The notes under the pieces were generated by a model. The model worked only from the letters and a program-made list of their open reading frames with translations. It ran no database searches and was not told the origin of the DNA. 64,000 nt of DNA from assembly GCF_014926405.1 (NCBI RefSeq), contig NZ_JACXXJ020000004.1, positions 124,001 through 188,000 on the forward strand, written 5' to 3'. Source of the DNA: Agrobacterium vitis. Its GTDB lineage: Bacteria; Pseudomonadota; Alphaproteobacteria; Rhizobiales; Rhizobiaceae. The position numbers and the translations under genes were made by a program. This document shows, one piece after another, positions 1-64,000 of this stretch. Each line of letters opens with the position of its first letter. Position 1 is the stretch's first letter.

Positions 1-75
1 GCCCATGCGCCGCGCGGTGCGGATGATGCGGCAGGCGATTTCGCCGCGATTGGCGATCAGGATTTTCTTGAACAT
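1..75 (-). CDS. Methylcrotonyl-CoA carboxylase, biotin carboxylase subunit (N-terminus only)
   Basis: Only the first 25 codons are in the window; the gene runs off the left edge. The start [17 protein letters not shown] is the hallmark N-terminus of biotin carboxylase subunits, which use ATP and bicarbonate to carboxylate biotin. It starts 12 bases after the hydratase stop and follows the carboxyltransferase gene on the same strand, so it is read as the alpha subunit of the same acyl-CoA carboxylase in leucine/isovalerate breakdown. Another acyl-CoA carboxylase alpha subunit, such as geranyl- or propionyl-CoA, cannot be excluded from this fragment. Confidence 0.85.
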
Positions 76-86
76 GGTTTGATCCT

Positions 87-887
87 TCACCCTTGTGACC
101 GATCCGCTATCCAGCCGGGTTTGCGTTTTTCGAGAAAGGCCGAAAGACCCTCGCGTGCTTCATCGCTGCCTCGGCGGACCGCAATCAGCTCGGCCGTCTC
201 AGACACCAGCGCGTCATCGAAACGACGGCCGGAAATCTGCGTGATCAACGCCTTCCCCTCTGTTACCGCACCCGGTGCACCTTTCAGCACATCGGCAACA
301 ATCCGCGCCACAGCAGCGTCAAGGCCATCCTTTTCGGCAATCTCGTGCACAAGGCCCAGCGCATGTGCCTGCCCAACCCCCATCCGCTCCCCGGTGAGGA
401 AATAGCGGCGGCACTGACGTTCCCCAATCGCCGCAGCAACCAGCGGGCTGATGACAGCAGGGATCAGCGCGAGGCGAACCTCAGAGGTCGCAAACACGGC
501 ATCGGGAGCGGCGATAGCGATGTCGCAGGCCGCCACCAGCCCCATTCCACCGCCAATGGCAGCGCCTTGAATGCGGGCAATCAGCGGCTTGGGGCAATTG
601 CGCAGCGCCATGAACATGCGCCCCATAGCGGCTGCATCCGCTGCATTGTCCGCAACGCTGGCCGCACCTTGGCGCTTCATCCACGCAAGGTCAGCGCCTG
701 CGGAAAAACTGGCCCCACGACCCGCCAGCACAAGGACGCGCACGCTGTCGTTCTCAGACAATGTTTCAATAGCCAGCGTCATTTCCTGAATGAGCATCTC
801 ATCGAAGGCATTGTGCCGATCTGGCCGGTTCATCCACACTGTTGCGACCGCGCCGTTCAATTCGAGATCAAGGGTTTTATAGATCAT
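87..887 (-). CDS. Enoyl-CoA hydratase family protein, probable methylglutaconyl-CoA hydratase
   Basis: This 266-residue crotonase-fold protein should hydrate 3-methylglutaconyl-CoA to HMG-CoA, the step after methylcrotonyl-CoA carboxylation. Visible family blocks are [15 protein letters not shown] and [17 protein letters not shown] (the oxyanion-hole loops and CoA-binding region). The open frame extends to 1253, but that extension overlaps the carboxyltransferase gene antisense to nothing useful; the start [12 protein letters not shown] at 887 gives the usual family length. It lies 7 bases downstream of the carboxyltransferase stop and 12 bases upstream of the biotin carboxylase start, so the three are co-transcribed. 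The exact substrate is inferred from neighbours. Confidence 0.88.
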
Positions 888-894
888 GGCAATC

Positions 895-2493
895 TCACAT
901 GCGGAAAAGGCCGAAGCGGGTTTCACCGATGGGCGCATTGAGCCCCGTTGACAGGGAAAGGCCAAGAACCCGGCGGGTTTGCGCTGGGTCAATGATGCCG
1001 TCATCCCATAAACGGGCGGTCGAATAATAGGGGTGGCCCTGCCGTTCGTACTGGGCGCGGATGCCGTTTTTGAACGCATCTTCCTCTTGCTGTGGCCATG
1101 TTTCGCCTTTGGCGGCAACGCCGTCACGTCGAAGTGTGGCCAGAACGGACGCCGCCTGATCGCCACCCATGACGCTGATCCGCGCATTGGGCCACATCCA
1201 CAGAAAGCGGGGGCTGTAGGCGCGCCCGCACATGCCATAATTTCCGGCACCAAAGCTGCCGCCGATAACGAGTGTGAGTTTTGGAACAGCGGCGGTGGCC
1301 ACCGCCGTCACCAGTTTTGCGCCGTGCTTGGCAATGCCCTCATTTTCATAAGCGCGCCCGACCATAAAGCCGGTAATGTTTTGCAAAAACAGCAGCGGAA
1401 TTCGGCGCTGAACGCAAAGCTCAATAAAATGCGCCCCCTTCAGCGCGGCTTCCCCAAACAATATGCCATTGTTGGCAATGATGCCGACCTGCATGCCATA
1501 GAGATGGGCAAAGCCCGTCACAAGCGTTGTGCCATAGCGCGCCTTGAATTCATCGAAACGCGAACCGTCCACCAGACGGGCAATCACCTCACGCACATCA
1601 TAAGGCTTTCGCGTATCGGAGGGGATGATGCCGTAAAGCTCTTCGGCTGGATAAATCGGCTCGTCAAACTGGCTGGCGGCGTCTTCCTGCGCAGGCAATG
1701 TCGAGACGATCCGCCGGGCGATGTGAAGGGCGTGGGAATCATTTTCGGCCAAATGGTCGGCAACGCCGGAGATGCGGGTGTGCACATCGCCACCGCCAAG
1801 ATCTTCCGCCGTGACAATCTCACCGGTTGCCGCCTTCACCAATGGCGGGCCTGCGAGAAAGATTGTGCCCTGTTCGCGCACAATCACCGTCTCATCGCTC
1901 ATGGCGGGCACATAAGCTCCACCCGCTGTGCAGGACCCCATGACAACGGCGATCTGTGCAATGCCAGCCGCCGACATCTGCGCCTGATTGTAGAAGATGC
2001 GACCAAAATGATTTTCGTCGGGGAAAAACTCATCCTGGAGCGGCAGATAGCCACCGCCCGAATCCACAAGATAAAGGCAGGGAAGCCGGTTTTCCGCAGC
2101 AATTTTCTGGGCGCGCAGGTGCTTCTTCACCGTCATCGGATAGTAGGTGCCGCCCTTTACCGTCGCGTCATTGGCAACCACCATGCAGCGGCGGCCTTCG
2201 ACATTGCCAATACCTGCGACGATACCCGCAGAGGGGGCTTCGCCATCATAAAGGCCGTGGGCCGCAAGCTGACCAATCTCCAGAAATGGCGATCCGGGAT
2301 CAAGCAAGCGATCGATCCGCTCACGCGGCAGCAGCTTTCCGCGCCCGGTGTGGCGCCTGCGTGCCACCTCGCCACCACCCAGCGCCGCCTCAGCCGTTTT
2401 CAAGGCGAGATCGGCGACAGCGTCCGCCATCGCCTCGGCATTGGCGCGAAATTCTGCCGAGCCAGAGTTGATGCTTGTTGACAATGGATTCAC
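895..2493 (-). CDS. Methylcrotonyl-CoA carboxylase, carboxyltransferase (beta) subunit
   Basis: This 532-residue protein is a biotin-dependent acyl-CoA carboxyltransferase of typical beta-subunit length. The N-lobe has [14 protein letters not shown] and [15 protein letters not shown]; the C-lobe has [11 protein letters not shown] and a [16 protein letters not shown] block, all characteristic of methylcrotonyl-CoA carboxylase beta chains. It would transfer the carboxyl group from biotin to 3-methylcrotonyl-CoA in leucine catabolism. It is first in a minus-strand operon followed by the hydratase and the biotin carboxylase. No isovaleryl-CoA dehydrogenase lies beside it in this window. The promoter should lie in the 127-base gap shared with the divergent AraC regulator. 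Confidence 0.93.
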
Positions 2494-2620
2494 GCCCGGC
2501 CTCCTCTACCGCAAGCGTTTCCGCCGCGCCGGCAATTATTGACTTTGCGGCAGTCTAGCGATTGAAGATAGGCAAATCCCGTCAAAGAATTGATGGATAG
2601 TGCCAGAGGGAGGCAGGTGA

Positions 2621-3637
2621 ATGACGCAGGCGAGAACGCCCTCCGGCTTTGCATCGGCTATTGTTTTAGCCTATCAAAAGCGCGGGATGACAGCGCAGCC
2701 AGCGCTGCTCGCGGCAGGCATTGATCCCGCCACCCTGCATGCAGATGGCAGAATAACAGCCGATCAACTCGAACGCTTGTCAGATCACGCCATGCGCGAG
2801 CTGGACGATGAGGCGCTTGGCTGGTTTTCCCGTTGCCTGCCGTGGGGCAGTTATGGCATGCTGTGCCGCGCATCACTGCCCTCGACCACGCTGGGCATTG
2901 CCATCGCGCGATGGTGCCGCCATCATAACCTCATCACGCAGGATGTTACGCTCAGTCTCGAAACGGGACGCAATCTGGCTGAGGTTCGGATCGAAGAGAA
3001 AAGCGAACTTGGCGCGTTTCGTGAATTTTGTCTGGTCAGCCTGCTGCGCAATCTTCAGGGCGTGGCCTCGTGGCTCGGTGACACGCGCATTCCCTTAATT
3101 GATGTTGCGTTTCCATTCGACGCACCAGCGCATGCTGAGAGCTACCGCTATCTCTTCAATGGCCCTGCATCGTTTGGCGCAGATCATGCAAGCCTTCGTT
3201 TTGATGCGGCCTATCTGGGCCTGCCTGTCCTGCGCGATGATGCGGCCTTGAGACAAATGCTTCGGCGGCCTTTGCCGCTAATGGTGCTTCAATATCGGCG
3301 TGACCGTCTGCTCTCTCGCGAAATTCTTCGCTTGCTGAATGACATGCCAGCAGCAGGGGTTGATGACTTGGCCGAAAAGCTCAATCTGTCAACCCGCAGC
3401 CTGCACCGCCATATCAAGCAGGAAGGCACATCGTTTCAGGCGCTGAAAGATCTGTCGCGCCAACGTCTGGCAGAGCGACTGCTGGCTTCCACTCAGTGGC
3501 CGATCAAGCGCATTGCCCGCGAATGCGGCTTTGATGCAGAGGCAAGTTTTGTGCGTGCGTTCAAGTCCTGGACTGGCCAGACACCAAGGGCCTTCGCGGT
3601 GGCGGCAAGGCAGGGCACATCATCGCGCAAAGCGTGA
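2621..3637 (+). CDS. AraC family transcriptional regulator
   Basis: This is a 338-residue regulator. Residues about 20-200 resemble the 'arabinose-binding' N-terminal domain seen in OruR/ArgR-like AraC proteins (ALLAAGIDPATL, SYGMLCRASLPSTTLG). Residues about 235-330 form the AraC double helix-turn-helix (LAEKLNLSTRSLHRHIKQEG, then IARECGFDAEASFVRAFKSWTG). It starts 127 bases from the carboxyltransferase gene on the opposite strand, so it probably controls that leucine/isovalerate operon, and may also serve the acyl-CoA synthetase and aldehyde dehydrogenase downstream. The start is preceded by a GAGGGAGGCAGGTGA purine-rich stretch. Confidence 0.9.
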   Translation: MTQARTPSGFASAIVLAYQKRGMTAQPALLAAGIDPATLHADGRITADQLERLSDHAMRELDDEALGWFSRCLPWGSYGMLCRASLPSTTLGIAIARWCRHHNLITQDVTLSLETGRNLAEVRIEEKSELGAFREFCLVSLLRNLQGVASWLGDTRIPLIDVAFPFDAPAHAESYRYLFNGPASFGADHASLRFDAAYLGLPVLRDDAALRQMLRRPLPLMVLQYRRDRLLSREILRLLNDMPAAGVDDLAEKLNLSTRSLHRHIKQEGTSFQALKDLSRQRLAERLLASTQWPIKRIARECGFDAEASFVRAFKSWTGQTPRAFAVAARQGTSSRKA

Positions 3638-3740
3638 AAACTGTATCTCACCCCTGAGGCAGAATTCTCGTTGTCCGAATGCATCAATTCTTTGGCAGGA
3701 TTTGATCCTCATTCGGCTGTAGCTTTTGCGAAGATCAAGA

Positions 3741-3809
3741 CAGCCGCTTGGAGGAGCGGGCGGCTGCTATAGCGCCGCGCACCATACATGGTGCGCAAAG
3801 ATCGCTATA
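3741..3809. repeat. Tandem pair of imperfect hairpins downstream of the AraC gene
   Basis: Two stem-loops follow the AraC stop. The first pairs CAGCCGC (3741-3747) with GCGGCTG (3760-3766). The second is compound: TATAGCG (3768-3774) pairs with CGCTATA (3803-3809), enclosing GCGCACCAT (3777-3785) and ATGGTGCGC (3788-3796). Neither has a run of T typical of an intrinsic terminator. They may act as transcript ends or be a dispersed palindromic element of the kind common between rhizobial genes. Confidence 0.55.
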
Positions 3810-3823
3810 ACACTTTAAATTCG

Positions 3824-3875
3824 TTGCATAATTTTCTCTTTAAACCGTTTCAGATTTAAAGAGAAAATTATGCAA
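3824..3875. repeat. Perfect 21-bp inverted repeat
   Basis: TTGCATAATTTTCTCTTTAA plus one A (3824-3844) is matched exactly in reverse complement by 3855-3875, with a 10-base loop. The arms are much richer in A+T than their surroundings. It lies 13 bases before a small open frame and 130 bases before the acyl-CoA synthetase, so it could act as an operator, an mRNA stem in the leader, or a mobile-element end. Confidence 0.7.
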
Positions 3876-3888
3876 TGGGGAGGCTTAT

Positions 3889-3993
3889 ATGATCAGTTTT
3901 AGTGCCGCCGTCGTGTGCGGAAAAGGCGGAGCTTTGGCTATAGAAGGCGAAGCGCCCGTTGTGAAAGCCGTTCCCATTCCAGCCATGGCATAG
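3889..3993 (+). CDS. Small open frame upstream of acyl-CoA synthetase (34 aa, unrecognised)
   Basis: This 34-residue frame begins with ATG 5 bases after GGGGAGG, a strong ribosome-binding site, and stops 12 bases before the acyl-CoA synthetase start. The peptide begins MISFSAAVVCGKGGALAIEG and ends in a Pro/Val/Ala-rich tail. The first half resembles the opening strand of zinc alcohol dehydrogenases (AAV...G.PL.IE), so it may be a dehydrogenase remnant rather than a working leader peptide. It is too short to decide from sequence alone. Ribosomes leaving its stop could feed the GAGGGGGCG site of the next gene. Confidence 0.4.
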   Translation: MISFSAAVVCGKGGALAIEGEAPVVKAVPIPAMA

Positions 3994-4005
3994 AGGGGGC
4001 GAACA

Positions 4006-5508
4006 ATGCAACAATCCCGCATCAGCGATTTGGCGTATAACGCCGCCCGACGGTTTGGCGATAAGACGGCCTTGACCCTGCCGGGCCTGCGCGCCTTCAG
4101 CTTTCAAGAAATAGACGATCTGGCAGGGCGCATGGCCGGAGCGTTCGCGGCACGCGGTCTGCAAGCGGGCGATCGCATCGTGTTGCATTTGCCAAACGGC
4201 TGGCAATGGGTGGTTGCCTATCACGCCATCGCCAGACTCGGTGCGGTGGTCGTGCCTGCGAATTTTCTTCTGAGCGCTGACGAAGTCGCCTTCATTCTGG
4301 ACAATTCCGAGGCCGCTGCCCTGATTGTTCCTGCTGATCGCCGCGCATCATTCCAAACCAAAGCCCATGTTTTTACGCTTGGCGAGGCCCCGGAGGCTGA
4401 AGAACTCACAACACTTCTCGATGGAGCTTATAGGCTTCCAGTCGAGCGCCAGCCGGACGATCTCTTCACCATCGGCTATACCTCTGGCACAACCGGGCGT
4501 CCGAAAGGTGCCACAATGACCCATGCCGGGCTTTTTGCGAGTCTGGCGGGCACGGCCACCATACACGTGCGTCATAGTGAAGACGCCGTGCTGACCTCTC
4601 TGCCGTTTCCGCATGTTTACGGCAATATCGTCATGAATGCGACGTTCCTCGTCGGGTCGCGGCTGATTACCACGCCGCGCTTCGATGCCGCCGAGGCTTT
4701 GCGGCTGATCAGCGCGGAAAAAGCCACGCTTTTCGAGGGTGTGCCGACCATGTTCTACCAGATGCTCGCCCATCCGAACATTGCAAGCGCCGACCTGACA
4801 AGCCTGACGCGCTGCACCGTTGGCGGACAGACCATGCCGACTGCCAAGATTGATGCCGTGACAAGCCGCTTTGGCTGCCCGCTTCTGGAATTGTGGGGCA
4901 TGACCGAGGTTGCAGGCCCTGCCATCACGCACTCGCCCTACTGGAGCCCGCGCCCCGGATCAATCGGACTGCCGATGCCGGGTTTGGAGGTGCGCCTCGC
5001 CGATCTGGATGAGCCGACGCGCGAGGCCACGCCCGGCAGACCCGGTGAATTGCTGGTGCGTGGTGCCATGGTCACAAAGGGATATTGGCGCAACGAGGCT
5101 GCCACCATTGAGGCGATAGACACTGATGGCTGGTTTGCGACCGGCGACATCGCCCGCACCGACGCGGATGGCTATATCTTCGTCGTTGACCGCAAGAAGG
5201 ACATGATCATCACCGCCGGCTATAATGTGTATCCGGCGGAGCTTGAGCAGGTGATTGCCATGCATCCGGCTGTGGCCATGGTGGCTGTTGCTGGCATTGC
5301 CGATGAGGAAAAGGGTGAGATTGCCCAAGCCTTCGTTGTGCCTCACCGCGATGCGGCGTTGAGCGAGGAGGAGTTGCTCAACCACTGCCGCAAGCATCTG
5401 GCATCCTACAAGATTCCGCGACGGGTGATTTTCGTCGAAGATCTTCCGAAAAACAGCACCGGAAAAGTTCTACGCCGCTCGCTGCGAGAGGCTCGCGTCT
5501 CCGCCTGA
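4006..5508 (+). CDS. Acyl-CoA synthetase (class I adenylate-forming, FadD-like)
   Basis: This 500-residue AMP-binding enzyme would activate a carboxylic acid to its CoA thioester using ATP. Visible motifs are the P-loop YTSGTTGRPKGATMTH (about residues 163-178), ELWGMTEVAGPAITH (adenine-binding A5 region), GWFATGDIARTDADGY (the conserved TGD aspartate), DRKKDMIITAGYNVYPAELE, and the C-terminal catalytic lysine in NSTGKVLRRSLRE. The length fits short/medium- to long-chain acyl-CoA synthetases. It is followed 61 bases later by an aldehyde dehydrogenase on the same strand, suggesting aldehyde to acid to acyl-CoA conversion. The substrate is not predictable; aryl or branched acids are possible. 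Confidence 0.92.
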   Translation: MQQSRISDLAYNAARRFGDKTALTLPGLRAFSFQEIDDLAGRMAGAFAARGLQAGDRIVLHLPNGWQWVVAYHAIARLGAVVVPANFLLSADEVAFILDNSEAAALIVPADRRASFQTKAHVFTLGEAPEAEELTTLLDGAYRLPVERQPDDLFTIGYTSGTTGRPKGATMTHAGLFASLAGTATIHVRHSEDAVLTSLPFPHVYGNIVMNATFLVGSRLITTPRFDAAEALRLISAEKATLFEGVPTMFYQMLAHPNIASADLTSLTRCTVGGQTMPTAKIDAVTSRFGCPLLELWGMTEVAGPAITHSPYWSPRPGSIGLPMPGLEVRLADLDEPTREATPGRPGELLVRGAMVTKGYWRNEAATIEAIDTDGWFATGDIARTDADGYIFVVDRKKDMIITAGYNVYPAELEQVIAMHPAVAMVAVAGIADEEKGEIAQAFVVPHRDAALSEEELLNHCRKHLASYKIPRRVIFVEDLPKNSTGKVLRRSLREARVSA

Positions 5509-5569
5509 GCGGTGGTCGGCATTTGTCAATATTTGCGCGTCTCACGCGCTGGAAACGGGAGGTTCCATT

Positions 5570-6997
5570 ATGCCTGTTAATTTCAATGGGGATTATACGA
5601 TGACCATCGACGGCAAGGCCGTCAGTGCGGCATCCAGCTTTGAGGTCTTCAACCCCGCCACCGAAGAGGTGATTGCCAAGGCCCCCGACGCCAGCCGTGA
5701 GCAGCTGGAGGCGGCCGTATCGGCAGCAAAGGCAGCCTTTCCGGCATGGTCGGCCCGCCCATTGAGCGAGCGTCAGGCCTTTGTTGCCCGCCTTGGCGAT
5801 GCAATCGAGGCCCATGCGGAAGAGTTCATGCGTCTTTTGACCCGGGAACAGGGCAAGGCGTTCAAGGGTGCTGAATGGGAGGTTGGCGGCTCTGCCATCT
5901 GGTGCCGGGAAATTGCCAAGCAGGAGTTGCCGCTTCACGTGGCTGAGAAAACCGATGGGCGCACGGTGGAGACACGGCGCGTTCCGCTCGGTGTCGTTGG
6001 CGGCATCACGCCATGGAATTTTCCGATCCTGCTGGCCGTGTGGAAGATCGCGCCTGCACTGGTTGCTGGCAACACCATGGTGTTGAAACCCTCGCCCTAT
6101 ACGCCTTTGTGCACACTGAAACTTGGCGAGATTGTCCGCGATATCCTGCCTCCGGGCGTGCTCAACATCCTCTCCGGTGGCAACGACCTCGGCTCTTGGC
6201 TGACGCAACATAAGGACATCAGCAAGATCAGCTTCACCGGCTCCACGGCCACGGGCCGCAAGATCATGGAGGCATGTTCAGGCAATCTTAAGCGCATCAC
6301 GCTGGAGCTTGGCGGCAACGACCCGGCCATTGTGCTGCCGGATGTCAACATCAAGGAAACCGCCGAAAAGCTATTCTGGGCGGCCTTCCAGAACAGCGCC
6401 CAATTCTGCGTCGCGGCCAAGCGGCTTTACATCCACGAAGACATTTATGACGAGCTGGCCGAAGCTCTTGTAGCCTATGCCAGAACCGTGAAAGTTGGCG
6501 ACGGTGCCGAACAGGGAACGGATCTCGGCCCTATTCAGAACCGCATGCAGTTTGAGAAGCTAAAAAACCTTTTGGCTGACGCAAAGGACAAAGGCCTCCA
6601 CTTCCTGCTGGGTGGTGAAGTTGAGGACGGCAAGGGCTTCTTCGTGCCTGTGACCATCATTGATAATCCACCGGAAGATAGCCGTGTGGTGGTCGAGGAA
6701 GCCTTTGGCCCTGTTCTGCCGCTTTTGAAGTTTAGGGATATCGATGATGTGATCCATCGCGCCAACAATACGGAATATGGCCTTGCCGCCTCCGTATGGG
6801 GCAAGGACATTGCTGCGGCACGCGGCATCGCCGAGCGGATCGAAGCCGGGACTGTCTGGGTCAACGAGATTCACAGCTTCTCGCCCCATGTGGCCTTTGG
6901 TGGTCACAAGCAATCCGGCATCGGTATTGAAAATGCCCTTGAAGGCCTCAGCGAATATACCAATTCGCAAACGCTCGTGATCAACGCAGCCGCCTGA
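5570..6997 (+). CDS. NAD(P)-dependent aldehyde dehydrogenase family protein
   Basis: This 475-residue enzyme oxidises an aldehyde to the acid. It shows the cofactor-binding block GGITPWNFPILLAVWKIAPAL, the lysine in TMVLKPSPYTP, the FTGSTATGRKIM Rossmann glycine motif, the general-base glutamate in LELGGNDPAIV and the catalytic cysteine in QNSAQFCVAAKR. The length is normal for the family. It starts MPVNFNGDYTM after GGGAGGTTCCATT, a good ribosome-binding site. It is probably co-transcribed with the preceding acyl-CoA synthetase. The product may feed that synthetase or the leucine/isovalerate enzymes on the other side of the AraC gene; the aldehyde itself is unknown. Confidence 0.92.
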   Translation: MPVNFNGDYTMTIDGKAVSAASSFEVFNPATEEVIAKAPDASREQLEAAVSAAKAAFPAWSARPLSERQAFVARLGDAIEAHAEEFMRLLTREQGKAFKGAEWEVGGSAIWCREIAKQELPLHVAEKTDGRTVETRRVPLGVVGGITPWNFPILLAVWKIAPALVAGNTMVLKPSPYTPLCTLKLGEIVRDILPPGVLNILSGGNDLGSWLTQHKDISKISFTGSTATGRKIMEACSGNLKRITLELGGNDPAIVLPDVNIKETAEKLFWAAFQNSAQFCVAAKRLYIHEDIYDELAEALVAYARTVKVGDGAEQGTDLGPIQNRMQFEKLKNLLADAKDKGLHFLLGGEVEDGKGFFVPVTIIDNPPEDSRVVVEEAFGPVLPLLKFRDIDDVIHRANNTEYGLAASVWGKDIAAARGIAERIEAGTVWVNEIHSFSPHVAFGGHKQSGIGIENALEGLSEYTNSQTLVINAAA

Positions 6998-7017
6998 ACG
7001 TTTCACCATCGGTATAG

Positions 7018-7047
7018 GCGCGGCTCGAAGAAGGCCGCGCTGCTTTA
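7018..7047 (+). terminator. Probable terminator after aldehyde dehydrogenase
   Basis: GCGCGGC (7018-7024) pairs with GCCGCGC (7034-7040) across a 9-base loop and is followed by TGCTTTA. The short U tract makes it a modest intrinsic terminator for the synthetase/dehydrogenase operon. Confidence 0.5.
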
Positions 7048-7227
7048 TGCGATAACGATTGATTGAGCGAAGTCGATTTCACGGCCATTGTGGGATCTGA
7101 TTGCAGGAAGTGCGAGATTGGCGCACGGGCCAAATGTCAATGTTTTGGATCTATGCTGCCAGGATCAAAAATAGGTTGATTGATTCAACTTGCCGCACAA
7201 ACATAACGCCGCCCGCATATCGGTAAG

Positions 7228-7523
7228 ATGAAGTTGAAAGTGGCGAACTGGGCGGAATATGAAGCCGGCCTTCGCCGCGTGGCAGTTTAACCCTTTGGGT
7301 AGCGCCAGAAGCGCTGGCGGGTTTGGCAGCCCCATGCCGCAAGGCGCATGGTGGCCAGCCGCGCTATATTGATCTGGCGATCGAAACCACGCCGATGCTG
7401 GGTATGAGATTCGAATTGTGTTTGCGCCAAGGGAAGGGTCTTTTGAACTCTGTTTCGGACATGATGGCGACGGATTTGGCTGTGCCCGAGCACACCACGC
7501 TAAGCCGGAGGGCCAGAATTTGA
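7228..7523 (+). pseudogene. IS5-type transposase N-terminal remnant, frameshifted
   Basis: The frame from ATG 7228 reads MKLKVANWAEYEAGLRR, a typical opening of alphaproteobacterial IS5-group transposases. It is then shifted and continues in another frame as RGSLTLWVAPEAL, GGQPRYIDLAIET and DLAVPEHTTLSRRARI before stopping. These blocks match the N-terminal half of that family, but the DDE catalytic half is missing after 7523. It is therefore a dead fragment. It lies 370 bases upstream of the P450 cassette and marks past insertion or recombination there. No terminal inverted repeats were found. Confidence 0.75.
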
Positions 7524-7771
7524 GAGCCATCAGTCAGAGGCAACGACCACCAGCCTTTGGCGACTGATCGGCGCGACAAACCGTCGAAAGCTCGGAAGCG
7601 GCCGGGGGCACTGCGCCTCTCGGAATTAAACTCATTGAGGACCCCGCACTCAAGTTTCTGGTTGACATCACAACTCATAACGGCACAACTTAGCGAGTTG
7701 CGAACGCAACTCGTGACGCCCTGACGCCTGAGGAGGAGGCGGGCGTCAACGAACGTTGGGAGGATTTCAAG
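7524..7771. other. Gap between transposase remnant and small open frame
   Basis: No gene or RNA was recognised here. CGAGTTGCG/CGCAACTCG (around 7693-7712) forms a short dyad. GAGGAGGAGGCGGGCGTC near 7729 and TTGGGAGGATTTCAAG just before 7772 look like ribosome-binding sites without a full-length gene behind them. This fits a recombination scar. The stretch may hold the promoter of the P450 operon, but no convincing -35/-10 pair was seen. Confidence 0.4.
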
Positions 7772-7897
7772 ATGAACATGATTACACGCGCCGTTTTTGC
7801 GGCCGCGATAGCCTTGCCATGCGCGAGCAACAGCTGGATTGACGCCCTCGAAGGTCGGCGGCAGCTGCTCCAAGGCGCGAGGAGGACATCGCTGTGA
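7772..7897 (+). CDS. Truncated signal-peptide-like open frame overlapping the P450 start
   Basis: ATG follows TTGGGAGGATTTCAAG, an excellent ribosome-binding site. The 41-residue product starts MNMITRAVFAAAIALPCASN, which looks like an export signal, then turns into an arginine-rich tail and stops at a TGA that overlaps the P450 GTG start. This pattern suggests the first codons of a secreted or periplasmic binding protein fused by deletion to unrelated DNA. It may now serve only to deliver ribosomes to the P450. No homologue was recognised. Confidence 0.4.
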   Translation: MNMITRAVFAAAIALPCASNSWIDALEGRRQLLQGARRTSL

Positions 7898-9117
7898 ACA
7901 TGACCGAAGGGCATCGCGTTTTCGAACCTGCGGAAGGCATCCCCGTCTGGGATATCGATCCTTACGACGAGGCGGTTCTCGCTGATCCGAACGCCTATTA
8001 TGCAGAGCTGCGTGCGAAGGGGCCGCTGGTCTATATTCCGAAATATTCCATTCTCGCATCCGGCCGCTATGAGGAGACGAAGGAAATTTTTTCCGACCAC
8101 GAGCGCTTCGTCTCCTCAAGGGGAGTTGGCCTGAATGATTTCCGCTATGGCACGCCCTGGCGTCCGCCGTCGATCATCCTGGAAGTGGACCCGCCGGAGC
8201 ACGCACGCACGCGCAAGGTCATGGCGCGGGCTCTTTCCCCCAAGGCCATCTCGAAATTCAAGGAGGATTTCCATGTGAAGGCCGTGGAGATCGTGGACGC
8301 GCTTCTGGAAAAGCGACGTTTCGAAGCGGTGGTGGAACTTGCAGAGGCTTTTCCAACCGCTGTTTTTCCCGAGGCGCTCGGAATGGTGGATCACGACCCG
8401 CGTCCCCTGGTCGATTACGGCGCGATGGTTTTCAACTCCATGGGGCCGGACAACGCGCTGCGCCGCAAGGCTGGTGCCATGATCCCCGAAATCGTTCCCT
8501 GGATCATGTCCGCCTGCGCCCGCTCGCGGCTGCGCCCTGACGGCATGGGGGCGATCATTTACGAAGCGGCGGATGCCGGAGAAATCACGCAGGAAGAAGC
8601 CGGTTTGCTGATCCGCTCGTTCCTGTCAGCCGGGGTCGACACGACCGTGACCGGGATCGGCAATGCCCTTTGGTGCCTGGCATCCAATCCGGCGGAATAT
8701 GAACGGCTCAAGGCCGACCCTTCGCTGGCACGCCCCTGCTTCGAGGAGGTTCTGCGGTATACATCTCCGGTGCACACATTCGGTCGGACCGCCGCTGTCG
8801 ATACCGAAATCGCAGGTTTGAAGATCGCCGAAGGCAGCAAGATCATTTGCGTCCTTGGGGCTGCTAACCTGGACCCAGAGAAATGGGAGGCCCCGGAAAG
8901 CTTCCGCATAGACCGCAGGCCGGTAGGACATATGGCGTTCGGGGCGGGTATCCACGGTTGCGTTGGGCAGAACATCGCGCGGCTGGAACTCGAAACACTG
9001 CTCACGGTGATGACGGCGAAAGTGGACCGCATTGAATTCGACGGAGAGGTCGTCTGGCGTCCCAACAACGCAATCCATGCCCTCGACCGCATGCCTCTCG
9101 AATTCATCGCGAAATAG
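7894..9117 (+). CDS. Cytochrome P450, CYP199-like
   Basis: This 407-residue class I P450 has the I-helix oxygen-activation motif SAGVDTTVTG, the K-helix EVLRYTSP (ExxR) and the haem-thiolate loop FGAGIHGCVGQ with its cysteine ligand. Blocks such as FVSSRGVGL and PWRPPSIILEVDPP, and the Arg-Ser of LLIRSFLSAG, closely match what I recall of CYP199A2/A4 of Rhodopseudomonas palustris, which oxidise para-substituted benzoates and use this region to hold the carboxylate. A 4-alkyl- or 4-methoxybenzoate-type substrate is therefore likely. The GTG at 7894 is chosen because GAGGAGGA sits 8 bases upstream; ATG at 7900 is the alternative. It is followed 8 bases later by its ferredoxin. Confidence 0.93.
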   Translation: MNMTEGHRVFEPAEGIPVWDIDPYDEAVLADPNAYYAELRAKGPLVYIPKYSILASGRYEETKEIFSDHERFVSSRGVGLNDFRYGTPWRPPSIILEVDPPEHARTRKVMARALSPKAISKFKEDFHVKAVEIVDALLEKRRFEAVVELAEAFPTAVFPEALGMVDHDPRPLVDYGAMVFNSMGPDNALRRKAGAMIPEIVPWIMSACARSRLRPDGMGAIIYEAADAGEITQEEAGLLIRSFLSAGVDTTVTGIGNALWCLASNPAEYERLKADPSLARPCFEEVLRYTSPVHTFGRTAAVDTEIAGLKIAEGSKIICVLGAANLDPEKWEAPESFRIDRRPVGHMAFGAGIHGCVGQNIARLELETLLTVMTAKVDRIEFDGEVVWRPNNAIHALDRMPLEFIAK

Positions 9118-9125
9118 GAGATCAC

Positions 9126-10680
<1,555 letters not shown>

Positions 10681-10684
<4 letters not shown>

Positions 10685-11214
10685 CATCTGCCAAGAGGCC
10701 AACAAGCGTGCGGGTGAAAGCTGGCGCACGCTGCCCGCAAGACCGCATATCCAGTCCGACGACCACACGCGATGGCGTCGAAATTCTCGATATCTCGAAT
10801 TACACGCCCTTCTTCTTGTCCAGCATCAACAATGCCCTATCGCGTGGGGCCTCAAGCGTTTACCGTGAGCGCTTCGGCATCGGTATCAGCGAGTGGCGCG
10901 CGGTATCCATGCTGGCGATCGAGCCCAACATCACGGCGGGGCGCATCTGTGATGTCATCAATCTTGACAAGGCCGCCGCAAGCCGCGCTCTGGCGACGCT
11001 CGATGAGCAGGGCTATCTCGACTCGGAGGTCTCGGAGACGGACCCGCGCAAGAAGCGCTGGCGCCTGAACCAGAGGGGCTATGACCTTCACGAAGAGATC
11101 ATGCGGATCGCGCTCGCGCGTGAGGAAACATTGATTGAGGGTGCAGATCCCCAGGACCTCGCGGCAACCATCCGGGTGATGCGGATCATGTTGAAAAACG
11201 TGCAGAACCTGTAA
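10681..11214 (+). CDS. MarR family transcriptional regulator
   Basis: This 177-residue protein carries a MarR winged helix at about residues 65-150 (ISEWRAVSMLAIEPNITAGR, NLDKAAASRALATLDEQGYL, SETDPRKKRWRLNQRG wing). A non-conserved 35-residue N-terminal extension precedes it. The ATG overlaps the reductase TGA, so it is the last gene of the P450 cassette and probably reports on the aromatic acid substrate by de-repression. Its operator was not identified. A later start is possible because the N-terminal extension is unusual for the family. Confidence 0.88.
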
Positions 11215-11343
11215 GCACTCAGCCCCTGCGGTCATAGTGAGCCCAAACGCCCGTGTTCTTCGCCAAGGATGCAAATTGAAGTAGGTGTTCATTGCCTGCA
11301 GTTTTCGGAGCGGACGATGTGTCGGCTTCTCCAAGTTCACTCG

Positions 11344-11371
11344 CGGGTTCTAAGCCTGGCTTAGAAACCCG
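11344..11371. terminator. Hairpin between convergent MarR and porin genes
   Basis: TTCTAAGCC (11348-11356) and GGCTTAGAA (11358-11366) pair perfectly with a one-base centre, extended by CGGG/CCCG on the outside. It sits between the ends of convergent genes and probably stops transcription from at least one side, although no long T run follows. Confidence 0.5.
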
Positions 11372-11445
11372 TCGAGCAAACTTGCCAGTGAAGACAAATG
11401 ACAGTCCGACCTCTTGTTGCAGGCTTGGGAAGAGAGCGGAAAGGT

Positions 11446-12840
11446 TTAGGGTTGGGGCGGGGGTGATAGCCCCAGAGTGGTTCCGAGGTCGAAGACAATG
11501 GCTGCATAGATGGTCCAGCCGTTCTTCATTCTTGAGGTGGAATAGTCGGCAAGGTAGGTTGTGTTGGGATCCTTGACGTAAGATGCCCCAAACTCAAGAA
11601 ATCCAGCGGGGCCTATTCCTGTCCGTCCGTGCAGATCGAACTGGAACGTGTCTCGCGGCTGCCGGTCGTAGATGCCTGTCAAAAACCGGCGCGCGTTGGT
11701 TTCGTATTGGGCACGTTTTTCACTGAGGCCAATATAGTGAACCGTCGCGCCTATAGATGTGAGGGGGTTAGCTTTCCAGAAGCCGCCATATTCAATGCTG
11801 CCATAAGCTTCCCACGGATAGGATTGACCGTCTCCGAACGTGTGGAAGATGCCGCCTGAGACCGCGATGTTTTCGGGGAAGGGGGTTCCATCTGGATCAC
11901 TCCAGAGAACTTTTCGAACCTGAGCAAAAACCCCGTTTGATCCCCCGTCATGTTCGATCACTGTCTGGTTCGCGCCAAAGGTTGGATTGCCCCAGCCTGT
12001 GCCGTATAGCGCGTCCGTGTAGGATGCAGAGCTTCTATAGCCACCAATTTCATAGTTAAGCGGCTTCGCTGTCTCCAGAAAGTTTTGCCGCTGGGCGAGG
12101 TGGACCACGGCGGTATAACCGTCAGAATCGCCTCTCCCCCAGTTCCAGCCCGATCCTGTCTGCCAGTTTTCTGTGTTGTTCTCGGTGATGACGCCACCGA
12201 GGGAGAGATCCGGCGTGAGATTGTAACCAACGCGGCCACCCCATTGCGCAACAGTGTTGCCGGGAGCGCTTAACACCAACGCGCGGGTTTGCGAGATGCA
12301 CCCCTTGCCACCGCAGAACTCTGACCTAAAAAACTCCGGCCACATGTTGAGCCGACCGCCCTCGACCTCCAGCTTTCCGTTAAAAAAATCCCCCTGGAGG
12401 GTAAGGCGTGTAAGATCGGTTGAACTATCGAGAGAAGGGTCCGTAGCGTAAAAGGCATTCGAGACTTGAAACAGATACTGATTGGCGTTGTGTCTGGGAA
12501 TGTTAACCGTTTCCTGCCAGTTGATCTTGAACATGTCTGATAGATGGTATGTCGTGTCGAACATCAGAAAGCCGAAGTTGCCAGAATGGCCCGGATCAAA
12601 CCCGAAATCTGACGCATTTGCATAGAGATTGACGAAATTGATGCGGACATCAAAACCGGCGTCATGGAGCGTGTGTCCAAGGCCGGTCAAGGGGCCGGGA
12701 GGAGGGGCCTGCGGGTCTGGTGCCTTCGCGATGGAAGGATCGGCAGGGGTATTGGCATCGGCTGCCACAGCGGTAAGTCCGCTTGCCAGCACTCCGTATG
12801 CAGCACTGAGGATAACAAGTTTCTTGAGATGGGTTTTCAT
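11446..12840 (-). CDS. Outer-membrane carbohydrate-selective porin (OprB-like)
   Basis: This 464-residue protein has a lysine-rich N-terminus and hydrophobic signal ending near GLTAVAAD, then a proline/alanine linker (DPQAPPPGPL). A beta-barrel-like sequence follows with alternating aromatic residues and many Gly/Asn turns, for example FGFLMFDTTYHLSD, GGRLNMWPEFF and GRVGYNLTPDLSLGG, and an aromatic-ended strand near the C-terminus. These fit OprB-family porins, which pass sugars or small organic acids. It is downstream of an MFS transporter on the same strand with 184 bases between them, and is probably part of the MarR-controlled uptake regulon. The substrate is not certain. Confidence 0.8.
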   Translation of the reverse strand: MKTHLKKLVILSAAYGVLASGLTAVAADANTPADPSIAKAPDPQAPPPGPLTGLGHTLHDAGFDVRINFVNLYANASDFGFDPGHSGNFGFLMFDTTYHLSDMFKINWQETVNIPRHNANQYLFQVSNAFYATDPSLDSSTDLTRLTLQGDFFNGKLEVEGGRLNMWPEFFRSEFCGGKGCISQTRALVLSAPGNTVAQWGGRVGYNLTPDLSLGGVITENNTENWQTGSGWNWGRGDSDGYTAVVHLAQRQNFLETAKPLNYEIGGYRSSASYTDALYGTGWGNPTFGANQTVIEHDGGSNGVFAQVRKVLWSDPDGTPFPENIAVSGGIFHTFGDGQSYPWEAYGSIEYGGFWKANPLTSIGATVHYIGLSEKRAQYETNARRFLTGIYDRQPRDTFQFDLHGRTGIGPAGFLEFGASYVKDPNTTYLADYSTSRMKNGWTIYAAIVFDLGTTLGLSPPPQP

Positions 12841-13024
12841 TTTTCTCCCCCAGAGACAAATGGATAGGATGCGCCGCCGGGTTATACCGGGACGTTTCGA
12901 CGCTGCTGTATGTGTGAAGGTCAGGTCTGGAATCCGTCAGGTTTTTCTTCGGCCCGACACACTCCAGATGTTTCTGTGGTTGCGTGGCTTTTGGACACGC
13001 AGCCTTTGCCTTGCAGGCTTAAGC

Positions 13025-14218
13025 CTATTGGTCGTGACGGGTCACAATGGCCGGTGTGGCGTTGGTGTGCGACGCCAACAGGCGCATCAACACCAGCATT
13101 AGTCCGGCCACAACACAGGTGGCCACCAGACCGGTTGCAAGGCTGAGGCCATGATAGCCCATTGTCTGGACCAGAATGCCGCCAACCAGAGGCCCAAGTG
13201 CTCCGCCGCCCATGGTAATGGCCGGATTGGCCGCCACTGCTCGGCCAGTTGGTTCCACGCGCGACATGAGTCCGAAGAGAAATGTGTGCGAGAAGATCAT
13301 GACAAAGGGAATGAAGATTGCCGAGGCGGCAAAACCGGGAACGTCGAGCGCATGGGTTATGCCCAGCGAAAGAGCGGCCTGAAGCAGCACGCCTACTATG
13401 CCCACATAAACCGGATGAAGCTTTTTTTCAAAAAACACCGCGAGCGGGGCCGGAATGAGACTGAGAAAGGCAACGCCCACAAGAATGCCGTTGATGGTGG
13501 ATGTTGGCCAATCATGGTCACTGGCAATGCGCTCAACAAAGCTGAAATTCATGGCCTGATTGAAGTTCATGCCCAGCAGAGCGGCGATGAGAAACCAGAC
13601 GACGGGTTCAAAACGCGGCACGCGACCGGAATTGGGCGATGGTTTTTTCTCCGCCTTCGGCATGGTGGCGCTGTGGGGGAAAAGCAGCCAATTGACTGCG
13701 GCAGCAATCGCCATAACCCCGGCAAAAATCAAGAACAGGTTGCGTGGCTGCGTGGCGGCAATCACCTGCGTGGCAAAGCCCATGAAGATAACGCTGAAAA
13801 TGCCGAAGCCAATGGTGGCATAAGCAAATGTGCGATGAGGATTGCCTGTGCGGCCAATGGTTCCATGAACCGCTGACAAAGCCGTGCCGATGCAAAGACC
13901 TGCACAGAGGTGAAGTGCGAGAAAATTGCCGAAACCTGATGCCATCCAGAGTGCTGCGAACGACAGCGCTGCACCGCTAAAGCCCGCACCGGGCACCCAG
14001 CGCATGGAAAAGCGATGGAAAAGCGGCGCAAGTCCACAACTGGCAATCACCACGCCAATCAGAAACGTGGTGACAAGTCCTCCGGCTTGAGCGGATGAAT
14101 ACCCATAGCCACCCACCAGTCCGCCAACCCAGATGGGAAGAGAGACCATATCGATCATACCAGCCGCGTGACCGACAATGAGGGCCGTGCGGGCACCCTT
14201 TGTATCAAGATTGGTCAT
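13025..14218 (-). CDS. Major facilitator superfamily transporter
   Basis: This is a 397-residue integral membrane protein with about 12 hydrophobic segments and a charged central loop (PKAEKKPSPNSGRVPRFEP) between the two halves, typical of MFS carriers. The start MTNLDTKG at 14218 is preferred to the upstream ATG at 14233 because GGGGAGGATCGC lies directly before it. The 21-bp MarR-type operator at 14417 lies upstream in its promoter region. Neighbours suggest a role in moving the substrate or product of the glycolate-oxidase-like complex. The direction of transport and substrate are unknown. Confidence 0.85.
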   Translation of the reverse strand: MTNLDTKGARTALIVGHAAGMIDMVSLPIWVGGLVGGYGYSSAQAGGLVTTFLIGVVIASCGLAPLFHRFSMRWVPGAGFSGAALSFAALWMASGFGNFLALHLCAGLCIGTALSAVHGTIGRTGNPHRTFAYATIGFGIFSVIFMGFATQVIAATQPRNLFLIFAGVMAIAAAVNWLLFPHSATMPKAEKKPSPNSGRVPRFEPVVWFLIAALLGMNFNQAMNFSFVERIASDHDWPTSTINGILVGVAFLSLIPAPLAVFFEKKLHPVYVGIVGVLLQAALSLGITHALDVPGFAASAIFIPFVMIFSHTFLFGLMSRVEPTGRAVAANPAITMGGGALGPLVGGILVQTMGYHGLSLATGLVATCVVAGLMLVLMRLLASHTNATPAIVTRHDQ

Positions 14219-14416
14219 GCGATCCTCCCCCATGTGGAGAGTTCACCAATCGGGCGCGGAGCCAATACAGGCTCCTGGGGACAGATCAAAAGTTTAGCGC
14301 CCGCGCCAAAGGGCGCGGCATCATACCGTAGAAACACAGACATTTTTTCTCCTCCCAGAGGTATGTTTTTGTGTGTCTCAAAAACATCTCACACAGAGGA
14401 TATCGGCATTTTGAAA

Positions 14417-14437
14417 ATAGTCAATTAGATTGACTAT
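14417..14437. promoter_or_regulatory. MarR-type operator 1 (MFS/porin side)
   Basis: ATAGTCAAT (14417-14425), spacer TAG and ATTGACTAT (14429-14437) make a perfect 9-bp palindrome. A near-identical element of equal length stands before the FAD oxidase operon at 15255. It lies upstream of the MFS gene and just past the end of the MarR gene, so the MarR protein encoded at 14496 is the likely ligand. Confidence 0.65.
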
Positions 14438-14495
14438 AATAATTACTTCACGGCAATAGCCCCATTAGCAACCAATTCCATGAAGCCGGTCGGCA

Positions 14496-14984
14496 TCATT
14501 TTTTCTGGATCTCGCTTTCCGTCGCATCAGGCGTGTGGGCCTCGTTCGATCCCAATGCGGGTGGCGTGCCCCAGTCCATCCCCAATGCGGCCCGCAGGAC
14601 GGACATTCGGTCCTGACCTAAAACCGTTGCCAGATGGTCTTCGAGGTGATCCAGCGTGGCAAAGATATTCTCCAATTCAGTCTGACCTTGCGGGCTGAAC
14701 TCAATGAGTGATGCGCGTGCATCTTCTGGGTCCGGCTTGATAAAAATGTAGCCCGCTGCGGTCAGGTCTCCCAGCATAAGGCTGACCGCTTGTTTGGTGA
14801 CGCCCATGGTACGCGCCAAGCGCGTCGGACGCCGCTCCCCAAGGGCAATGTTGATCAAAAGCATGCCCTGCGCCCGTGTGACCGGTGTTTGTCCTTGCAA
14901 CTCCTGCGAGGCTCTCAGCGCTTCGTCAAACCAGTAGATCGCGCGCAGAAGGCGGGGGAGTAAGGGAAAGGTCTTCGAGTTCAT
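14496..14984 (-). CDS. MarR family transcriptional regulator
   Basis: This 162-residue protein shows a MarR winged helix: TPVTRAQGMLLINIALGE, the recognition region TRLARTMGVTKQAVSLMLGDL and the wing KPDPEDARASLIEFSPQG. It sits between the MFS/porin operon and the divergent FAD oxidase operon. Two matching palindromes flank it, one before each operon, so it probably represses both and releases them on binding a pathway metabolite. The last 25 residues (GSNEAHTPDATESEIQKK tail) are polar and non-conserved. Confidence 0.88.
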   Translation of the reverse strand: MNSKTFPLLPRLLRAIYWFDEALRASQELQGQTPVTRAQGMLLINIALGERRPTRLARTMGVTKQAVSLMLGDLTAAGYIFIKPDPEDARASLIEFSPQGQTELENIFATLDHLEDHLATVLGQDRMSVLRAALGMDWGTPPALGSNEAHTPDATESEIQKK

Positions 14985-15348
14985 TCGTGCATTTGCCTGT
15001 GGTTGCTTGTCATTGCTGTTGCGGTCGGAATCTTTTTTGAGAGGCTTTTGCCGATGAATGTGTGTGGCCTGCTTGGCGGTTGCTTCGTCAGTTCTCTGTG
15101 ATTCCTGTTGATTTGCAAGGCGTTAAGGTGAGTGAGGCGGATTTTTGGTGGGAATGTTCGGCCATTTAAGGTTGCTGGCCGCACCCTCGCCGCACTTTCC
15201 CTTTCGGGTTTAACGGCTCCTGTTGGAAACCTCAACGCATGTGTTGATGATTTTATGGTCAAGTCACTTGACTATATTCAAGTGGCATGCCTATCATGAG
15301 GCAACAATTATAAAGAGTACCCTTGGCTTGAAATGGGAGGAGAGTCAA
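14985..15348. other. Intergenic region between MarR and the FAD oxidase operon
   Basis: No convincing gene is present. It contains the second MarR-type operator (15255-15275), followed by TATATT, a possible -10-like element, and the ribosome-binding site of the small cysteine-rich frame at 15349. The MarR promoter should also be here. Confidence 0.5.
15255..15275. promoter_or_regulatory. MarR-type operator 2 (FAD oxidase side)
   Basis: The half-sites GGTCAAGT and ACTTGACT surround a single central C, giving GTCAAGT-C-ACTTGAC as a perfect core inside a 21-bp element. Reverse-complemented, it begins ATAGTCAA and ends TTGACCAT, matching operator 1 at the same positions. It lies about 75 bases upstream of the small open frame and 235 bases upstream of the first FAD oxidase. 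Confidence 0.65.
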
Positions 15349-15498
15349 ATGTGCTGTGGCCCTTTACGGGGGACGCGGGCGGCTATCTGTGTGCTGAAAA
15401 ATGTGCAAGCCCCGCCCGGCGCGACACCCAAAATTTTTGCAACAGCTGCCATCATTTCCCTTTGCGGAACAGGCACCTGCACCCTATCCCAACTATAA
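15349..15498 (+). CDS. Small cysteine-rich open frame (49 aa, unrecognised)
   Basis: ATG follows GGGAGGAGAGTCAA, a near-ideal ribosome-binding site, and the TAA lies 12 bases before the next gene start. The 49-residue product begins MCCGPLRGTRAAICVLK and ends with LCGTGTCTLSQL, giving five cysteines, in two pairs plus one, and a hydrophobic stretch (IFATAAIISL). The frame stays open upstream to 15223, but only this ATG has a ribosome-binding site. It may be a metal-binding or redox small protein, a leader peptide sensing cysteine or iron-sulfur status, or a chance frame. No family is recognised. Confidence 0.45.
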   Translation: MCCGPLRGTRAAICVLKNVQAPPGATPKIFATAAIISLCGTGTCTLSQL

Positions 15499-15510
15499 GG
15501 ACATCACACC

Positions 15511-16986
15511 ATGGCAGCAACTGCTAGCCTTGCCGCTGTGCGGCAGAAGCTTATCCGGCGTGCCGATGTGGCAAGCCTGCGTGCGATTGGGCTTGACGCC
15601 GAGGAGGCCAGCCTCGCACCCTACATGCCCGCAAACCCATCAGGCCGCGAGGCTCCGCCGCTTGCGGTCGTGCGCCCGCGCAGCACGGAGGAGATCGTTG
15701 CCGTTATCGGCTGGGCGCGGAAAACCGGCACGGCCCTGACCACGTTCAGCTCCAGCAGCGGCTCGCGGCTGCGCGGTGCAACGGCAGAACGGCCCACCGT
15801 GTTTGTCGATCTCAGTGGCATGAACCATCTGTTGCAGATCGATCAGCAAGATGCGGTGGCGGTGATTGAGCCGGGCGTCACCTTCGGCGCTATCGATGCG
15901 CTGCTGGCACCTCAGGGTCTGCGCGCCTTCAAGCCGCTGTTGCCACGGGCGTCAAAATCCGTGCTGACAAGCTATCTGGATCGCGAACCCAACCTGCAAT
16001 CGTCTGAGCAATGGGATGTGCTGGACCCCTTCGGCGGTGCGCAGCTGGTGTTTGGCACCGGCGATGTCTTTCGCACCGGCAGTGCCGCCATCAGCGGCAC
16101 CCTTGATGAACATTGGAAGGCGGGGTTGCGCTATCTTACAGCCATGGGGCCAGCAGGCACGGATTTTCTGCGCGTTGTGCAAGGCTCGCAAGGCACGCTT
16201 GCCATTCTCAATTGGGCGGCCATTCTGTGTGAGCGCCTGCCAGCACGCGAAGAGGCCCGCTTTGTGGGCGCTGACAGTATCGCTCCGCTGGCACGGCTCT
16301 CAGCAGAACTGCATCGGCGGCGTATCGGCATGGCCAGTTTCATTGCCAGCAATCTGCACCTTGCAGCCGTGCTGGAGAGTGAGCCAAACCGCATTGCTGA
16401 TCTTGCTGCGCGCCTGCCAGCTTACACGCTCTACATCCAACTGACTGCGGATTGTGATTTTCCAGATGACAAAATTGCCTATCAGCTGGCCGATGTCACC
16501 AAGCTGTGCGCGGATGCAGGACTGGTGGCAAGCCCCGATCTGGCCGGGCATTCCGCCAGCCGGATTGCGGAGCTGCAAGCCAATCCACCTGCCAGCAATT
16601 ACAAGGACCGCATCGCGGGTGCCCATCGCAGTGTGTTTTTTCTCAGCCAAATGGATCGTGCCGAGCAATTTATTGCGTTGGCACGGGAACGTTTGGGCGC
16701 AAATGTTGCAATTTACGTCCAGCCACGCCTGCATGGCCGCAACTGTCATGTGGAATTGGTACTGCCCTTTGATCCGGCATCAAGAGAGCAGACAGCGGCC
16801 GCCGATGCGCTTGCGGATGAGCTTGCCAAGGCCTGTAGCGCTGCGGGCGGCTTTTTCAGCCGACCCTATGGCGCATGGGCTGACATGGCCTTTGCCCGCA
16901 ATCCCACCGTCAAGCCATTGCTGCGCGAGACGAAATCCATCTTCGATCCGGACCATATTCTCAATCCAGGGAGGCTTTGCTTCTAA
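15511..16986 (+). CDS. FAD-binding oxidase subunit, GlcE-like
   Basis: This 491-residue protein belongs to the vanillyl-alcohol-oxidase/glycolate-oxidase FAD fold. The FAD domain (about residues 45-225) shows PLAVVRPRSTEEIVAVIGWARK, TTFSSSSGSRLRG and FVDLSGMNHLLQID with EPGVTFGAIDALL. The C-terminus has the family end ETKSIFDPDHILNPGRLCF. It is longer than E. coli GlcE (about 350 residues). It is the first large gene of an operon with an iron-sulfur CCG protein and a second FAD oxidase, the composition of the GlcDEF glycolate dehydrogenase. It should take part in oxidising a 2-hydroxyacid at the membrane. The substrate is unknown. Confidence 0.85.
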   Translation: MAATASLAAVRQKLIRRADVASLRAIGLDAEEASLAPYMPANPSGREAPPLAVVRPRSTEEIVAVIGWARKTGTALTTFSSSSGSRLRGATAERPTVFVDLSGMNHLLQIDQQDAVAVIEPGVTFGAIDALLAPQGLRAFKPLLPRASKSVLTSYLDREPNLQSSEQWDVLDPFGGAQLVFGTGDVFRTGSAAISGTLDEHWKAGLRYLTAMGPAGTDFLRVVQGSQGTLAILNWAAILCERLPAREEARFVGADSIAPLARLSAELHRRRIGMASFIASNLHLAAVLESEPNRIADLAARLPAYTLYIQLTADCDFPDDKIAYQLADVTKLCADAGLVASPDLAGHSASRIAELQANPPASNYKDRIAGAHRSVFFLSQMDRAEQFIALARERLGANVAIYVQPRLHGRNCHVELVLPFDPASREQTAAADALADELAKACSAAGGFFSRPYGAWADMAFARNPTVKPLLRETKSIFDPDHILNPGRLCF

Positions 16987-18302
16987 TGACCCATATCAGC
17001 CCAACCCTTGAAAAGCTTCACGACAAGCTTGGCTCTTGCACGCGCTGCACGTTTTGCAAATGGGTGCCGGAAGTCCGCAGTCAGGATTTTGCGGAAATCT
17101 GTCCCAGCGTTCAGCAAGGCAAATTCTTTTCGCATACGGCTGGCGGTAAGCTCATTGCGGCCTATGCACTGTTGCATAATCGTGTCGAATACACGCCGGA
17201 CTTCATTCAGAATGTCTATTCCTGTTCCATGTGCGGCGGTTGCGATACCAGCTGCAAGACGTTGCTTGCTGATTTCGTCGAGCCGCTCGATTCGCTCTAT
17301 GCCCTGCGCCAGAAGGTGACGGCAGACGGACATGCGCCAGAGCCGCTGCGCGAAATGCTGGATCATCTGCGCACAGTGGGGAATGCAAGGGGGCTGCCCG
17401 CCGCAATGCGGGGTGAGTGGTTCGCTGGCCTGAACCTGAAACAGACCAAAAGCCGTCAGGCACCCGTTGTCTTCCATGTTGGCGATGTGGCTTTCGACCG
17501 CGAAGAATGGCCTTTCATCCGCCATATAGCCTCTGAGCTTCAGCGGCGCGATGTGGATTTCGTCATTGGCGGCGTGGACGAGCCGGATAGCGGTGGTCTT
17601 GCCTATGATATCGGTGATCAGAATCTCGCCGCAGATCTGGCACAGCAAACCGCAGAATGGCTCGGCAAGAGCGGGGCAGGCACGCTCATTGTTTATAGCG
17701 ATGACGCTTTTTCGGCGTTTCGCAATATTTATCCACGCCTTGGCGTTTCACTTGGCAATATCAACGTCATTCATATCGCGCAGTGGCTGGCCGAAAACCC
17801 GCTCACCGTTGCCGCTGGTCAGAAGCGCGACACTGTCACCTATCACGATTCCTGCCGCCTTGGGCGGCTGGGAGAAGAGCGTCATCCGTGGGAGGGCGAA
17901 ACGGTGATGGCCTATAATTCCATTCCTATGCGCGTGCCGGAAGGCGAGCTCTACCTTGGAGTCAATGGGGTCTATGATGAGCCCCGGCAATTGCTGCGGG
18001 CTGTGGATGCCGAGATTGTCGAAATGGAGCGCATTCGGGAATTCGCCTTTTGCTGCGGTGCAGGCGGTGGCGGCAAACAGGCCAGCCCCGATTTTGCCCG
18101 CGCGGCGGCCCGCAACCGGTTGCAGGAAGCCGAGAGCACCGGGGCAGAGTTCCTCGTGACCAGTTGCACCGCGTGCAGCAGCCACATGAAAGAGGTGGCG
18201 CAGGAGGCAGGGTCTTCGATCCGGGTGTATGGGTTGGTTGAATATCTCCACGCCCGACAGACCGCCTCCGCCCCAGACGCATCTCATAAGGCTGGAGAAT
18301 GA
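16986..18302 (+). CDS. Iron-sulfur CCG-domain protein, GlcF/LldE-like
   Basis: This 438-residue protein has the ferredoxin-like N-terminal motifs CTRCTFCKWVPEV and CSMCGGCDTSCK, then two CCG-type cysteine-rich domains, seen as YHDSCRLGRLG, FAFCCGAGGGGK and SCTACSSHMKEV. Such subunits carry electrons from FAD oxidases to quinone. ATG 16986 overlaps the preceding TAA (TAATG); a GGGAGG lies 11 bases upstream. Its own stop overlaps the next ATG, so all three proteins are translated together. The first cluster departs from the classical CxxCxxCxxxCP pattern, a difference from E. coli GlcF. Confidence 0.87.
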   Translation: MTHISPTLEKLHDKLGSCTRCTFCKWVPEVRSQDFAEICPSVQQGKFFSHTAGGKLIAAYALLHNRVEYTPDFIQNVYSCSMCGGCDTSCKTLLADFVEPLDSLYALRQKVTADGHAPEPLREMLDHLRTVGNARGLPAAMRGEWFAGLNLKQTKSRQAPVVFHVGDVAFDREEWPFIRHIASELQRRDVDFVIGGVDEPDSGGLAYDIGDQNLAADLAQQTAEWLGKSGAGTLIVYSDDAFSAFRNIYPRLGVSLGNINVIHIAQWLAENPLTVAAGQKRDTVTYHDSCRLGRLGEERHPWEGETVMAYNSIPMRVPEGELYLGVNGVYDEPRQLLRAVDAEIVEMERIREFAFCCGAGGGGKQASPDFARAAARNRLQEAESTGAEFLVTSCTACSSHMKEVAQEAGSSIRVYGLVEYLHARQTASAPDASHKAGE

Positions 18303-20005
18303 CCATGGCTCATGAGCGCAACGAAGTTTTGCAGGCGCTTCAATCCATTGTCGGTGAAGCCAATGCCACCAATGATCCGAGCTTTATTGCCAGTTACGCC
18401 TGGAATGGCGGTGTCGGCTCAATGCCGGGGCCCAAATTTCTCAAAAACTGGCCGATTGCCGTGGTTATGCCCAACTCCGCAGAGGATGTAGCGGCTATTA
18501 TCAAATGCTGTCTTGCACGCGGGCTTTCCTTTCGTCCGTTAAGTTCCGGCAATGGTGGAACCTATCTCAGCGCCAGCGAAAATGTGGTGGTGATGGACCT
18601 TTGCCGTATGAACCGTCTGATCAAGATGGATGCCGCAAACCAGATGGCGGTGATCGAGCCTTATGTTACGGCGGGCCGTTTGCAAGCAGAAGCCATGAAA
18701 GTGGGTCTCAACTGTCATATCGTCGGGGCGGGGCCGTCGCATTCGCCGCTGGCCTCGGCCACGTCCTTTCTGGGGGTTGGCATTACCGGTGCCAGCACGG
18801 GTGCCAATTTCCGCAATATCCTGGGCATAGAATGGGTGACGCCACAGGGAGACATCGTGCGCATGGGTTCTTTTGGTGGTGATGATGACTGGTTCAGTGA
18901 GGAAGGGCCGGGGCCGGGCTTGCGCGGTATGATCCGTGGACTCATTGGCGCAAATGGCGGCCTCGGCGTGTTCACCCGTATTGGTTACAAGCTCTATCCG
19001 TGGGCGGGACCTAAGCGTTTGAACCTGACAGGGCAAAGCCCGATGCGGGGCATGGCATTGGAGCCAAACATGCGTCTGTTTCTGCCTGTCTGGGATACGA
19101 TTGAACAGATGCGCGACGCCAGCTTTCACCTGAATCGCACAGGCGTTGCCTTTGCACTGCTGCGCATGCCACCAAACCATATCGGTTGGACGCTGACGGC
19201 CACCAATGCCGAATATGCGCGCCGCCGCGAAGCGGGCGACCTGCCGGAATGTGCGCGCCCGGAAAACAGATTTGGCTGGCAGATCTTGACCATCGGCCAC
19301 TCTGCGGGGCACACGGCCTATCAGGAGAAAACGGTGCAGCACATCGTCGCAAGCACCGGCGGGCGGATGATTCCGATTGAGCAGAAGGACGCGGAAGTGC
19401 TGCTGCGCACGCTGGTGACGTCGCTTTACGTCAGCCGCGTCTTCCGTGGTGCCGGTTCTGGTGGCACCAGCTTTGGCGTCATGGAGACCTTTAACCTGCT
19501 GCCGGACGTGATCAAGGCCAGTGAGGATATTATGGCAAAAGATCGCATGCCCGGCCGCAATTTCGCAGCCGACGGTAAGGAAGGCTGCTGGGTCTGGCCA
19601 ACCGAGAGCCGGCAATTGTGGACGGAAAACATCCTGGCATCGCAGGCAGGGACCGTGAAAGGCATCGGAGCGGGTTGGAAAGGCTTCCTCAAACACCTTG
19701 ATATGGTGGACCGCAACCCAAGGCTCGGATTGATGGGCTTCATGGCGGGTCCATTGATAGAATTGTTCGGCCCGCGCTACAGCAACGTCACTTCATGGAT
19801 GCGGCTGATCAAGCGGCGCGTTGATCCGGCGGGACTGGCAGACGCGACAGTGCATGTCAGCGCCAAACAGCTCCCGATTGCCAAGAGATGGCCGACCCTG
19901 CAAAAAATCGCCTTCTCAAAAGCGGGTGCTCCGGTGCTGCATCTGGTCTGCCTGTTGCTGGGCGTGGTCAGCAAAAAGGAAAAGCTGCCGGATCGAAGAG
20001 GATAA
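18299..20005 (+). CDS. FAD-binding oxidase subunit, GlcD-like
   Basis: This 568-residue flavoprotein shows the FAD-binding PCMH-type domain: NWPIAVVMPNSAEDVAAIIK, FRPLSSGNGGTYLSASENVV, DLCRMNRLIKMDAANQMAVI, EPYVTAGRLQAEAMKVG and a GANGGLGVFTRIGYKLYPW block ending the domain. The C-terminal half is less conserved and ends in a hydrophobic stretch (PVLHLVCLLLGVVS) that may touch the membrane. It overlaps the CCG protein gene by ATGA. It is longer than usual GlcD (about 500 residues). It is probably the catalytic subunit for a 2-hydroxyacid or aryl alcohol; which cannot be told here. Confidence 0.86.
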   Translation: MTMAHERNEVLQALQSIVGEANATNDPSFIASYAWNGGVGSMPGPKFLKNWPIAVVMPNSAEDVAAIIKCCLARGLSFRPLSSGNGGTYLSASENVVVMDLCRMNRLIKMDAANQMAVIEPYVTAGRLQAEAMKVGLNCHIVGAGPSHSPLASATSFLGVGITGASTGANFRNILGIEWVTPQGDIVRMGSFGGDDDWFSEEGPGPGLRGMIRGLIGANGGLGVFTRIGYKLYPWAGPKRLNLTGQSPMRGMALEPNMRLFLPVWDTIEQMRDASFHLNRTGVAFALLRMPPNHIGWTLTATNAEYARRREAGDLPECARPENRFGWQILTIGHSAGHTAYQEKTVQHIVASTGGRMIPIEQKDAEVLLRTLVTSLYVSRVFRGAGSGGTSFGVMETFNLLPDVIKASEDIMAKDRMPGRNFAADGKEGCWVWPTESRQLWTENILASQAGTVKGIGAGWKGFLKHLDMVDRNPRLGLMGFMAGPLIELFGPRYSNVTSWMRLIKRRVDPAGLADATVHVSAKQLPIAKRWPTLQKIAFSKAGAPVLHLVCLLLGVVSKKEKLPDRRG

Positions 20006-20647
20006 ACATCAACGACAATCTTAGCGTCTGTCATCTGATTGTCGACGTTCCTTGCATGGCGTTTTGAGGCCCATATCGACGACATTCAACGCCGTTCAAA
20101 GTGCAGCTTTGCCAGGATATTCGAAACGGCGTGACTGGGCGGCGCGATGCGCAACGAACTTATTGCGTGTCAGCCAATCTCATCCAGTTGCGGCTGACGC
20201 AGTTCGATCGCGGCGACCTCACCTTTCAGCTTGTTCAACCCTTTGCTGCTGAGTTCGAAACGTTGCGTGCCAATTTCAACGCAGCTCTAAGCCAGTTTTC
20301 CGAGACTATGTGTGCTGTCTCTGATGCGGCAGGTGCGATCGACAACGGCAGCCGAGAAGTCAGTGCGAGTCTGACGACTTGTCCACTGAAGTCGCAATGG
20401 ATCAGGATGCTGCGCAGATGGAGGGCATAGAGGACGCGGGCATTATAGACCGCGCAGTGAACAATCTGGCTGGTCATCGCCATCTCTTCTTGATTGAAGA
20501 TATCGCGCGCGAGTGCCTCTAGCTGCAATAACGGAAAGATTGGCAATTGGGATTGGGTTGGTGGCTTGTAATCGCTCCTTCACCGGCGTGACGGATGTCA
20601 TGCCGGTGAAGGAGAATTACATACCCAATCAAGTTTAGGGTTATTGG
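20006..20647. other. Gap of decayed sequence with a terminal hairpin
   Basis: Apart from the chemoreceptor fragment, no gene is recognised here. CTCCTTCACCGGC (20575-20587) pairs with GCCGGTGAAGGAG (20602-20614), a 13-bp stem right after the minus-strand ABC transporter operon. It probably ends or stabilises that transcript, though no T run follows it. The minus-strand frame 20235-20546 shows no family resemblance. Confidence 0.5.
20176..20430 (+). pseudogene. Methyl-accepting chemotaxis protein fragment
   Basis: The frame reads RLTQFDRGDLTFQLVQPF, ETLRANFNAALSQF and SETMCAVSDAAGAIDNGSRE, the HAMP-to-signalling-domain junction of rhizobial chemoreceptors. It then loses the frame after GSREVSAS; the next frame continues SDDLS for a few residues and decays. 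Neither the sensory half nor the rest of the coiled-coil domain remains. It is an isolated dead fragment of about 200 bases. Confidence 0.55.
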
Positions 20648-21487
20648 TTATGGAATTGGGTCGAACTTCAATTCGCTCAATTTCACAACCTTGTCGGTGC
20701 GGGTCATTTTATATTCGGTGTCTGGGCCAAGCCATTTGTTCCAGATCTTGTTGATTTCGCCGTCAGTATCAAGCGCGCGCAGCGTATCATTGATCTTGGC
20801 GGTCAGGGCTGGCTCATCCTTTTTCATGCCAACACCGATGGGCTGATACAGCATCGGATCATCGATCATCCGCATCTTCTTGCCCTTGGTCTGGGATTCG
20901 TTGACGAATTTGGTGGTGGTCATGGTGTTGGCCACCATGCCTTCAGCCTTGCCCTGCTGAACGGCGAGATAGGCCGATGCCGTATCCTGAAACGTTAACG
21001 GGTCCGACTTGTTGAGCTTGATTGACATCTCGGACGTGGAGCCTTTGGTGGAGGCCAAACGCTTGCCGGAGAAATCGGCCTTTGTCTTGCCGGCAGTGTC
21101 AGCAGGAACAATCAGCATTTCCTTGGCAAGGTAGTAAGGGTCGCTGAACTGAATCTGTTCGGCGCGGCTCAAAGTGTAGGCGAGATTGGCAACGGTGATG
21201 TCAACGCGGCCAAGCTTGACTTCCGGCACACGGGCTTCCACCGATACCGGCTTGATTTCGGCCTTCACGCCCAGTTTTGCAGCAATGGCGTTGCACAGAT
21301 CAACGTCAAAGCCAGCCATCTCACGGGTTTTGGGGTCTGGAGAGGCAAAAGGGGGAACATCCGCGAAGGTGGCGCAACGCAGGGTCTTGGCCGCCATGAT
21401 ATCGGCCAGCTGATCGGCGCTTGCAGGGGCTGCAATGGCGGTGGTGGCGGCAAGCGCCAAGCTGATTGTGATGCATTTCATGTTCAT
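20648..21487 (-). CDS. Amino-acid ABC transporter, periplasmic binding protein
   Basis: This 279-residue family 3 solute-binding protein has a signal peptide (MNMKCITISLALAATTA...APASA, cleavage before DQLAD). The mature protein shows LRCATFADVPPFASPDP, GFDVDLCNAIAAKLG, RVDITVANLAYTLSRAEQIQFSDPYY and GKRLASTKGSTSE, typical of polar amino-acid binders. It should bind an amino acid or opine-like compound in the periplasm. It is the last gene of the operon SDR-permease-permease-ATPase-binding protein, 64 bases after the ATPase. The ligand is not determined by the visible motifs. Confidence 0.92.
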   Translation of the reverse strand: MNMKCITISLALAATTAIAAPASADQLADIMAAKTLRCATFADVPPFASPDPKTREMAGFDVDLCNAIAAKLGVKAEIKPVSVEARVPEVKLGRVDITVANLAYTLSRAEQIQFSDPYYLAKEMLIVPADTAGKTKADFSGKRLASTKGSTSEMSIKLNKSDPLTFQDTASAYLAVQQGKAEGMVANTMTTTKFVNESQTKGKKMRMIDDPMLYQPIGVGMKKDEPALTAKINDTLRALDTDGEINKIWNKWLGPDTEYKMTRTDKVVKLSELKFDPIP

Positions 21488-21551
21488 TGCTGTTCTCCTT
21501 GGTTATTATTGTGGTGATTTGGTCCTGTTTGCCCGCTTCCAAGATCACGTC

Positions 21552-22319
21552 TTAGTGGCGCAGTTCTGAGAGAAAACGTTGGGCGCGGGGATGGGTGGGA
21601 TTGGTGAAGAAGGTTTCCGGCGGGGCCATTTCCAGAATTTGCCCGGCATCGATAAACCAGATGTGGTCGGCCACATCGCGGGCAAAGCCCATTTCATGGG
21701 TCACGCACATCATGGTCATGCCATCGGCGGCAAGGCTTTTCATCACCGCCAAGACTTCGCCGACCATTTCCGGGTCCAGCGCGCTGGTTGGCTCATCAAA
21801 CAGCATCACCGGCGGCTCCATGGCAAGCGCACGGGCAATGGCCACACGCTGCTGCTGGCCACCCGACAATTGCGCTGGGTAGGCATTCGCCTTGTCGGCA
21901 AGGCCAACCCGGTCCAGCAACCGGATGGCTTTATCATGGGCCACGTCGGGGGCCACGCCTTTGACCCGCACGGGCGACATGGCAACGTTATCGACAACGG
22001 ACAGGTGCGGAAACAGGTTAAAGCTCTGGAACACAAAGCCAATCTGGCTGCGCAGGGCATTGAGCTGCTTTGTGCGCATCGGCACATGCACTTCCTGACC
22101 CTCAAAAGAAATCGAGCCGCTGCTGATTTCTTCAAGGCGATTGATGGTGCGGATCAGGGTTGATTTGCCCGAGCCAGATGGCCCGCAAATCACCACAACT
22201 TCGCCTCGGTTGACGTGGGCATCAACGCCCTTCAGCACTTCGTAATTGCCATAGCTCTTGCGAACCTTGGACAGCGTAATGGTTTGCTGCTTTTCAATGG
22301 CTGGCTTGGATAAGGGCAT
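21552..22319 (-). CDS. Amino-acid ABC transporter ATP-binding protein (GlnQ/HisP-like)
   Basis: This 255-residue ATPase has Walker [14 protein letters not shown]-loop [12 protein letters not shown], signature [16 protein letters not shown], Walker [17 protein letters not shown] and the switch histidine in [10 protein letters not shown], all in GlnQ-like spacing. It powers uptake by the two permeases encoded just upstream, 5 bases away. The N-terminal 15 residues are a short polar extension before the first strand. Confidence 0.95.
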
Positions 22320-22324
22320 GGCTT

Positions 22325-23077
22325 CTACTCCGAGACAAGTTTGGACGTGATACTGGGGGCGTCTTCACCTTTACCGGACAGACCGGCGCGGCGGCGCGAT
22401 ATGCTGCCCTCCAGTCGTTTGGCGGCATGGGTGAGGCTCCAGCAAATCACGTAATAGATCAGGGCAAGGATCAGGTAGACCTGAAACGGCTGGGTCAGCA
22501 GATCATTGTTGACCTGATTGGCGGCAAAGGTCAGATCCGGCACATTGATGACAGACCCCAGTGTCGTGTCCTTAATGGTCGAGACGAAGGTGGACAGGAT
22601 GCTGGGGATGACATTGTACAGCGCCTGCGGCAGAACCACGTAGCGCATGGCGCTGGGATAGCTGTGCCCAAGGGCCTTGGCGGCTTCCATCTGTCCATGG
22701 CCCAGGGCAACAATGCCGCTTCGCACAACTTCACTGAGAAAGCAGCTTTGATAAACCACCAGCGTTGTCAGCATGGTGATAAAGCTTGGCACATCGGCCC
22801 CCGTGAGCAGCGGCACCAGAAAATAGCACCACAAAATCAGCATCAGCAACGGCACGCCGCGTGTGACATAGACGAGGAAGGTGACCGGCCAGCGCAGCGT
22901 GCGCCATTTGGACATGCGCGCAAGGGCCAGAAGAATGCTGAGTGGAAAGGCCAGTGCGATGCTGAAAACTGACAGGATCAGCGTGTTGGCTAGGCCGCCG
23001 AGAGGGCCGTTGGGATATTGGCCGATCAACAGCAGCAACCAATAATCCTGCACAATCTTGATGATATCGTTGATCAT
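22325..23077 (-). CDS. Amino-acid ABC transporter permease (HisM/GlnP family)
   Basis: This 250-residue inner-membrane protein of the polar amino-acid permease family has about five membrane spans. The EAA loop reads [26 protein letters not shown], the contact site for the ATPase, and is preceded by [14 protein letters not shown]. It forms a heterodimer with the permease encoded just upstream, whose stop overlaps this start (ATGA). Confidence 0.94.
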
Positions 23078-23781
23078 GGCCGCACACCTCTTGCATGATC
23101 AACGCGCCATGTCAGATACGCGCCGCCTGCCATGATCAGCAGAGAAAAGAACAGATACAGCACCGTGCCAATCAGATAACTCTCAAAGGTTCTGAAGGTG
23201 ACGTTTTCAATTTCCTTCACTGCATGGGTAAGCTCTGACGCACCAACAACAATCGCAAGACTGCTGTTTTTAAACAGCGAAACCGTATGATTGATTAGCG
23301 GCGGCAGCGCATTGCGCACACCTTGCGGAATCATCACGTAACGCATGGCTGAGAGATAGCCGTGGCCCAAGGCGCGGGCCGCTTCCATCTGGCCGGAGCT
23401 GATCGAGCGCAGGCCGGAGCGCAAGTCTTCGCTGAAATAAGCGGCCTGACACAGACCAAGTCCGATAACCGCAAAGATGGCTTCGGCATTATGGTTGACA
23501 AGCCAGCCACTGATGCCACTGGGCATCAGAGTGAAAATGCCAAAATACCACAGCACCAGCTGCACCAAAGTTGGCACATTACGGTGATAGGAAACATAGG
23601 CCGTCACAATGGCATTGCCGATTCCGCCCGGCGAAAACCGCAGCGCCAGCAGCAAAACCGCAAGTGTCATCGCCAAAACCCATGAGCCGATGGCGATAAT
23701 AAAGGTCATCTCAATGCCGTGCAGCAGCATGGAGACATAGTCTGGATTGCCGAGAATTGCTGAGAGATCAAACCCCTTCAA
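23074..23781 (-). CDS. Amino-acid ABC transporter permease (HisQ/GlnP family)
   Basis: This 235-residue partner permease has the conserved YHRNVPTLVQLVLWYFG region and the EAA loop GQMEAARALGHGYLSAMRY, followed by VMIPQGVRNALPPLINH. The start overlaps the stop of the SDR gene by ATGA, placing the dehydrogenase and the transporter in one transcript. The spans and length are normal for this family. Confidence 0.94.
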   Translation of the reverse strand: MKGFDLSAILGNPDYVSMLLHGIEMTFIIAIGSWVLAMTLAVLLLALRFSPGGIGNAIVTAYVSYHRNVPTLVQLVLWYFGIFTLMPSGISGWLVNHNAEAIFAVIGLGLCQAAYFSEDLRSGLRSISSGQMEAARALGHGYLSAMRYVMIPQGVRNALPPLINHTVSLFKNSSLAIVVGASELTHAVKEIENVTFRTFESYLIGTVLYLFFSLLIMAGGAYLTWRVDHARGVRP

Positions 23782-24530
23782 GGCTTCCGCTCCTCCGGCT
23801 TGGCCGTCTGCAATCCGCCCATCACCTGAAGGGTGGGGGTGATTTCCATATGGCCGATGTTAACGGCAATGGGTGCGGCAATGGCAAAGGCAATGGCATC
23901 GGCAATGTCGGACGCCTGCGGCAATTCAAAGCCATCAATAAAGCGCTCGCGCACCGATGGATCATCGCCATGAACATGGGCGAAAATATCGGTTGCGACG
24001 CGACCGGGGCAGATTTCCGTCACGCGCACCCGCTTGCCAAAGGCATCAATACGCAACTGATTAGACAGCATGCTGACGCCAGCCTTGGTGGCGTGGTAGG
24101 AGGAGTTTCCACCAAAATTATACTGTGCGGCGATGGAGGAGATGTTGATGACATGGCCACGATCGCGCGCCACCATGCCAGGCACAACCATGCGGCACAG
24201 ATGCAAGACAGCCCGCAGGTTCACATCCACCAGCAGATCAATATCGCCGTCTTCTGCTTCCAGAAACTTCTTTGGACGGTCAACACCGGCATTATTGACG
24301 AGAATATCAAATGGAATTTTGGATGTGAGCTCCGCCAGGGCGGCGCGGTCCGTGACGTCAATCACATGGGCAATGCAGCCGGTTTTCTCGGAAAGCTGCT
24401 TGAGAAGATCACCACTTCTGGCAACCGCATGCACTTCAACATTCTCAGCGCACAGCCGCTCCACAATAGCGGCTCCGATCCCGGAGGATGCGCCAGTGAC
24501 AAGCGCAGTTTTGTAATCCGAAAATGGCAT
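23778..24530 (-). CDS. Short-chain dehydrogenase/reductase
   Basis: This 250-residue classical SDR has the NAD(P) motif VTGASSGIGAAIVERL, the NNAGVD strand, and the catalytic serine and tyrosine/lysine in NISSIAAQY and SSYHATKAG, then PGRVATDIF. It is the first gene of the amino-acid ABC operon, so it probably acts on the imported compound, for example a hydroxy-amino acid such as serine or threonine analogues; that link is inferred from position. The divergent LysR gene starts 238 bases away. Confidence 0.93.
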   Translation of the reverse strand: MPFSDYKTALVTGASSGIGAAIVERLCAENVEVHAVARSGDLLKQLSEKTGCIAHVIDVTDRAALAELTSKIPFDILVNNAGVDRPKKFLEAEDGDIDLLVDVNLRAVLHLCRMVVPGMVARDRGHVINISSIAAQYNFGGNSSYHATKAGVSMLSNQLRIDAFGKRVRVTEICPGRVATDIFAHVHGDDPSVRERFIDGFELPQASDIADAIAFAIAAPIAVNIGHMEITPTLQVMGGLQTAKPEERKP

Positions 24531-24606
24531 CTGACGTCCTCTTTTGTTCTTGAGAAAGACTAGCGAAGCTTTAGTCTGAGCGATAATGCCGATTATATGT
24601 GGAGTG

Positions 24607-24621
24607 ATAAGCCTATCTTAT
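24607..24621. promoter_or_regulatory. LysR-type box
   Basis: ATAAG-CCTAT-CTTAT is a perfect 5-bp dyad with a 5-base spacer and fits the T-N11-A pattern of LysR regulators. It lies between the divergent LysR and SDR genes, 76 bases from the SDR start, and is the best candidate recognition site. Confidence 0.5.
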
Positions 24622-24768
24622 GAGCTTGGTGGCAATTGCCCAAAAACTGGTCGTCATGAGCGCGCAACCCGCCTATGTCAGCTCAGAACCTTTTTTTATC
24701 CATTTACGGCTTACCGGCTGCTGCATAATGTAAAGGCTTGACCCCATAGAATTCGAGTTTACTCCCCC

Positions 24769-25674
24769 ATGGATATCAGGCGCTTCAAGTCCTTCATCGT
24801 GATTGTTGATACAGGCAGCATCACCCGCGCTGCCGATATTTTGCATATCGCCCAGCCCGCCTTGAGCCAGCAGCTTGCCTCGCTGGAAGAGCATTTTGGC
24901 ACCAAGCTTTTGCTGCGCAGTCAGCAAGGCGTGGTGATGACCGATGCGGGCGCGCAAGTCTATCGGCACGCACAGATGATTTTGCGACAAATGGATCAGG
25001 CCCACGCTGATGTGCTGGCGGCAGGCAAGCATTTGGCCGGGCGTGTCTCAGTCGGGCTGGCTCCATTTAGCAGCGCGGCCACGCTTTCGTTTGAATTACT
25101 TGCAGAAACACGCAGGCTTTATCCGGGCATTGTGCTGCATCTGACCGAAAGCGTGGGGCAGGCCTATAGTCAGATGTTGATGAACAACAAGCTGGAAATC
25201 GCCCTCATTCATGGCACGGGGCCAATGAAGGGCGTTCACTTCGATCCGCTGCTGCGCGAGGATTTCTTTCTGGTGGCCCATGAGGATTTTGGCATTGAGG
25301 CAGATGACAAGCCGCTCTCGGTTGCCAATCTGGAGGAGCTGCCTTTTCTACTGCCGCCACCCTATAATTTCGTGCGCCGGGCCGTAGACATGGCCTTTGC
25401 CCGCAGCCGTACCAAGCTGAATGTGATTGGTGAGGTGGAGGTTATTCGCACCCTGACGCGGGCAGTGAGTGGCGGGGTTGGGGCAACCATCATGCCCAAG
25501 GCGGTGGCCGATCGGATCACCGCAGAGGCCAGTAGCCAGATCATCTGCCGCACCCTCTCGCCGCAGATTGAAGAAACGCTGTCGCTGTGCGTGTCGGAAC
25601 ATGCGCAATTGTCAGATTCCGCCGCGGCCGTGCGGGATATTTTGCTGCGATTGACGCGGCAGTTGAAGAATTAG
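24769..25674 (+). CDS. LysR family transcriptional regulator
   Basis: This 301-residue regulator has an N-terminal winged helix (TGSITRAADILHIAQPALSQ, LEEHFGTKLLLRSQQG) and a C-terminal periplasmic-binding-protein-like effector domain from about residue 90. Spacing and content resemble the Nac/CynR branch. It is divergent from the SDR/ABC transporter operon and probably activates it in response to the transported ligand or its product. ATG 24769 is preceded by a weak purine stretch. Confidence 0.92.
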   Translation: MDIRRFKSFIVIVDTGSITRAADILHIAQPALSQQLASLEEHFGTKLLLRSQQGVVMTDAGAQVYRHAQMILRQMDQAHADVLAAGKHLAGRVSVGLAPFSSAATLSFELLAETRRLYPGIVLHLTESVGQAYSQMLMNNKLEIALIHGTGPMKGVHFDPLLREDFFLVAHEDFGIEADDKPLSVANLEELPFLLPPPYNFVRRAVDMAFARSRTKLNVIGEVEVIRTLTRAVSGGVGATIMPKAVADRITAEASSQIICRTLSPQIEETLSLCVSEHAQLSDSAAAVRDILLRLTRQLKN

Positions 25675-25684
25675 AACAGTTTAT

Positions 25685-25718
25685 TCGCGCCATGCATCCT
25701 TTGGGATGCATGGCGCGA
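25685..25718. terminator. Bidirectional terminator between LysR and aminotransferase
   Basis: TCGCGCCATGCATCC (25685-25699) pairs perfectly with 25704-25718 around a TTTG loop. It stands between the ends of two convergent genes, 11 and 21 bases from their stops, with short T-rich flanks on both sides. Confidence 0.7.
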
Positions 25719-25738
25719 TATTTCCTACGGAATGAAGA

Positions 25739-26941
25739 TTACTTCATATCCTTGCAGAATTGCGCAATCCGGTCACAGCCAGCTGTAAGCCGTTCCATGC
25801 TGGTGGCATAGGAAATGCGAAAGAAAGGGCTCATGCCGTAGGCCGCACCCTGCACGGTCGCAACGTGCTGCTCATCAATCAGGGCCGAGACGAAATCCGT
25901 GTCGTTTTCAATCTTGCGGCCACCCTTGGTGGTTTTGCCAATCAGGCCCGCGATGCTGGGGAAGATGTAAAACGCACCTTCAGGCTTATGGGCGCGCAGG
26001 CCATCAATTTCTGCAAGACGCGACAGCACATAGTCACGACGGCCCTTGTAGATATTGGCGCGCTCTTTCAACAAATCCTGCGGGCCATCCAGAACAGCCA
26101 TCGCGGCGGCCTGCGTGATGGTGGATGTACCGCCCGCGTTCTGGCCGTTGACATTGCTGATGGCCTTGATCAAATCCTTCGGGCCACCGCAATAGCCAAG
26201 CCGCCAGCCCGTCATGGCATAGGCCTTTGAGGCGCCGTTCACAGTCAGTACGCGGTCATAGAGGCGGGGTTCAACTTCGGCGATGGTGCAGAATTCAAAG
26301 CCGTCATAGATCAGGTGTTCATAAATGTCGTCTGTCATGATCCAGACGTCGGGATGACGCAGCATGACTTCGGCAATCGCGGCCATATCCTTGCGCGAGC
26401 AGGCGGCACCCGTGGGATTGTTGGGGAAGTTCAAAAACAGCCATTTGGTTTTGGGCGTAATCGCCGCCTCAAGGTCTTCGGCGCGCAGCTTGAAACCATT
26501 CTGTTGCGGGCATTCCACCGGAACCGGCACACCGCCTGCAAAGCGCACGATATCGGCATAGCTGATCCACGATGGCGTGGGGATCACCACTTCATCGCCG
26601 GGATTGCAGGTGGCCATCACCGCATTGAAAATCACCTGCTTGCCGCCGCCTGCGACAACGATTTGGCTTGGGTCATAGTCCAAGCCGTTTTCACGCTTGA
26701 ATTTGCGAGAAATGGCAGCGCGCAAGGCAGCGGTGCCATCGAGCGGCGGATATTTGGTATCGCCTGCCAGCGCTGCCGCGTGCGCAGCTTCAATGGCATG
26801 CGCCGGGGTAGTGAAATCCGGCTCGCCGGATGAGAGGGATACAACGTCAATGCCCTGGGCGGCGAGTTCACGGGCACGCTGCGTCATGGCTGCAGAAGCG
26901 GAAACCGCGACATTCTTGAGACGGTCGGCAATCATGGGCAT
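25739..26941 (-). CDS. Pyridoxal-phosphate aminotransferase (aspartate aminotransferase, class I)
   Basis: This 400-residue fold-type I aminotransferase has VSLSSGEPDFTTPAHAIEAA at the N-terminus, the asparagine region NFPNNPTGAACS, and the Schiff-base lysine in VNGASKAYAMTGWRLGYCGG. This is the AspC/AatA subgroup of alphaproteobacteria. It is the last gene of the 5-oxoprolinase operon, 50 bases after pxpA, so it may process the glutamate formed by ring opening of 5-oxoproline. Confidence 0.93.
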   Translation of the reverse strand: MPMIADRLKNVAVSASAAMTQRARELAAQGIDVVSLSSGEPDFTTPAHAIEAAHAAALAGDTKYPPLDGTAALRAAISRKFKRENGLDYDPSQIVVAGGGKQVIFNAVMATCNPGDEVVIPTPSWISYADIVRFAGGVPVPVECPQQNGFKLRAEDLEAAITPKTKWLFLNFPNNPTGAACSRKDMAAIAEVMLRHPDVWIMTDDIYEHLIYDGFEFCTIAEVEPRLYDRVLTVNGASKAYAMTGWRLGYCGGPKDLIKAISNVNGQNAGGTSTITQAAAMAVLDGPQDLLKERANIYKGRRDYVLSRLAEIDGLRAHKPEGAFYIFPSIAGLIGKTTKGGRKIENDTDFVSALIDEQHVATVQGAAYGMSPFFRISYATSMERLTAGCDRIAQFCKDMK

Positions 26942-26990
26942 GGTCTAGACTTTCAAGGGTTTGTGGTGAAGGGTTCAAAATCGGTTGATG

Positions 26991-27761
26991 TCAGGCAATC
27001 ACGTCGCGGGCAGGCGCAAGGGTCGCGCCCGTGGCTTCAATTTCGCTACGTACGATCTTGGCCAGTTCCAGCGATCCGGGTGTATCGCTATGCACGAGAA
27101 TGGAGCGGGCGGGCATGGCAATGGTTTGGCCATCGATGGTGGTGACGGTTGCTGTTTCAAGGAATTGCTTGACGCGGGCGCGCACGGCCATTTCTTCCTT
27201 GATGACCGAATTGGCCACTCCGCGCGGCACAAGCGCACCGTTGGCATCATAGGCGCGGTCTGCCAGAAACAGCGTCAGCGTCTTTAATCCGCAGCGCAGG
27301 GCGGAGCGCTCAATGTCCGAGCCGGACATGCAAAACACAATAATCTCAGGGGCAACAGTTTTCACCGCTGTCAGCACCAGATCACACAGCGCTGGGTCGT
27401 GATTGACGCGATTGCCCATGGCGGCGTGAAAGCTGATGTGATCAACGGCAAGCCCTTCGCTGGCAGCAATCGCGCTCAAGGCACCCAACTGATAAAGCAC
27501 CTGCGCGCGCAGTTCTTCTGCTGACACTGGAATATCGCGCCGACCAAAACCCAGCCGATCAGGAAAGCCGGGGTGCGCGCCAATGCCAACGCCACGGGCC
27601 TTGGCCAGCCGCACCATGCGCAGCATCATTTCCGGGTCGCCCGCATGAAAACCACAGGCGATATTGGCCGAGGAGACGACATCCATCAGCGCTTCATCGT
27701 CACAGAGGCGGTAGGACCCAAAGCCTTCGCCCATATCGGAATTGAGATCAATCTTCATCAT
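26991..27761 (-). CDS. pxpA: 5-oxoprolinase subunit PxpA (LamB/YcsF family)
   Basis: This 256-residue protein begins with KIDLNSDMGEGFGSYRL and contains NIACGFHAGDP and GVGIGAHPGFPDRLGFGRR, signature blocks of the LamB/YcsF family. With PxpB and PxpC it forms the ATP-dependent 5-oxoprolinase that opens pyroglutamate to glutamate. It lies 12 bases after pxpC, with GAGG before the first of two adjacent ATG codons; the second ATG is equally possible. Confidence 0.93.
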   Translation of the reverse strand: MMKIDLNSDMGEGFGSYRLCDDEALMDVVSSANIACGFHAGDPEMMLRMVRLAKARGVGIGAHPGFPDRLGFGRRDIPVSAEELRAQVLYQLGALSAIAASEGLAVDHISFHAAMGNRVNHDPALCDLVLTAVKTVAPEIIVFCMSGSDIERSALRCGLKTLTLFLADRAYDANGALVPRGVANSVIKEEMAVRARVKQFLETATVTTIDGQTIAMPARSILVHSDTPGSLELAKIVRSEIEATGATLAPARDVIA

Positions 27762-27773
27762 CTATCCTCAGGT

Positions 27774-28772
27774 TTAGCGCTTGGTCATGGTGGCGAGAGC
27801 GTCGGTCAACAGCGGCACCGTGTGGCGGATATCGGCCAGATAGGCCGTCATCGCCTGTTCTGCGGCTTTCGCCTCCGCCAAGCTGGAATGCACAAAGCGG
27901 ATGCGGCTGCCAATGCGCGCTTGGCCCAGACGCCAGAGATCAATGTCAATCACACCCGCCATCTTGGGATAACCGCCTGCGGTATTGGCATCGCTCATCT
28001 GAATGATCGGCTCGCCTGCGGGCGGCACCTGCACCACGCCTGTGACCACGCCATGGGAGCGCATTTCAACATGCTCCTTGAGCTTCACCGGAGTGCCAGA
28101 CAGGCGATAGCCGGTGCGGTCGCTCTGGGAGGAGATTTTCCAATCCTGCGCCCAGAACCGAATCGATTCGTCACCAAACCAGTCATGCTCGCCTGCGGGC
28201 AGGGCGCGAATGGGCAAAATGCCATTCTCAACTGCTGGAAAATGATCCTGCAAAGCGACTTCCGGCGGCATCACGCCGAAACCGGAGGATGGAATCAGCG
28301 GACCTTGCGCCTCACCTATCGCGAGACGGTCACCAACCGCCAAAAACCGCCCCTGATAACCGCCAAAGGCTCCCCGCAATGAGGTGCTGCGAGACCCCAT
28401 CACCAGCGGCACATCAATGCCACCGGAAAAGCACAGATAGGCCCGCGCCGCGTTGGTGGGTGTTTTCAGCTCAAGCTCTTGTCCGGCCAAAACCGGAAGC
28501 GCCCACCATGGTGGCATGGTTTTGCCGTCCACTGTTGCGGCGCAATCGGCTCCGGTGATAGCGACAAAACCGTCCTTTTCAAACCGTAGCCGAAAGGGAA
28601 AGGTCTGGATTTCAAGGCTAGCTGCACCCTCATCATTGCCAAGCATCAGGTTGCCGATTTTCAGCGCAACGGGGTCCATCGCCCCGCAGGTGGTGACGCC
28701 AATGTTGCGAAACCCAAAGCGCCCAAGATCCTGCACGGTGTTGAGGGGACCGGTGGTGAGAATCTCGATCAT
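27774..28772 (-). CDS. pxpC: 5-oxoprolinase subunit PxpC (biotin-dependent carboxyltransferase-like, KipA family)
   Basis: This 332-residue protein opens with TTGPLNTVQDLGRFGFRNIG and shows GAMDPVALKIGNLMLGNDEG and GSRSTSLRGAFGG, the conserved blocks of the KipA/PxpC fold that is shared with urea amidolyase carboxyltransferase domains. It pairs with PxpB, whose gene overlaps it by ATGA. Function in pyroglutamate hydrolysis is assigned by family; the presence of a biotin carrier gene in the same operon leaves a carboxylation role open. Confidence 0.92.
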   Translation of the reverse strand: MIEILTTGPLNTVQDLGRFGFRNIGVTTCGAMDPVALKIGNLMLGNDEGAASLEIQTFPFRLRFEKDGFVAITGADCAATVDGKTMPPWWALPVLAGQELELKTPTNAARAYLCFSGGIDVPLVMGSRSTSLRGAFGGYQGRFLAVGDRLAIGEAQGPLIPSSGFGVMPPEVALQDHFPAVENGILPIRALPAGEHDWFGDESIRFWAQDWKISSQSDRTGYRLSGTPVKLKEHVEMRSHGVVTGVVQVPPAGEPIIQMSDANTAGGYPKMAGVIDIDLWRLGQARIGSRIRFVHSSLAEAKAAEQAMTAYLADIRHTVPLLTDALATMTKR

Positions 28773-29482
28773 AGCTCGATCCTCTCGGCGATAAAGCGCA
28801 CCGTATCGCCGGGGGCCAGCAAGGCGGGAGATGCCGCCATGGGATCAAACATCGGCATTTCGGCAAAGCCGATGGAGTTCCAGCCATTCGGCCCGGTCAA
28901 GACGGCAACGCCGGTCTGCATACCGCCGATGGTCAGGCATCCACGCGCCATTTTCAACGATGGCACGGTTTTGCGCGGCATATGAATGCGCGGGTCCAGA
29001 CCATGCAGATAGCCAAAGCCCGGTGCAGAACCCAGTGCAAACACGGTGTAGGTACCAGCCGCATGAATTTTGACAATATCGCGATCTGATAGGCCGGAAA
29101 GATCGCAAAGCGCAGGAAGATCGGTGGCATGGTCTCCGCCATAGGTCACCGGGATTTCAACGGTTTTCCCGGTTAAATCCATGCCTTGCGCCGCATTCCA
29201 CGCTTCCAGCAACCGGCTTGCGATGGCCGCGTGGTCTTCAGGCGTGTGATGCAGCACCAACAGCAGATTGGTCATGCCCGGCACAATTTCCTGCACATCC
29301 GGCCAATCCTGAACCATGGCAGATAAGGCCCAGATGCGCCGTTGCGAGGCCAAATCAAACGGGCCGGGCGCATCCACCACAAAGGCTTTGGTGCCAATGA
29401 CAGAGATTTTCGGCATGTCTGCCTTGGACACTGCCAAAATTGCCGGATGTTTCAAACTGATGCTCTCCATTGCTGCCATCAC
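28769..29482 (-). CDS. pxpB: 5-oxoprolinase subunit PxpB (KipI family)
   Basis: This 237-residue protein has EIPVTYGGDHATDLPALCDLSG and FALGSAPGFGYLHGLDPRIHMPRK, the conserved core of KipI/PxpB and allophanate hydrolase subunit 1. It forms the catalytic heterodimer with PxpC. Both ends overlap neighbours by ATGA (the biotin-carrier-like gene upstream and pxpC downstream), showing tight translational coupling. The start could be either of the first two methionines or the M at residue 5. Confidence 0.92.
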   Translation of the reverse strand: MMAAMESISLKHPAILAVSKADMPKISVIGTKAFVVDAPGPFDLASQRRIWALSAMVQDWPDVQEIVPGMTNLLLVLHHTPEDHAAIASRLLEAWNAAQGMDLTGKTVEIPVTYGGDHATDLPALCDLSGLSDRDIVKIHAAGTYTVFALGSAPGFGYLHGLDPRIHMPRKTVPSLKMARGCLTIGGMQTGVAVLTGPNGWNSIGFAEMPMFDPMAASPALLAPGDTVRFIAERIEL

Positions 29483-29922
29483 CGTTGCTCAAGCGAAAAC
29501 AGGGGGGTGCCATAGCCAACAGCATCGCCCGCATTGACCAGAGCCTCGCCAAGAACGCCGTCTTGCGGGGCTGCAACACCCAACAGCAAGGGGCCGATTT
29601 TAACAAAACCAACCACATCGCCAGCGTTGACACTTTCCCCCTCTTGCGGGCCACCATCGGGCCGGACCGGGTGATGTGCCAGAAAATGACCAACGGAAGA
29701 CGAGGTGATCATGACAGATGCGCCAACTGGGACTTTGCTGCTCACATGTTTGGAGACGTGCGCAGTTCCCCCCGTCATCACAATGCTGATCTGCTGGTCG
29801 TTGTGTTCAATGTCGATGGCGTGAACTCCCGCCACCTCCAGCCAGGAGGTCAGTTGTGCGATGACATCTGCCCGGGTGAAATCAACAGAACGGCGGGAGA
29901 GGGAGCGACTGCGTGCTGTCAT
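29479..29922 (-). CDS. Biotinyl/lipoyl-domain protein lacking the biotinylation lysine motif
   Basis: This 147-residue protein resembles the biotin carboxyl carrier found in 5-oxoprolinase loci. The C-terminal half has VGDVVGF-type strands followed by GPLLLGVAAPQDGVLGEALV and NAGDAVGYGTPLF. The usual AMKM biotin-acceptor loop is absent, and no lysine stands at the hairpin tip. It may be a structural partner or a degenerate carrier. The start overlaps the stop of a 35-codon small frame (ATGA), and its stop overlaps pxpB. Confidence 0.75.
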   Translation of the reverse strand: MTARSRSLSRRSVDFTRADVIAQLTSWLEVAGVHAIDIEHNDQQISIVMTGGTAHVSKHVSSKVPVGASVMITSSSVGHFLAHHPVRPDGGPQEGESVNAGDVVGFVKIGPLLLGVAAPQDGVLGEALVNAGDAVGYGTPLFSLEQR

Positions 29923-30026
29923 GATGCGCTCCGCAGGTGCAGCCCTGTTGCAGAAGATTGAAAATGCACATGGTGTTTGCCAATCAGCATCGGGCCAGAG
30001 AGAGTTGCAGATATCTCAAAACTCAT
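29919..30026 (-). CDS. Small coupled open frame between two biotin-carrier genes (35 aa, unrecognised)
   Basis: This frame starts in an ATGA overlap with the accB stop and ends in an ATGA overlap with the next gene. It therefore fills the 100-base gap exactly and links both genes translationally. The peptide begins MSFEISATLSGPMLIGKHHV and ends in HLRSAS. It contains histidines but no recognisable domain. Exact overlaps at both ends argue for real translation, either of a small subunit or as a coupling device. It is below usual gene-calling length. Confidence 0.6.
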   Translation of the reverse strand: MSFEISATLSGPMLIGKHHVHFQSSATGLHLRSAS

Positions 30027-30460
30027 AGGGCAATCTCCAAAACAGGCTGTCCGGCATCGACCTCTTGCCCATCTTCCACCAACACCCGAACAATTTTGCC
30101 CGCCCGATCCGTGGTCACCGTATTGAAGACTTTCATGGCCTCAACAATAAAAAGGCTCTGGCCGCTCTCGACCTCATCGCCAATGTCAACAAAGGGCTTT
30201 TCCCCCGGATGGGGCGAGCGATGAAAAACACCAAATGTGGGCGCACACACGGTATCTGCGGTCTGTTCAATCTTGATCGGCGGCGTGGGAATGGTGTTGA
30301 CGATACGGTCCGGCACCACAGGGCTTGCGATAACAGTGGCATTCTGCGGGTGAGCGTAATGAGAGATCCGAACGGTCGTGCCGTTGTCCGTCACGCTCAG
30401 ATGCGAAATGCGTGATTGTCCAACGAAGTCTATGAGCGTTTTGATCTTGTCGAGATCCAT
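30023..30460 (-). CDS. Biotin carboxyl carrier protein (AccB-like)
   Basis: This 145-residue carrier has a family N-terminus (LDKIKTLIDFVGQSRISHLSV), a Pro/Thr-rich linker and a C-terminal biotinyl domain. The domain contains GVFHRSPHPGEKPFVDIGDEV and the biotin-acceptor loop FIVEAMKVFNTV with its lysine. It is first in the operon leading to pxpB, pxpC and pxpA. No biotin carboxylase (accC) accompanies it, so it would rely on a carboxylase encoded elsewhere. It is likely a paralogue of the fatty-acid synthesis AccB. Confidence 0.9.
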   Translation of the reverse strand: MDLDKIKTLIDFVGQSRISHLSVTDNGTTVRISHYAHPQNATVIASPVVPDRIVNTIPTPPIKIEQTADTVCAPTFGVFHRSPHPGEKPFVDIGDEVESGQSLFIVEAMKVFNTVTTDRAGKIVRVLVEDGQEVDAGQPVLEIAL

Positions 30461-30635
30461 TCAAACCACCGGATGTGATAGTGTCATCATGCCGTCTTCA
30501 GAGGCCAGAGCAATTGCGTTTCAGCAGGATTGATCCGTAAAGACGTTCAAAAACAGCTAGCACGACCCTTCCTGTGATGGGGGCAAACAAAGTTTGAATG
30601 GTGCGCGCCCGCCATGGAAAAGCGGGGCGCAGTTC

Positions 30636-31583
30636 TCAGGCGAGACAGCTCCAATGGCCCTCTCCACCGAGACGCTTGATGACCTCCATCAGGATCTGTC
30701 TCACCTCAAGAACCGCATTTGTCGGTGGGTGATTGACCGGCATATCCAGCACAAGGCGTCGAAACAGCTCCGGTGCCCTCAGTGGAATGACCGAGAGTTG
30801 TCCTGCCTGATGATCGGCGTAGACGGCTCCCCGACCCAGAATGGTCAATCCCAACCCGGCACGGATAGCCGCTTTGGTGCTGGCCACGCCCTCGATCACC
30901 CGAACAATATTGATTTTCTGACCAAGAATAAGGGCCTGCTTTTCCAAAAGGATGCGAATTCCATGACGCTGCGAGGGCATGATCAGCGGAAGGCTCAAAG
31001 CTTCGCGGAGCGGCAAATCATTCTGCCTTTGGGTAAAGGCATTCAGAGGCCCGACGGCATAGAGCCGCTCATCAAACAAAGGCACTGCGGTCGGTTTGGC
31101 CACATCCAGAAGGTTCACGGCCAGATCATGCGCATGGGTATCGGTCGCTGTGCGCAGGGTCTGGCTATCGCCCTCGCTGATCGTCAGGCGGATTTTTGGA
31201 AAACGGCGGTCACATGCTTCCAGAACCGGAATGGAGAGAATGGGAGACAGCGAGCTGAGAATACCAAGCGAGACATCACCACTTGGATATTTCGCCTGCT
31301 CCCGCGTTGCGGCTTCGGCCTGCTCTACCGCCCGAAGGATTGCCTGAGCATGGACCAGCAGCGTTTGGCCTGCCTCCGTTACCACGACGCCACGCGAGGT
31401 CCGGTTGAGCAATTGCAGCCCCAGTTGGTCTTCCAGCGCGCGCACATGCAGGCTCAGCGCGGGTTGGGCTACACCCAGCTCACTGGCGGCACGGGTAAAG
31501 GAGCCTAGCTCTGCAATGCGCGCAAAATAGCGCATTTTTGTTACATCCAATGCCAAGGCTGCCTCCTGATATACAGAATTCAT
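30636..31583 (-). CDS. LysR family transcriptional regulator
   Basis: This 315-residue regulator has an N-terminal winged helix (LGSFTRAASELGVAQPALSLH, LEDQLGLQLLNRTSRG) and a standard LysR effector domain. It precedes the 5-oxoprolinase operon on the same strand by 175 bases and is divergent from the RraA-family gene, with a 127-base AT-rich gap between them. It could control either. No clean T-N11-A dyad was assigned in that gap. Confidence 0.91.
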   Translation of the reverse strand: MNSVYQEAALALDVTKMRYFARIAELGSFTRAASELGVAQPALSLHVRALEDQLGLQLLNRTSRGVVVTEAGQTLLVHAQAILRAVEQAEAATREQAKYPSGDVSLGILSSLSPILSIPVLEACDRRFPKIRLTISEGDSQTLRTATDTHAHDLAVNLLDVAKPTAVPLFDERLYAVGPLNAFTQRQNDLPLREALSLPLIMPSQRHGIRILLEKQALILGQKINIVRVIEGVASTKAAIRAGLGLTILGRGAVYADHQAGQLSVIPLRAPELFRRLVLDMPVNHPPTNAVLEVRQILMEVIKRLGGEGHWSCLA

Positions 31584-31710
31584 ATATCAAGTATCGTCAA
31601 TATATATTTGTTGGCATAGCGCAAGCCTCTTAAAACGGACGAGACCGCGAAAGGGCTGGGGTTAACCTGCGCCGTTTCGCCCTATCGAACGAAGCTGTTT
31701 TGAGGTTGCC

Positions 31711-32385
31711 ATGATCCACATTAAGAAAATTCCCGAGCGTCCAAGCCAGGAAGAGATTGATGCGATTGCGAAATTCTCGCCCGCCACGCTGCATGAAGCG
31801 CAGGGTCGTCGCGGTGCGCTTTCCTCCCGCATCAAGCCAGTTGATTACCGCATGAAGCTTTGCGGGCCTGCTTTCACGGTCAAGTCTGCGCCACGCGACA
31901 ACATCATGCTGCAACTGGCGATCAATTATGCGCAACCGGGCGACATCATCGTGGTATCCGGCGGCGAATACGAGGAGGCGGGGTCATTTGGTGATGTTCT
32001 GGCCAATGCCTGCCTCGCCAAAGGCATTGGTGGCCTGGTAACGGACACAGGCGTGCGCGATACCTTGCAGCTTCGAGATCTTGGCTTTCCGGTATTTTCA
32101 CTCAGTGTTTGCATCAAGGGAACCGTGAAGGAAACCTTGACCGCAGTGAACGATCCCATCGTTATCGGTGATGAACTGGTGTATCCGGGCGACATCATCG
32201 TCGGTGATGCCGACGGCGTGGTGGTCGTTCGTCGACAGGAAGCCATGAACGTTGCAGCACTTGCCCAAACCCGGGAAGATGCCGAAGCGGGCTATATTGC
32301 CGCCTATAAGGCGGGTAAGTCGGTCATTGAAGTCAGTAATCTTGAGCCCGTGCTGAGGGCTAAAGGATTTTCGGTCGAAGCGTGA
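31711..32385 (+). CDS. RraA family protein, probable 4-hydroxy-4-methyl-2-oxoglutarate-type aldolase
   Basis: This 224-residue protein carries the RraA/HMG-aldolase core: STLHEA-like ATLHEAQG near the start, PGDIIVVSGG, the catalytic Arg-Asp in TDTGVRDTLQLRDLGFPVF, and the end block YPGDIIVGDADGVVVVRR. The metal-dependent class II aldolases of this family split 4-hydroxy-4-methyl-2-oxoglutarate or 4-carboxy-4-hydroxy-2-oxoadipate to pyruvate, steps in protocatechuate/gallate breakdown. TTTTGAGGTTGCC precedes the start. It stands alone, divergent from a LysR gene. The true substrate is uncertain because many family members have other roles. Confidence 0.85.
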   Translation: MIHIKKIPERPSQEEIDAIAKFSPATLHEAQGRRGALSSRIKPVDYRMKLCGPAFTVKSAPRDNIMLQLAINYAQPGDIIVVSGGEYEEAGSFGDVLANACLAKGIGGLVTDTGVRDTLQLRDLGFPVFSLSVCIKGTVKETLTAVNDPIVIGDELVYPGDIIVGDADGVVVVRRQEAMNVAALAQTREDAEAGYIAAYKAGKSVIEVSNLEPVLRAKGFSVEA

Positions 32386-32686
32386 GCGGGTGCTCCGGAC
32401 ATGGATTTGAAATTCCCCTTAAAATCTAAGAGTCTGTCCGAGAAATCATCATTGGCGTGCAATCCGTCTGACGATGGTCATGGCATAAAGATGTGAAACA
32501 GCAAAGAAGGTAGGCCTCGTTTGAAAGGGCGATAGGCAACTGATTTTACTTGCACAATTGCAACGAAAGCGCTGCGTCATCGGCTCCGATCGCCACCCTA
32601 CCCGATCTCTATTTCATTTCCGCAAATCACGACCTTACAGGACCAATCATAGGGGGCACCAGCCAGGCTGGCGCCCCCTATGGGCT
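32386..32686. other. Convergent gap with dispersed repeat copy A and a strong hairpin
   Basis: No gene is seen. Positions 32579-32655 are a diverged copy of an approximately 80-base element also found at 38040 and 55187. TAGGGGGC (32650-32657) pairs with GCCCCCTA (32673-32680), with CCAGCC/GGCTGG inside, a strong stem beginning 7 bases after the monooxygenase stop on the minus strand. It probably terminates that operon. Confidence 0.6.
32579..32655. repeat. Dispersed repeat, copy A
   Basis: Begins ATCGGCTCCGATCG and ends CAATCATAGGGGG; aligned by eye with copies B (38040) and C (55187). It borders the strong stem-loop after the monooxygenase gene. Confidence 0.5.
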
Positions 32687-34489
32687 TTACGACAGATGAT
32701 GCGGTCTGGTCATGCCGTAGACGGGCGTATCGATGCCGACTTGACGAGCTTTCAGCTGCAATGACAGATATTGCGAATAGTGCCGTGACTGGTGCAGATT
32801 GCCGCCATGGAACCACAGTGCGTCCTGTTGCGTCGGCTTCCACATGTTGCGTTGTTCGCCCTCCCAGGGACCGGGGTCCTTAGTCGTATCGGAGCCGAGC
32901 CCCCAACATTTGCCGATTTTGTCAGCGACGTCGCGCGAGATGAGATCGGCCGCCCAACCATTCATCGAGCCATAGCCGGTGGCATAGACCACAAGATCCG
33001 CTGGCAACTGCGTACCATCCTTCAACACGACGGCGTTTTCGGTCAGATGCGAGACATCCACCCCGGATTTGAGCTTGATCGAGCCGTCAATCACCAGATC
33101 GCAGGCACCGACATCGATGTAATAGCCTGATCCACGCCGCAGATATTTCATGAACAGGCCAGACTCGTCGTCGCCGAAGTCCAGCATGAAGCCGGCCTCT
33201 TCCAGTGCCTTATAAAAATCCGCATCTTGTTCACGAATCCTGTTGTAAATCGGGATCTGGAACTCATGCATGATCCGGTAGGGCAGGGACGCAAAAATCA
33301 GGTCGGCCTTGCGTGTGGTCATTCCGCTCTGAACGGCCCTTTCCGAGTAGAGATCGCCCAGACCGATCTCCATCAGTGAACCCGATTTGACGATATGGGT
33401 GGATGACCGTTGCAGCATGGTGACATCGGCGCCGGCTTCCCAGAGCGCTGCGCAGATATCGTGGGCGGAATTGTTGGAGCCGATCACCACCACTCGTTTG
33501 CCGGCATAGGCGTCCGGCCCCGGATGCTGCGAGGAATGTTGCTGTTCGCCCTTGAACACATCCTGACCGGGGAAATTCGGCACATTGGCCTTGCCCGACA
33601 TGCCCGTCGCCAGCACCAGCTGCTTTGGCTTGAGCACGATTTCCTTGCCGGCGCGTTCAACAATGACTGTCCATTCGCCGGTCGCTTCATCGAATTGCGC
33701 CGACTTGCAGGTCGTGGAGCTCCAGTAGTTCAACTCCATGACTTTGGTATACATTTCCAGCCAGTCGCCTACCTTGTCCTTCGGGGTGAAGACGGGCCAG
33801 TTTTCCGGGAAGGAAATATACGGCAAATGATCGTACCAGACGGGGTCGTGCAGGCAGAGCGACTTGTAGCGCTTGCGCCAGCTGTCGCCCGGGCGCTCGT
33901 TCTTCTCGATGATGATTGTCGGCACACCCAGCTGGCGAAGCCGTGCGCCAAGGGCAATGCCTCCCTGGCCGCCACCGATGATAACGACATAGGGTTGCGC
34001 CGAATAGCCCAGCTCGGCGCTCTCGCTCTCGCGCTTTTCTTTCCAGGTCATGCGGTTACGGTCATGGCCGTGCTCGGCCCCCATCGGGCGGCGGATGCCT
34101 TTCGGCTCTTCATGGCCCTTCAATTCGGTCATGGTGGTCAAGAGGGTCCATATCCGCCCATCCTTCAGGCGGATATGTCCGTAACCGCGTGCGACGCCCG
34201 TTTCGAACTCGAACCAGCCGTCAGTGATCCCACCAGCATCAGTGGCGGGCTCTTTTGGATCCTGTACGAAATTCGAGGGTGTGATGGCGCCAAGCTGGCT
34301 CTTCAGCATCTCTCGGATCTGCTCGTGACCCTCGAGTGTCTTAAGGTTCCAGGTGAATGTCACCAGATCGCGCCAATAGCAATCGGTCTGAAACAAGTTG
34401 ACGGCGGCATCAATGTCGCCGCTTTCAAGCGCTTTGCCGAGCTTCGACAAAGCCGTGTCTATCTTGGTGGCTGGGCTGATATCAAGCAT
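32687..34489 (-). CDS. Flavin-containing monooxygenase with N-terminal NTF2/SnoaL-like domain
   Basis: This 600-residue protein has residues about 1-130 resembling a SnoaL/NTF2-like fold. A class B flavin monooxygenase follows: FAD motif VVIIGGGQGGIALG (about residues 169-180), VLATGMSGKANVPNFPG, the FMO-type element FKGEQQHSSQH where the usual final Trp/Tyr is His, and NADPH motif VVVIGSNNSAHDICAAL. It would insert oxygen into a carbonyl or soft nucleophile. The start MLDIS at 34489 follows GGAGGAGAACACG; ATG 34504 lies inside that ribosome-binding site. It is 121 bases after the zinc dehydrogenase gene and shares its sigma-54 promoter. Confidence 0.9.
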   Translation of the reverse strand: MLDISPATKIDTALSKLGKALESGDIDAAVNLFQTDCYWRDLVTFTWNLKTLEGHEQIREMLKSQLGAITPSNFVQDPKEPATDAGGITDGWFEFETGVARGYGHIRLKDGRIWTLLTTMTELKGHEEPKGIRRPMGAEHGHDRNRMTWKEKRESESAELGYSAQPYVVIIGGGQGGIALGARLRQLGVPTIIIEKNERPGDSWRKRYKSLCLHDPVWYDHLPYISFPENWPVFTPKDKVGDWLEMYTKVMELNYWSSTTCKSAQFDEATGEWTVIVERAGKEIVLKPKQLVLATGMSGKANVPNFPGQDVFKGEQQHSSQHPGPDAYAGKRVVVIGSNNSAHDICAALWEAGADVTMLQRSSTHIVKSGSLMEIGLGDLYSERAVQSGMTTRKADLIFASLPYRIMHEFQIPIYNRIREQDADFYKALEEAGFMLDFGDDESGLFMKYLRRGSGYYIDVGACDLVIDGSIKLKSGVDVSHLTENAVVLKDGTQLPADLVVYATGYGSMNGWAADLISRDVADKIGKCWGLGSDTTKDPGPWEGEQRNMWKPTQQDALWFHGGNLHQSRHYSQYLSLQLKARQVGIDTPVYGMTRPHHLS

Positions 34490-34566
34490 CGTGTTCTCCT
34501 CCATGGTTGCTTGTGTCTCGGCGAATGAAGCGCCCCTCCAGGCGCCCTACGAAGCGGCATGGCCTT

Positions 34567-34597
34567 CGCCTGCCGGGCTCCTCTCCCGGACCAGGCG
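34567..34597 (-). repeat. Intercistronic hairpin between dehydrogenase and monooxygenase
   Basis: CGCCTG (34567-34572) pairs with CAGGCG (34592-34597), with CCGG/CCGG pairing inside and a short loop. There is no T run, so it more likely tunes mRNA processing between the two genes than ends transcription. Confidence 0.45.
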
Positions 34598-34610
34598 GTG
34601 GCCAAGATGC

Positions 34611-35684
34611 CTATTTTGAAAGATCGATCAGGATCTTGAGTTGGGCTCCAGCCGGGTCAAGCAGGACGTCGAAGCCTTCCTTGACAGCTGTATCGAGGGT
34701 GACGCGCTTGGTGACGATCTTCGTTGCCGGCAGCAGACCGGAAGCAATCAGCCTGATGACCCGTGGCCAATAATGTGTCGGGTATGCCCAGGACCCTTTG
34801 ATTTCCAGATCTTTGAATGTCACCTGAAACCAGTCGATCGGATTTTCATGCGGATGCAGGCCGGTCTGGACCACGACGCCCTGTTTGCGCACCGCGTCGA
34901 CGCAGGCCTTCAGGGCATGTTCGTTGCCTACGCATTCGATGGCGACATCGCAGCCGACGTTGCCTTCCGTTTGCAAGCGAACGACATCACCGACATTGTC
35001 GCGCTGCGGGTTGATCGTGATGACATCGGGCAACACCTCTTTCGCAAGCGCGAGCCTGGAGTCATTGAGATCAGATACAAAAAGCTGGGTGGCGCCTGCC
35101 GCGCGCGCGGCAAGCAACGTCAGCATGCCGATGGGACCGGCGCCAGTTACCAGCACGCTGTTGCCGGACGTCACGCCGCCGCGATCGCAGGCATAGACAG
35201 CAACCGCCGTTGGTTCGACTAGGGCTGCCTCTTCATCGGTCATCTCGTTCGGGATTTTCTGGACATTGTAGTCATTGACGAGCGCTGCTTCGGCCATGCC
35301 GCCGCCATCCCAGCTCAAGCCCACTAGCGCTAACTGCGTGCTTAAGTGGAAAAGGCCGCGATCGGCGAAATAGTCGCCGGACCTTGGCATGACGAGGGGC
35401 TGGATCGATACGCGGTCGCCAACGACGACGGACGTAACGCCTTCGCCAATCGCCTCAACGACGCCGCCGAATTCATGGCCGAGCACTTGCGGGCCATAGG
35501 CGCCGGTGAAGGGGTGTGGCTCGGTCGGGATGAAGATCGGGCCGTAGCTGTATTCGTGAAGATCCGTGCCGCAAATCCCGACGAAGCGATTGCGGACCAG
35601 AACCTGGCCCGGTCCCGGTCGCTTCGGCTCGGCAATGTCGTCCAGTCGCAAATCCTTGGCTGCATGAAATCTAAGCGCGCGCAT
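34611..35684 (-). CDS. Zinc-dependent alcohol dehydrogenase (butanediol dehydrogenase-like)
   Basis: This 357-residue medium-chain dehydrogenase has catalytic zinc ligands in GICGTDLHEY and the GHEFGGVVEAIGEGV block, and the NAD motif VLVTGAGPIGMLTLLAA. The four-cysteine structural zinc loop is missing between GDRVSIQPLV and LFHLSTQLA, as in the 2,3-butanediol/sorbitol branch. The start MRALRFHAAKDL at 35684 follows GGGAGGAAAC. It is the first gene after a consensus sigma-54 promoter and lies next to an AcoR-like activator. It probably interconverts an alcohol and the ketone that the following monooxygenase attacks; that order is inferred. Confidence 0.9.
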   Translation of the reverse strand: MRALRFHAAKDLRLDDIAEPKRPGPGQVLVRNRFVGICGTDLHEYSYGPIFIPTEPHPFTGAYGPQVLGHEFGGVVEAIGEGVTSVVVGDRVSIQPLVMPRSGDYFADRGLFHLSTQLALVGLSWDGGGMAEAALVNDYNVQKIPNEMTDEEAALVEPTAVAVYACDRGGVTSGNSVLVTGAGPIGMLTLLAARAAGATQLFVSDLNDSRLALAKEVLPDVITINPQRDNVGDVVRLQTEGNVGCDVAIECVGNEHALKACVDAVRKQGVVVQTGLHPHENPIDWFQVTFKDLEIKGSWAYPTHYWPRVIRLIASGLLPATKIVTKRVTLDTAVKEGFDVLLDPAGAQLKILIDLSK

Positions 35685-35720
35685 GTTTCCTCCCTTGGCT
35701 GCTGTCGATGCCAAGAGAAG

Positions 35721-35736
35721 AGCAATGCCCGTGCCA
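35721..35736 (-). promoter_or_regulatory. Sigma-54 (RpoN) -24/-12 promoter
   Basis: Read on the minus strand the sequence is TGGCACGGGCATTGCT, an exact match to the RpoN consensus TGGCACG-N4-TTGCW. It places transcription start about 25-30 bases before the zinc dehydrogenase ATG. The upstream gene encodes a sigma-54-dependent activator, and dyads suitable for it lie 65-115 bases further upstream. Confidence 0.88.
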
Positions 35737-35799
35737 GTGGCTCCTGGCAGGGCGAAGGACTGGAATTATTCAGTTTTCGAGGCGGGGCAGGTTGCGCTA

Positions 35800-35838
35800 C
35801 GCCACAGCTGTGGCGCGACAGGTGTGGCGTATGCCACA
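35800..35838. promoter_or_regulatory. Paired activator-binding dyads (upstream activating sequence)
   Basis: CGCCACAGCTGTGGCG (35800-35815) is a perfect palindrome. TGTGGC-GTAT-GCCACA (35823-35838) is a second dyad built from the same half-sites, with centres 23 bases apart, about two helical turns. They precede the -24 element by 65-100 bases, the usual position for enhancer sites of sigma-54 activators. The first dyad lies 34-49 bases past the activator stop codon on the minus strand. Confidence 0.78.
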
Positions 35839-35848
35839 GTCCGGATGC

Positions 35849-37735
35849 TCAATGCGGCCTGTCTATGCCGAACCTGCGCATACGGCGATGCATTGTGGTG
35901 CGATCAATACCGAGGCGGCGCGCCGCCTCGGAAATATTGCCATGGCAAGCGGCAAGCACAGCGCGAAGCTCGGCTTCAGGGCTGTCATCGCCAAGCAGTT
36001 GCACACTGCCAGCCAAGTGTTCTGGAAGGTCCGTTACCTCAATCAGTCCATCGTCGCACAGCGCTGCGGCAAAGGCGATCGTATTGTCCAGCTCGCGGAT
36101 ATTGCCTGGCCAGCGATGATTGAGGATCAAAAGGCGGGCAGTGTCTGAAAGCCTGAGCGATTGGTCCGTCGGAGCATGTTTTTCAAGCAACTTGTCGAGC
36201 AGCCATGGCAGGTCGCCGCGCTCGCAAAGCCGTGGAAGGGAGAGTACGGCCGCATTCAGCCTGTAATAGAGGTCCTGCCGGAATGCGCCGGTTGAGACCA
36301 TGTCGGCCAACGACCGATGTGAGGCAGACACGACGCGAAACTCCAACTTGCGCGCCACCGAGCCGCCGACCGGCAGGACCTCGCCCTCGGCCAGAACCCT
36401 GAGCAACCTGCTTTGCGCGGCGTATGGCATGTCGCCAATTTCGTCGAGGAACAGCGTTCCGCCCACAGCTTCCTCGACCAACCCCTTTCGTCCCTTGGCA
36501 AGGGCGCCGGTGAAGGCGCCTGGCGCATAGCCGAACAATTCGCTTTCGATCAGCTGTTCAGGGATCGCTGCGCAATTGACCGCAACAAACCGGCCTGACA
36601 ATCCGCTCACCTCGTGGATAATGCGCGCCAGATATTCCTTGCCGGTTCCGGTCTCACCTTGAAGCAGGATCGGCAGTGCGCTCGGTGCGAGCTTGGCGAT
36701 CTTGCGGCGAAGGTTGTCCATGATTTCGACACTGCCGCCGAGCAGGTTCATGGCTGGCGATGACCGAAGAGCTCGAATGAGCGGCGTCCCTGTCACGCGC
36801 TGCTGCGGCTCGATCGCGTGGGCAAACAGGACCGACCCATCCCGCACGGCAATCCGACGGTCTTGCGGCAGGCTGGCGCGTGTCAGCGAAGCAAGCTCGT
36901 CCAAGTCAGCCTCGAAAAAATCTGCGACCGGCTGGCCAAGCACAAGCTCGGGCCGTCGCCAGTCGATTCCACGCGAGGCAGCGAGAAGCCGCGCGCCGCC
37001 ATGCGTCATGCCGGTGATGCGGCCCCCGCCATCGACCGAAATCGCCGCTTCCGGATCAACATCGAGAAATTCAGGCGCCCCAGCAAAGCGCAGCACCAGG
37101 TCGTGTCGACTGTTCGCCATGAGATTGGCGAGCTCGATGCGCCGCACGGTCGAGGAGACAAGATGACGTGCTATATTCTGGCTCGTCTTTAAGATGGGTG
37201 AACTCAGCAGCGAAATATCGAGGACCGCTGCCAACGCGCCTTGCGTGTCATAGATCGGTGCAGCGGTGCAGGAGAGTGGTGTATGGGTGATGTCAAAATG
37301 GTCGGTCTGATGGATCGTCAGAGCCTCGCCGGTGGCCAGGCAGGCGCCAACAGCGCACGTGCCAGCGCGGGGCTCGGACCATTCCGAGCCGAGATAGAGC
37401 CCGGCCTTTCGCAAGTTGTTGTTGAAGGAGGGATCACCGAGAAATTCGACGGTTACGCCCTGCCGGTCGGAGAGGAGAAGAACATAATTCTGCTCGGCAA
37501 CCTGCCGGTAGAGCCGCTCCAGCCCAGAGCGTGCGATGTGTACGAGGTCCTCCGCCTGCTGACGATGTTCGCGCAGGCGTGTTTGCGAGACGATAACCGC
37601 CTCACGCGCTTGCGCCGGGTCGAGCTGGTAGGTCTCCAGGCAACGCCGCCAGGATTCCACGACAATGGCGTCGCGGCCGGTATTGCTTCCCTGCCCGACG
37701 CGCTCGATTTCCTTGACGTGATCGGCAAAACCCAT
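35849..37735 (-). CDS. Sigma-54-dependent transcriptional activator (AcoR-like)
   Basis: This 628-residue activator has an N-terminal GAF-like sensor region (about residues 60-200, LLLSDRQGVTVEFLGD). It is followed by an AAA+ domain with Walker A GETGTGKEYLARI, the sigma-54 contact loop GAFTGA in YAPGAFTGALAKG, Walker B GGTLFLDEIGDMPY, and arginine fingers near FRQDLYYRLNAAV. A Fis-type helix-turn-helix ends the protein (NISEAARRLGIDRTTMHRRM). The domain order and C-terminus resemble AcoR, the acetoin operon activator. It should bind the dyads at 35800-35838. The start MGFADHVKEIE is preferred; ATG 37786 would add 17 residues and is possible. Confidence 0.9.
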   Translation of the reverse strand: MGFADHVKEIERVGQGSNTGRDAIVVESWRRCLETYQLDPAQAREAVIVSQTRLREHRQQAEDLVHIARSGLERLYRQVAEQNYVLLLSDRQGVTVEFLGDPSFNNNLRKAGLYLGSEWSEPRAGTCAVGACLATGEALTIHQTDHFDITHTPLSCTAAPIYDTQGALAAVLDISLLSSPILKTSQNIARHLVSSTVRRIELANLMANSRHDLVLRFAGAPEFLDVDPEAAISVDGGGRITGMTHGGARLLAASRGIDWRRPELVLGQPVADFFEADLDELASLTRASLPQDRRIAVRDGSVLFAHAIEPQQRVTGTPLIRALRSSPAMNLLGGSVEIMDNLRRKIAKLAPSALPILLQGETGTGKEYLARIIHEVSGLSGRFVAVNCAAIPEQLIESELFGYAPGAFTGALAKGRKGLVEEAVGGTLFLDEIGDMPYAAQSRLLRVLAEGEVLPVGGSVARKLEFRVVSASHRSLADMVSTGAFRQDLYYRLNAAVLSLPRLCERGDLPWLLDKLLEKHAPTDQSLRLSDTARLLILNHRWPGNIRELDNTIAFAAALCDDGLIEVTDLPEHLAGSVQLLGDDSPEAELRAVLAACHGNISEAARRLGIDRTTMHRRMRRFGIDRPH

Positions 37736-37786
37736 GAAATCACCGGCTCTTGAAAAGCCGCCTCCCGTGATCTTTAAAGAGATCAT

Positions 37787-38086
37787 AGCCCCAATTGCCA
37801 GAAGCGCCTAATGCTTCGAGACATCTTGTCGGTCACGCGTAGCGATTGTCGGGCAGGTCGCTTCCTCGGAAAACAAATGGCTAACAATGGCAGGCTGGCA
37901 ACTATCTTTAAGCTGGGCCTAGCTGGCTCCATGTGGAGCCGTTTTTGAAGGCCTGTGCAACAGCGCTGAAGATTGAGGCGGCTAGAAAAGGCAGTAAATA
38001 CTTGATTTTAAATGAGAAATTTTTGCAGGATGGGGCATGACCGGCGCCGATCTTGCCCCATCCAGGCTGCATTTTTATTCAGTAAA
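37787..38086. other. Gap upstream of the AcoR-like gene
   Basis: It holds the orphan terminator at 37925 and most of repeat copy B (38040-38117). The minus-strand promoter of the activator should be here but no clear -35/-10 pair was picked. No protein gene was seen. Confidence 0.45.
37925..37946 (+). terminator. Orphan intrinsic terminator on the plus strand
   Basis: GGCTCC-ATGT-GGAGCC followed by GTTTTT is a textbook Rho-independent terminator. No plus-strand protein gene ends nearby; the flanking genes are on the minus strand. It may end a small RNA starting between about 37790 and 37900, or be a relic. Confidence 0.6.
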
Positions 38087-38117
38087 TTAAGGTCTTACGG
38101 GGCTGATCATAGGGGTC
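38040..38117. repeat. Dispersed repeat, copy B
   Basis: The element begins ACCGGCGCCGATC and ends near TTACGGGGCTGATCATAGGGGT. It lines up along its length with copies at 32579-32655 and 55187-55266. Shared landmarks are CGGCnCCGATC, CC(A/T)nCC, CATTT, a central ACAT/AAAT and TACnGGnCnnnTCATnGGGG. It may be the edge of a lost insertion sequence or a small non-autonomous element. Confidence 0.55.
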
Positions 38118-38281
38118 GACCCGCGACACTCATTCATAGTCGGCGTTGACCCAAAAACCTGCGGAGCGGTCGCGCACTCAATCAGCGCCATCTGAATGAG
38201 GTAGGCAAGAAACGTCTTGTCTGCGTTTGTCGCAAGCAATGCAGCCTTCAGATGGTCTACAACCATACGGTTATTACTCAT
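38087..38281 (-). CDS. Small hypothetical protein whose C-terminus runs into repeat B
   Basis: This 64-residue frame starts MSNNRMVVDHLKAALLATNA after GTAGGAACAACT. The first 45 residues look like a compact helical protein (AYLIQMALIECA). The last 10 residues (STPMISPVRP) are encoded inside repeat copy B, so the original C-terminus may have been replaced when the repeat arrived. No family was recognised. Confidence 0.55.
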   Translation of the reverse strand: MSNNRMVVDHLKAALLATNADKTFLAYLIQMALIECATAPQVFGSTPTMNECRGSTPMISPVRP

Positions 38282-38370
38282 AGTTGTTCCTACGTGTTTC
38301 TATAACGCGACGCTAGTCTGCTATCGTGAGTCCAGCGTGAATCGTCCGTGAGTTTGAAGCGCTTGGATAA

Positions 38371-39960
38371 CTAACTGGCGATGGCGTCAATCAACCGAAT
38401 CCGTCGCATGGTTGTGACCGGATAATCGCTGTCGAGAAAGCGTGCAGGCAGGAAGTCAGGCTCGAATTGTTGCAACCGGGAGACGGCTCGATCCATTTGC
38501 TCGATCATGCCCGCCTGCTTGTAAAGTGCAATCAAATACCTGAGGGGCGCTCGAAATGCGGGACGCAGAATAAGCGCTGCTTCTGCGTGACCTATGGCCG
38601 TTGCATATTCGCCCAACGCGGCGGCGGACATACAGCAAAAGAATTCGACAAAGGCCCTGTGCTCGCCTCCGCCTGTTAATGCAAGTGCGCTTAAAGCCGA
38701 TCCTTGACTATCTCTAAGCTTGTCGAGAACCAGTTCCGTATTGGATAAAATCGCCAGGTTGACTGCGTTCAGCGGGTCAAGGCTGACAGCGCGTTCAGCA
38801 AGCCGCAGTGAACCACGGCTTGAACCGCCCCCAAGATATTCGAGATGGGCCCCGATGCCCAGGATGCTGGCGCTACCAGCGTTCTCGCGCAGCGCTTCCT
38901 GTACCAGTTCCGTCGATGTGATCTTATCGTCCAGGAATGCGCTGCTGCGATGCTGGAACTGTGCCATGTTGCGCAGGAATGCCCGCCATGCCAGATATTG
39001 CGGGCGCGGATCGCGATCATAGGCATAGCGCAGATTGACGTCTGCATCTCTTAAACTTTGCCGATCAAATCGGAAGATCAAGGCCCGCGCATGATTGGCG
39101 AGCATGGCTCCCGAATGTGAGATTCCAAGCTGATCCTTCCGCTCGCGCAACGTCGAAAGAATGGCTTGGACAAGAATCCCGGATTCGTGATGCAGCAACT
39201 CTGTGTGTGATGCCGATATTTGAGTGGTTCGCGACCAATAGAGCTGTCCAGTCCCTGCATGGCTGAGGGCAATAGCCACATGGCTGTCTCGACCTAAAGT
39301 TACGGTCCGCACTGCGACAGTGAGGCCCTTGACAGGCAAGGGAGGGAGCGTGCCGCCGATGGCAGCGTGACGGGGAAAGATTTCAAAATCGTCTAAATCG
39401 CGGAGCGACGTCGTTGTCAGTGTCATCAGCCGGCTTGACGTCAATTCACTCGAAGGCTGGTTGTCCGATAGGAATTGGAAAAAAATTGCGGGTTTGGGGG
39501 CGGTATGACTGCGTAGGGCATGGGGCGGACTGATCCGTGCCTTGTCCGCAAGAGAGGCTCGTAAGTTCCGGATCCAGTCTTCAAACTCAGGGTCACGAAT
39601 GTCGAGGTCGGCAAATGCGTCCTGCTCATTATTCCAGTCATTAGAGGCGGGCATGAGCCGGTATTTTATCGAAAAGCGGGTTGGATCAAGTGCTACCTTT
39701 TCCCGATCCGCTTTCAATATCGTTTGATAGGGGCCAAACGCCCGTCGTATGTCGACGAGCGTTTGGCGAAGGCTGTCCGACCCCCTCTTGGAATCTCGAT
39801 CGCTCCACAGCTTATCCTGCAACCAAGTCCGGTTGCGGGAGTAGCCTTGTGACATGGCAAGTAACGCCACTATCCCGCGCGCCTTCGATCCTCTCGGGCT
39901 GCGGTCGCACCCATGAGAGTCGACAATCAGAAAGCGGCCAAAGATGTTTAATGACAACAT
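38371..39960 (-). CDS. SARP/OmpR-type winged-helix regulator with TPR-like C-terminus
   Basis: This 529-residue protein has residues about 1-95 resembling the DNA-binding domain of SARP-family regulators (LNIFGRFLIVDSHG, RGIVALLAMSQGYSRNRTWL, LWSDRDSKRGSDSLRQTL). The middle has no clear domain. Residues about 370-510 form helical repeats (LAERAVSLDPLNAVNLAILSN, IGHAEAALILRPAFRAPLRYL) like TPRs. No sensory or transmembrane segment is obvious. It lies 50 bases downstream of a secreted CXXCH protein on the same strand and a pentanucleotide repeat sits in that gap. Confidence 0.75.
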   Translation of the reverse strand: MLSLNIFGRFLIVDSHGCDRSPRGSKARGIVALLAMSQGYSRNRTWLQDKLWSDRDSKRGSDSLRQTLVDIRRAFGPYQTILKADREKVALDPTRFSIKYRLMPASNDWNNEQDAFADLDIRDPEFEDWIRNLRASLADKARISPPHALRSHTAPKPAIFFQFLSDNQPSSELTSSRLMTLTTTSLRDLDDFEIFPRHAAIGGTLPPLPVKGLTVAVRTVTLGRDSHVAIALSHAGTGQLYWSRTTQISASHTELLHHESGILVQAILSTLRERKDQLGISHSGAMLANHARALIFRFDRQSLRDADVNLRYAYDRDPRPQYLAWRAFLRNMAQFQHRSSAFLDDKITSTELVQEALRENAGSASILGIGAHLEYLGGGSSRGSLRLAERAVSLDPLNAVNLAILSNTELVLDKLRDSQGSALSALALTGGGEHRAFVEFFCCMSAAALGEYATAIGHAEAALILRPAFRAPLRYLIALYKQAGMIEQMDRAVSRLQQFEPDFLPARFLDSDYPVTTMRRIRLIDAIAS

Positions 39961-39993
39961 GTGCAGCCCCCTGGAGACGGAATATATTTAAAG

Positions 39994-40013
39994 TATCATA
40001 TCATATCATATCA
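39994..40013. repeat. Four tandem TATCA units
   Basis: TATCA is repeated exactly four times. On the minus strand it reads TGATA x4 and its first TGA is the stop codon of the CXXCH protein. It lies 34 bases before the SARP-like regulator start. Changes in copy number would alter spacing in steps of five without changing either protein. Confidence 0.85.
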
Positions 40014-41369
40014 GCGAAGGAAAAGCTTGCCGGTTGGATCGAGTTCAAGTTTTTCAGCGCCAGGAGCAGTAATGTCAACAGGCGTCACGGTGATTGTGTT
40101 GCCGGGTTTGAAGGGGTAGGGCGGGACATCCGAGGTGGAGGCGGCATGATCAGGAAAATCGGTCTTCACCCAATTGCGGAAGGCAGAAATTCCTTTTGAA
40201 ACCTGCAAAACATAATCAAGCGACTGCGTGTCCGGCACGGGTGAATTGGACCCAATGTTTCTGAAATAGGCGGCGACGGCGGAGTCGTTGTATGGATCAG
40301 TGGGAACATCTGGTAACAGTTCCGCCGCTTGCGCCGCTTCAGGGCTGTCAGGCAAGACTGCTGTCCCCCAGTCAAGCGCGCGCTGATGACATGTAATGCA
40401 GGCGGACATTGGGTTGTCGACTGGGCCATTGGCGCGCCCGAAAAGGCCGAGATTCTGTCTCGGGAGGGGATAAAACATCGTGGCGACGGCAGGATTGACC
40501 CAGCTTTCGGTCGGCGACATGGCTTGTTCCAGATATGCTTTTGCATTCAACGCGGGGTCGCTTCCCCAGATCAGGCCAACCGGAACCAGGCGCTGATACG
40601 GCGTATCACCGGGCTGCATGGCATTATAGACGAATGTCCCGAAGAACCAGCCGTTGGGCGAACGTTTGTCCTTGATCGACAGATCAAATTGCAGAAGCCG
40701 CATCGTCATGGTGCTGCCGTCCTTTTCTCCGGCAACGTCCCACTCCTTTGACCCTGCAAGATAAGGAACGCTGGAAGGCTTTGCTGACGTGAACAGCATT
40801 TTGGCCGCCACGGCACCGTCCGCGAATGCAAAGTCAAGGGTTTTGGGAAAGGCCGGATCGGCCCAGATCTGGCCAAAACCGTAGCAGGCCACATCGTTGT
40901 AGATCCCGACAGCGAAAGTACGCTCCCAATCTGTTTGGAGCGCGTGAAGCTCCTTCGGACGAGACCACCGTTCGGTGGTCATACCGTGCAGTGGCTCCCT
41001 CAGCATGAAGAACCATGGCGCATCGCACCATTCCTCGACCTTATTATCCTGGATGCGCCAATCAATCTCGGGGCGAGCGTTCACCTTGGTGACGTAATTC
41101 AAGACGGCCTGCATATAGTCAGCGGGATTCTTGAAGGGATCGATCGTCAGCCATGGCAGCTTGCTGGTATCGGGCAAGGTCTTTGGAAAATCATAATGAA
41201 CCTGGAACTTGCGGTCTGTTTCGTGACCTTTCAGGGGCAGGCTACTGGAGCAGTCGAACTTGGCATTGGCCGCCGCTGCAAAGCTGTTGTCAATTGGGGC
41301 GGGACAGTCGGCAAAAGCAGATGAAATAGGCAAAAGAAAAAGGGCTAAACAGAAAAGAACAGTTTTCAT
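40011..41369 (-). CDS. Secreted protein with one CXXCH haem-binding motif
   Basis: This 452-residue protein has a signal peptide (MKTVLFCLALFLLPISSAFA, cleavage before DCPAP). The body has no repeat structure that I recognise. Near residue 320 is SACITCHQRALDW, a CXXCH cytochrome-c-like motif; a distal methionine ligand could not be fixed. The start at 41369 follows GGGGAGCCACA; the frame stays open to 41444 but that extension lacks signal-peptide features. It may be a periplasmic c-type electron-transfer or oxidoreductase protein. The SARP-like regulator follows. Confidence 0.72.
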   Translation of the reverse strand: MKTVLFCLALFLLPISSAFADCPAPIDNSFAAAANAKFDCSSSLPLKGHETDRKFQVHYDFPKTLPDTSKLPWLTIDPFKNPADYMQAVLNYVTKVNARPEIDWRIQDNKVEEWCDAPWFFMLREPLHGMTTERWSRPKELHALQTDWERTFAVGIYNDVACYGFGQIWADPAFPKTLDFAFADGAVAAKMLFTSAKPSSVPYLAGSKEWDVAGEKDGSTMTMRLLQFDLSIKDKRSPNGWFFGTFVYNAMQPGDTPYQRLVPVGLIWGSDPALNAKAYLEQAMSPTESWVNPAVATMFYPLPRQNLGLFGRANGPVDNPMSACITCHQRALDWGTAVLPDSPEAAQAAELLPDVPTDPYNDSAVAAYFRNIGSNSPVPDTQSLDYVLQVSKGISAFRNWVKTDFPDHAASTSDVPPYPFKPGNTITVTPVDITAPGAEKLELDPTGKLFLR

Positions 41370-41858
41370 TGTGGCTCCCCAGCTCGGTGATGTCAGACCG
41401 ATGTAAAGCCAAGAGTCTTGGATTGTAAATATGCAACCTGACACGTGTTTTACGTGTATTTTGTAACTTGTCCAGGTGTATTAACGGATGGGGTTCGATC
41501 GAAGATTGTTACCTGCCTTTCGCCGAACTTATAGAGCAGCATCACGAAAATTTCTTTGTCGTCCCCAATGAGGACTTTGAGGTCTATGGACGGTGATGCC
41601 CAGTTAATCCTGGCGCTTGAACCAGGCATCGTCTGGCAGGATCAGGCGGCAATCCAGCAGCGCCCTTTCAATTTAGGACCGCCTTGGCACGAGCAGATAT
41701 CGCCGGAATGATGCTGGATTGAGTGCAGATTTGCATCTGCAATATAATTTACAAAGCGCAAAAATAAAAAAATAGATCTTTTGGTATTTATTTTATAATA
41801 TTTATTATTCCTAAATAATAAATATTATAATGTTCCGCTATCAATAGGAGACGGCGCT
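41370..41858. other. Divergent regulatory gap with two inverted repeats
   Basis: No gene was seen. TGCAGAT-TTGC-ATCTGCA (41724-41741) is a perfect 7-bp dyad. The last 100 bases become almost pure A+T. This gap must hold promoters for the CXXCH protein (minus) and the chemoreceptor (plus). Confidence 0.5.
41794..41829. repeat. A+T-only perfect 16-bp inverted repeat
   Basis: TATAATATTTATTATT (41794-41809) is repeated in exact reverse complement at 41814-41829 with a CCTA centre. It includes TATAAT on both strands and ends 29 bases before the chemoreceptor ATG, next to its AATAGGAGACGG ribosome-binding site. Confidence 0.8.
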
Positions 41859-43586
41859 ATGGGATTGTTGTCAATTGTATTCGGAAGCGACATCAAAGCT
41901 ATTTTCGATGCCATAAATCGCTCTCAAGGCGTCATTGAATTCGACATCCAAGGGAATATTCTTGATGCGAATGACAATTTCTGCAAGACGCTCGGATATG
42001 CAAAATCAGATATCATTGGCAAACACCATCGGATCTTTCTCGATCCTGAAGAGGTGAAGACTAAAGCCTATGCCGATTTCTGGGCAAAACTTGTTTCCGG
42101 CCAGTTCGACCAGCGCCAATATAAGCGGTTCACCAAGTCGGGCGACCCCATCTGGATCGAAGCCTCTTACAATCCGGTTTTTCGCGGGGGTAAGCCTTAC
42201 AAAATTGTAAAAATTGCCACGGACATTACGGCGTCCACAAACAAAGCTATGGATGGCGACGGCAAGATGGAAGCGTTGTTGCGTTCTCAGGCCGTTATCG
42301 AGTTCACACCGACTGGCCAGATTTTGACTGCCAACGAGAATTTCTGCAAGGCGATGAACTACGACCTCAGCGAGATCATTGGCAAAAATCATTCGATGTT
42401 TTGTGAACAAGCTTACATCGCGTCCCCCGATTACAAAGAGTTCTGGCGTAAGCTTGGAGCAGATGAGTTCCAGAGCGACGAGTTTTTGCGGATCGGGAAA
42501 GGTGGCAAGAAAGTCTATATTCAGGCCACTTATAACCCCATCACAGATGAAAAGGGAAAGGTCGTCAAGGTTGTGAAATTCGCGATCGATGTCACCGGCC
42601 GCGTCAACGCCATTGCTGCGATTGGTGCCGGTCTTGAGCGCTTGTCCGACTGCAATATCCGCATGACGATCGATGAGCCGTTCATTCCAACCTTCGAGCA
42701 CTTACGTAAAGACTTCAACATGTCCATTGGCAAATTCCAGGAAACCCTGGCGCAGGTGCTGGCGGAAACGGCGGCGGTTTCCGCCAATAGTCATGATATG
42801 CTCAAGGGATCGACCAGCCTGGCAAAACGCTCGGAGCAACAGGCTGCCGCACTGGAGCAGACTTCTGCGGCATTGGAAGAAATAACCGCGACGGTGAGAG
42901 AATCCAGTGCGCGTTCCAAAGATACTCGAAACTTGGTGCGCGATGCTCGTCAGGCCGCAACCGAGTCCGTAAAGGTCGTTAACTTCACCGTCGCCGCCAT
43001 GAGCCGCATCGAGGGCGCTTCGAAGGAAATCAGTAATATCATCACTGTTATCGATGAAATTGCCTTTCAGACCAACCTTTTAGCCCTGAATGCAGGCGTC
43101 GAAGCAGCCCGCGCTGGTGAAAGTGGCAAGGGCTTTGCGGTCGTGGCCCAGGAGGTCCGTGAGTTGGCTCAACGCTCCGCCAAGGCCGCCAAGGAAATTT
43201 CGGAATTGATCGCTAAATCGACCAATGAAGTGAAGGACGGTGTACGTCTGGTCGGGGAAACCGGCAGTGCGCTGAACCGGATCGAGTCCTTCGTGCAATC
43301 TATCGATGTTAATATTGAAGCCATTTCCACGGCAGCGTCGGAGCAATCCACTAGCCTCACGGAAATCAGCACTGCGGTCAACGCCTTAGACCAGATGACA
43401 CAACAGAACGCGGGAATGGTCAGCGGCATGAATGCCATCAGCGAAGCGCTTTCCAGTGGCGCGGCTAAACTGAGCGAACTGGCCAACCGCTTCCAGCTCA
43501 ACAGGCGCAGTGCCATCCGCGAGCCGGGAAGTTCCGCTGCAATGCGCGACAACGACAGGCCGGAAAGCAATCGCTCGGCGGCCTGA
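41859..43586 (+). CDS. Soluble methyl-accepting chemotaxis protein with two PAS domains
   Basis: This 575-residue protein has no transmembrane segment. Two tandem PAS domains (about residues 20-130 and 140-255) each follow the [36 protein letters not shown] pattern and end in [21 protein letters not shown] short HAMP-like link follows, then a long coiled-coil signalling domain (about 300-550) whose hairpin tip reads [20 protein letters not shown] and [20 protein letters not shown]. It probably senses redox or a cytoplasmic ligand through haem, flavin or small molecules in the PAS pockets; no diagnostic ligand residue was identified. Confidence 0.94.
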
Positions 43587-43661
43587 CCGACAGACTATTT
43601 ATGACCTGTATTAACGCTCAGTCATCGGCGTCAGAATGGTCCAAGTATCAACGCTCGTGGA

Positions 43662-45629
43662 TCAAAAATTGAACACGCCGGACGCCTGAAAAGCACTTGT
43701 ATCTGCCGTTCGCGCAATGAACTCCGCCACGTCTGACTCTCGGAGTGGCGGAGAACAGATATAACCTTGAACGAGGATTCCGCCGAGTTTCTGTAGAGCC
43801 GCCAATTCGTCGTGTGTTTCTATACCTTCAACAACACACTCCAATCCCATATCTTGGCTGAGAGCGAGTACGGACTTAACAATTTTATAACTTGCAGGTG
43901 TCTTGTCCAGACCTACGACAAAGCTGCGATCAATCTTGATCTTGGTGAGTGGAAGAGAGTGCAGTCGTGTGAGGCTCGAGTAACCAATGCCAAAATCGTC
44001 AAGAGAAATTCCGCAGCCACGTGACCGCAGCATTTCAATGGACCGCTTAACCTGTGTGAAGTCATGTGTGAATGCTGTTTCGGTAATTTCAAAATCAATA
44101 CGACCTGCGTCAAATTTCCCATTCTCGATGATATCAATCAAGAGCGTCGCACTTTCGCTCGAGTTAAGATCGTAAGCAGAAAGATTGAAAGATAGCCGGA
44201 GGTCCCTATCCCATTGGCTTGCGGCATCAAGTGCCTTTCTAAGAAGTGGTCTCGTTAAAAGACCGACGATCCCGGCTCGCTCCGCAATAGGAAAAAATTC
44301 GGCGGGCGATACACAGCCTAATGTTGGGCTTTCCCACCGGGCCAGCGCCTCGAAGCCAACGGGCTTTCCCTGTGTGATATCAATGATGGGCTGATAGACG
44401 ACGGACATTTCATGCGATATGTCAGCTTGCTTGAGTGTTTGTTCGATGCTGGCGTTAATATTGATTTGTCTTTCATGGCACGCGTTAAACAATACCGCAC
44501 TCCCCCGTCGAGTATTCTTTGCGTGATAGAGGGCGTAGTCAGCCTGATCAAGCAATCTATCTGGCGTCAATGTGAGATCCGGATAGATTGCAATGCCCAT
44601 TGATGCAGAAATCTGAACGGTGGCCTCCGCCATATGGAAAGGGTGATGAAGCCGCTCAATCAGTGCATTCGCGGCGCTTAAGAACTGTTCATCGTCTAGA
44701 GAATTCGTCGCAATCACCGCAAATTCATCACCGCCCAGCCGGAAGATTTTGTGGCCCTCAGGAAGATCCAACAGACGTTTTCCCACTTCAACCAAAAGCC
44801 GATCACCTGTCGAATGGCCGTAAAGGTCGTTAATCGGTTTGAACCCGTCGAGGTCGATAAGGCCAAGGGCGACCCTGGAACCAACGGTGCTCGCTTTCGT
44901 CAGTTCGAATTCAAGATACGAAAAAAACGCTCGTCGGTTTGGTAGCTCGGTTAGGCTATCGACGTGGGCCAGTCGTAAATTTTCGTTGCTCAACGCTTCT
45001 GCCCTATGTTGTGATAGGACCATCTGCTCGAAATTGCGATAATTCGTGAGCAAAACCGATATAATTCCTGCGCAAACCAATATGATATTGACCGCAACGG
45101 CTATACAAATAAGTTTTTCAAGTGAAATGAAAAATATTATAAATGATATGCTGACGATTATAGTAACAATTACTGCCGCAGATCGCAGGTACATCAAGCA
45201 GAATATGCAAGACATTACGGTAATTGCCATGTAGAATGAGACGTAAGATCGCTCGTATTCATCTCCATAAGGTAACAACATGTAACACCAAACCGCAAAT
45301 GTGATTGCAATGACAATGGCAAGACGATTTGCGCAGGTCATTGCGGCGTGGGCCATTTCAGCTGTCGGCTCAACACTGCGGTTTCGCAACCAGAATACCA
45401 TTCGTAGGCCGCCTAGACACGTAAACAGAAGTGGCATGCCGACGGTAAGATACAAGGGCGAGGACTGAAAATGCGTGATGGCCAACGCCCAGCTGCTGGA
45501 CAGCAAGATGAAATACATCATCGGCATTTGGCTGGAGAAAGCGCGATATTGGGCTTTTAGCAAATCGGGATTATCAGATCGGACAGTCAGCAATTCACGA
45601 ACGAGTTTAGAGAATTTGAAAACCGGCAT
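43662..45629 (-). CDS. Membrane-bound GGDEF-EAL cyclic-di-GMP enzyme
   Basis: This 655-residue protein has about six N-terminal transmembrane segments (residues 35-200), then a GGDEF domain with intact motif RLGGDEFAV (residues 299-303), and an EAL domain with intact GFEALARW (427-429), LDDFGIGYSSL, VVEGIE and QGYIC motifs. Both synthesis and breakdown of cyclic di-GMP are possible. No RxxD inhibitory site stands five residues before GGDEF. It is convergent with the chemoreceptor gene, 75 bases away. Confidence 0.93.
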   Translation of the reverse strand: MPVFKFSKLVRELLTVRSDNPDLLKAQYRAFSSQMPMMYFILLSSSWALAITHFQSSPLYLTVGMPLLFTCLGGLRMVFWLRNRSVEPTAEMAHAAMTCANRLAIVIAITFAVWCYMLLPYGDEYERSYVSFYMAITVMSCIFCLMYLRSAAVIVTIIVSISFIIFFISLEKLICIAVAVNIILVCAGIISVLLTNYRNFEQMVLSQHRAEALSNENLRLAHVDSLTELPNRRAFFSYLEFELTKASTVGSRVALGLIDLDGFKPINDLYGHSTGDRLLVEVGKRLLDLPEGHKIFRLGGDEFAVIATNSLDDEQFLSAANALIERLHHPFHMAEATVQISASMGIAIYPDLTLTPDRLLDQADYALYHAKNTRRGSAVLFNACHERQININASIEQTLKQADISHEMSVVYQPIIDITQGKPVGFEALARWESPTLGCVSPAEFFPIAERAGIVGLLTRPLLRKALDAASQWDRDLRLSFNLSAYDLNSSESATLLIDIIENGKFDAGRIDFEITETAFTHDFTQVKRSIEMLRSRGCGISLDDFGIGYSSLTRLHSLPLTKIKIDRSFVVGLDKTPASYKIVKSVLALSQDMGLECVVEGIETHDELAALQKLGGILVQGYICSPPLRESDVAEFIARTADTSAFQASGVFNF

Positions 45630-46130
45630 CGTTTAATCCAGGATTATGGTTCAGCCAGCCGTTATAATTACATATTGCTTATATAATCATAACGAAGTTC
45701 AATCACAAAAAAGAATCTTCTGCGGCGCTGATAAATTGGTCAGCCATGAAATCTGTAATCTGTCCATGTGAGATCAACAAGTGCGGAGTCGGCTGTGTTA
45801 CAGCGATCAGATTCCAGTCGAGATAGCCCAACCCTTTGGATTTTCCATGCACCGCAGGTGAACTCTTGATGGCCACGCGCAGTCATCCGGTTGAGTGCGC
45901 GGACGCCGACATTTGCGTCAGGTCTGACTGTCGAAGTTCCTTGCTTTGAACTGCCGTCGTGGAAGGTGGGGTAATGGTTTCGTTATGGATATCCTCGACC
46001 GCTTTGCGCCCATCATCCCTGCAATTGCTCCAGCCGGTTTCGAAATGACTGAACTCGCACCCTGGGTACTGTTCCTTCAGGTGCAAGCCTTAGGGCGCTG
46101 ACAGACAAGATTCCGGGCTGAGGAGGAAAT
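45630..46130. other. Gap between GGDEF-EAL gene and acyl-CoA dehydrogenase leader
   Basis: No gene was recognised. The GGDEF-EAL promoter is presumably in the AT-rich first 80 bases. The last bases hold GAGGAGGAAAT, the ribosome-binding site for the small frame at 46131. The 67-codon minus-strand frame 45883-46086 shows no family signal and has no good start site. Confidence 0.4.
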
Positions 46131-46214
46131 ATGGTTTCGATGGACGTGTGCGGAGGCGAAGGTTCTCGCTGCCAGCGTCCATCAAAAAACAAACCAAAAG
46201 GGGAAACTCGATGA
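46131..46214 (+). CDS. Short upstream open frame coupled to acyl-CoA dehydrogenase (27 aa)
   Basis: ATG follows GAGGAGGAAAT, the strongest ribosome-binding site in this region. The 27-residue product begins MVSMDVCGGEGSRCQR and ends in a lysine-rich tail. Its TGA overlaps the ATG of the acyl-CoA dehydrogenase. ATGGACG and CGTCCAT inside it can pair (46140-46146 with 46179-46185). It looks like a leader peptide that controls entry of ribosomes to the dehydrogenase gene. Confidence 0.5.
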   Translation: MVSMDVCGGEGSRCQRPSKNKPKGETR

Positions 46215-47461
46215 GTATAGATTTCAACCTGAATGCGGACCAGATTGCCCTTCGCGATGGCGCGCGTGCCTTTGCCAACACAGTCCTGAAGGACGTTCGC
46301 AAGACAATCGCCCAATATTCTCGACCGGATGAACGCTTCTATGCAATCAAGCCATTCTTTGAACAGGGCGTTCATGCTGGCTTTGTCAACGCTCTCCTTC
46401 CTAAGGAAGCGGGCGGCTCAGAAATTCCCACTCTTGATTTTGCACTTGTGGCGGAAGAGCTAACGTCAGTCGATGTTAACATTCCATCTGCACTTTTGGG
46501 CAGCGGCCTTTGCATCAAGCCGGTTGCGATGTTCGGAACCAAAGAGCAGAAAAAGCGATTGCTGTCGGATTTTGCCGAGGATGGAACGCGCCTGGGAGCG
46601 CTGGCGTTCACGGAGGTTACGGGTGGCGCCAATTTCGATTCTCCCGATCCCCGTTTCGGTGTTAAGACGTCCGCTACCCTGGAAGGTGATGAGTGGGTGA
46701 TCAACGGCGAAAAGCATTACACCACCAATGGTACCGGCTGGGACGGCAATAATTGCCACCTTTATGCCGTCGTTTGCAGAACCGATCTGACCCGGAACGC
46801 CGAGGAATCACTTGCAGTCATCATGGTTCCGGGCAGCACGCCCGGCGTTCGGGTTACGGGGCTCCTCGATACGGTCGGCCACCGGGCAACGATTTCTCCG
46901 CGGATGACCTTTGAGAATGTACGTGTGCCGGCAAACAACATTCTGGGAGAGCCGGGCGACGGAATCAAAATCGTTTCCACGAATTTCGCCTGGACCGCCG
47001 CGCTGATCGGTGCGGCCTGTGTTGGTGTCATGCGTGCCGCCTACGACTATGCCCTGCAATATGCGCGTGCCGACTCCCGCTCCGGGCCACATCCAATCAT
47101 TGAATATCCGACGGTCGGCTATATGCTTGCTGACATGAAGATGAAGATCGAGGCCTGCCGTTACATGACGTGGAAGGCGTGCCATCAATACGACCAGTCC
47201 AAAGGTACGGAGCATGAACTGGCAGTGATGACAAAGGTCTTCTGCTCGGAAACATGCGTAGACGTCGTCTATGATGCCATGCGGGTTGTTGGCGTAGACA
47301 GTTATACTGATATGCATCCGCTCGCAGAACTGATGAACGATGCGATGTGCTTCCCGCTTTATGACGGCGGCAACATGGGAGCTCGCCGACGCAATCTGCA
47401 CAGCATCATCAAGAGTTCTTCCTACAGTTCTCTGACGGCGCCTTACGCGACATTTGCCTGA
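46211..47461 (+). CDS. Acyl-CoA dehydrogenase family protein
   Basis: This 416-residue flavoprotein has LSDFAEDGTRLGALAFTEVTGGAN (FAD/substrate loop), WVINGEKHYTTNGTGWDG, GHRATISPRMTFENVRVP and VYDAMRVVGVDSYTD as expected for the family. The C-terminal catalytic area reads CFPLYDGGNMGARRRNLH in place of the usual YEGTNQIQ, a divergence that may mean a non-fatty-acyl substrate or another chemistry. The start MSIDFNLNADQ at 46211 follows AAAAGGGGAAACTCG and overlaps the short upstream frame. Two AraC genes separate it from the molybdoenzyme operon, suggesting a shared pathway. Confidence 0.9.
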   Translation: MSIDFNLNADQIALRDGARAFANTVLKDVRKTIAQYSRPDERFYAIKPFFEQGVHAGFVNALLPKEAGGSEIPTLDFALVAEELTSVDVNIPSALLGSGLCIKPVAMFGTKEQKKRLLSDFAEDGTRLGALAFTEVTGGANFDSPDPRFGVKTSATLEGDEWVINGEKHYTTNGTGWDGNNCHLYAVVCRTDLTRNAEESLAVIMVPGSTPGVRVTGLLDTVGHRATISPRMTFENVRVPANNILGEPGDGIKIVSTNFAWTAALIGAACVGVMRAAYDYALQYARADSRSGPHPIIEYPTVGYMLADMKMKIEACRYMTWKACHQYDQSKGTEHELAVMTKVFCSETCVDVVYDAMRVVGVDSYTDMHPLAELMNDAMCFPLYDGGNMGARRRNLHSIIKSSSYSSLTAPYATFA

Positions 47462-47478
47462 ACGATAATCAAGCCTAG

Positions 47479-47514
47479 CGCAGCTTTGCCGCACAGCGGC
47501 AGAGCTGCGGTTTT
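47479..47514 (+). terminator. Terminator after acyl-CoA dehydrogenase
   Basis: CGCAGCT-T-TGCCGC pairs with GCGGCA-G-AGCTGCG around a 3-base loop, followed by GTTTTG. It separates the convergent acyl-CoA dehydrogenase and AraC genes and ends transcription from the plus strand. Confidence 0.7.
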
Positions 47515-47521
47515 GTTGCGG

Positions 47522-48457
47522 TCATTGCCTGTAATCGCGGGGGGCAACGCCGAAACGTCGCCGGAAGGCTCTGCTGAAATTGGACATGTCGTTGAAACCC
47601 CAGCGGAAGGCTGCTTCCGAAATGGTCAGGCATGTCCCTTTACGCAGCTCGGAGGCGCAACGATCGAGGCGCTTTGCCAGGATGATCTGCCCCAAGGTCT
47701 CGCCGTGTTCTTCCAGCAGCTTGTGCAGGTAGCGGGTCGATATTCCGAAATGAGCCGCGACCTTGGCGGGTGAGATCTCCGGGTCTGCGAAGTTAAGCTC
47801 GACATAGCGTAGAACAGACTGACGAAGGGGTGACCTGAAGGTCCGGCGGCGATCGTCGTCACGCTCGGGCGTCGAGGCTCGAAGCGACATGGCAACAAGG
47901 TCGATGATTGTCTTCGTCATATTGATCGAGCTGTGGCGCAGATTCTCGAGGTTTCGGGCGATGGATGCCAGAAAATCGACAACGACCTTGCCGATGGGTG
48001 TGCGGTCCGTGACTGTGCGCGCCACGAATTCGTGGCCGACATGGGAATCAAACATATGCTTCGGGATCTTGAACGCATATTGTTCCCAAGTGTCGCTCGT
48101 ATAGTCGAGAAGAAACGGTTCGGACGAATCGACGATGGTGAACTCCCCAGGCATCGTGATGGCATCGCGGTTTCCCTGACGGATGCGGCATGTGCCGGCC
48201 ACTTGCAGATTGAGGAAACAATAGGCATTCGTGTCGCGGCGTATGCCGCTTGTCGTGCGTGCAATGGTCTGTTTCAGCGACGCGATATTCGAAATGCCGA
48301 TTTCGTCGAACGGGTGATCGGTTACAGCACCTCGGAAGTCCATTTTGGACGGTGTTTCTGGATCGAGCGCGACATAGACGTTGCACAGAACGTCCCTCCA
48401 GTAGCTAAAGCGCTCTGCCGTCCTGATCTCACCCAGATCGAAAGACCTCATATGCAT
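47522..48457 (-). CDS. AraC family transcriptional regulator
   Basis: This regulator of about 311 residues has an AraC-binding-like cupin N-terminus (FSYWRDVLCNVYVALDPETP, GEFTIVDSSEPFLLDY) and C-terminal double helix-turn-helix (VAAHFGISTRYLHKLLEEHG, AFRWGFNDMSNFSRAFRRRFG). This is the FeaR/oxygenase-activator type of AraC protein. The start MHMRSFDLGE with AAAGGCAGCACGAT upstream is chosen; the frame is open to 48517. It is convergent with the acyl-CoA dehydrogenase, which it may regulate. Confidence 0.88.
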   Translation of the reverse strand: MHMRSFDLGEIRTAERFSYWRDVLCNVYVALDPETPSKMDFRGAVTDHPFDEIGISNIASLKQTIARTTSGIRRDTNAYCFLNLQVAGTCRIRQGNRDAITMPGEFTIVDSSEPFLLDYTSDTWEQYAFKIPKHMFDSHVGHEFVARTVTDRTPIGKVVVDFLASIARNLENLRHSSINMTKTIIDLVAMSLRASTPERDDDRRRTFRSPLRQSVLRYVELNFADPEISPAKVAAHFGISTRYLHKLLEEHGETLGQIILAKRLDRCASELRKGTCLTISEAAFRWGFNDMSNFSRAFRRRFGVAPRDYRQ

Positions 48458-49009
48458 ATCGTGCTGCCTTTGTTGGGACGTCACAAACTGACAACAGAAA
48501 AGCAAGAAACGCGCCAAATTCGCTTATCTGGAAGCGGATGTTTGGGATAGCAAAACATATTTTGTGGCGGCAAAAACAGGTCACGACAACTGAGACGGAA
48601 AAGCCATGTGCCGTCAATCGCGAGGGGCGACATTGGCTGCTTGCCGTGCCCTTACGGTTCCTTAACAATAGCGCTGTCGAGACGGGCAGGGCCGGCTTTT
48701 GTGTGAGGCTGCGGAGAGTGTATTCCCTGACTGTATATTAATTGGAACTCTCAACGATTGGATCGGGTCGCTCATACTGTCCGGGCGAGCGCCGGACTGC
48801 CTGACACCATGATTGCAGTTGGTGGTTCCTGTCCAATCAACCCTGACCAACGATACCTCTATTCTTGCGTCTCTTCGGAGTGACGACAAAACGTGCGGGA
48901 CATCTACCCCAAAATCTGAATTGTCGCTCAACGATGAAGTCTGATTTCGCTGGCGGTGTCAGCAATTCCAAAGCCTGTAAGCGCATCTGTCCCGTTCACG
49001 AACGAGCGG
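48458..49009. other. Gap between the two AraC genes
   Basis: No gene, RNA or repeat was recognised in this 550-base stretch. Its last bases (AGCGGCTAATTTTTG) lie just past the second AraC gene on the minus strand. The promoter of the first AraC gene should be near 48460-48600. Confidence 0.4.
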
Positions 49010-49924
49010 CTAATTTTTGTTGCGTTGCGGTGTTCGAAGAGCTGTCATAACGCGGAACTTCGCCGGAGTGAGGCCGGTAGCGCTCCGAAAGGCCTTTGTG
49101 AAATTGGCCTGTGACGAGAAGCCTGCCGCAAAAGCGATCTCTGCGATATGGCTGTCATCGCGTGTCAGGCGCTGTTTTGCGAGTTCGAGGCGCAAATCCC
49201 TCACATAATTATGGGGAGTCTTGCCGGTTGCAGCCCTAAAACTGCGGGCAAAGTGCGCCACGCTCATGCAGGCAATCGTGGCAAGGTCGACAACCGTGAA
49301 ATCATTTTCCAGATGCGCGTCTATATAGTCCTTGACCCGCGAAAGGCGCTTCTGGTCTAGCGGCCGATCCTGTGCGGAAGACGGTTTTGGACGAAGGTCG
49401 GTTGCGGAATACCGCTTGATGAGATGCGCAGACAGGGAAATGGCCAGGGTTTCCATCAGCAACCGCCCGGCAGGGCTCTCCTCCGCCATTTCCTTGAGGA
49501 TCTCGGTCGCTATGAATTCAATGAACGGGTCGCTGGCGATGCTCTCGTAGCGCAGTTCCACGCGGGCCGGATCAAGATCGTGTTCGCGCAGGATTGTCTC
49601 GTCGAAAGGCTGCCCCGACAGAAAGATGTGCAGACAGTCATCGATCGATTCGGTGACGTTTATGAACTCTTCCTCGATCCCTGCAGGACAGAGCCAGATC
49701 GTGCCGGGTTTCGCCTGGGTGTATTGGCGCATGCCGCCGCCGATACGATCCACCACGGATCGACCGCGTAGCAGGATGGCAATTTCGGTTTCGCGTGGCA
49801 CGAGCGAAGGCAGTTCACCCGGCGCATGGCTCCAGCGCTCGGCGAGCATATTGGTCCATCCGTGGGCATTGGATGTCTCCAGCATGGATCCGGTCACATA
49901 TTTATCGACGGAATGTCCGAGCAT
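49010..49924 (-). CDS. AraC family transcriptional regulator
   Basis: This 304-residue protein has a weakly conserved N-terminal sensing half with a cupin-like stretch (REHDLDPARVELRYESIASD follows it) and a clear C-terminal AraC domain: DLATIACMSVAHFARSFRAATG, then IAEIAFAAGFSSQANFTKAF. It is divergent from the molybdopterin oxidoreductase operon with 186 bases between start codons, so it is the likely activator of that operon. Confidence 0.9.
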   Translation of the reverse strand: MLGHSVDKYVTGSMLETSNAHGWTNMLAERWSHAPGELPSLVPRETEIAILLRGRSVVDRIGGGMRQYTQAKPGTIWLCPAGIEEEFINVTESIDDCLHIFLSGQPFDETILREHDLDPARVELRYESIASDPFIEFIATEILKEMAEESPAGRLLMETLAISLSAHLIKRYSATDLRPKPSSAQDRPLDQKRLSRVKDYIDAHLENDFTVVDLATIACMSVAHFARSFRAATGKTPHNYVRDLRLELAKQRLTRDDSHIAEIAFAAGFSSQANFTKAFRSATGLTPAKFRVMTALRTPQRNKN

Positions 49925-50110
49925 GGCTTGGCCTCTCCTTCAGATTGGCGCCGCGACATATGGCTCAAAAAGACAAGCAAGATTTGCGCCAGCATCCAAG
50001 GAGGGGGTTTTCGCAGGAATGGAACAGTAAAAAGCAGTTTTGGATAACGCCGAGGGCTGAATTTTACAGCAGAATGCCACCATTCGAAGCGTGTAAGCGA
50101 GGTAAAAGCG

Positions 50111-52237
50111 ATGGCCCGTTCTGTTGTTTTAGGTGCATGTCCGCATGACTGTCCTGATACCTGCTCGATCCTGACGACCGTCGAGGACGGCAAGGCGCTT
50201 GCTGTGCGGGGCAATCCAGACCATCCCTTCACCCGCGGCCGGCTCTGCGTGAAGGTCAACAATTACCAGGATCGGGTCTATAGCGATAAGCGTCTGCTTT
50301 ACCCGATGCGGCGCGTCGGCCCTAAAGGCAGCGGCCAGTTCGTTCGAATCTCTTGGGAGGACGCGCTCGAAGAGATCGCCACCCGGTGGAAGGATATCAT
50401 CGCGTCCGATGGCGCCCAGGCGATATTGCCCTACAGCTATCTTGGCACGCAGGGTATTCTCAATGGCCTCAATGTCGGCGATCCTCTGTTCAACAAGCTG
50501 GGCGCCTCGGTGAGCGAGCGCACCTTCTGTGATTCAGGCTCATGCACGGCCTATATGATGACGATTGGGCATACACCGGGTGTCGATCCCGAGAGCTTCG
50601 TTCATTCCAAATATATCATTCTCTGGGCCTGCAACACGCTCAGTACCAATTCGCATCATTGGCCCTTCATCGAGGAAGCCCGAAAGAGAGGTGCTAAACT
50701 TGTGGTGATCGATCCGGTGCGTACCCGCACTGCGCGGCTTGCCGACTGGCACATTCCGATCCGGCCTGGCACGGATGGGGCACTGGCCATGGCCATGATG
50801 CACGTCATCATCACGGAAAATCTGGTGGATCGGGACTATGTCGACAAGCACACGCTGGGATATGACGAACTGGTTGAGCGGGTGGCGAAATACACACCGG
50901 AATTCGCCTCTTTGGAAACCGGCATTCCCGTTGATGACATCCTGAAACTGGCTCGCGAATACGCGACCACGCCTGCGGCGGTCGTGCGGATCGGGGTGGC
51001 GGTGGAACGTCATGCTGGCGGTGGCCAGACGGTTCGTGCCATTGCCTGCCTGCCAGCGTTGATCGGCGCATGGAAACATGTCGGCGGAGGGCTTCTGCAA
51101 TTGCCGATCTGGGCCTTCCCGGTAAACTGGGGCGGGCTGATGCGTCCCGATCTCCAGCCTGAGAAGATGCGGGTGATCAATTCCTGGCGCCTTGGCCAGG
51201 CGCTGACGGGCGCTCTTGAACTGGACCCTCCGATCCGTGCCTTGTTCGTATACAATGCCAATCCCATGGCCATGGTCACCGAGCAGGAAAAGCTGGAACA
51301 AGGGCTGGGGCGGGAAGATCTATTCACTGTCGTCAGCGAGCATTTCATCACCGACACTGCCAGATATGCTGATATCCTTTTGCCAGCGACCACGCAGCTG
51401 GAACAGAAGGACATCATGTTCTCCTGGGGCCATCTCTATCTGTCCTACAACAATCCAGCGATCGAACCGCTCGGCGAGGCGGTTTCAAACACGGAAATGT
51501 TCCGGCGCCTTGCCAGCGCGCTGGACATCGACGATCCCTTCTTCTTCCGCTCGGACGACGAGATGATCGAAGCATCGATGGATTGGGCAAGCCCGGTTCT
51601 TGAAGGGATCACGCTCGATCAATTGAAACAGTCGGGATATATGCGATTGAACATGCCGGCTGCCGACCGATGGGCGCCGCATCGTGACGGAAATTTTCCG
51701 ACACCTACGGGCAAATGCGAATTCAAATCAACCCTCGCCGACGGCGGCAATTTCGTCGCCCCGCTGTTCAGGCAGGGTTACGGTGGCGACCAATCGGGCG
51801 AAGCGGTCGATCCGCTCCCGCATTACATCCGTCCCAACGAGAGCCCCGCAACCCATCCGGTTCTGGCGCAGCAGTATCCGCTCAGCCTGATTTCTCCGAA
51901 AAGCCACGCTTTTCTCAACTCGAATTACGGGAATCTGCCGGCGCAGATTGCGCAGGCCGGCGAGGAGCAGGCGGTGCTGCTGCACCCTGACGACGCCAGC
52001 GAACGCGGTATCATCGCCGGAGCGCCGATCCGCGTGTTCAATGATCGCGGAATGTTCGAGGCATTCGCGACATTGTCGCCCGATGTCATGCGTGGCGTTG
52101 TGGTTGCTCCGTCCGGCTACTGGCAGCGCTCCAACCGAAAGGGCGCGACCGTGCATGCCGTGACGCCGCCCGCCTATGCCGATCTCGGTCGGGCGCCGAC
52201 ATTTTCCGATGCGCTGGTCCAGGTTGCAATGGCCTGA
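50111..52237 (+). CDS. Molybdopterin-dependent oxidoreductase (MopB superfamily)
   Basis: This 708-residue enzyme has an N-terminal [4Fe-4S] motif with C10, C14, C18 and C46 (GACPHDCPDTCS ... RLCVK), domains II-III binding bis-MGD (ISWEDALEEIA, ILWACNTLSTNSHHWPFIEEA, VVIDPVRTRTARLADWHIPIRPGTDGAL) and a C-terminal beta-barrel molybdopterin domain (SLISPKSHAFLNSNYGN). No twin-arginine signal is present, so it acts in the cytoplasm. ERTFCDSGSC near residues 137-145 is a candidate region for the Mo ligand. It heads an operon with ferredoxin, ferredoxin reductase and MoaA. The substrate is unknown. Confidence 0.92.
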   Translation: MARSVVLGACPHDCPDTCSILTTVEDGKALAVRGNPDHPFTRGRLCVKVNNYQDRVYSDKRLLYPMRRVGPKGSGQFVRISWEDALEEIATRWKDIIASDGAQAILPYSYLGTQGILNGLNVGDPLFNKLGASVSERTFCDSGSCTAYMMTIGHTPGVDPESFVHSKYIILWACNTLSTNSHHWPFIEEARKRGAKLVVIDPVRTRTARLADWHIPIRPGTDGALAMAMMHVIITENLVDRDYVDKHTLGYDELVERVAKYTPEFASLETGIPVDDILKLAREYATTPAAVVRIGVAVERHAGGGQTVRAIACLPALIGAWKHVGGGLLQLPIWAFPVNWGGLMRPDLQPEKMRVINSWRLGQALTGALELDPPIRALFVYNANPMAMVTEQEKLEQGLGREDLFTVVSEHFITDTARYADILLPATTQLEQKDIMFSWGHLYLSYNNPAIEPLGEAVSNTEMFRRLASALDIDDPFFFRSDDEMIEASMDWASPVLEGITLDQLKQSGYMRLNMPAADRWAPHRDGNFPTPTGKCEFKSTLADGGNFVAPLFRQGYGGDQSGEAVDPLPHYIRPNESPATHPVLAQQYPLSLISPKSHAFLNSNYGNLPAQIAQAGEEQAVLLHPDDASERGIIAGAPIRVFNDRGMFEAFATLSPDVMRGVVVAPSGYWQRSNRKGATVHAVTPPAYADLGRAPTFSDALVQVAMA

Positions 52238-52309
52238 CTCCTTCAAGATTTTCCGGGCGGATGATGGCGTGTTCACCAAATCGTCTGCCGCATATGATGA
52301 AAGCTGACC

Positions 52310-52615
52310 ATGACCTATGTTGTAACCGACCAATGCTCCGGATGCCGCTATACGGAATGCGTGACCGTATGTCCCGTCGAGTGTTTTCATATCGATGAGG
52401 AAATGACCTATATCGATCCCGATAACTGCATCGATTGCGGTGGTTGTGCGCCTGTTTGTCCCGTCGGCGCCATTCATGCGTCATATCTCCTGCCAGCCGA
52501 CAAGCAGAAGTGGATTGAAATCAATCGTCGCCGCGCTGCAGAAACGCCGGTGGTCGCCAGTCGGCTGCCGCCCTTGCCAGGGGCTGAGGAGCGACGGCAG
52601 GCTCTGACATCATGA
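52310..52615 (+). CDS. 7Fe ferredoxin (FdxA type)
   Basis: This 101-residue ferredoxin has cysteines 9, 17 and 50 placed for a [3Fe-4S] cluster and 21, 40, 43 and 46 for a [4Fe-4S] cluster, plus extra C12 and C25, as in Azotobacter ferredoxin I. Motif blocks are CSGCRYTECVTVCPVECF and CIDCGGCAPVCPVGA. It would shuttle electrons between the reductase encoded next, whose start overlaps its stop, and the molybdoenzyme. Confidence 0.94.
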   Translation: MTYVVTDQCSGCRYTECVTVCPVECFHIDEEMTYIDPDNCIDCGGCAPVCPVGAIHASYLLPADKQKWIEINRRRAAETPVVASRLPPLPGAEERRQALTS

Positions 52616-53967
52616 CCATCCCAATTGCCGCCGCAACGAAGGCTGCTTCGCCTTTCCGCATCGCCATTGTCGGTGCAGGCCCGAGCGGCTTCTACGCCGC
52701 CGAAGCTCTGTTGAGAGCACCGATCAACATTCAAGTCGACATGTTCGAGCGGCTGCCGGTGCCCTACGGCCTGGTGCGGTTCGGCGTGGCGCCGGATCAT
52801 CCGAAGTTGAAACAGGTGACCGCCGTATTCGATCGTATTGCCAGCATGCCCGGCTTCCGCTTTGTCGGCGGGATCGACGTGGGGATCGACGTGACGATAG
52901 ACACGCTGTTTGACTGCTATCATGCCGTCATTCTTGCGACGGGTGCTGCGTTAGGTCGAAAGATGGGTATTCCTGGCGAGAGCCTGCCGGGAAGCCACCA
53001 GGCTAGCGATTTCGTCGGCTGGTATAACGGTCACCCTGACTATCGCGATTGCTGCTTCGACCTCTCCGGTGAGCGTGCGGTGATTGTCGGACATGGAAAT
53101 GTCGCTCTCGATATTGCCCGCATCCTGCTGAAGACGACCGACGAGTTGCGTCATAGCGACATCGCGGCCCATGCGCTGGAGGCCTTAGCCGAAAGCAAGA
53201 TCCGCGAGGTGCAGGTCGTCGGGCGTCGTGGCCTGCTCGAAACGCGCTTTTCGGCCAAGGAATTGCAGGAGTTCAGCATGCTCTCGGACTGCGACCCCGT
53301 CCTTGATCCGGACGATCCGGTGCCGGATGTCGCCGCTTTGCCTGATGGCATTGACGCCGAGAAAAGGGCAGCTGTCAGCATGCTGGCATCGTTCTCGACG
53401 CAGATCTCGGATCGGAAGCGGCGTTGCGTGTTCCGGTTCCATCTGCAGCCGCACGCTATCGAGGGAAGAGATCGGGTTGAGCGGATGGTATTCAGCCGAG
53501 GCTCCAGCCTATCCGGCGATAGGCCTATGCCGGTTTCCATCGACTGCGATCTCGTATTTTCCAGCATCGGCAGACGGTCTGCGCCCGTTCCGGGCGTTGC
53601 CTATGACGAGGCGAGGGGCGTTCATGCCAATGTAGCAGGACGAGGCCCTCATCAAGCGACCTATGTTTGTGGGTGGAGCAAGCGCGGCCCACAAGGCACG
53701 ATTGGTACCAACAGGGCATGCGCAGTCGAAACCGTGCAGCATGTTCTTGCCGATCTTTCCAGCAATGGTCATCGCGTGCTCGCGGATGCCGATACCTTGA
53801 TCGCAAGGCTGGCCGGCAAGCATGGTGTCCACATCGATTTCGCGTCGTGGCAGGCTATCGATGCTGCGGAATTGGAGCAAGGCCGCCTTGCTGGAAAGCC
53901 CCGAGAAAAATTTTTGTCTGTCGACCAGATGATTGCCGTCGTCACAAAGAGGCGCACAGCATGCTAA
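52612..53967 (+). CDS. NADPH-ferredoxin reductase (FprA/adrenodoxin reductase family)
   Basis: This 451-residue flavoprotein has the FAD motif [37 protein letters not shown], which is diagnostic of the adrenodoxin-reductase branch, and the NADPH motif [17 protein letters not shown] with [16 protein letters not shown]. Near the C-terminus is [17 protein letters not shown]. It takes electrons from NADPH and gives them to the ferredoxin encoded just upstream (ATGA overlap). This points to reductive, NADPH-fed use of the molybdoenzyme, or the reverse if it acts as an oxidase. Confidence 0.93.
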
Positions 53968-54986
53968 CCCCCGGGACTGCCTTGCCTTCGTGTGGTCTGA
54001 TCGACCGGTTCGGTCGCCGCGTGACTTATCTACGTCTTTCAGTGACCGATCGTTGCGATCTACGCTGCATGTATTGCATGCCGGAAAACATGACATTCAT
54101 GCCGAAGCGTGATGTGCTGTCGATTGATGAGCTGGAACGTCTTGCGGTTGCCTTCATCCGATCCGGCGTCACGCGGATCCGCCTCACGGGTGGTGAACCT
54201 CTCGTTCGCAAGGGTATCATCGACTTAATTCGCTCGCTGGGACGCAATTTGCAAGGCGGTCCGCTGCAAGAGCTGACATTGACGACGAACGGCACTCAGC
54301 TTGCCCGTTATGCTGAAGACTTGGCGCAGGCGGGTATTCGACGCCTCAATGTTTCGCTTGATACACTCGCGCCAGAGCGGTTTCGCACTTTGACGCGGGG
54401 TGGCTCGCTTGACACGGTGCTTGAGGGCATCGATGCGGCCCGTGCAGCGGGGCTTGCGGTCAAGATCAATACGGTGGCACTCCGGGACAGCACCGAACAG
54501 GAAATCCACGATCTTATCGCGTTTGCCCATGGCCGCGGCATGATGCTTTCTCTGATCGAGACGATGCCGCTTGGAGATATCGGTGTTGACCGCATCGATC
54601 AGTATCTTCCACTCAACGAATTGCGCAAGACGATTGAAACCCGCTGGTCACTGACAGATATTCCCCTGCGGACGGGTGGCCCGGCGCGCTATGCCCGCAT
54701 TGCCGAAACCGGAGGAACAATTGGCTTCATCACGCCGCTGACACATAATTTCTGCGAAGGCTGCAACCGTGTTCGCGTAACCGCTGCCGGTGTGCTTCAC
54801 ACTTGCCTGGGGCAGGAAGACGCCGTTGATCTCAAAGCGGTGATGCGCCGGTCGCCATATGATCAGGATCTGTTTGCCGCAATCAACCAGGCGATCCTGG
54901 ACAAATCGCGTGGGCACGACTTTGCGATCGACCGAACCAACGCCCCGATAACGATCAGCCGGCATATGTCCGCCACCGGTGGCTGA
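53961..54986 (+). CDS. moaA: GTP 3',8-cyclase MoaA
   Basis: This 341-residue radical SAM enzyme starts molybdopterin synthesis. It has the SAM cluster CDLRCMYCM (C32, C36, C39), [15 protein letters not shown], the C-terminal cluster motif [22 protein letters not shown] and the terminal Gly-Gly essential in the family. ATG 53961 overlaps the reductase stop (ATGCTAA). A copy of moaA inside a molybdoenzyme operon suggests a dedicated paralogue that supplies cofactor when the enzyme is induced. Other moa genes are not in the window. Confidence 0.95.
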
Positions 54987-55320
54987 TGCATGTCTGCTGT
55001 ATCGAATGCCTCTCCTGAAGGGAAAGAGGATACGCTTTGCCCTTAAGAAAGCTGGTGCTGTTGATTTTCACTCTGAAATGAGCCGTATTTCCATTCGGTC
55101 CCGATCCGGTCTACGTTTAGTCGTGATTTGAAACGTTTGATCAATTCAAGGCGCGTCCTTCACCCGGCAGCGAGAGCGGGGTCATCATCGGCGCCGATCG
55201 TGGCCCCATCCGACCTTCATTTCATCTCAATACATCAGAGATCTACGGGACAGGTCATTGGGGTAAATCTCCGGTGCTGATTTACAGTGTATGCAGGAGC
55301 CAACGGGAGGAGGCGTTCGA
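54987..55320. other. Gap with dispersed repeat copy C
   Basis: This 334-base gap between convergent operons has no gene. Positions 55187-55266 carry the third copy of the dispersed element (starting ATCGGCGCCGATCG, ending near CAGGTCATTGGGG). CTCCTGAAGGGAAAGAGGAT near 55012 is not a clear stem-loop, so no terminator was assigned. Confidence 0.55.
55187..55266. repeat. Dispersed repeat, copy C
   Basis: Begins ATCGGCGCCGATCG and ends CAGGTCATTGGGG; it lines up with copies at 32579 and 38040, sharing the CGGC(G/T)CCGATC start, the CATTT centre and the TCATnGGGG end. It is the only copy followed by TAAATCTCCGGTGCTGATT. Confidence 0.55.
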
Positions 55321-56106
55321 TCACAGCGACAGCTTTCGAGCAGCCCGCTGCGCTGCGGCCTTTGCGTCATCCATGGCGGGCTTGCGGATTTTCAGGAAGG
55401 CATTGGCGATGTTAGGACCGGCCTTGTCGGGACTGCCAGCGTCAAAAGGCGGCTTGGGATCATATTCAATGATGAGCTGGATGCGCTTTGCAAGGTCTTC
55501 CCCGCGCAATCTGGCAACCACGGAGAGGCCAAAATCGATCCCTGCGGTGGTCCCGCCGCCTGTGATGAGATTGCCGTCCTCTACCACGCGCTCATTGACG
55601 GGAATTGCACCGAATGTTGGCAGGAGGTCGCGGACGTTCCAGAGCGTTGTTGCTCTCTTGCCCTTGAGTAAACCTGCCGCGCCGAGGACCAGTGATCCCG
55701 TGCAGACGGCGGTCACATATTTTGCGCCAGCTGCCATCTCCCTGACAAAGGCAAGCGTCTCCGCGTCTTCCATCAGTTCAGTCGAGCCGACAAGTCCACC
55801 AGGAATGAAGAAGACATCGACGTTTCGAGGGCATTTCTTGAACGTGGTCGTTGCTGTGACGGGAATACCGACATCCGTCGATACCGGCGTCTGGTCTTTC
55901 CAGACCAGGTGAATCTTTCCCCTGGTGATGTTGAAAACGGTCATCGGACCGAGCAGATCCAGCAGGATCATCTTAGGGTGGACCAGCATGGCAAAAACCG
56001 GTCCATCCGGCGAGAGGGGTGGCGTTTGAGCCGATGCAATGCCGTTGTTCAGCAGCAGGCCTGCGCCTGCTGCTGTGAAAAGCACATTGAAGTCCCGACG
56101 GTTCAT
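55321..56106 (-). CDS. Tat-exported DJ-1/PfpI family protein, isonitrile-hydratase-like
   Basis: This 261-residue protein has a twin-arginine signal (MNRRDFNVLF, hydrophobic core, ASA cleavage before Q27), so it should work in the periplasm. The remainder is a class I glutamine-amidotransferase-like domain. The nucleophile elbow VTAVCTGSLVLGAAGLL (Cys135, Thr136), Asp50 in HPKMILLDLLGP, RATTLWNVRDLL, ERVVEDGNLITGGG and PPFDAGSPDKAG match the isonitrile hydratase (InhA) branch as I remember it from Pseudomonas putida. It closes an operon with a copper chaperone and SCO protein and overlaps SCO by ATGA. Other DJ-1 family roles cannot be excluded. Confidence 0.85.
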   Translation of the reverse strand: MNRRDFNVLFTAAGAGLLLNNGIASAQTPPLSPDGPVFAMLVHPKMILLDLLGPMTVFNITRGKIHLVWKDQTPVSTDVGIPVTATTTFKKCPRNVDVFFIPGGLVGSTELMEDAETLAFVREMAAGAKYVTAVCTGSLVLGAAGLLKGKRATTLWNVRDLLPTFGAIPVNERVVEDGNLITGGGTTAGIDFGLSVVARLRGEDLAKRIQLIIEYDPKPPFDAGSPDKAGPNIANAFLKIRKPAMDDAKAAAQRAARKLSL

Positions 56107-56762
56107 GATCGTTGTCCTGGTGAAGGGAGAATGAGGCTGTCGCTCAGCTGCTGTCCGGCGGTCTTTGCGCCAGGACCGCTCGAAAGTAGCTCCCGGATTT
56201 TCGTGATGGCCTGTTGCTTGTCGAGACCGTAGGGAATCATGTCCTTCAGCCGACCGTCTGCGCCGACGAGAAGCAAGGACACCGTGTGGCTCATGTGGTA
56301 ATCGCCATCTTCACTCGGCAGCTTGCTCGCATGGATCATCCAGCCATCGACGACCTTCTTCATTTCCTCCGGTTTCCCGGTGATACCAGTAATGCGGTCC
56401 GTAAAGGCCGTGACATAGCCGTGCATGACCTCCGGCGTGTCGCGCTCCGGGTCGATCGAGAAGAAATAGGCCTTCAGGTCTTTGCCCTCAGGGCCCAGCG
56501 TCTTCAGCCAATCGGCCACTTCATAGAGCGTTGTCGGGCAGACTTCCGGGCAATGGGTATAGCCAAAATAAACCAGTGCTGGCGAACCATGAAAAATTGA
56601 CGGGCCGACCGGATTTCCCCGGTCGTCGGTGAGCTCGAACTGTGTGCGAAACGGACCCGGCCGTGGGCTGTCATAAGCAACCCAGATCATGACGCCGATC
56701 AAGGATGTCACGAACAGCCCGGCTACGGCGAGTGCCAGAATTATCAGTGGGCTGCGCGTCAT
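56103..56762 (-). CDS. SCO1/SenC family copper-binding protein
   Basis: This 219-residue protein has an N-terminal membrane anchor (LIILALAVAGLFVTSLIG) and a thioredoxin-like periplasmic domain with YFGYTHCPEVCPTTL (copper-binding CxxxC) and the distal histidine in DYHMSHTVSLLLV. It delivers copper to cytochrome oxidase CuA or controls thiol state. Both ends overlap neighbours by ATGA. It follows the copper chaperone fusion, the normal partner of SCO proteins. Confidence 0.94.
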   Translation of the reverse strand: MTRSPLIILALAVAGLFVTSLIGVMIWVAYDSPRPGPFRTQFELTDDRGNPVGPSIFHGSPALVYFGYTHCPEVCPTTLYEVADWLKTLGPEGKDLKAYFFSIDPERDTPEVMHGYVTAFTDRITGITGKPEEMKKVVDGWMIHASKLPSEDGDYHMSHTVSLLLVGADGRLKDMIPYGLDKQQAITKIRELLSSGPGAKTAGQQLSDSLILPSPGQRS

Positions 56763-57682
56763 TTTCCATGATCCTTGTGCACGTCGTGCCCGCCGTGATC
56801 CTCGGCGCCCTCGACCATGACGGTACCTTCAAAGCTTGCAAACAGCGCCAGTGTCTTTGCGTCGACATGGGCTTCAGCCTCCGCGAGCTTGGCGGAGAGG
56901 GCGCTTGCGTCATTGTCTGAGAGGCCCATTTCCTTAAGGGCAGTGGCTTGCTTCAAGCCATCGCCGCTGCACAGATGAATGCTCCACACATCGCCCTTCT
57001 TCTTCAGCAGCGCACGGCCACCACGACCCTCTTGGGTCCAGCCGGCGATGGCCCAGTCCTCCTGCACAACGACAGGGGCGACGGAGAGAGGCTTGTCGGC
57101 CGTCGCGAACGCGGCTTTCAACTTGGCCGGAATGGCTTCTTGAGGATCGGCAGATTGCGGCGGCATCTGCATTGCGGCGTGGTCGCCGTGCTTTGCATGG
57201 CCGTCGTGCTTCATTTCAGGCGCACCACCAGCCGGTGAACCAACGGAGAATTCGACCTCGACCGATCCCGCCTTTTCGAAAGTGAGAGTTGCCTTGACGG
57301 TTTCACCCTCCTTGAACGCCTGTTGCACGTTCATGAACATCACGTGGTAGCCGCCGGGCTTCAGCTCTATGGTTTGGCCTTTGGGAATGACAATGCCGCC
57401 CTGAAGCTCGCGCATGATCATGACGCCAGCATCGATTTTCATCTCGTGGAGCTGGATCGATCCGGCCCGGTCCGAGGTTGCGCTCACCAGCCTGTCGTCT
57501 GTGCCGCCTTCATTGGTCAGCTTCAGATATCCGCCGCCGACCTTGGCACCCGGCAGCATGGCACGGGCGTAGGGATGACCAATTTCGATGTCGCCGACCT
57601 TGAACTCGTGGGCCAGGGCAGGTGAGACAAATGCGAGCGTTGCAATCACAATGGTCGCAAATCTGCTGGTTCGGGATTTCAT
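56759..57682 (-). CDS. PCu(A)C copper chaperone fused to a copper-uptake-associated domain
   Basis: This 307-residue exported protein (signal ending VSPALA before HEFK) contains two parts. Residues about 25-155 are a PCu(A)C domain with the copper-site pattern LHEMKIDAGVMIMREL then GGYHVMFM. A His/Met-rich linker follows (MKHDGHAKHGDHAAMQM). Residues about 190-290 form a second domain (WAIAGWTQEGRGGRALLKKK, WSIHLCSGDGL) of the type seen beside copper uptake genes. The C-terminus is again His-rich (HGGHDVHKDHGK). PCu(A)C proteins carry Cu(I) to SCO and CuA. It overlaps the ABC ATPase and SCO genes. Confidence 0.92.
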   Translation of the reverse strand: MKSRTSRFATIVIATLAFVSPALAHEFKVGDIEIGHPYARAMLPGAKVGGGYLKLTNEGGTDDRLVSATSDRAGSIQLHEMKIDAGVMIMRELQGGIVIPKGQTIELKPGGYHVMFMNVQQAFKEGETVKATLTFEKAGSVEVEFSVGSPAGGAPEMKHDGHAKHGDHAAMQMPPQSADPQEAIPAKLKAAFATADKPLSVAPVVVQEDWAIAGWTQEGRGGRALLKKKGDVWSIHLCSGDGLKQATALKEMGLSDNDASALSAKLAEAEAHVDAKTLALFASFEGTVMVEGAEDHGGHDVHKDHGK

Positions 57683-58464
57683 GGTGTTTCCTCCATAGGG
57701 CTTGTTTCAATTGAAGTGGGTGAAAGCGGTAGAATGACCGGGATTCCCGACTGGCTCTGGATAAACTCAGCTTCGATCCCATAGACGGATCGCAGGATGT
57801 CCGGCGTAATCACCGTGTCGAAAGCCCCGTGTCCGATGAGCCTACCGCCGTTCAGAAGCATGACCGTGTCGCTATGGCGGGCTGCCAGGTTGAGATCATG
57901 GACGGCGATCACGACCAGTGCGCCAGTCCGCTCCACGTAATCCCTCAGTCGTTTGAGAACATGCATCTGGTGCCGGACGTCCAGAGCGCTGGTCGCCTCA
58001 TCGAGCAGCAACAGTTGCGGTTCGCGCAGCAGGCGTTGTGCAAGCAGCACCAATTGTTGCTGACCGCCGGAAAGGGTCAGCATGCTGCGGGTTGCGAGAT
58101 CGCTGATCCCGAAGAAGGCCAATATCCGAGAAGCCGCCGCAAGCATGTCACTGGCAATCTGCCAGCCAAGCTGCTCATGACGGCCGAGCAGGACGACTTC
58201 GAGCACGGACAAGTCAGCCCTCACCTGGCATTGCTGCGGCATGAAACCGATATCGCGGGCGCCGACCGGCTTGCCGTTCCACAGAACCTTGCCTTTCGCG
58301 GGCACCTGCCCGGCGATCGCGTTCAGCAGGGTGGACTTGCCGGCACCATTCGGGCCGATCAGGCCAACGATCTGCCCAGCAGCAATAGAGGTCGATACAC
58401 CTGAAACAATCGTGGTGCGCCCATGTTGGACGCCTACGTCTCTCAAGACCAGCCGCGCCGTCAT
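57679..58464 (-). CDS. Metallophore-type ABC transporter ATP-binding protein (FecE/HmuV family)
   Basis: This 261-residue ATPase has Walker A GPNGAGKSTLLNAIAG, signature TLSGGQQQLVLLAQRLL, Walker B PQLLLLDEATSALDVRHQ and the switch region VIAVHDLNLAARHSD. It belongs with FecCD permeases. MTARLVLRD at 58464 is the start, since ATG overlaps the permease stop; the frame extends further without a start site. Four-base overlap with the copper chaperone gene downstream. Confidence 0.94.
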   Translation of the reverse strand: MTARLVLRDVGVQHGRTTIVSGVSTSIAAGQIVGLIGPNGAGKSTLLNAIAGQVPAKGKVLWNGKPVGARDIGFMPQQCQVRADLSVLEVVLLGRHEQLGWQIASDMLAAASRILAFFGISDLATRSMLTLSGGQQQLVLLAQRLLREPQLLLLDEATSALDVRHQMHVLKRLRDYVERTGALVVIAVHDLNLAARHSDTVMLLNGGRLIGHGAFDTVITPDILRSVYGIEAEFIQSQSGIPVILPLSPTSIETSPMEETP

Positions 58465-59525
58465 GTCAGGCCTCGCTGACCGCGTTTGGCGATGACGACA
58501 AACAGCATCGGTACACCTGCGATGGCCGTGATGATGCCGACCGGAATGACGGCAGCCGGAGAGATGAATTTTCCGAACACGCACGCGCCGATCAGAATGA
58601 TGGCTCCCGTTAGGGCTGCCAGCGGCAGGGAGAACCGATGGTCCTCTCCGACGAGTGCGCGGGCAACATGCGGTGCGATGAGCCCAACAAAGCCGATGGT
58701 TCCGACGAAGGAGACGGCTCCGGCTGTCAACAATGCCACGATCAGGAAGGTATTCCGACGGATTTTCTCAACCGATAGCCCGAGGCTTCGGGCATTGGCA
58801 TCTCCGAGACGCAACGTGGTCAAGGCCCAGGTGCTACGGGCAATGAAGGGAAGGCAGGCGCATGCAATCGCAGCACTCACTGTGACGCTCGTCCAGCTTG
58901 ACTTCAAGAGGCTGCCGAATAGCCAGAAGACAATCTGCTGCAAGACTTCCGGTGACGCCAGAAACTGAAGCAGGGACTGGAGCGATTGGAAGAAGAACAA
59001 CACCGCAATGCCTCCAAGCACGAGGATTTCCGGTGTCGCGCCACGAAGCCGCGCGATCAGATAGACCAGAGCACAGGCCACCAGGGTCATCACAAAGGCG
59101 CAGGCGGGGATGACGATGAAACCGGGCAGCGGGATGAGCGAGCCGAACATGATCGCTAATGCCGCACCAAAGCCTGCCGCTGCCGAAAAGCCGAGTGTGA
59201 AGGGGCTGGCCAGCGGATTGCCAAGGATCGTCTGCATTTGCAGGCCGGCAAGGCCGAGGCAGGCGCCGACCAGGACGCCCATGACAGTTTGCGGCATGCG
59301 CAATTGCCACAGGATCGTTGCAACCATGCGGTCGTCACCGGCAGGCCCGGCGAGAAGCCCATGCCATACTTCGGCAAGCGGCATGCCGGATGGACCGGTG
59401 GTGAGATCGAGCACCATCAGCAAAACAAGGCAAATGAGGGCGCCGATCATGACTAAAGTCCGACGAGCGGATGCGCGGCGATAGCCGTCGCGCATCCCAT
59501 CAATCTCTGCGGAAAAGGTCGTCAT
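58461..59525 (-). CDS. FecCD family ABC transporter permease
   Basis: This 354-residue membrane protein has about ten spans. Family blocks are LRMPQTVMGVLVGACLGLAG (the conserved R-lP-R region is near), QTILGNPLASPFTLGFSAAAGFGAA, LGDANARSLGLSVEKIR and GTIGFVGLIAPHVARALVGEDHR. Such permeases move iron-siderophore, haem or cobalamin across the inner membrane; here the operon also encodes copper proteins. It overlaps both neighbours by ATGA. Confidence 0.94.
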   Translation of the reverse strand: MTTFSAEIDGMRDGYRRASARRTLVMIGALICLVLLMVLDLTTGPSGMPLAEVWHGLLAGPAGDDRMVATILWQLRMPQTVMGVLVGACLGLAGLQMQTILGNPLASPFTLGFSAAAGFGAALAIMFGSLIPLPGFIVIPACAFVMTLVACALVYLIARLRGATPEILVLGGIAVLFFFQSLQSLLQFLASPEVLQQIVFWLFGSLLKSSWTSVTVSAAIACACLPFIARSTWALTTLRLGDANARSLGLSVEKIRRNTFLIVALLTAGAVSFVGTIGFVGLIAPHVARALVGEDHRFSLPLAALTGAIILIGACVFGKFISPAAVIPVGIITAIAGVPMLFVVIAKRGQRGLT

Positions 59526-60625
59526 TGTCCGTTCGTTTCATAAGGGAGAACAAACACACCGTCGGCCTTGATCGGCAGCCAATTATTATAATAATCAGCA
59601 ATGTTCTTTGCCGGATCGACGTTCTTGAAGGCATCCGGATAGAGCTGTTTGGCGATATATTGCGCATACACATAGTCGGACAGCGTGCGTGCGCCGCCAT
59701 GGTAGATCGCATGCACGCCGCCCTCTTTTACGGCTGGCAGATCCGACCAGCCAGGACGGGCGAGATAGGCCTTCATGCGTTGGCGGGTAACAGCCGGATC
59801 AGCCCCAAAGCCGACCTGCACCGATTGCGGTTTGTTCAACCACTCCGACCCGCCCAGAAAAATCAGGTCCGGCTTTTGTGCCAGGACATATTCCGGGCTT
59901 AGCGGTCCCCAATTGCCGATCTGTCCCTTGGCAATGTTATGGCCGCCAAGCCTGTCGACCAGCGCGCCCCACATCGTATCGCCGTAGGAGTTCCCGACTT
60001 CATCCGGCCCTTTCTGAGCCAGTTCGACATAGACCTTCTTGTCCGTCGGGCCGGCTTTCTGGATGCGGGCCTGAACGTCTGCCATCGCATCCTTGTAGTT
60101 TTTGGCGAGCTTTTCGGCGCGGTCTTGCGTCCCCATCAGCTTGCCGAGAGCCAAGGTGGATGCGACATGTTTCTCGACCGTCTGGGCATTGTAGTCGAGC
60201 GTCACGATTGGAATGCCAGCCGCCTCTAACTGCTTGGTGCCTTCGCCGAGCGCGTCATAGGACCAGGCCGCCAGAATAAGCAGGTCGGGCTTGGCCGCAA
60301 TCACCTTCTCGATCGAAAATGTATTGTCTTCGGTACTATCGATGTCGGGAATGGAGGCGAGCTTTGGCAGCGCCTTTTCATAGGCCGCGAACTGGTTTGG
60401 CCGCCAATCCTTCCAGGGGGAGAGGGAGAGGGCTACGACTTTGTCGAGCGCGCCGGGTCCGGCGATGGCAAGATAATCCTCATAATAGAAGCTGAGGACA
60501 ACACGTTGCGGTACTTTGGGTACGGTGACGGTGCGTCCCTTGACGTCGGTAACTGTAATGTCGGCAAAGGCGCTGGCTGTCATGGCCATCAGGCCGACAA
60601 AGGCGGAGAAGACTAGTTTTTTCAT
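59522..60625 (-). CDS. ABC transporter periplasmic binding protein (FecB/metallophore family)
   Basis: This 367-residue protein starts at 60625 after AAGGAAACTCC and has a signal peptide (MKKLVFSAFVGLMAM...ASAFA before DITV). It shows the family III binding-protein fold: VTDVKGRTVTVPKVPQRVVL, KPDLLILAAWSYDALGEGTKQLEAAGIPIV, KPDLIFLGGSEWLNK and a YPDAFKNVDPAKNIADYY C-terminus. It presents a metal chelate to the FecCD permease. An in-frame upstream ATG at 60805 with its own GGGGGA site would add 60 residues with a hydrophobic beginning; the downstream start is preferred because it gives a normal signal peptide. Confidence 0.9.
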   Translation of the reverse strand: MKKLVFSAFVGLMAMTASAFADITVTDVKGRTVTVPKVPQRVVLSFYYEDYLAIAGPGALDKVVALSLSPWKDWRPNQFAAYEKALPKLASIPDIDSTEDNTFSIEKVIAAKPDLLILAAWSYDALGEGTKQLEAAGIPIVTLDYNAQTVEKHVASTLALGKLMGTQDRAEKLAKNYKDAMADVQARIQKAGPTDKKVYVELAQKGPDEVGNSYGDTMWGALVDRLGGHNIAKGQIGNWGPLSPEYVLAQKPDLIFLGGSEWLNKPQSVQVGFGADPAVTRQRMKAYLARPGWSDLPAVKEGGVHAIYHGGARTLSDYVYAQYIAKQLYPDAFKNVDPAKNIADYYNNWLPIKADGVFVLPYETNGQ

Positions 60626-60823
60626 GGAGTTTCCTTGCGCTAAATCTTGGCGGGTGGGCGATCCTGCGCCAACCACAATGTTAAAAGGCGGGCAGCTCAG
60701 CGCGCGCGTGAGCGGCTTGACGCGCCTGACGATGAGATAGTCGAGGCCGATCACCGTCCGCAGAACGGCACCGGTCAGCGGTAAAAGAAGCGAGATGGCG
60801 AACATGATAACTGTCCCCCAGTG

Positions 60824-61540
60824 TTATGACGGTTGAAGAGAGGCTTTACGCTTTCCGGATGTCTGCCTGGCAAGCGAAGGCTGGCCTGAGGCGAGAAACC
60901 GCAAGGCGTTCTCGTCGGCTATGGTGATGATTTCGGGATGGTTGAAGGTGAGTATACCGCTGCGCTTGAAGCTGTTGAGGCAACGACTGACGGTCTCAAG
61001 TGTCAGTCCTAACCAATCGGCAAGATCGGCTCTGGTCAGGAAAAGCCTGAATGTCGTTTTCCGCAGCTGCGAAGCCTTCGACGTCCGGGCAAACCTCTCA
61101 GCGAGATCGAGGAGGGCAAACGCAACTTTTTCCTGGGCCGTTTTTCGGCCGAGCAAGGTCACTAATGCTTGCGACCGGTGCAGCATATGCTTGAGCGCAC
61201 TACCGAGGGCGTGATCGGTGAGCTGCGCAACCGGTTGAATCTGCGTAAACGCCAAGGTTTCGGCACAGCAATTGACAGAGCTGCCAATCGATAGTCCGAG
61301 AAAGGAGCCCGGCCCAAGGATATCAAGTATTTGTCTGCGACCGTCGTGCAGCGATTGATAGAGTGCGATGCACCCGTCCTTGAGTAGAAATTCGCTTGAT
61401 CGTGGGAAATCATGCAGGAAAACTCTGGTGCGCGGTGCAACGAGCTTGCACATCTGAGATTTACTGCCGATTTCGGCGGGAATCAGAAAATCGATTGGGA
61501 ATACGGGCGATACTTCACCCAATGCTGTCGTGTTGAACAT
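60824..61540 (-). CDS. Crp/Fnr family transcriptional regulator
   Basis: This 238-residue regulator has a cyclic-nucleotide-binding-like beta-roll (FLLKDGCIALYQSLHDGRRQILDILGPGSFLGL) and a C-terminal helix-turn-helix with LTRADLADWLGLTLETVSRCLNSFKRSGIL, where E and SR are the FNR/FixK-type recognition residues. Four cysteines are present (C31, C57, C91, C92), including an adjacent pair that could bind metal or respond to redox. It is 198 bases upstream of the binding-protein gene on the same strand and probably regulates this operon. Confidence 0.9.
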   Translation of the reverse strand: MFNTTALGEVSPVFPIDFLIPAEIGSKSQMCKLVAPRTRVFLHDFPRSSEFLLKDGCIALYQSLHDGRRQILDILGPGSFLGLSIGSSVNCCAETLAFTQIQPVAQLTDHALGSALKHMLHRSQALVTLLGRKTAQEKVAFALLDLAERFARTSKASQLRKTTFRLFLTRADLADWLGLTLETVSRCLNSFKRSGILTFNHPEIITIADENALRFLASGQPSLARQTSGKRKASLQPS

Positions 61541-61636
61541 GACGTGTGTCCGGCGCTACGCCGGTCGTCACGTTCTAGAGTTTGGAACGTTCAACCGGCG
61601 CTGACTGAAGGGCTGCTGCGAAATGCAGCAGTGGTT

Positions 61637-62032
61637 TCAGGCAATAGTGCCGGTCGGGGGGCCACGTGGGCTTGCGTTGGGAGGAAACAGCTGACGGTAA
61701 AAGGCTTCACGACGGATCGGAATATGAATTTCTGTTGCAACGACGATTGCTTGGCCAATTGAATCGGCAGGGGTCGGCAAGACAATGGACGCCGTTATCC
61801 GGCAGGCTTCGCAACCTGTGCCGAGATCATGGCTAGGATGCTTTCCCTCGTCATGCTGGCTTGGTAGGCAAAGAACCGGGAGGGTCCCGTCGGGCAGGGT
61901 ATATGATGCAACTTCTGAAAGCGGAATTGCCGATTCGATGACGGGTATCTTATGGGCAAATCCGACGCACAACAGGGCAATGGCGCATATGATGCGCACC
62001 ATTTTCGCCATGTCTGACACGGTTGCCGCCAT
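61637..62032 (-). CDS. Small exported protein of DUF2946-like type, copper-locus associated
   Basis: This 131-residue protein has a hydrophobic N-terminal segment (MVRIICAIALLCVGFAHK), then VLCLPSQHDEGKHPSHD and GTGCEACRITASIVLP, a cysteine/histidine-containing middle typical of short DUF2946-like proteins that occur beside copper uptake genes. Ends in a polar tail. The start MAATVSDMAK follows AAGGGGATCAATCTGG; ATG at 62011 or 62002 is also possible. It is 96 bases upstream of the Crp/Fnr gene and probably first in this operon. Confidence 0.7.
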   Translation of the reverse strand: MAATVSDMAKMVRIICAIALLCVGFAHKIPVIESAIPLSEVASYTLPDGTLPVLCLPSQHDEGKHPSHDLGTGCEACRITASIVLPTPADSIGQAIVVATEIHIPIRREAFYRQLFPPNASPRGPPTGTIA

Positions 62033-62183
62033 CCAGATTGATCCCCTTCAGATTACGATTAGGCGTTCTTCCAAACGTTCGCAATGCGGCATTTTGTGCC
62101 GCGTCAGGATTTCTATAGGTTGTTCTGTTGTTATTTTTTGATGGAAAAAGCGTACCCGGTTTGTCTGCGCAGTTCGGAACGTT

Positions 62184-62207
62184 TTGACAAGCGGATGTCC
62201 TTGTCAA
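62184..62207. repeat. Inverted repeat overlapping the nikE stop
   Basis: TTGACAAG (62184-62191) and CTTGTCAA (62200-62207) pair perfectly across 8 bases. It overlaps the last codon of nikE and stands about 150 bases before the copper operon. It could end nik transcription or act as an operator, and has no T run. Confidence 0.5.
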
Positions 62208-62998
62208 TTATGCAGTTGGCGCGGATAGGCTGGCAGAATGGCCGACTTCAGCAGCAGGGAGGCCGGGTGGCTGACATGGGCCAGCGCGCCAGTTGGGGTT
62301 TCCTCGACAATGCGGCCCGCATCCATGATCAGCACCCGTGATGCAAACCGCTCAACCAAGCGCAGATCATGGGTGACAAACAGATAGGCAATCCCGGTTT
62401 TGTCCTGCAAATCTTTCAAAAGAGACAGGGCCGAGGTCTGGAGATGAAGATCGAGGTTGGACACGGCCTCGTCCAGAATAATCAGTTTGGGAGAGCAGGC
62501 GAGGGCGCGGGCAATGCAGACGCGTTGTAGCTGGCCGCCGCTGACCTGTCCCGGCAATTTCGAGGCAATGGCAAGGGGAAGCTCCACCATGTCCAGCACC
62601 TCGCGCAGGCGGTGCTCGCGGTCGGCTTCATTGAGGGTGGTGAGATGGCGCAGCGGCTCTGCAATAATGGCGCGAATGTCAAAACGGGGGTTAACGGCGC
62701 TGGGGGAGTCTTGAAACACCATTTGAACACTGCGTCGAAAAGCGGCTTTCTCCGCCTTTGCGAGCTTGCCAAGGGCTGTGCCGTTGAAACAGATCTCGCC
62801 CTTGTCTGGCTGTTCCAGACCCGCCAGTAATCTGGCCAGTGTGCTTTTGCCACAGCCGCTGCGGCCGAGAAGGGCGACGGTTTCGCTGTTGGCAATGGAA
62901 AGCGAGACATCATCCACAACCGTTCGGGCCGGACTTGCGCCAAGCAGCGAGTAGTGCTGATAATGTTTGCTCAGATGTTTTGCTTGCAGCAGTGTCAT
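62204..62998 (-). CDS. nikE: Nickel ABC transporter ATP-binding protein NikE
   Basis: This 264-residue ATPase of the oligopeptide/nickel class has Walker [18 protein letters not shown]-loop [20 protein letters not shown], signature [17 protein letters not shown], Walker [19 protein letters not shown] and [13 protein letters not shown]. The sequence follows NikE more closely than DppF. It overlaps nikD by ATGA. It supplies energy for nickel uptake, for example for urease or hydrogenase. Confidence 0.93.
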
Positions 62999-63783
62999 TG
63001 CGCCAGCTCCAGACCGTAGAGGGAGAGGTGCGCCCGCACCAACATGCGTGTTACCGGATGTTGGGGCGCATGGAAAATGTCCATGACGCTGCCCGTCTCA
63101 ACCAGCTTGCCATGATCGATCACCGCCACATCATCGGCCAAGCGCGCCACCACGCCCATATCATGGGTGACGAGCAAAACGCCCAAGCCCTGTTGTCTGG
63201 CCACGCGCTCGATCAAATCCAGCACCTGCATTTGCACAATCAGGTCAAGGTCCGTGGTTGGCTCATCGGCAAACAGAAACGGTGCGCCGGACATGAGGGC
63301 AAGGGCAATCATCATCCGTTGCAACATGCCGCCACTCATCTCAAAAGCATGCATATCCAGAATGCGCTGCGGCTCTTCAAGCCCGACGTCGTGCATAAAG
63401 GCCAAAGCCTGTTGCAGGTCATTGTCTGGTGACAACCGACCCGCGGCTTTCAGTGTCTCAATCACATGATGACGCATGGTTCGCACAGGATTAAAGGCGC
63501 TGCGCGGGTTTTGCAAAATGGTGGCCACCGTCTTGCCACGCAAGTCCGCAGGCAAGGCAGGCTGACCATCCAGCGCCAGAGTGCCATTGGTGACCGTGAC
63601 ACCAGCAGGTGCCACGCCAAGACTTGCTGAACAGGTCAGAGATTTTCCTGAGCCACTGGCACCAACCAGCGCAAGAATGCGACCGCGTTTAAGCTCAAGT
63701 GAGAGATGATCGACAAGAGCGGGATGACCATCAGAGTCCGATGGATGAACCGTCAGGTTCTGGATGGAGAGGGTCTGGATCAT
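62995..63783 (-). CDS. nikD: Nickel ABC transporter ATP-binding protein NikD
   Basis: This 262-residue ATPase has [75 protein letters not shown] and [20 protein letters not shown], which track E. coli NikD almost block for block, including the end [11 protein letters not shown]. The start MIQTLSIQN overlaps the nikC stop (ATGA); the frame continues upstream only as shadow. Confidence 0.95.
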
Positions 63784-64000
63784 TCGTGCCCATGCTCCAT
63801 ACGCAAATGGGGATCGAGCCTGTCGCGCAGGGCATCGCCCAGAATATTGAAAGCCATGACACTGATAAACAGGGTTAATCCCGGCCACAGGATCAGCGAC
63901 GGCGCTGTCCAGACATATTGGCGCGCATCATTGATCATCACGCCCCATTCCGCCGTGGGCGCTGTCACGCCCAATCCCAGAAAAGACAGGCCAGAGACAT
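63780..64000 (-). CDS. nikC: Nickel ABC transporter permease NikC (C-terminal part)
   Basis: The last 72 codons are present and the gene continues off the right edge. The visible part reads [20 protein letters not shown], then a membrane span ([19 protein letters not shown]) and RLDPHL, the C-terminal signature of DppC/NikC permeases. Neighbouring nikD and nikE assign it to nickel import. It overlaps nikD by ATGA. Confidence 0.9.

Follow-up and report, generated by a model that had tools for sequence, protein, structure and literature searches.

An isocyanide-hydratase-family protein with a Tat signal at the end of a copper-import operon of Agrobacterium vitis, and its probable role in copper acquisition

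The window, i.e. the whole stretch of 64,000 nucleotides of Agrobacterium vitis DNA that was analysed, carries on its minus strand an operon for copper handling and metal-chelate import. Its features are given below from the last gene to the head of the operon.

55321..56106, minus strand: DJ-1/PfpI protein of the isocyanide hydratase (ICH) family with a Tat signal, D50, C135 and T136, and an insertion in the PGG-L loop; last gene of the operon
56103..56762, minus strand: SCO1/SenC family copper chaperone (Pfam SCO1-SenC, 160 bits); its stop overlaps the DJ-1 start (ATGA)
56759..57682, minus strand: PCu(A)C copper chaperone fused to an NF033672 'copper uptake system-associated' domain (Pfam PCuAC, 134 bits; NF033672, 128 bits, cut-off 50)
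57679..58464, minus strand: ABC transporter ATPase of the siderophore/heme/B12 importer type (profile scan from the second codon)
58461..59525, minus strand: FecCD-type permease (Pfam FecCD, 283 bits)
59522..60805, minus strand: periplasmic metal-chelate binding protein (Peripla_BP_2; FhuD-like); nearest NCBIfam model a ferrichrome/ferrioxamine B transporter, 139 bits, under its cut-off of 374
60824..61540, minus strand: Crp/Fnr family regulator (profile match; same annotation in the S4 plasmid copy), preceding the chain of six genes
61637..62032, minus strand: CruR-type (DUF2946-like) copper-responsive leader gene, 131 residues (CEAC, 45 residues, RGPP, 5 residues to the stop)

Six of these genes (binding protein, FecCD permease, ATPase, PCu(A)C fusion, SCO and DJ-1/PfpI) are chained by five ATGA overlaps, among them the overlap of the DJ-1/PfpI and SCO genes that the initial annotation had described; the copper-operon setting proposed there was confirmed through the PCu(A)C, SCO and FecCD importer families. 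For the ATPase, the ATG start at 58464 was chosen because it overlaps the FecCD stop and gives the length annotated in the S4 copy. The start of the binding protein is uncertain, the alignment of its relatives beginning at about residue 33-81. The same operon is present on plasmid pAtS4e of Allorhizobium ampelinum S4.

The leader gene heads the operon, ahead of the Crp/Fnr gene, and was absent from the list of the initial annotation. Its match to Pfam DUF2946 (E-value 4e-4, 21.5 bits) lies under the cut-off of 23.7 bits; it has a CXXC and a RAPP-like motif 45 residues apart and is the first gene of a copper operon. According to portions of PMC9426467, the CXXC-RAPP spacing in CruR of Bordetella pertussis is also 45 residues, and copper sensed via the CXXC switches off the downstream copper-import genes. 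The spacing of 45 residues is kept in 9/9 other CruR-like ORFs from loci with exported copies of the DJ-1/PfpI gene (those of L032 and L112 being near copies of the window's leader); at importer loci without the enzyme gene, ten of the 11 CruR-like ORFs are spaced 44 to 46 and one (L296) is without the motif pair. Because of the leader and the NF033672 domain fused to PCu(A)C, the copper link of the operon is stronger than the initial annotation could know. Copper-dependent control by the predicted CruR leader, and likewise the roles of PCu(A)C and SCO, would follow by analogy with published relatives.

The ORF at 55321-56106 (minus strand) is real and its product has 261 residues. The dN/dS ratio of the gene is 0.09 in the comparison with the Shinella copy L033 and also with L034; with the S4 copy, which is nearly identical and thus offers few differing sites, it is 0.28. 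The N-terminus (MNRRDFN...ASAQ) starts with MNRRDFN, followed by a hydrophobic stretch and by ASA ahead of residue 27. These features of a Tat substrate (RR motif, hydrophobic stretch and cleavage site) were identified by reading and with a hydrophobicity script, rather than with SignalP; the script also found the same RR signal motif in the S4 and CG118 copies. Asp50, Cys135 and Thr136 were located at the positions previously claimed, and the Tat-type signal is supported. Three Agrobacterium vitis plasmid records match the protein with 98.8% identity across 92% of its length.

Pfam recognises DJ-1_PfpI alone in the protein (104 bits). When compared with the PDB using phmmer, it matched 3ewn (5e-63) and ICH (2e-62), other ThiJ/DJ-1 entries following from 4e-19 and human DJ-1 at 3e-11. 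The domain is 51% identical both to ICH of Pseudomonas fluorescens (110/216) and to 3ewn (104/204), and the predicted fold superimposes on P. fluorescens ICH (PDB 3non) at 0.9 A over 225 residues (49% identity), closer than on DJ-1. D50, C135 and T136 align to Asp17, Cys101 and Thr102 of ICH, and the whole ICH domain, including the C-terminal helices, is retained. The match to the ICH family is far beyond chance, and the long blocks of similarity to isonitrile hydratase noted in the initial annotation are borne out in fold, sequence and catalytic residues. Thr102, which stands beside Cys101, is presumably catalytic in ICH. For Asp17 and Cys101, catalytic roles are described in portions of PMC10971408, which also report that ICH irreversibly hydrates isonitriles to N-formamides and that isonitriles are a known class of chalkophores; by its title, one cited work concerns a Streptomyces thioluteus isonitrile hydratase active on diisonitriles.

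The nearest NCBIfam models are those of glyoxalase III/deglycase, which would fit a glyoxalase/deglycase-like enzyme of periplasmic carbonyl or protein repair that is linked to copper via oxidative damage. This is considered very improbable: such matches are far under cut-off (the best, TIGR01383, scored 71 against 131 bits), the protein has Asp where DJ-1 has Glu18, and its fold is nearer to that of ICH. Glyoxalase/deglycase and FtrA-type annotations were rejected, all NCBIfam matches lying far below their cut-offs. Human DJ-1 binds copper, and the neighbours of the gene encode copper chaperones, both of which favour a DJ-1-like protein that holds Cu(I) at the conserved Cys/Asp site for onward transfer, with no catalysis on a ligand; conservation of the catalytic residues and of the ICH-type domain argues against such a chaperone, which is judged improbable, and an enzymatic rather than a binding role is held to be probable.

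The genes beside homologues of the protein were surveyed for copper markers, defined as PCu(A)C, an NF033672 domain, SCO, CruR, a FecCD importer, CopC-CopD or YcnI on the same strand within 6 kb. A script assigned each copy to the exported or the non-exported group, and inspection by eye then moved L201, L058 and one copy of L051 to the former and L127, L168, L169 and L252 to the latter. Among the nearest 80 loci (from genomes with record titles), a copper marker was found at 22 of the 50 exported and none of the 31 non-exported copies (one locus has both kinds), counts that are not independent of the copper seeds because the window and the nearest loci had supplied those seeds. Among the hosts in this set are Rhizobium, Shinella, Aureimonas, Bosea, Methylobacterium, Bradyrhizobium, Sphingomonas, Limnohabitans, Hydrogenophaga, Rubrivivax and Ideonella.

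As the marker seeds derived from the nearest loci, a separate sample was drawn, with matches at an E-value of 1e-40 or better in 22/247 family, 52/386 class and 60/397 phylum genomes (the three draws overlap and each includes the window's own genome, whose copies were excluded from the sample counts). Copper markers occurred at 4/17 exported and 0/122 non-exported loci (p 1.6e-4), and at 7/17 against 0/122 (p 1.1e-7) when a TonB receptor within 1.2 kb was also counted; one locus (L129) has both exported and non-exported copies, and L235 was counted as non-exported though it looks exported. After dropping L201, which was judged to be the same record as one seed locus, and moving L235 to the exported group, the counts were 3/17 against 0/121 (p 0.0016), or 6/17 against 0/121 (p 1.4e-6) with TonB receptors. 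Taken alone, the family part (1/5 against 0/17) and the phylum-only part (1/6 against 0/53) are not significant, whereas the class part is (2/6 against 0/52, p 0.009; 5/6 against 0/52 with TonB receptors). The TonB receptors beside exported copies are of the siderophore-receptor type, eight of the ten scoring over the cut-off. At ten of the 17 sampled exported loci, the visible neighbourhood contains no copper marker and no adjoining TonB receptor. Beyond the same-strand and 1.2-kb limits, the non-exported L246 has a SCO gene at a distance of 61 bp on the opposite strand, and the non-exported L233 and L234 each have a TonB receptor at 1.7 kb. The recurrence of the gene beside PCu(A)C/SCO genes that the initial annotation had asked about was thus found, the same kind of gene being present there in other genomes. 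Around seven plasmid-borne homologues, the six annotated neighbourhoods held no copper genes (two of these six copies being exported by script), and the seventh is unannotated.

A weaker DJ-1-domain gene (GATase1-AraC type) adjoins 24/31 non-exported against 4/50 exported copies among the nearest 80 loci, and 65/122 against 5/17 (p 0.075) in the separate sample. Both kinds occur in the window's own genome, where the second copy (C5:3188474, L141) is non-exported and adjoins a gene of the GATase1-AraC type.

Among 149 putative Pseudomonas genomes, assigned to that genus because they are close to the P. fluorescens and P. syringae proteins, nine match an exported copy at an E-value of 1e-60 or better, in 12 places of which nine were examined. 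Three of the nine copies look exported; one (L274) is without a marker, and the other two, which have an RR signal and are 91-92% identical to 3ewn, lie behind a TonB receptor, PepSY_TM and CopC also being close to one of these two. In locus L273 (positions 1814-9421) the order is PepSY_TM, TonB receptor, the 92% identical 3ewn homologue, TonB receptor and CopC, which supplies a context for the uncharacterised structure 3ewn.

In a tree of 117 rows, the side with the window's protein (72 rows) and the side with ICH (45 rows) are split with an SH-aLRT support of 98. The ICH side consists of 42 non-exported rows, ICH lying on this side, and three exported rows; the other comprises every copper-linked (24) and every TonB-linked (11) exported row, a further 27 exported ones, nine scored non-exported, and PDB 3ewn. 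A tree of 61 rows (copper-/TonB-linked exported copies, 24 drawn non-exported rows, ICH and 3ewn) likewise separated ICH from 3ewn, from every exported row and from four rows that had been scored as non-exported (although one of them, L235, looks exported), with bootstrap/SH-aLRT values of 100/99. The export label changes nine times on the 117-row tree, against a mean of 38 when shuffled. An independent-pair test gave four supported pairs, too few independent changes for significance, and the association of export with copper rests largely on one deep split in the tree. The one-residue insertion in the PGG loop is present in 42/42 copper-/TonB-linked exported, 23/33 other exported and 5/159 non-exported copies, and absent from ICH.

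Because of the split and the PGG insertion, the protein belongs to the ICH family only in the wide sense; in the comparison with characterised isonitrile hydratases envisaged in the initial annotation, the family assignment therefore held, whereas the protein was placed in a branch of its own, in which most copies are exported and the PGG loop is altered. P. fluorescens InhA/ICH (3non) shares the domain, the Asp/Cys/Thr set and the C-terminal helices at 49-51% identity, but its chain begins right at the domain, its PGG loop is shorter, and it clusters with mostly non-exported copies, many of which adjoin a gene of the GATase1-AraC type. PDB 3ewn (ThiJ/PfpI, Pseudomonas syringae) falls within the same mostly exported branch as the window's protein and has a PGG loop of equal length; it differs in having Ser in place of Thr after the Cys and in its sub-branch, and the title of the entry names no function. 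Since the protein stands outside the characterised ICH branch and has one residue more in its PGG loop, its substrate may differ from that of ICH. To our knowledge, no member of its branch has been assayed.

A search with the binding protein gave matches in 13/218 family and 15/318 class genomes (the window's own in both), corresponding to 29 different places. The FhuD-like binding protein with FecCD and ATPase (59522-60805, minus strand, and the genes following) is a recurrent copper-linked importer and possibly serves as the inner-membrane importer of copper chelates. The enzyme gene accompanies it at two of the 29 places, in the window's own genome and in G171; no ICH-level gene was seen at the other 27 (L292-L318), eight of which are stretches shorter than 12 kb at contig ends, and 13 of the 27 carry copper markers. 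One of them, from another genome of the window's genus (G107, L295), has the importer with a CruR leader. NF033672 was matched in 12/199 family genomes, the window's own being the sole one with the enzyme gene in that locus; it was not seen at the other 11/11, one of which is a stretch of only 3.2 kb. Neither the importer operon (0/27 other loci) nor the NF033672 locus (own genome alone among 12) is a fixed home of the gene, and both possibilities were ruled out. The initial annotation had named absence from orthologous copper operons as evidence against its reading, and the gene is missing at 27/29 importer places, which touches that point. As it is absent from most importer and NF033672 loci, the enzyme is regarded as an optional addition to copper import. 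In the second importer locus with the gene (G171, a member of the Rhizobiaceae; L120, positions 5715-8572), two exported ICH-type genes of different sub-branches flank a PCu(A)C gene, and after them come a CruR-like ORF and the copper importer genes.

Such an optional occurrence also fits a defence gene, and portions of PMC10971408 and PMC10792529 describe ICH as probably defensive; the exported protein would then detoxify periplasmic isonitrile antibiotics that strip copper from oxidase assembly, protecting rather than feeding copper delivery. This is considered unlikely: the gene ends a copper-uptake operon, not a stress or efflux locus, and the non-exported paralogue of the same genome (L141), beside its GATase1-AraC-type gene, is the better candidate for general defence.

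Isonitrile synthase (PF05141) was not found in the window's own genome, a negative that alone shows little because 14 controls also gave no match. It was likewise found in none of 27 genomes with exported copies, some being draft assemblies or derived from metagenomes (G955, one of the 27, probably duplicates the genome of L058); as a positive control, it was found in one of five putative Pseudomonas genomes. No isonitrile synthase was found beside ICH-family genes at any examined copy. The sole weak synthase match (E-value 2e-9), at an NF033672 locus without the enzyme gene (L289), was to a frame of 457 residues in the seed locus, not the synthase frame of 347 residues. A self-made isonitrile chalkophore is disfavoured on these searches, silent controls included, and the ligand would be foreign, since PF05141 was unfound in the own genome and in the 27 others. 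XanA of the Aspergillus fumigatus xanthocillin cluster is, according to portions of PMC5974471, also an ICH homologue linked to isonitrile metabolism; unlike the window's gene, whose genome yielded no synthase, it is fungal and stands among the producer's own genes.

The failure to find a synthase in the host genomes, together with the separate branch and its PGG-loop insertion, also agrees with an exported branch of shifted specificity that hydrolyses or hydrates a different periplasmic copper ligand (e.g. a nitrile, thioamide, imine or amide chelator), for which the copper linkage counts equally. Retention of the Asp/Cys/Thr set and of the full ICH domain with its C-terminal helices speaks against a different ligand, and the neighbourhoods point to no alternative one; this explanation is considered rather unlikely.

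The preferred reading, with a probability of roughly 40%, is that a Tat-exported, Cys-nucleophile enzyme of the ICH family serves copper acquisition by attacking the ligand of an imported, probably foreign, copper chelate, most likely an isonitrile. With gene order, export signal motif, catalytic residues, fold and a recurring copper context as observed, a role of the exported protein in copper acquisition is well supported and very probable. The importer, the siderophore-type TonB receptors and the published import of chelated copper by CrtA point to uptake of a copper chelate, and the simplest view of an exported enzyme of the ICH type next to copper chaperones is that it destroys the ligand and passes the copper along; release of copper from the ligand we infer only. 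An isonitrile is a plausible though unproved substrate, its chances being put a little short of even.

Under low copper, the CruR leader would permit expression of the operon. A copper chelate from another organism would enter the periplasm and be handled by the FhuD-like binding protein and the FecCD/ATPase importer; Cys135 would attack the ligand with Asp50 as acid/base, and the ligand, most likely an isonitrile, would be converted to an N-formamide unable to retain Cu(I). Copper set free in this way would pass to PCu(A)C/NF033672 and SCO, and from these to cytochrome oxidase.

The closest published parallel considered is the CruR-CrtA-CrpH operon of Bordetella pertussis, in which, according to portions of PMC9426467, PMC12914433 and PMC13038864, a CruR leader governs import of chelated copper for heme-copper oxidases; PepSY_TM is also present in a Shinella operon with the enzyme gene. 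For the Bordetella system no DJ-1/ICH gene is mentioned: hydratase, ThiJ and DJ-1 occur 0 times in the main text of PMC12914433, and ThiJ 0 times in PMC9426467. CrtA imports chelated copper, no high-affinity ligand having been found and use of foreign metallophores being allowed for in portions of PMC12914433. Among mostly the best-ranked papers of a literature search, no title concerned an isocyanide hydratase that is exported or encoded in a copper-uptake operon.

Copper import by Gram-negative bacteria, and the exit of copper from a tight periplasmic chelate, are poorly known. A mostly exported ICH branch tied to copper loci provides a testable class of ligands (isonitriles), and one member of the branch, 3ewn, is already solved. 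The wider proposal of a chalkophore-breaking enzyme in the Gram-negative periplasm, in which the exported ICH branch would destroy foreign isonitrile chelators after import and copper would be pirated for respiration, is offered tentatively, with the odds leaning against it; if true, the ICH family, currently assumed to be defensive, would gain a nutritional function as well.

Elsewhere in the window, two neighbouring long ORFs at 38371-39960 and 40011-41444 (both minus strand; 529 and 477 residues) are without a Pfam match. Genes for a molybdopterin oxidoreductase, a ferredoxin, an FAD oxidoreductase and MoaA lie in a row at 50111-54986 (plus strand), convergent with the copper operon.
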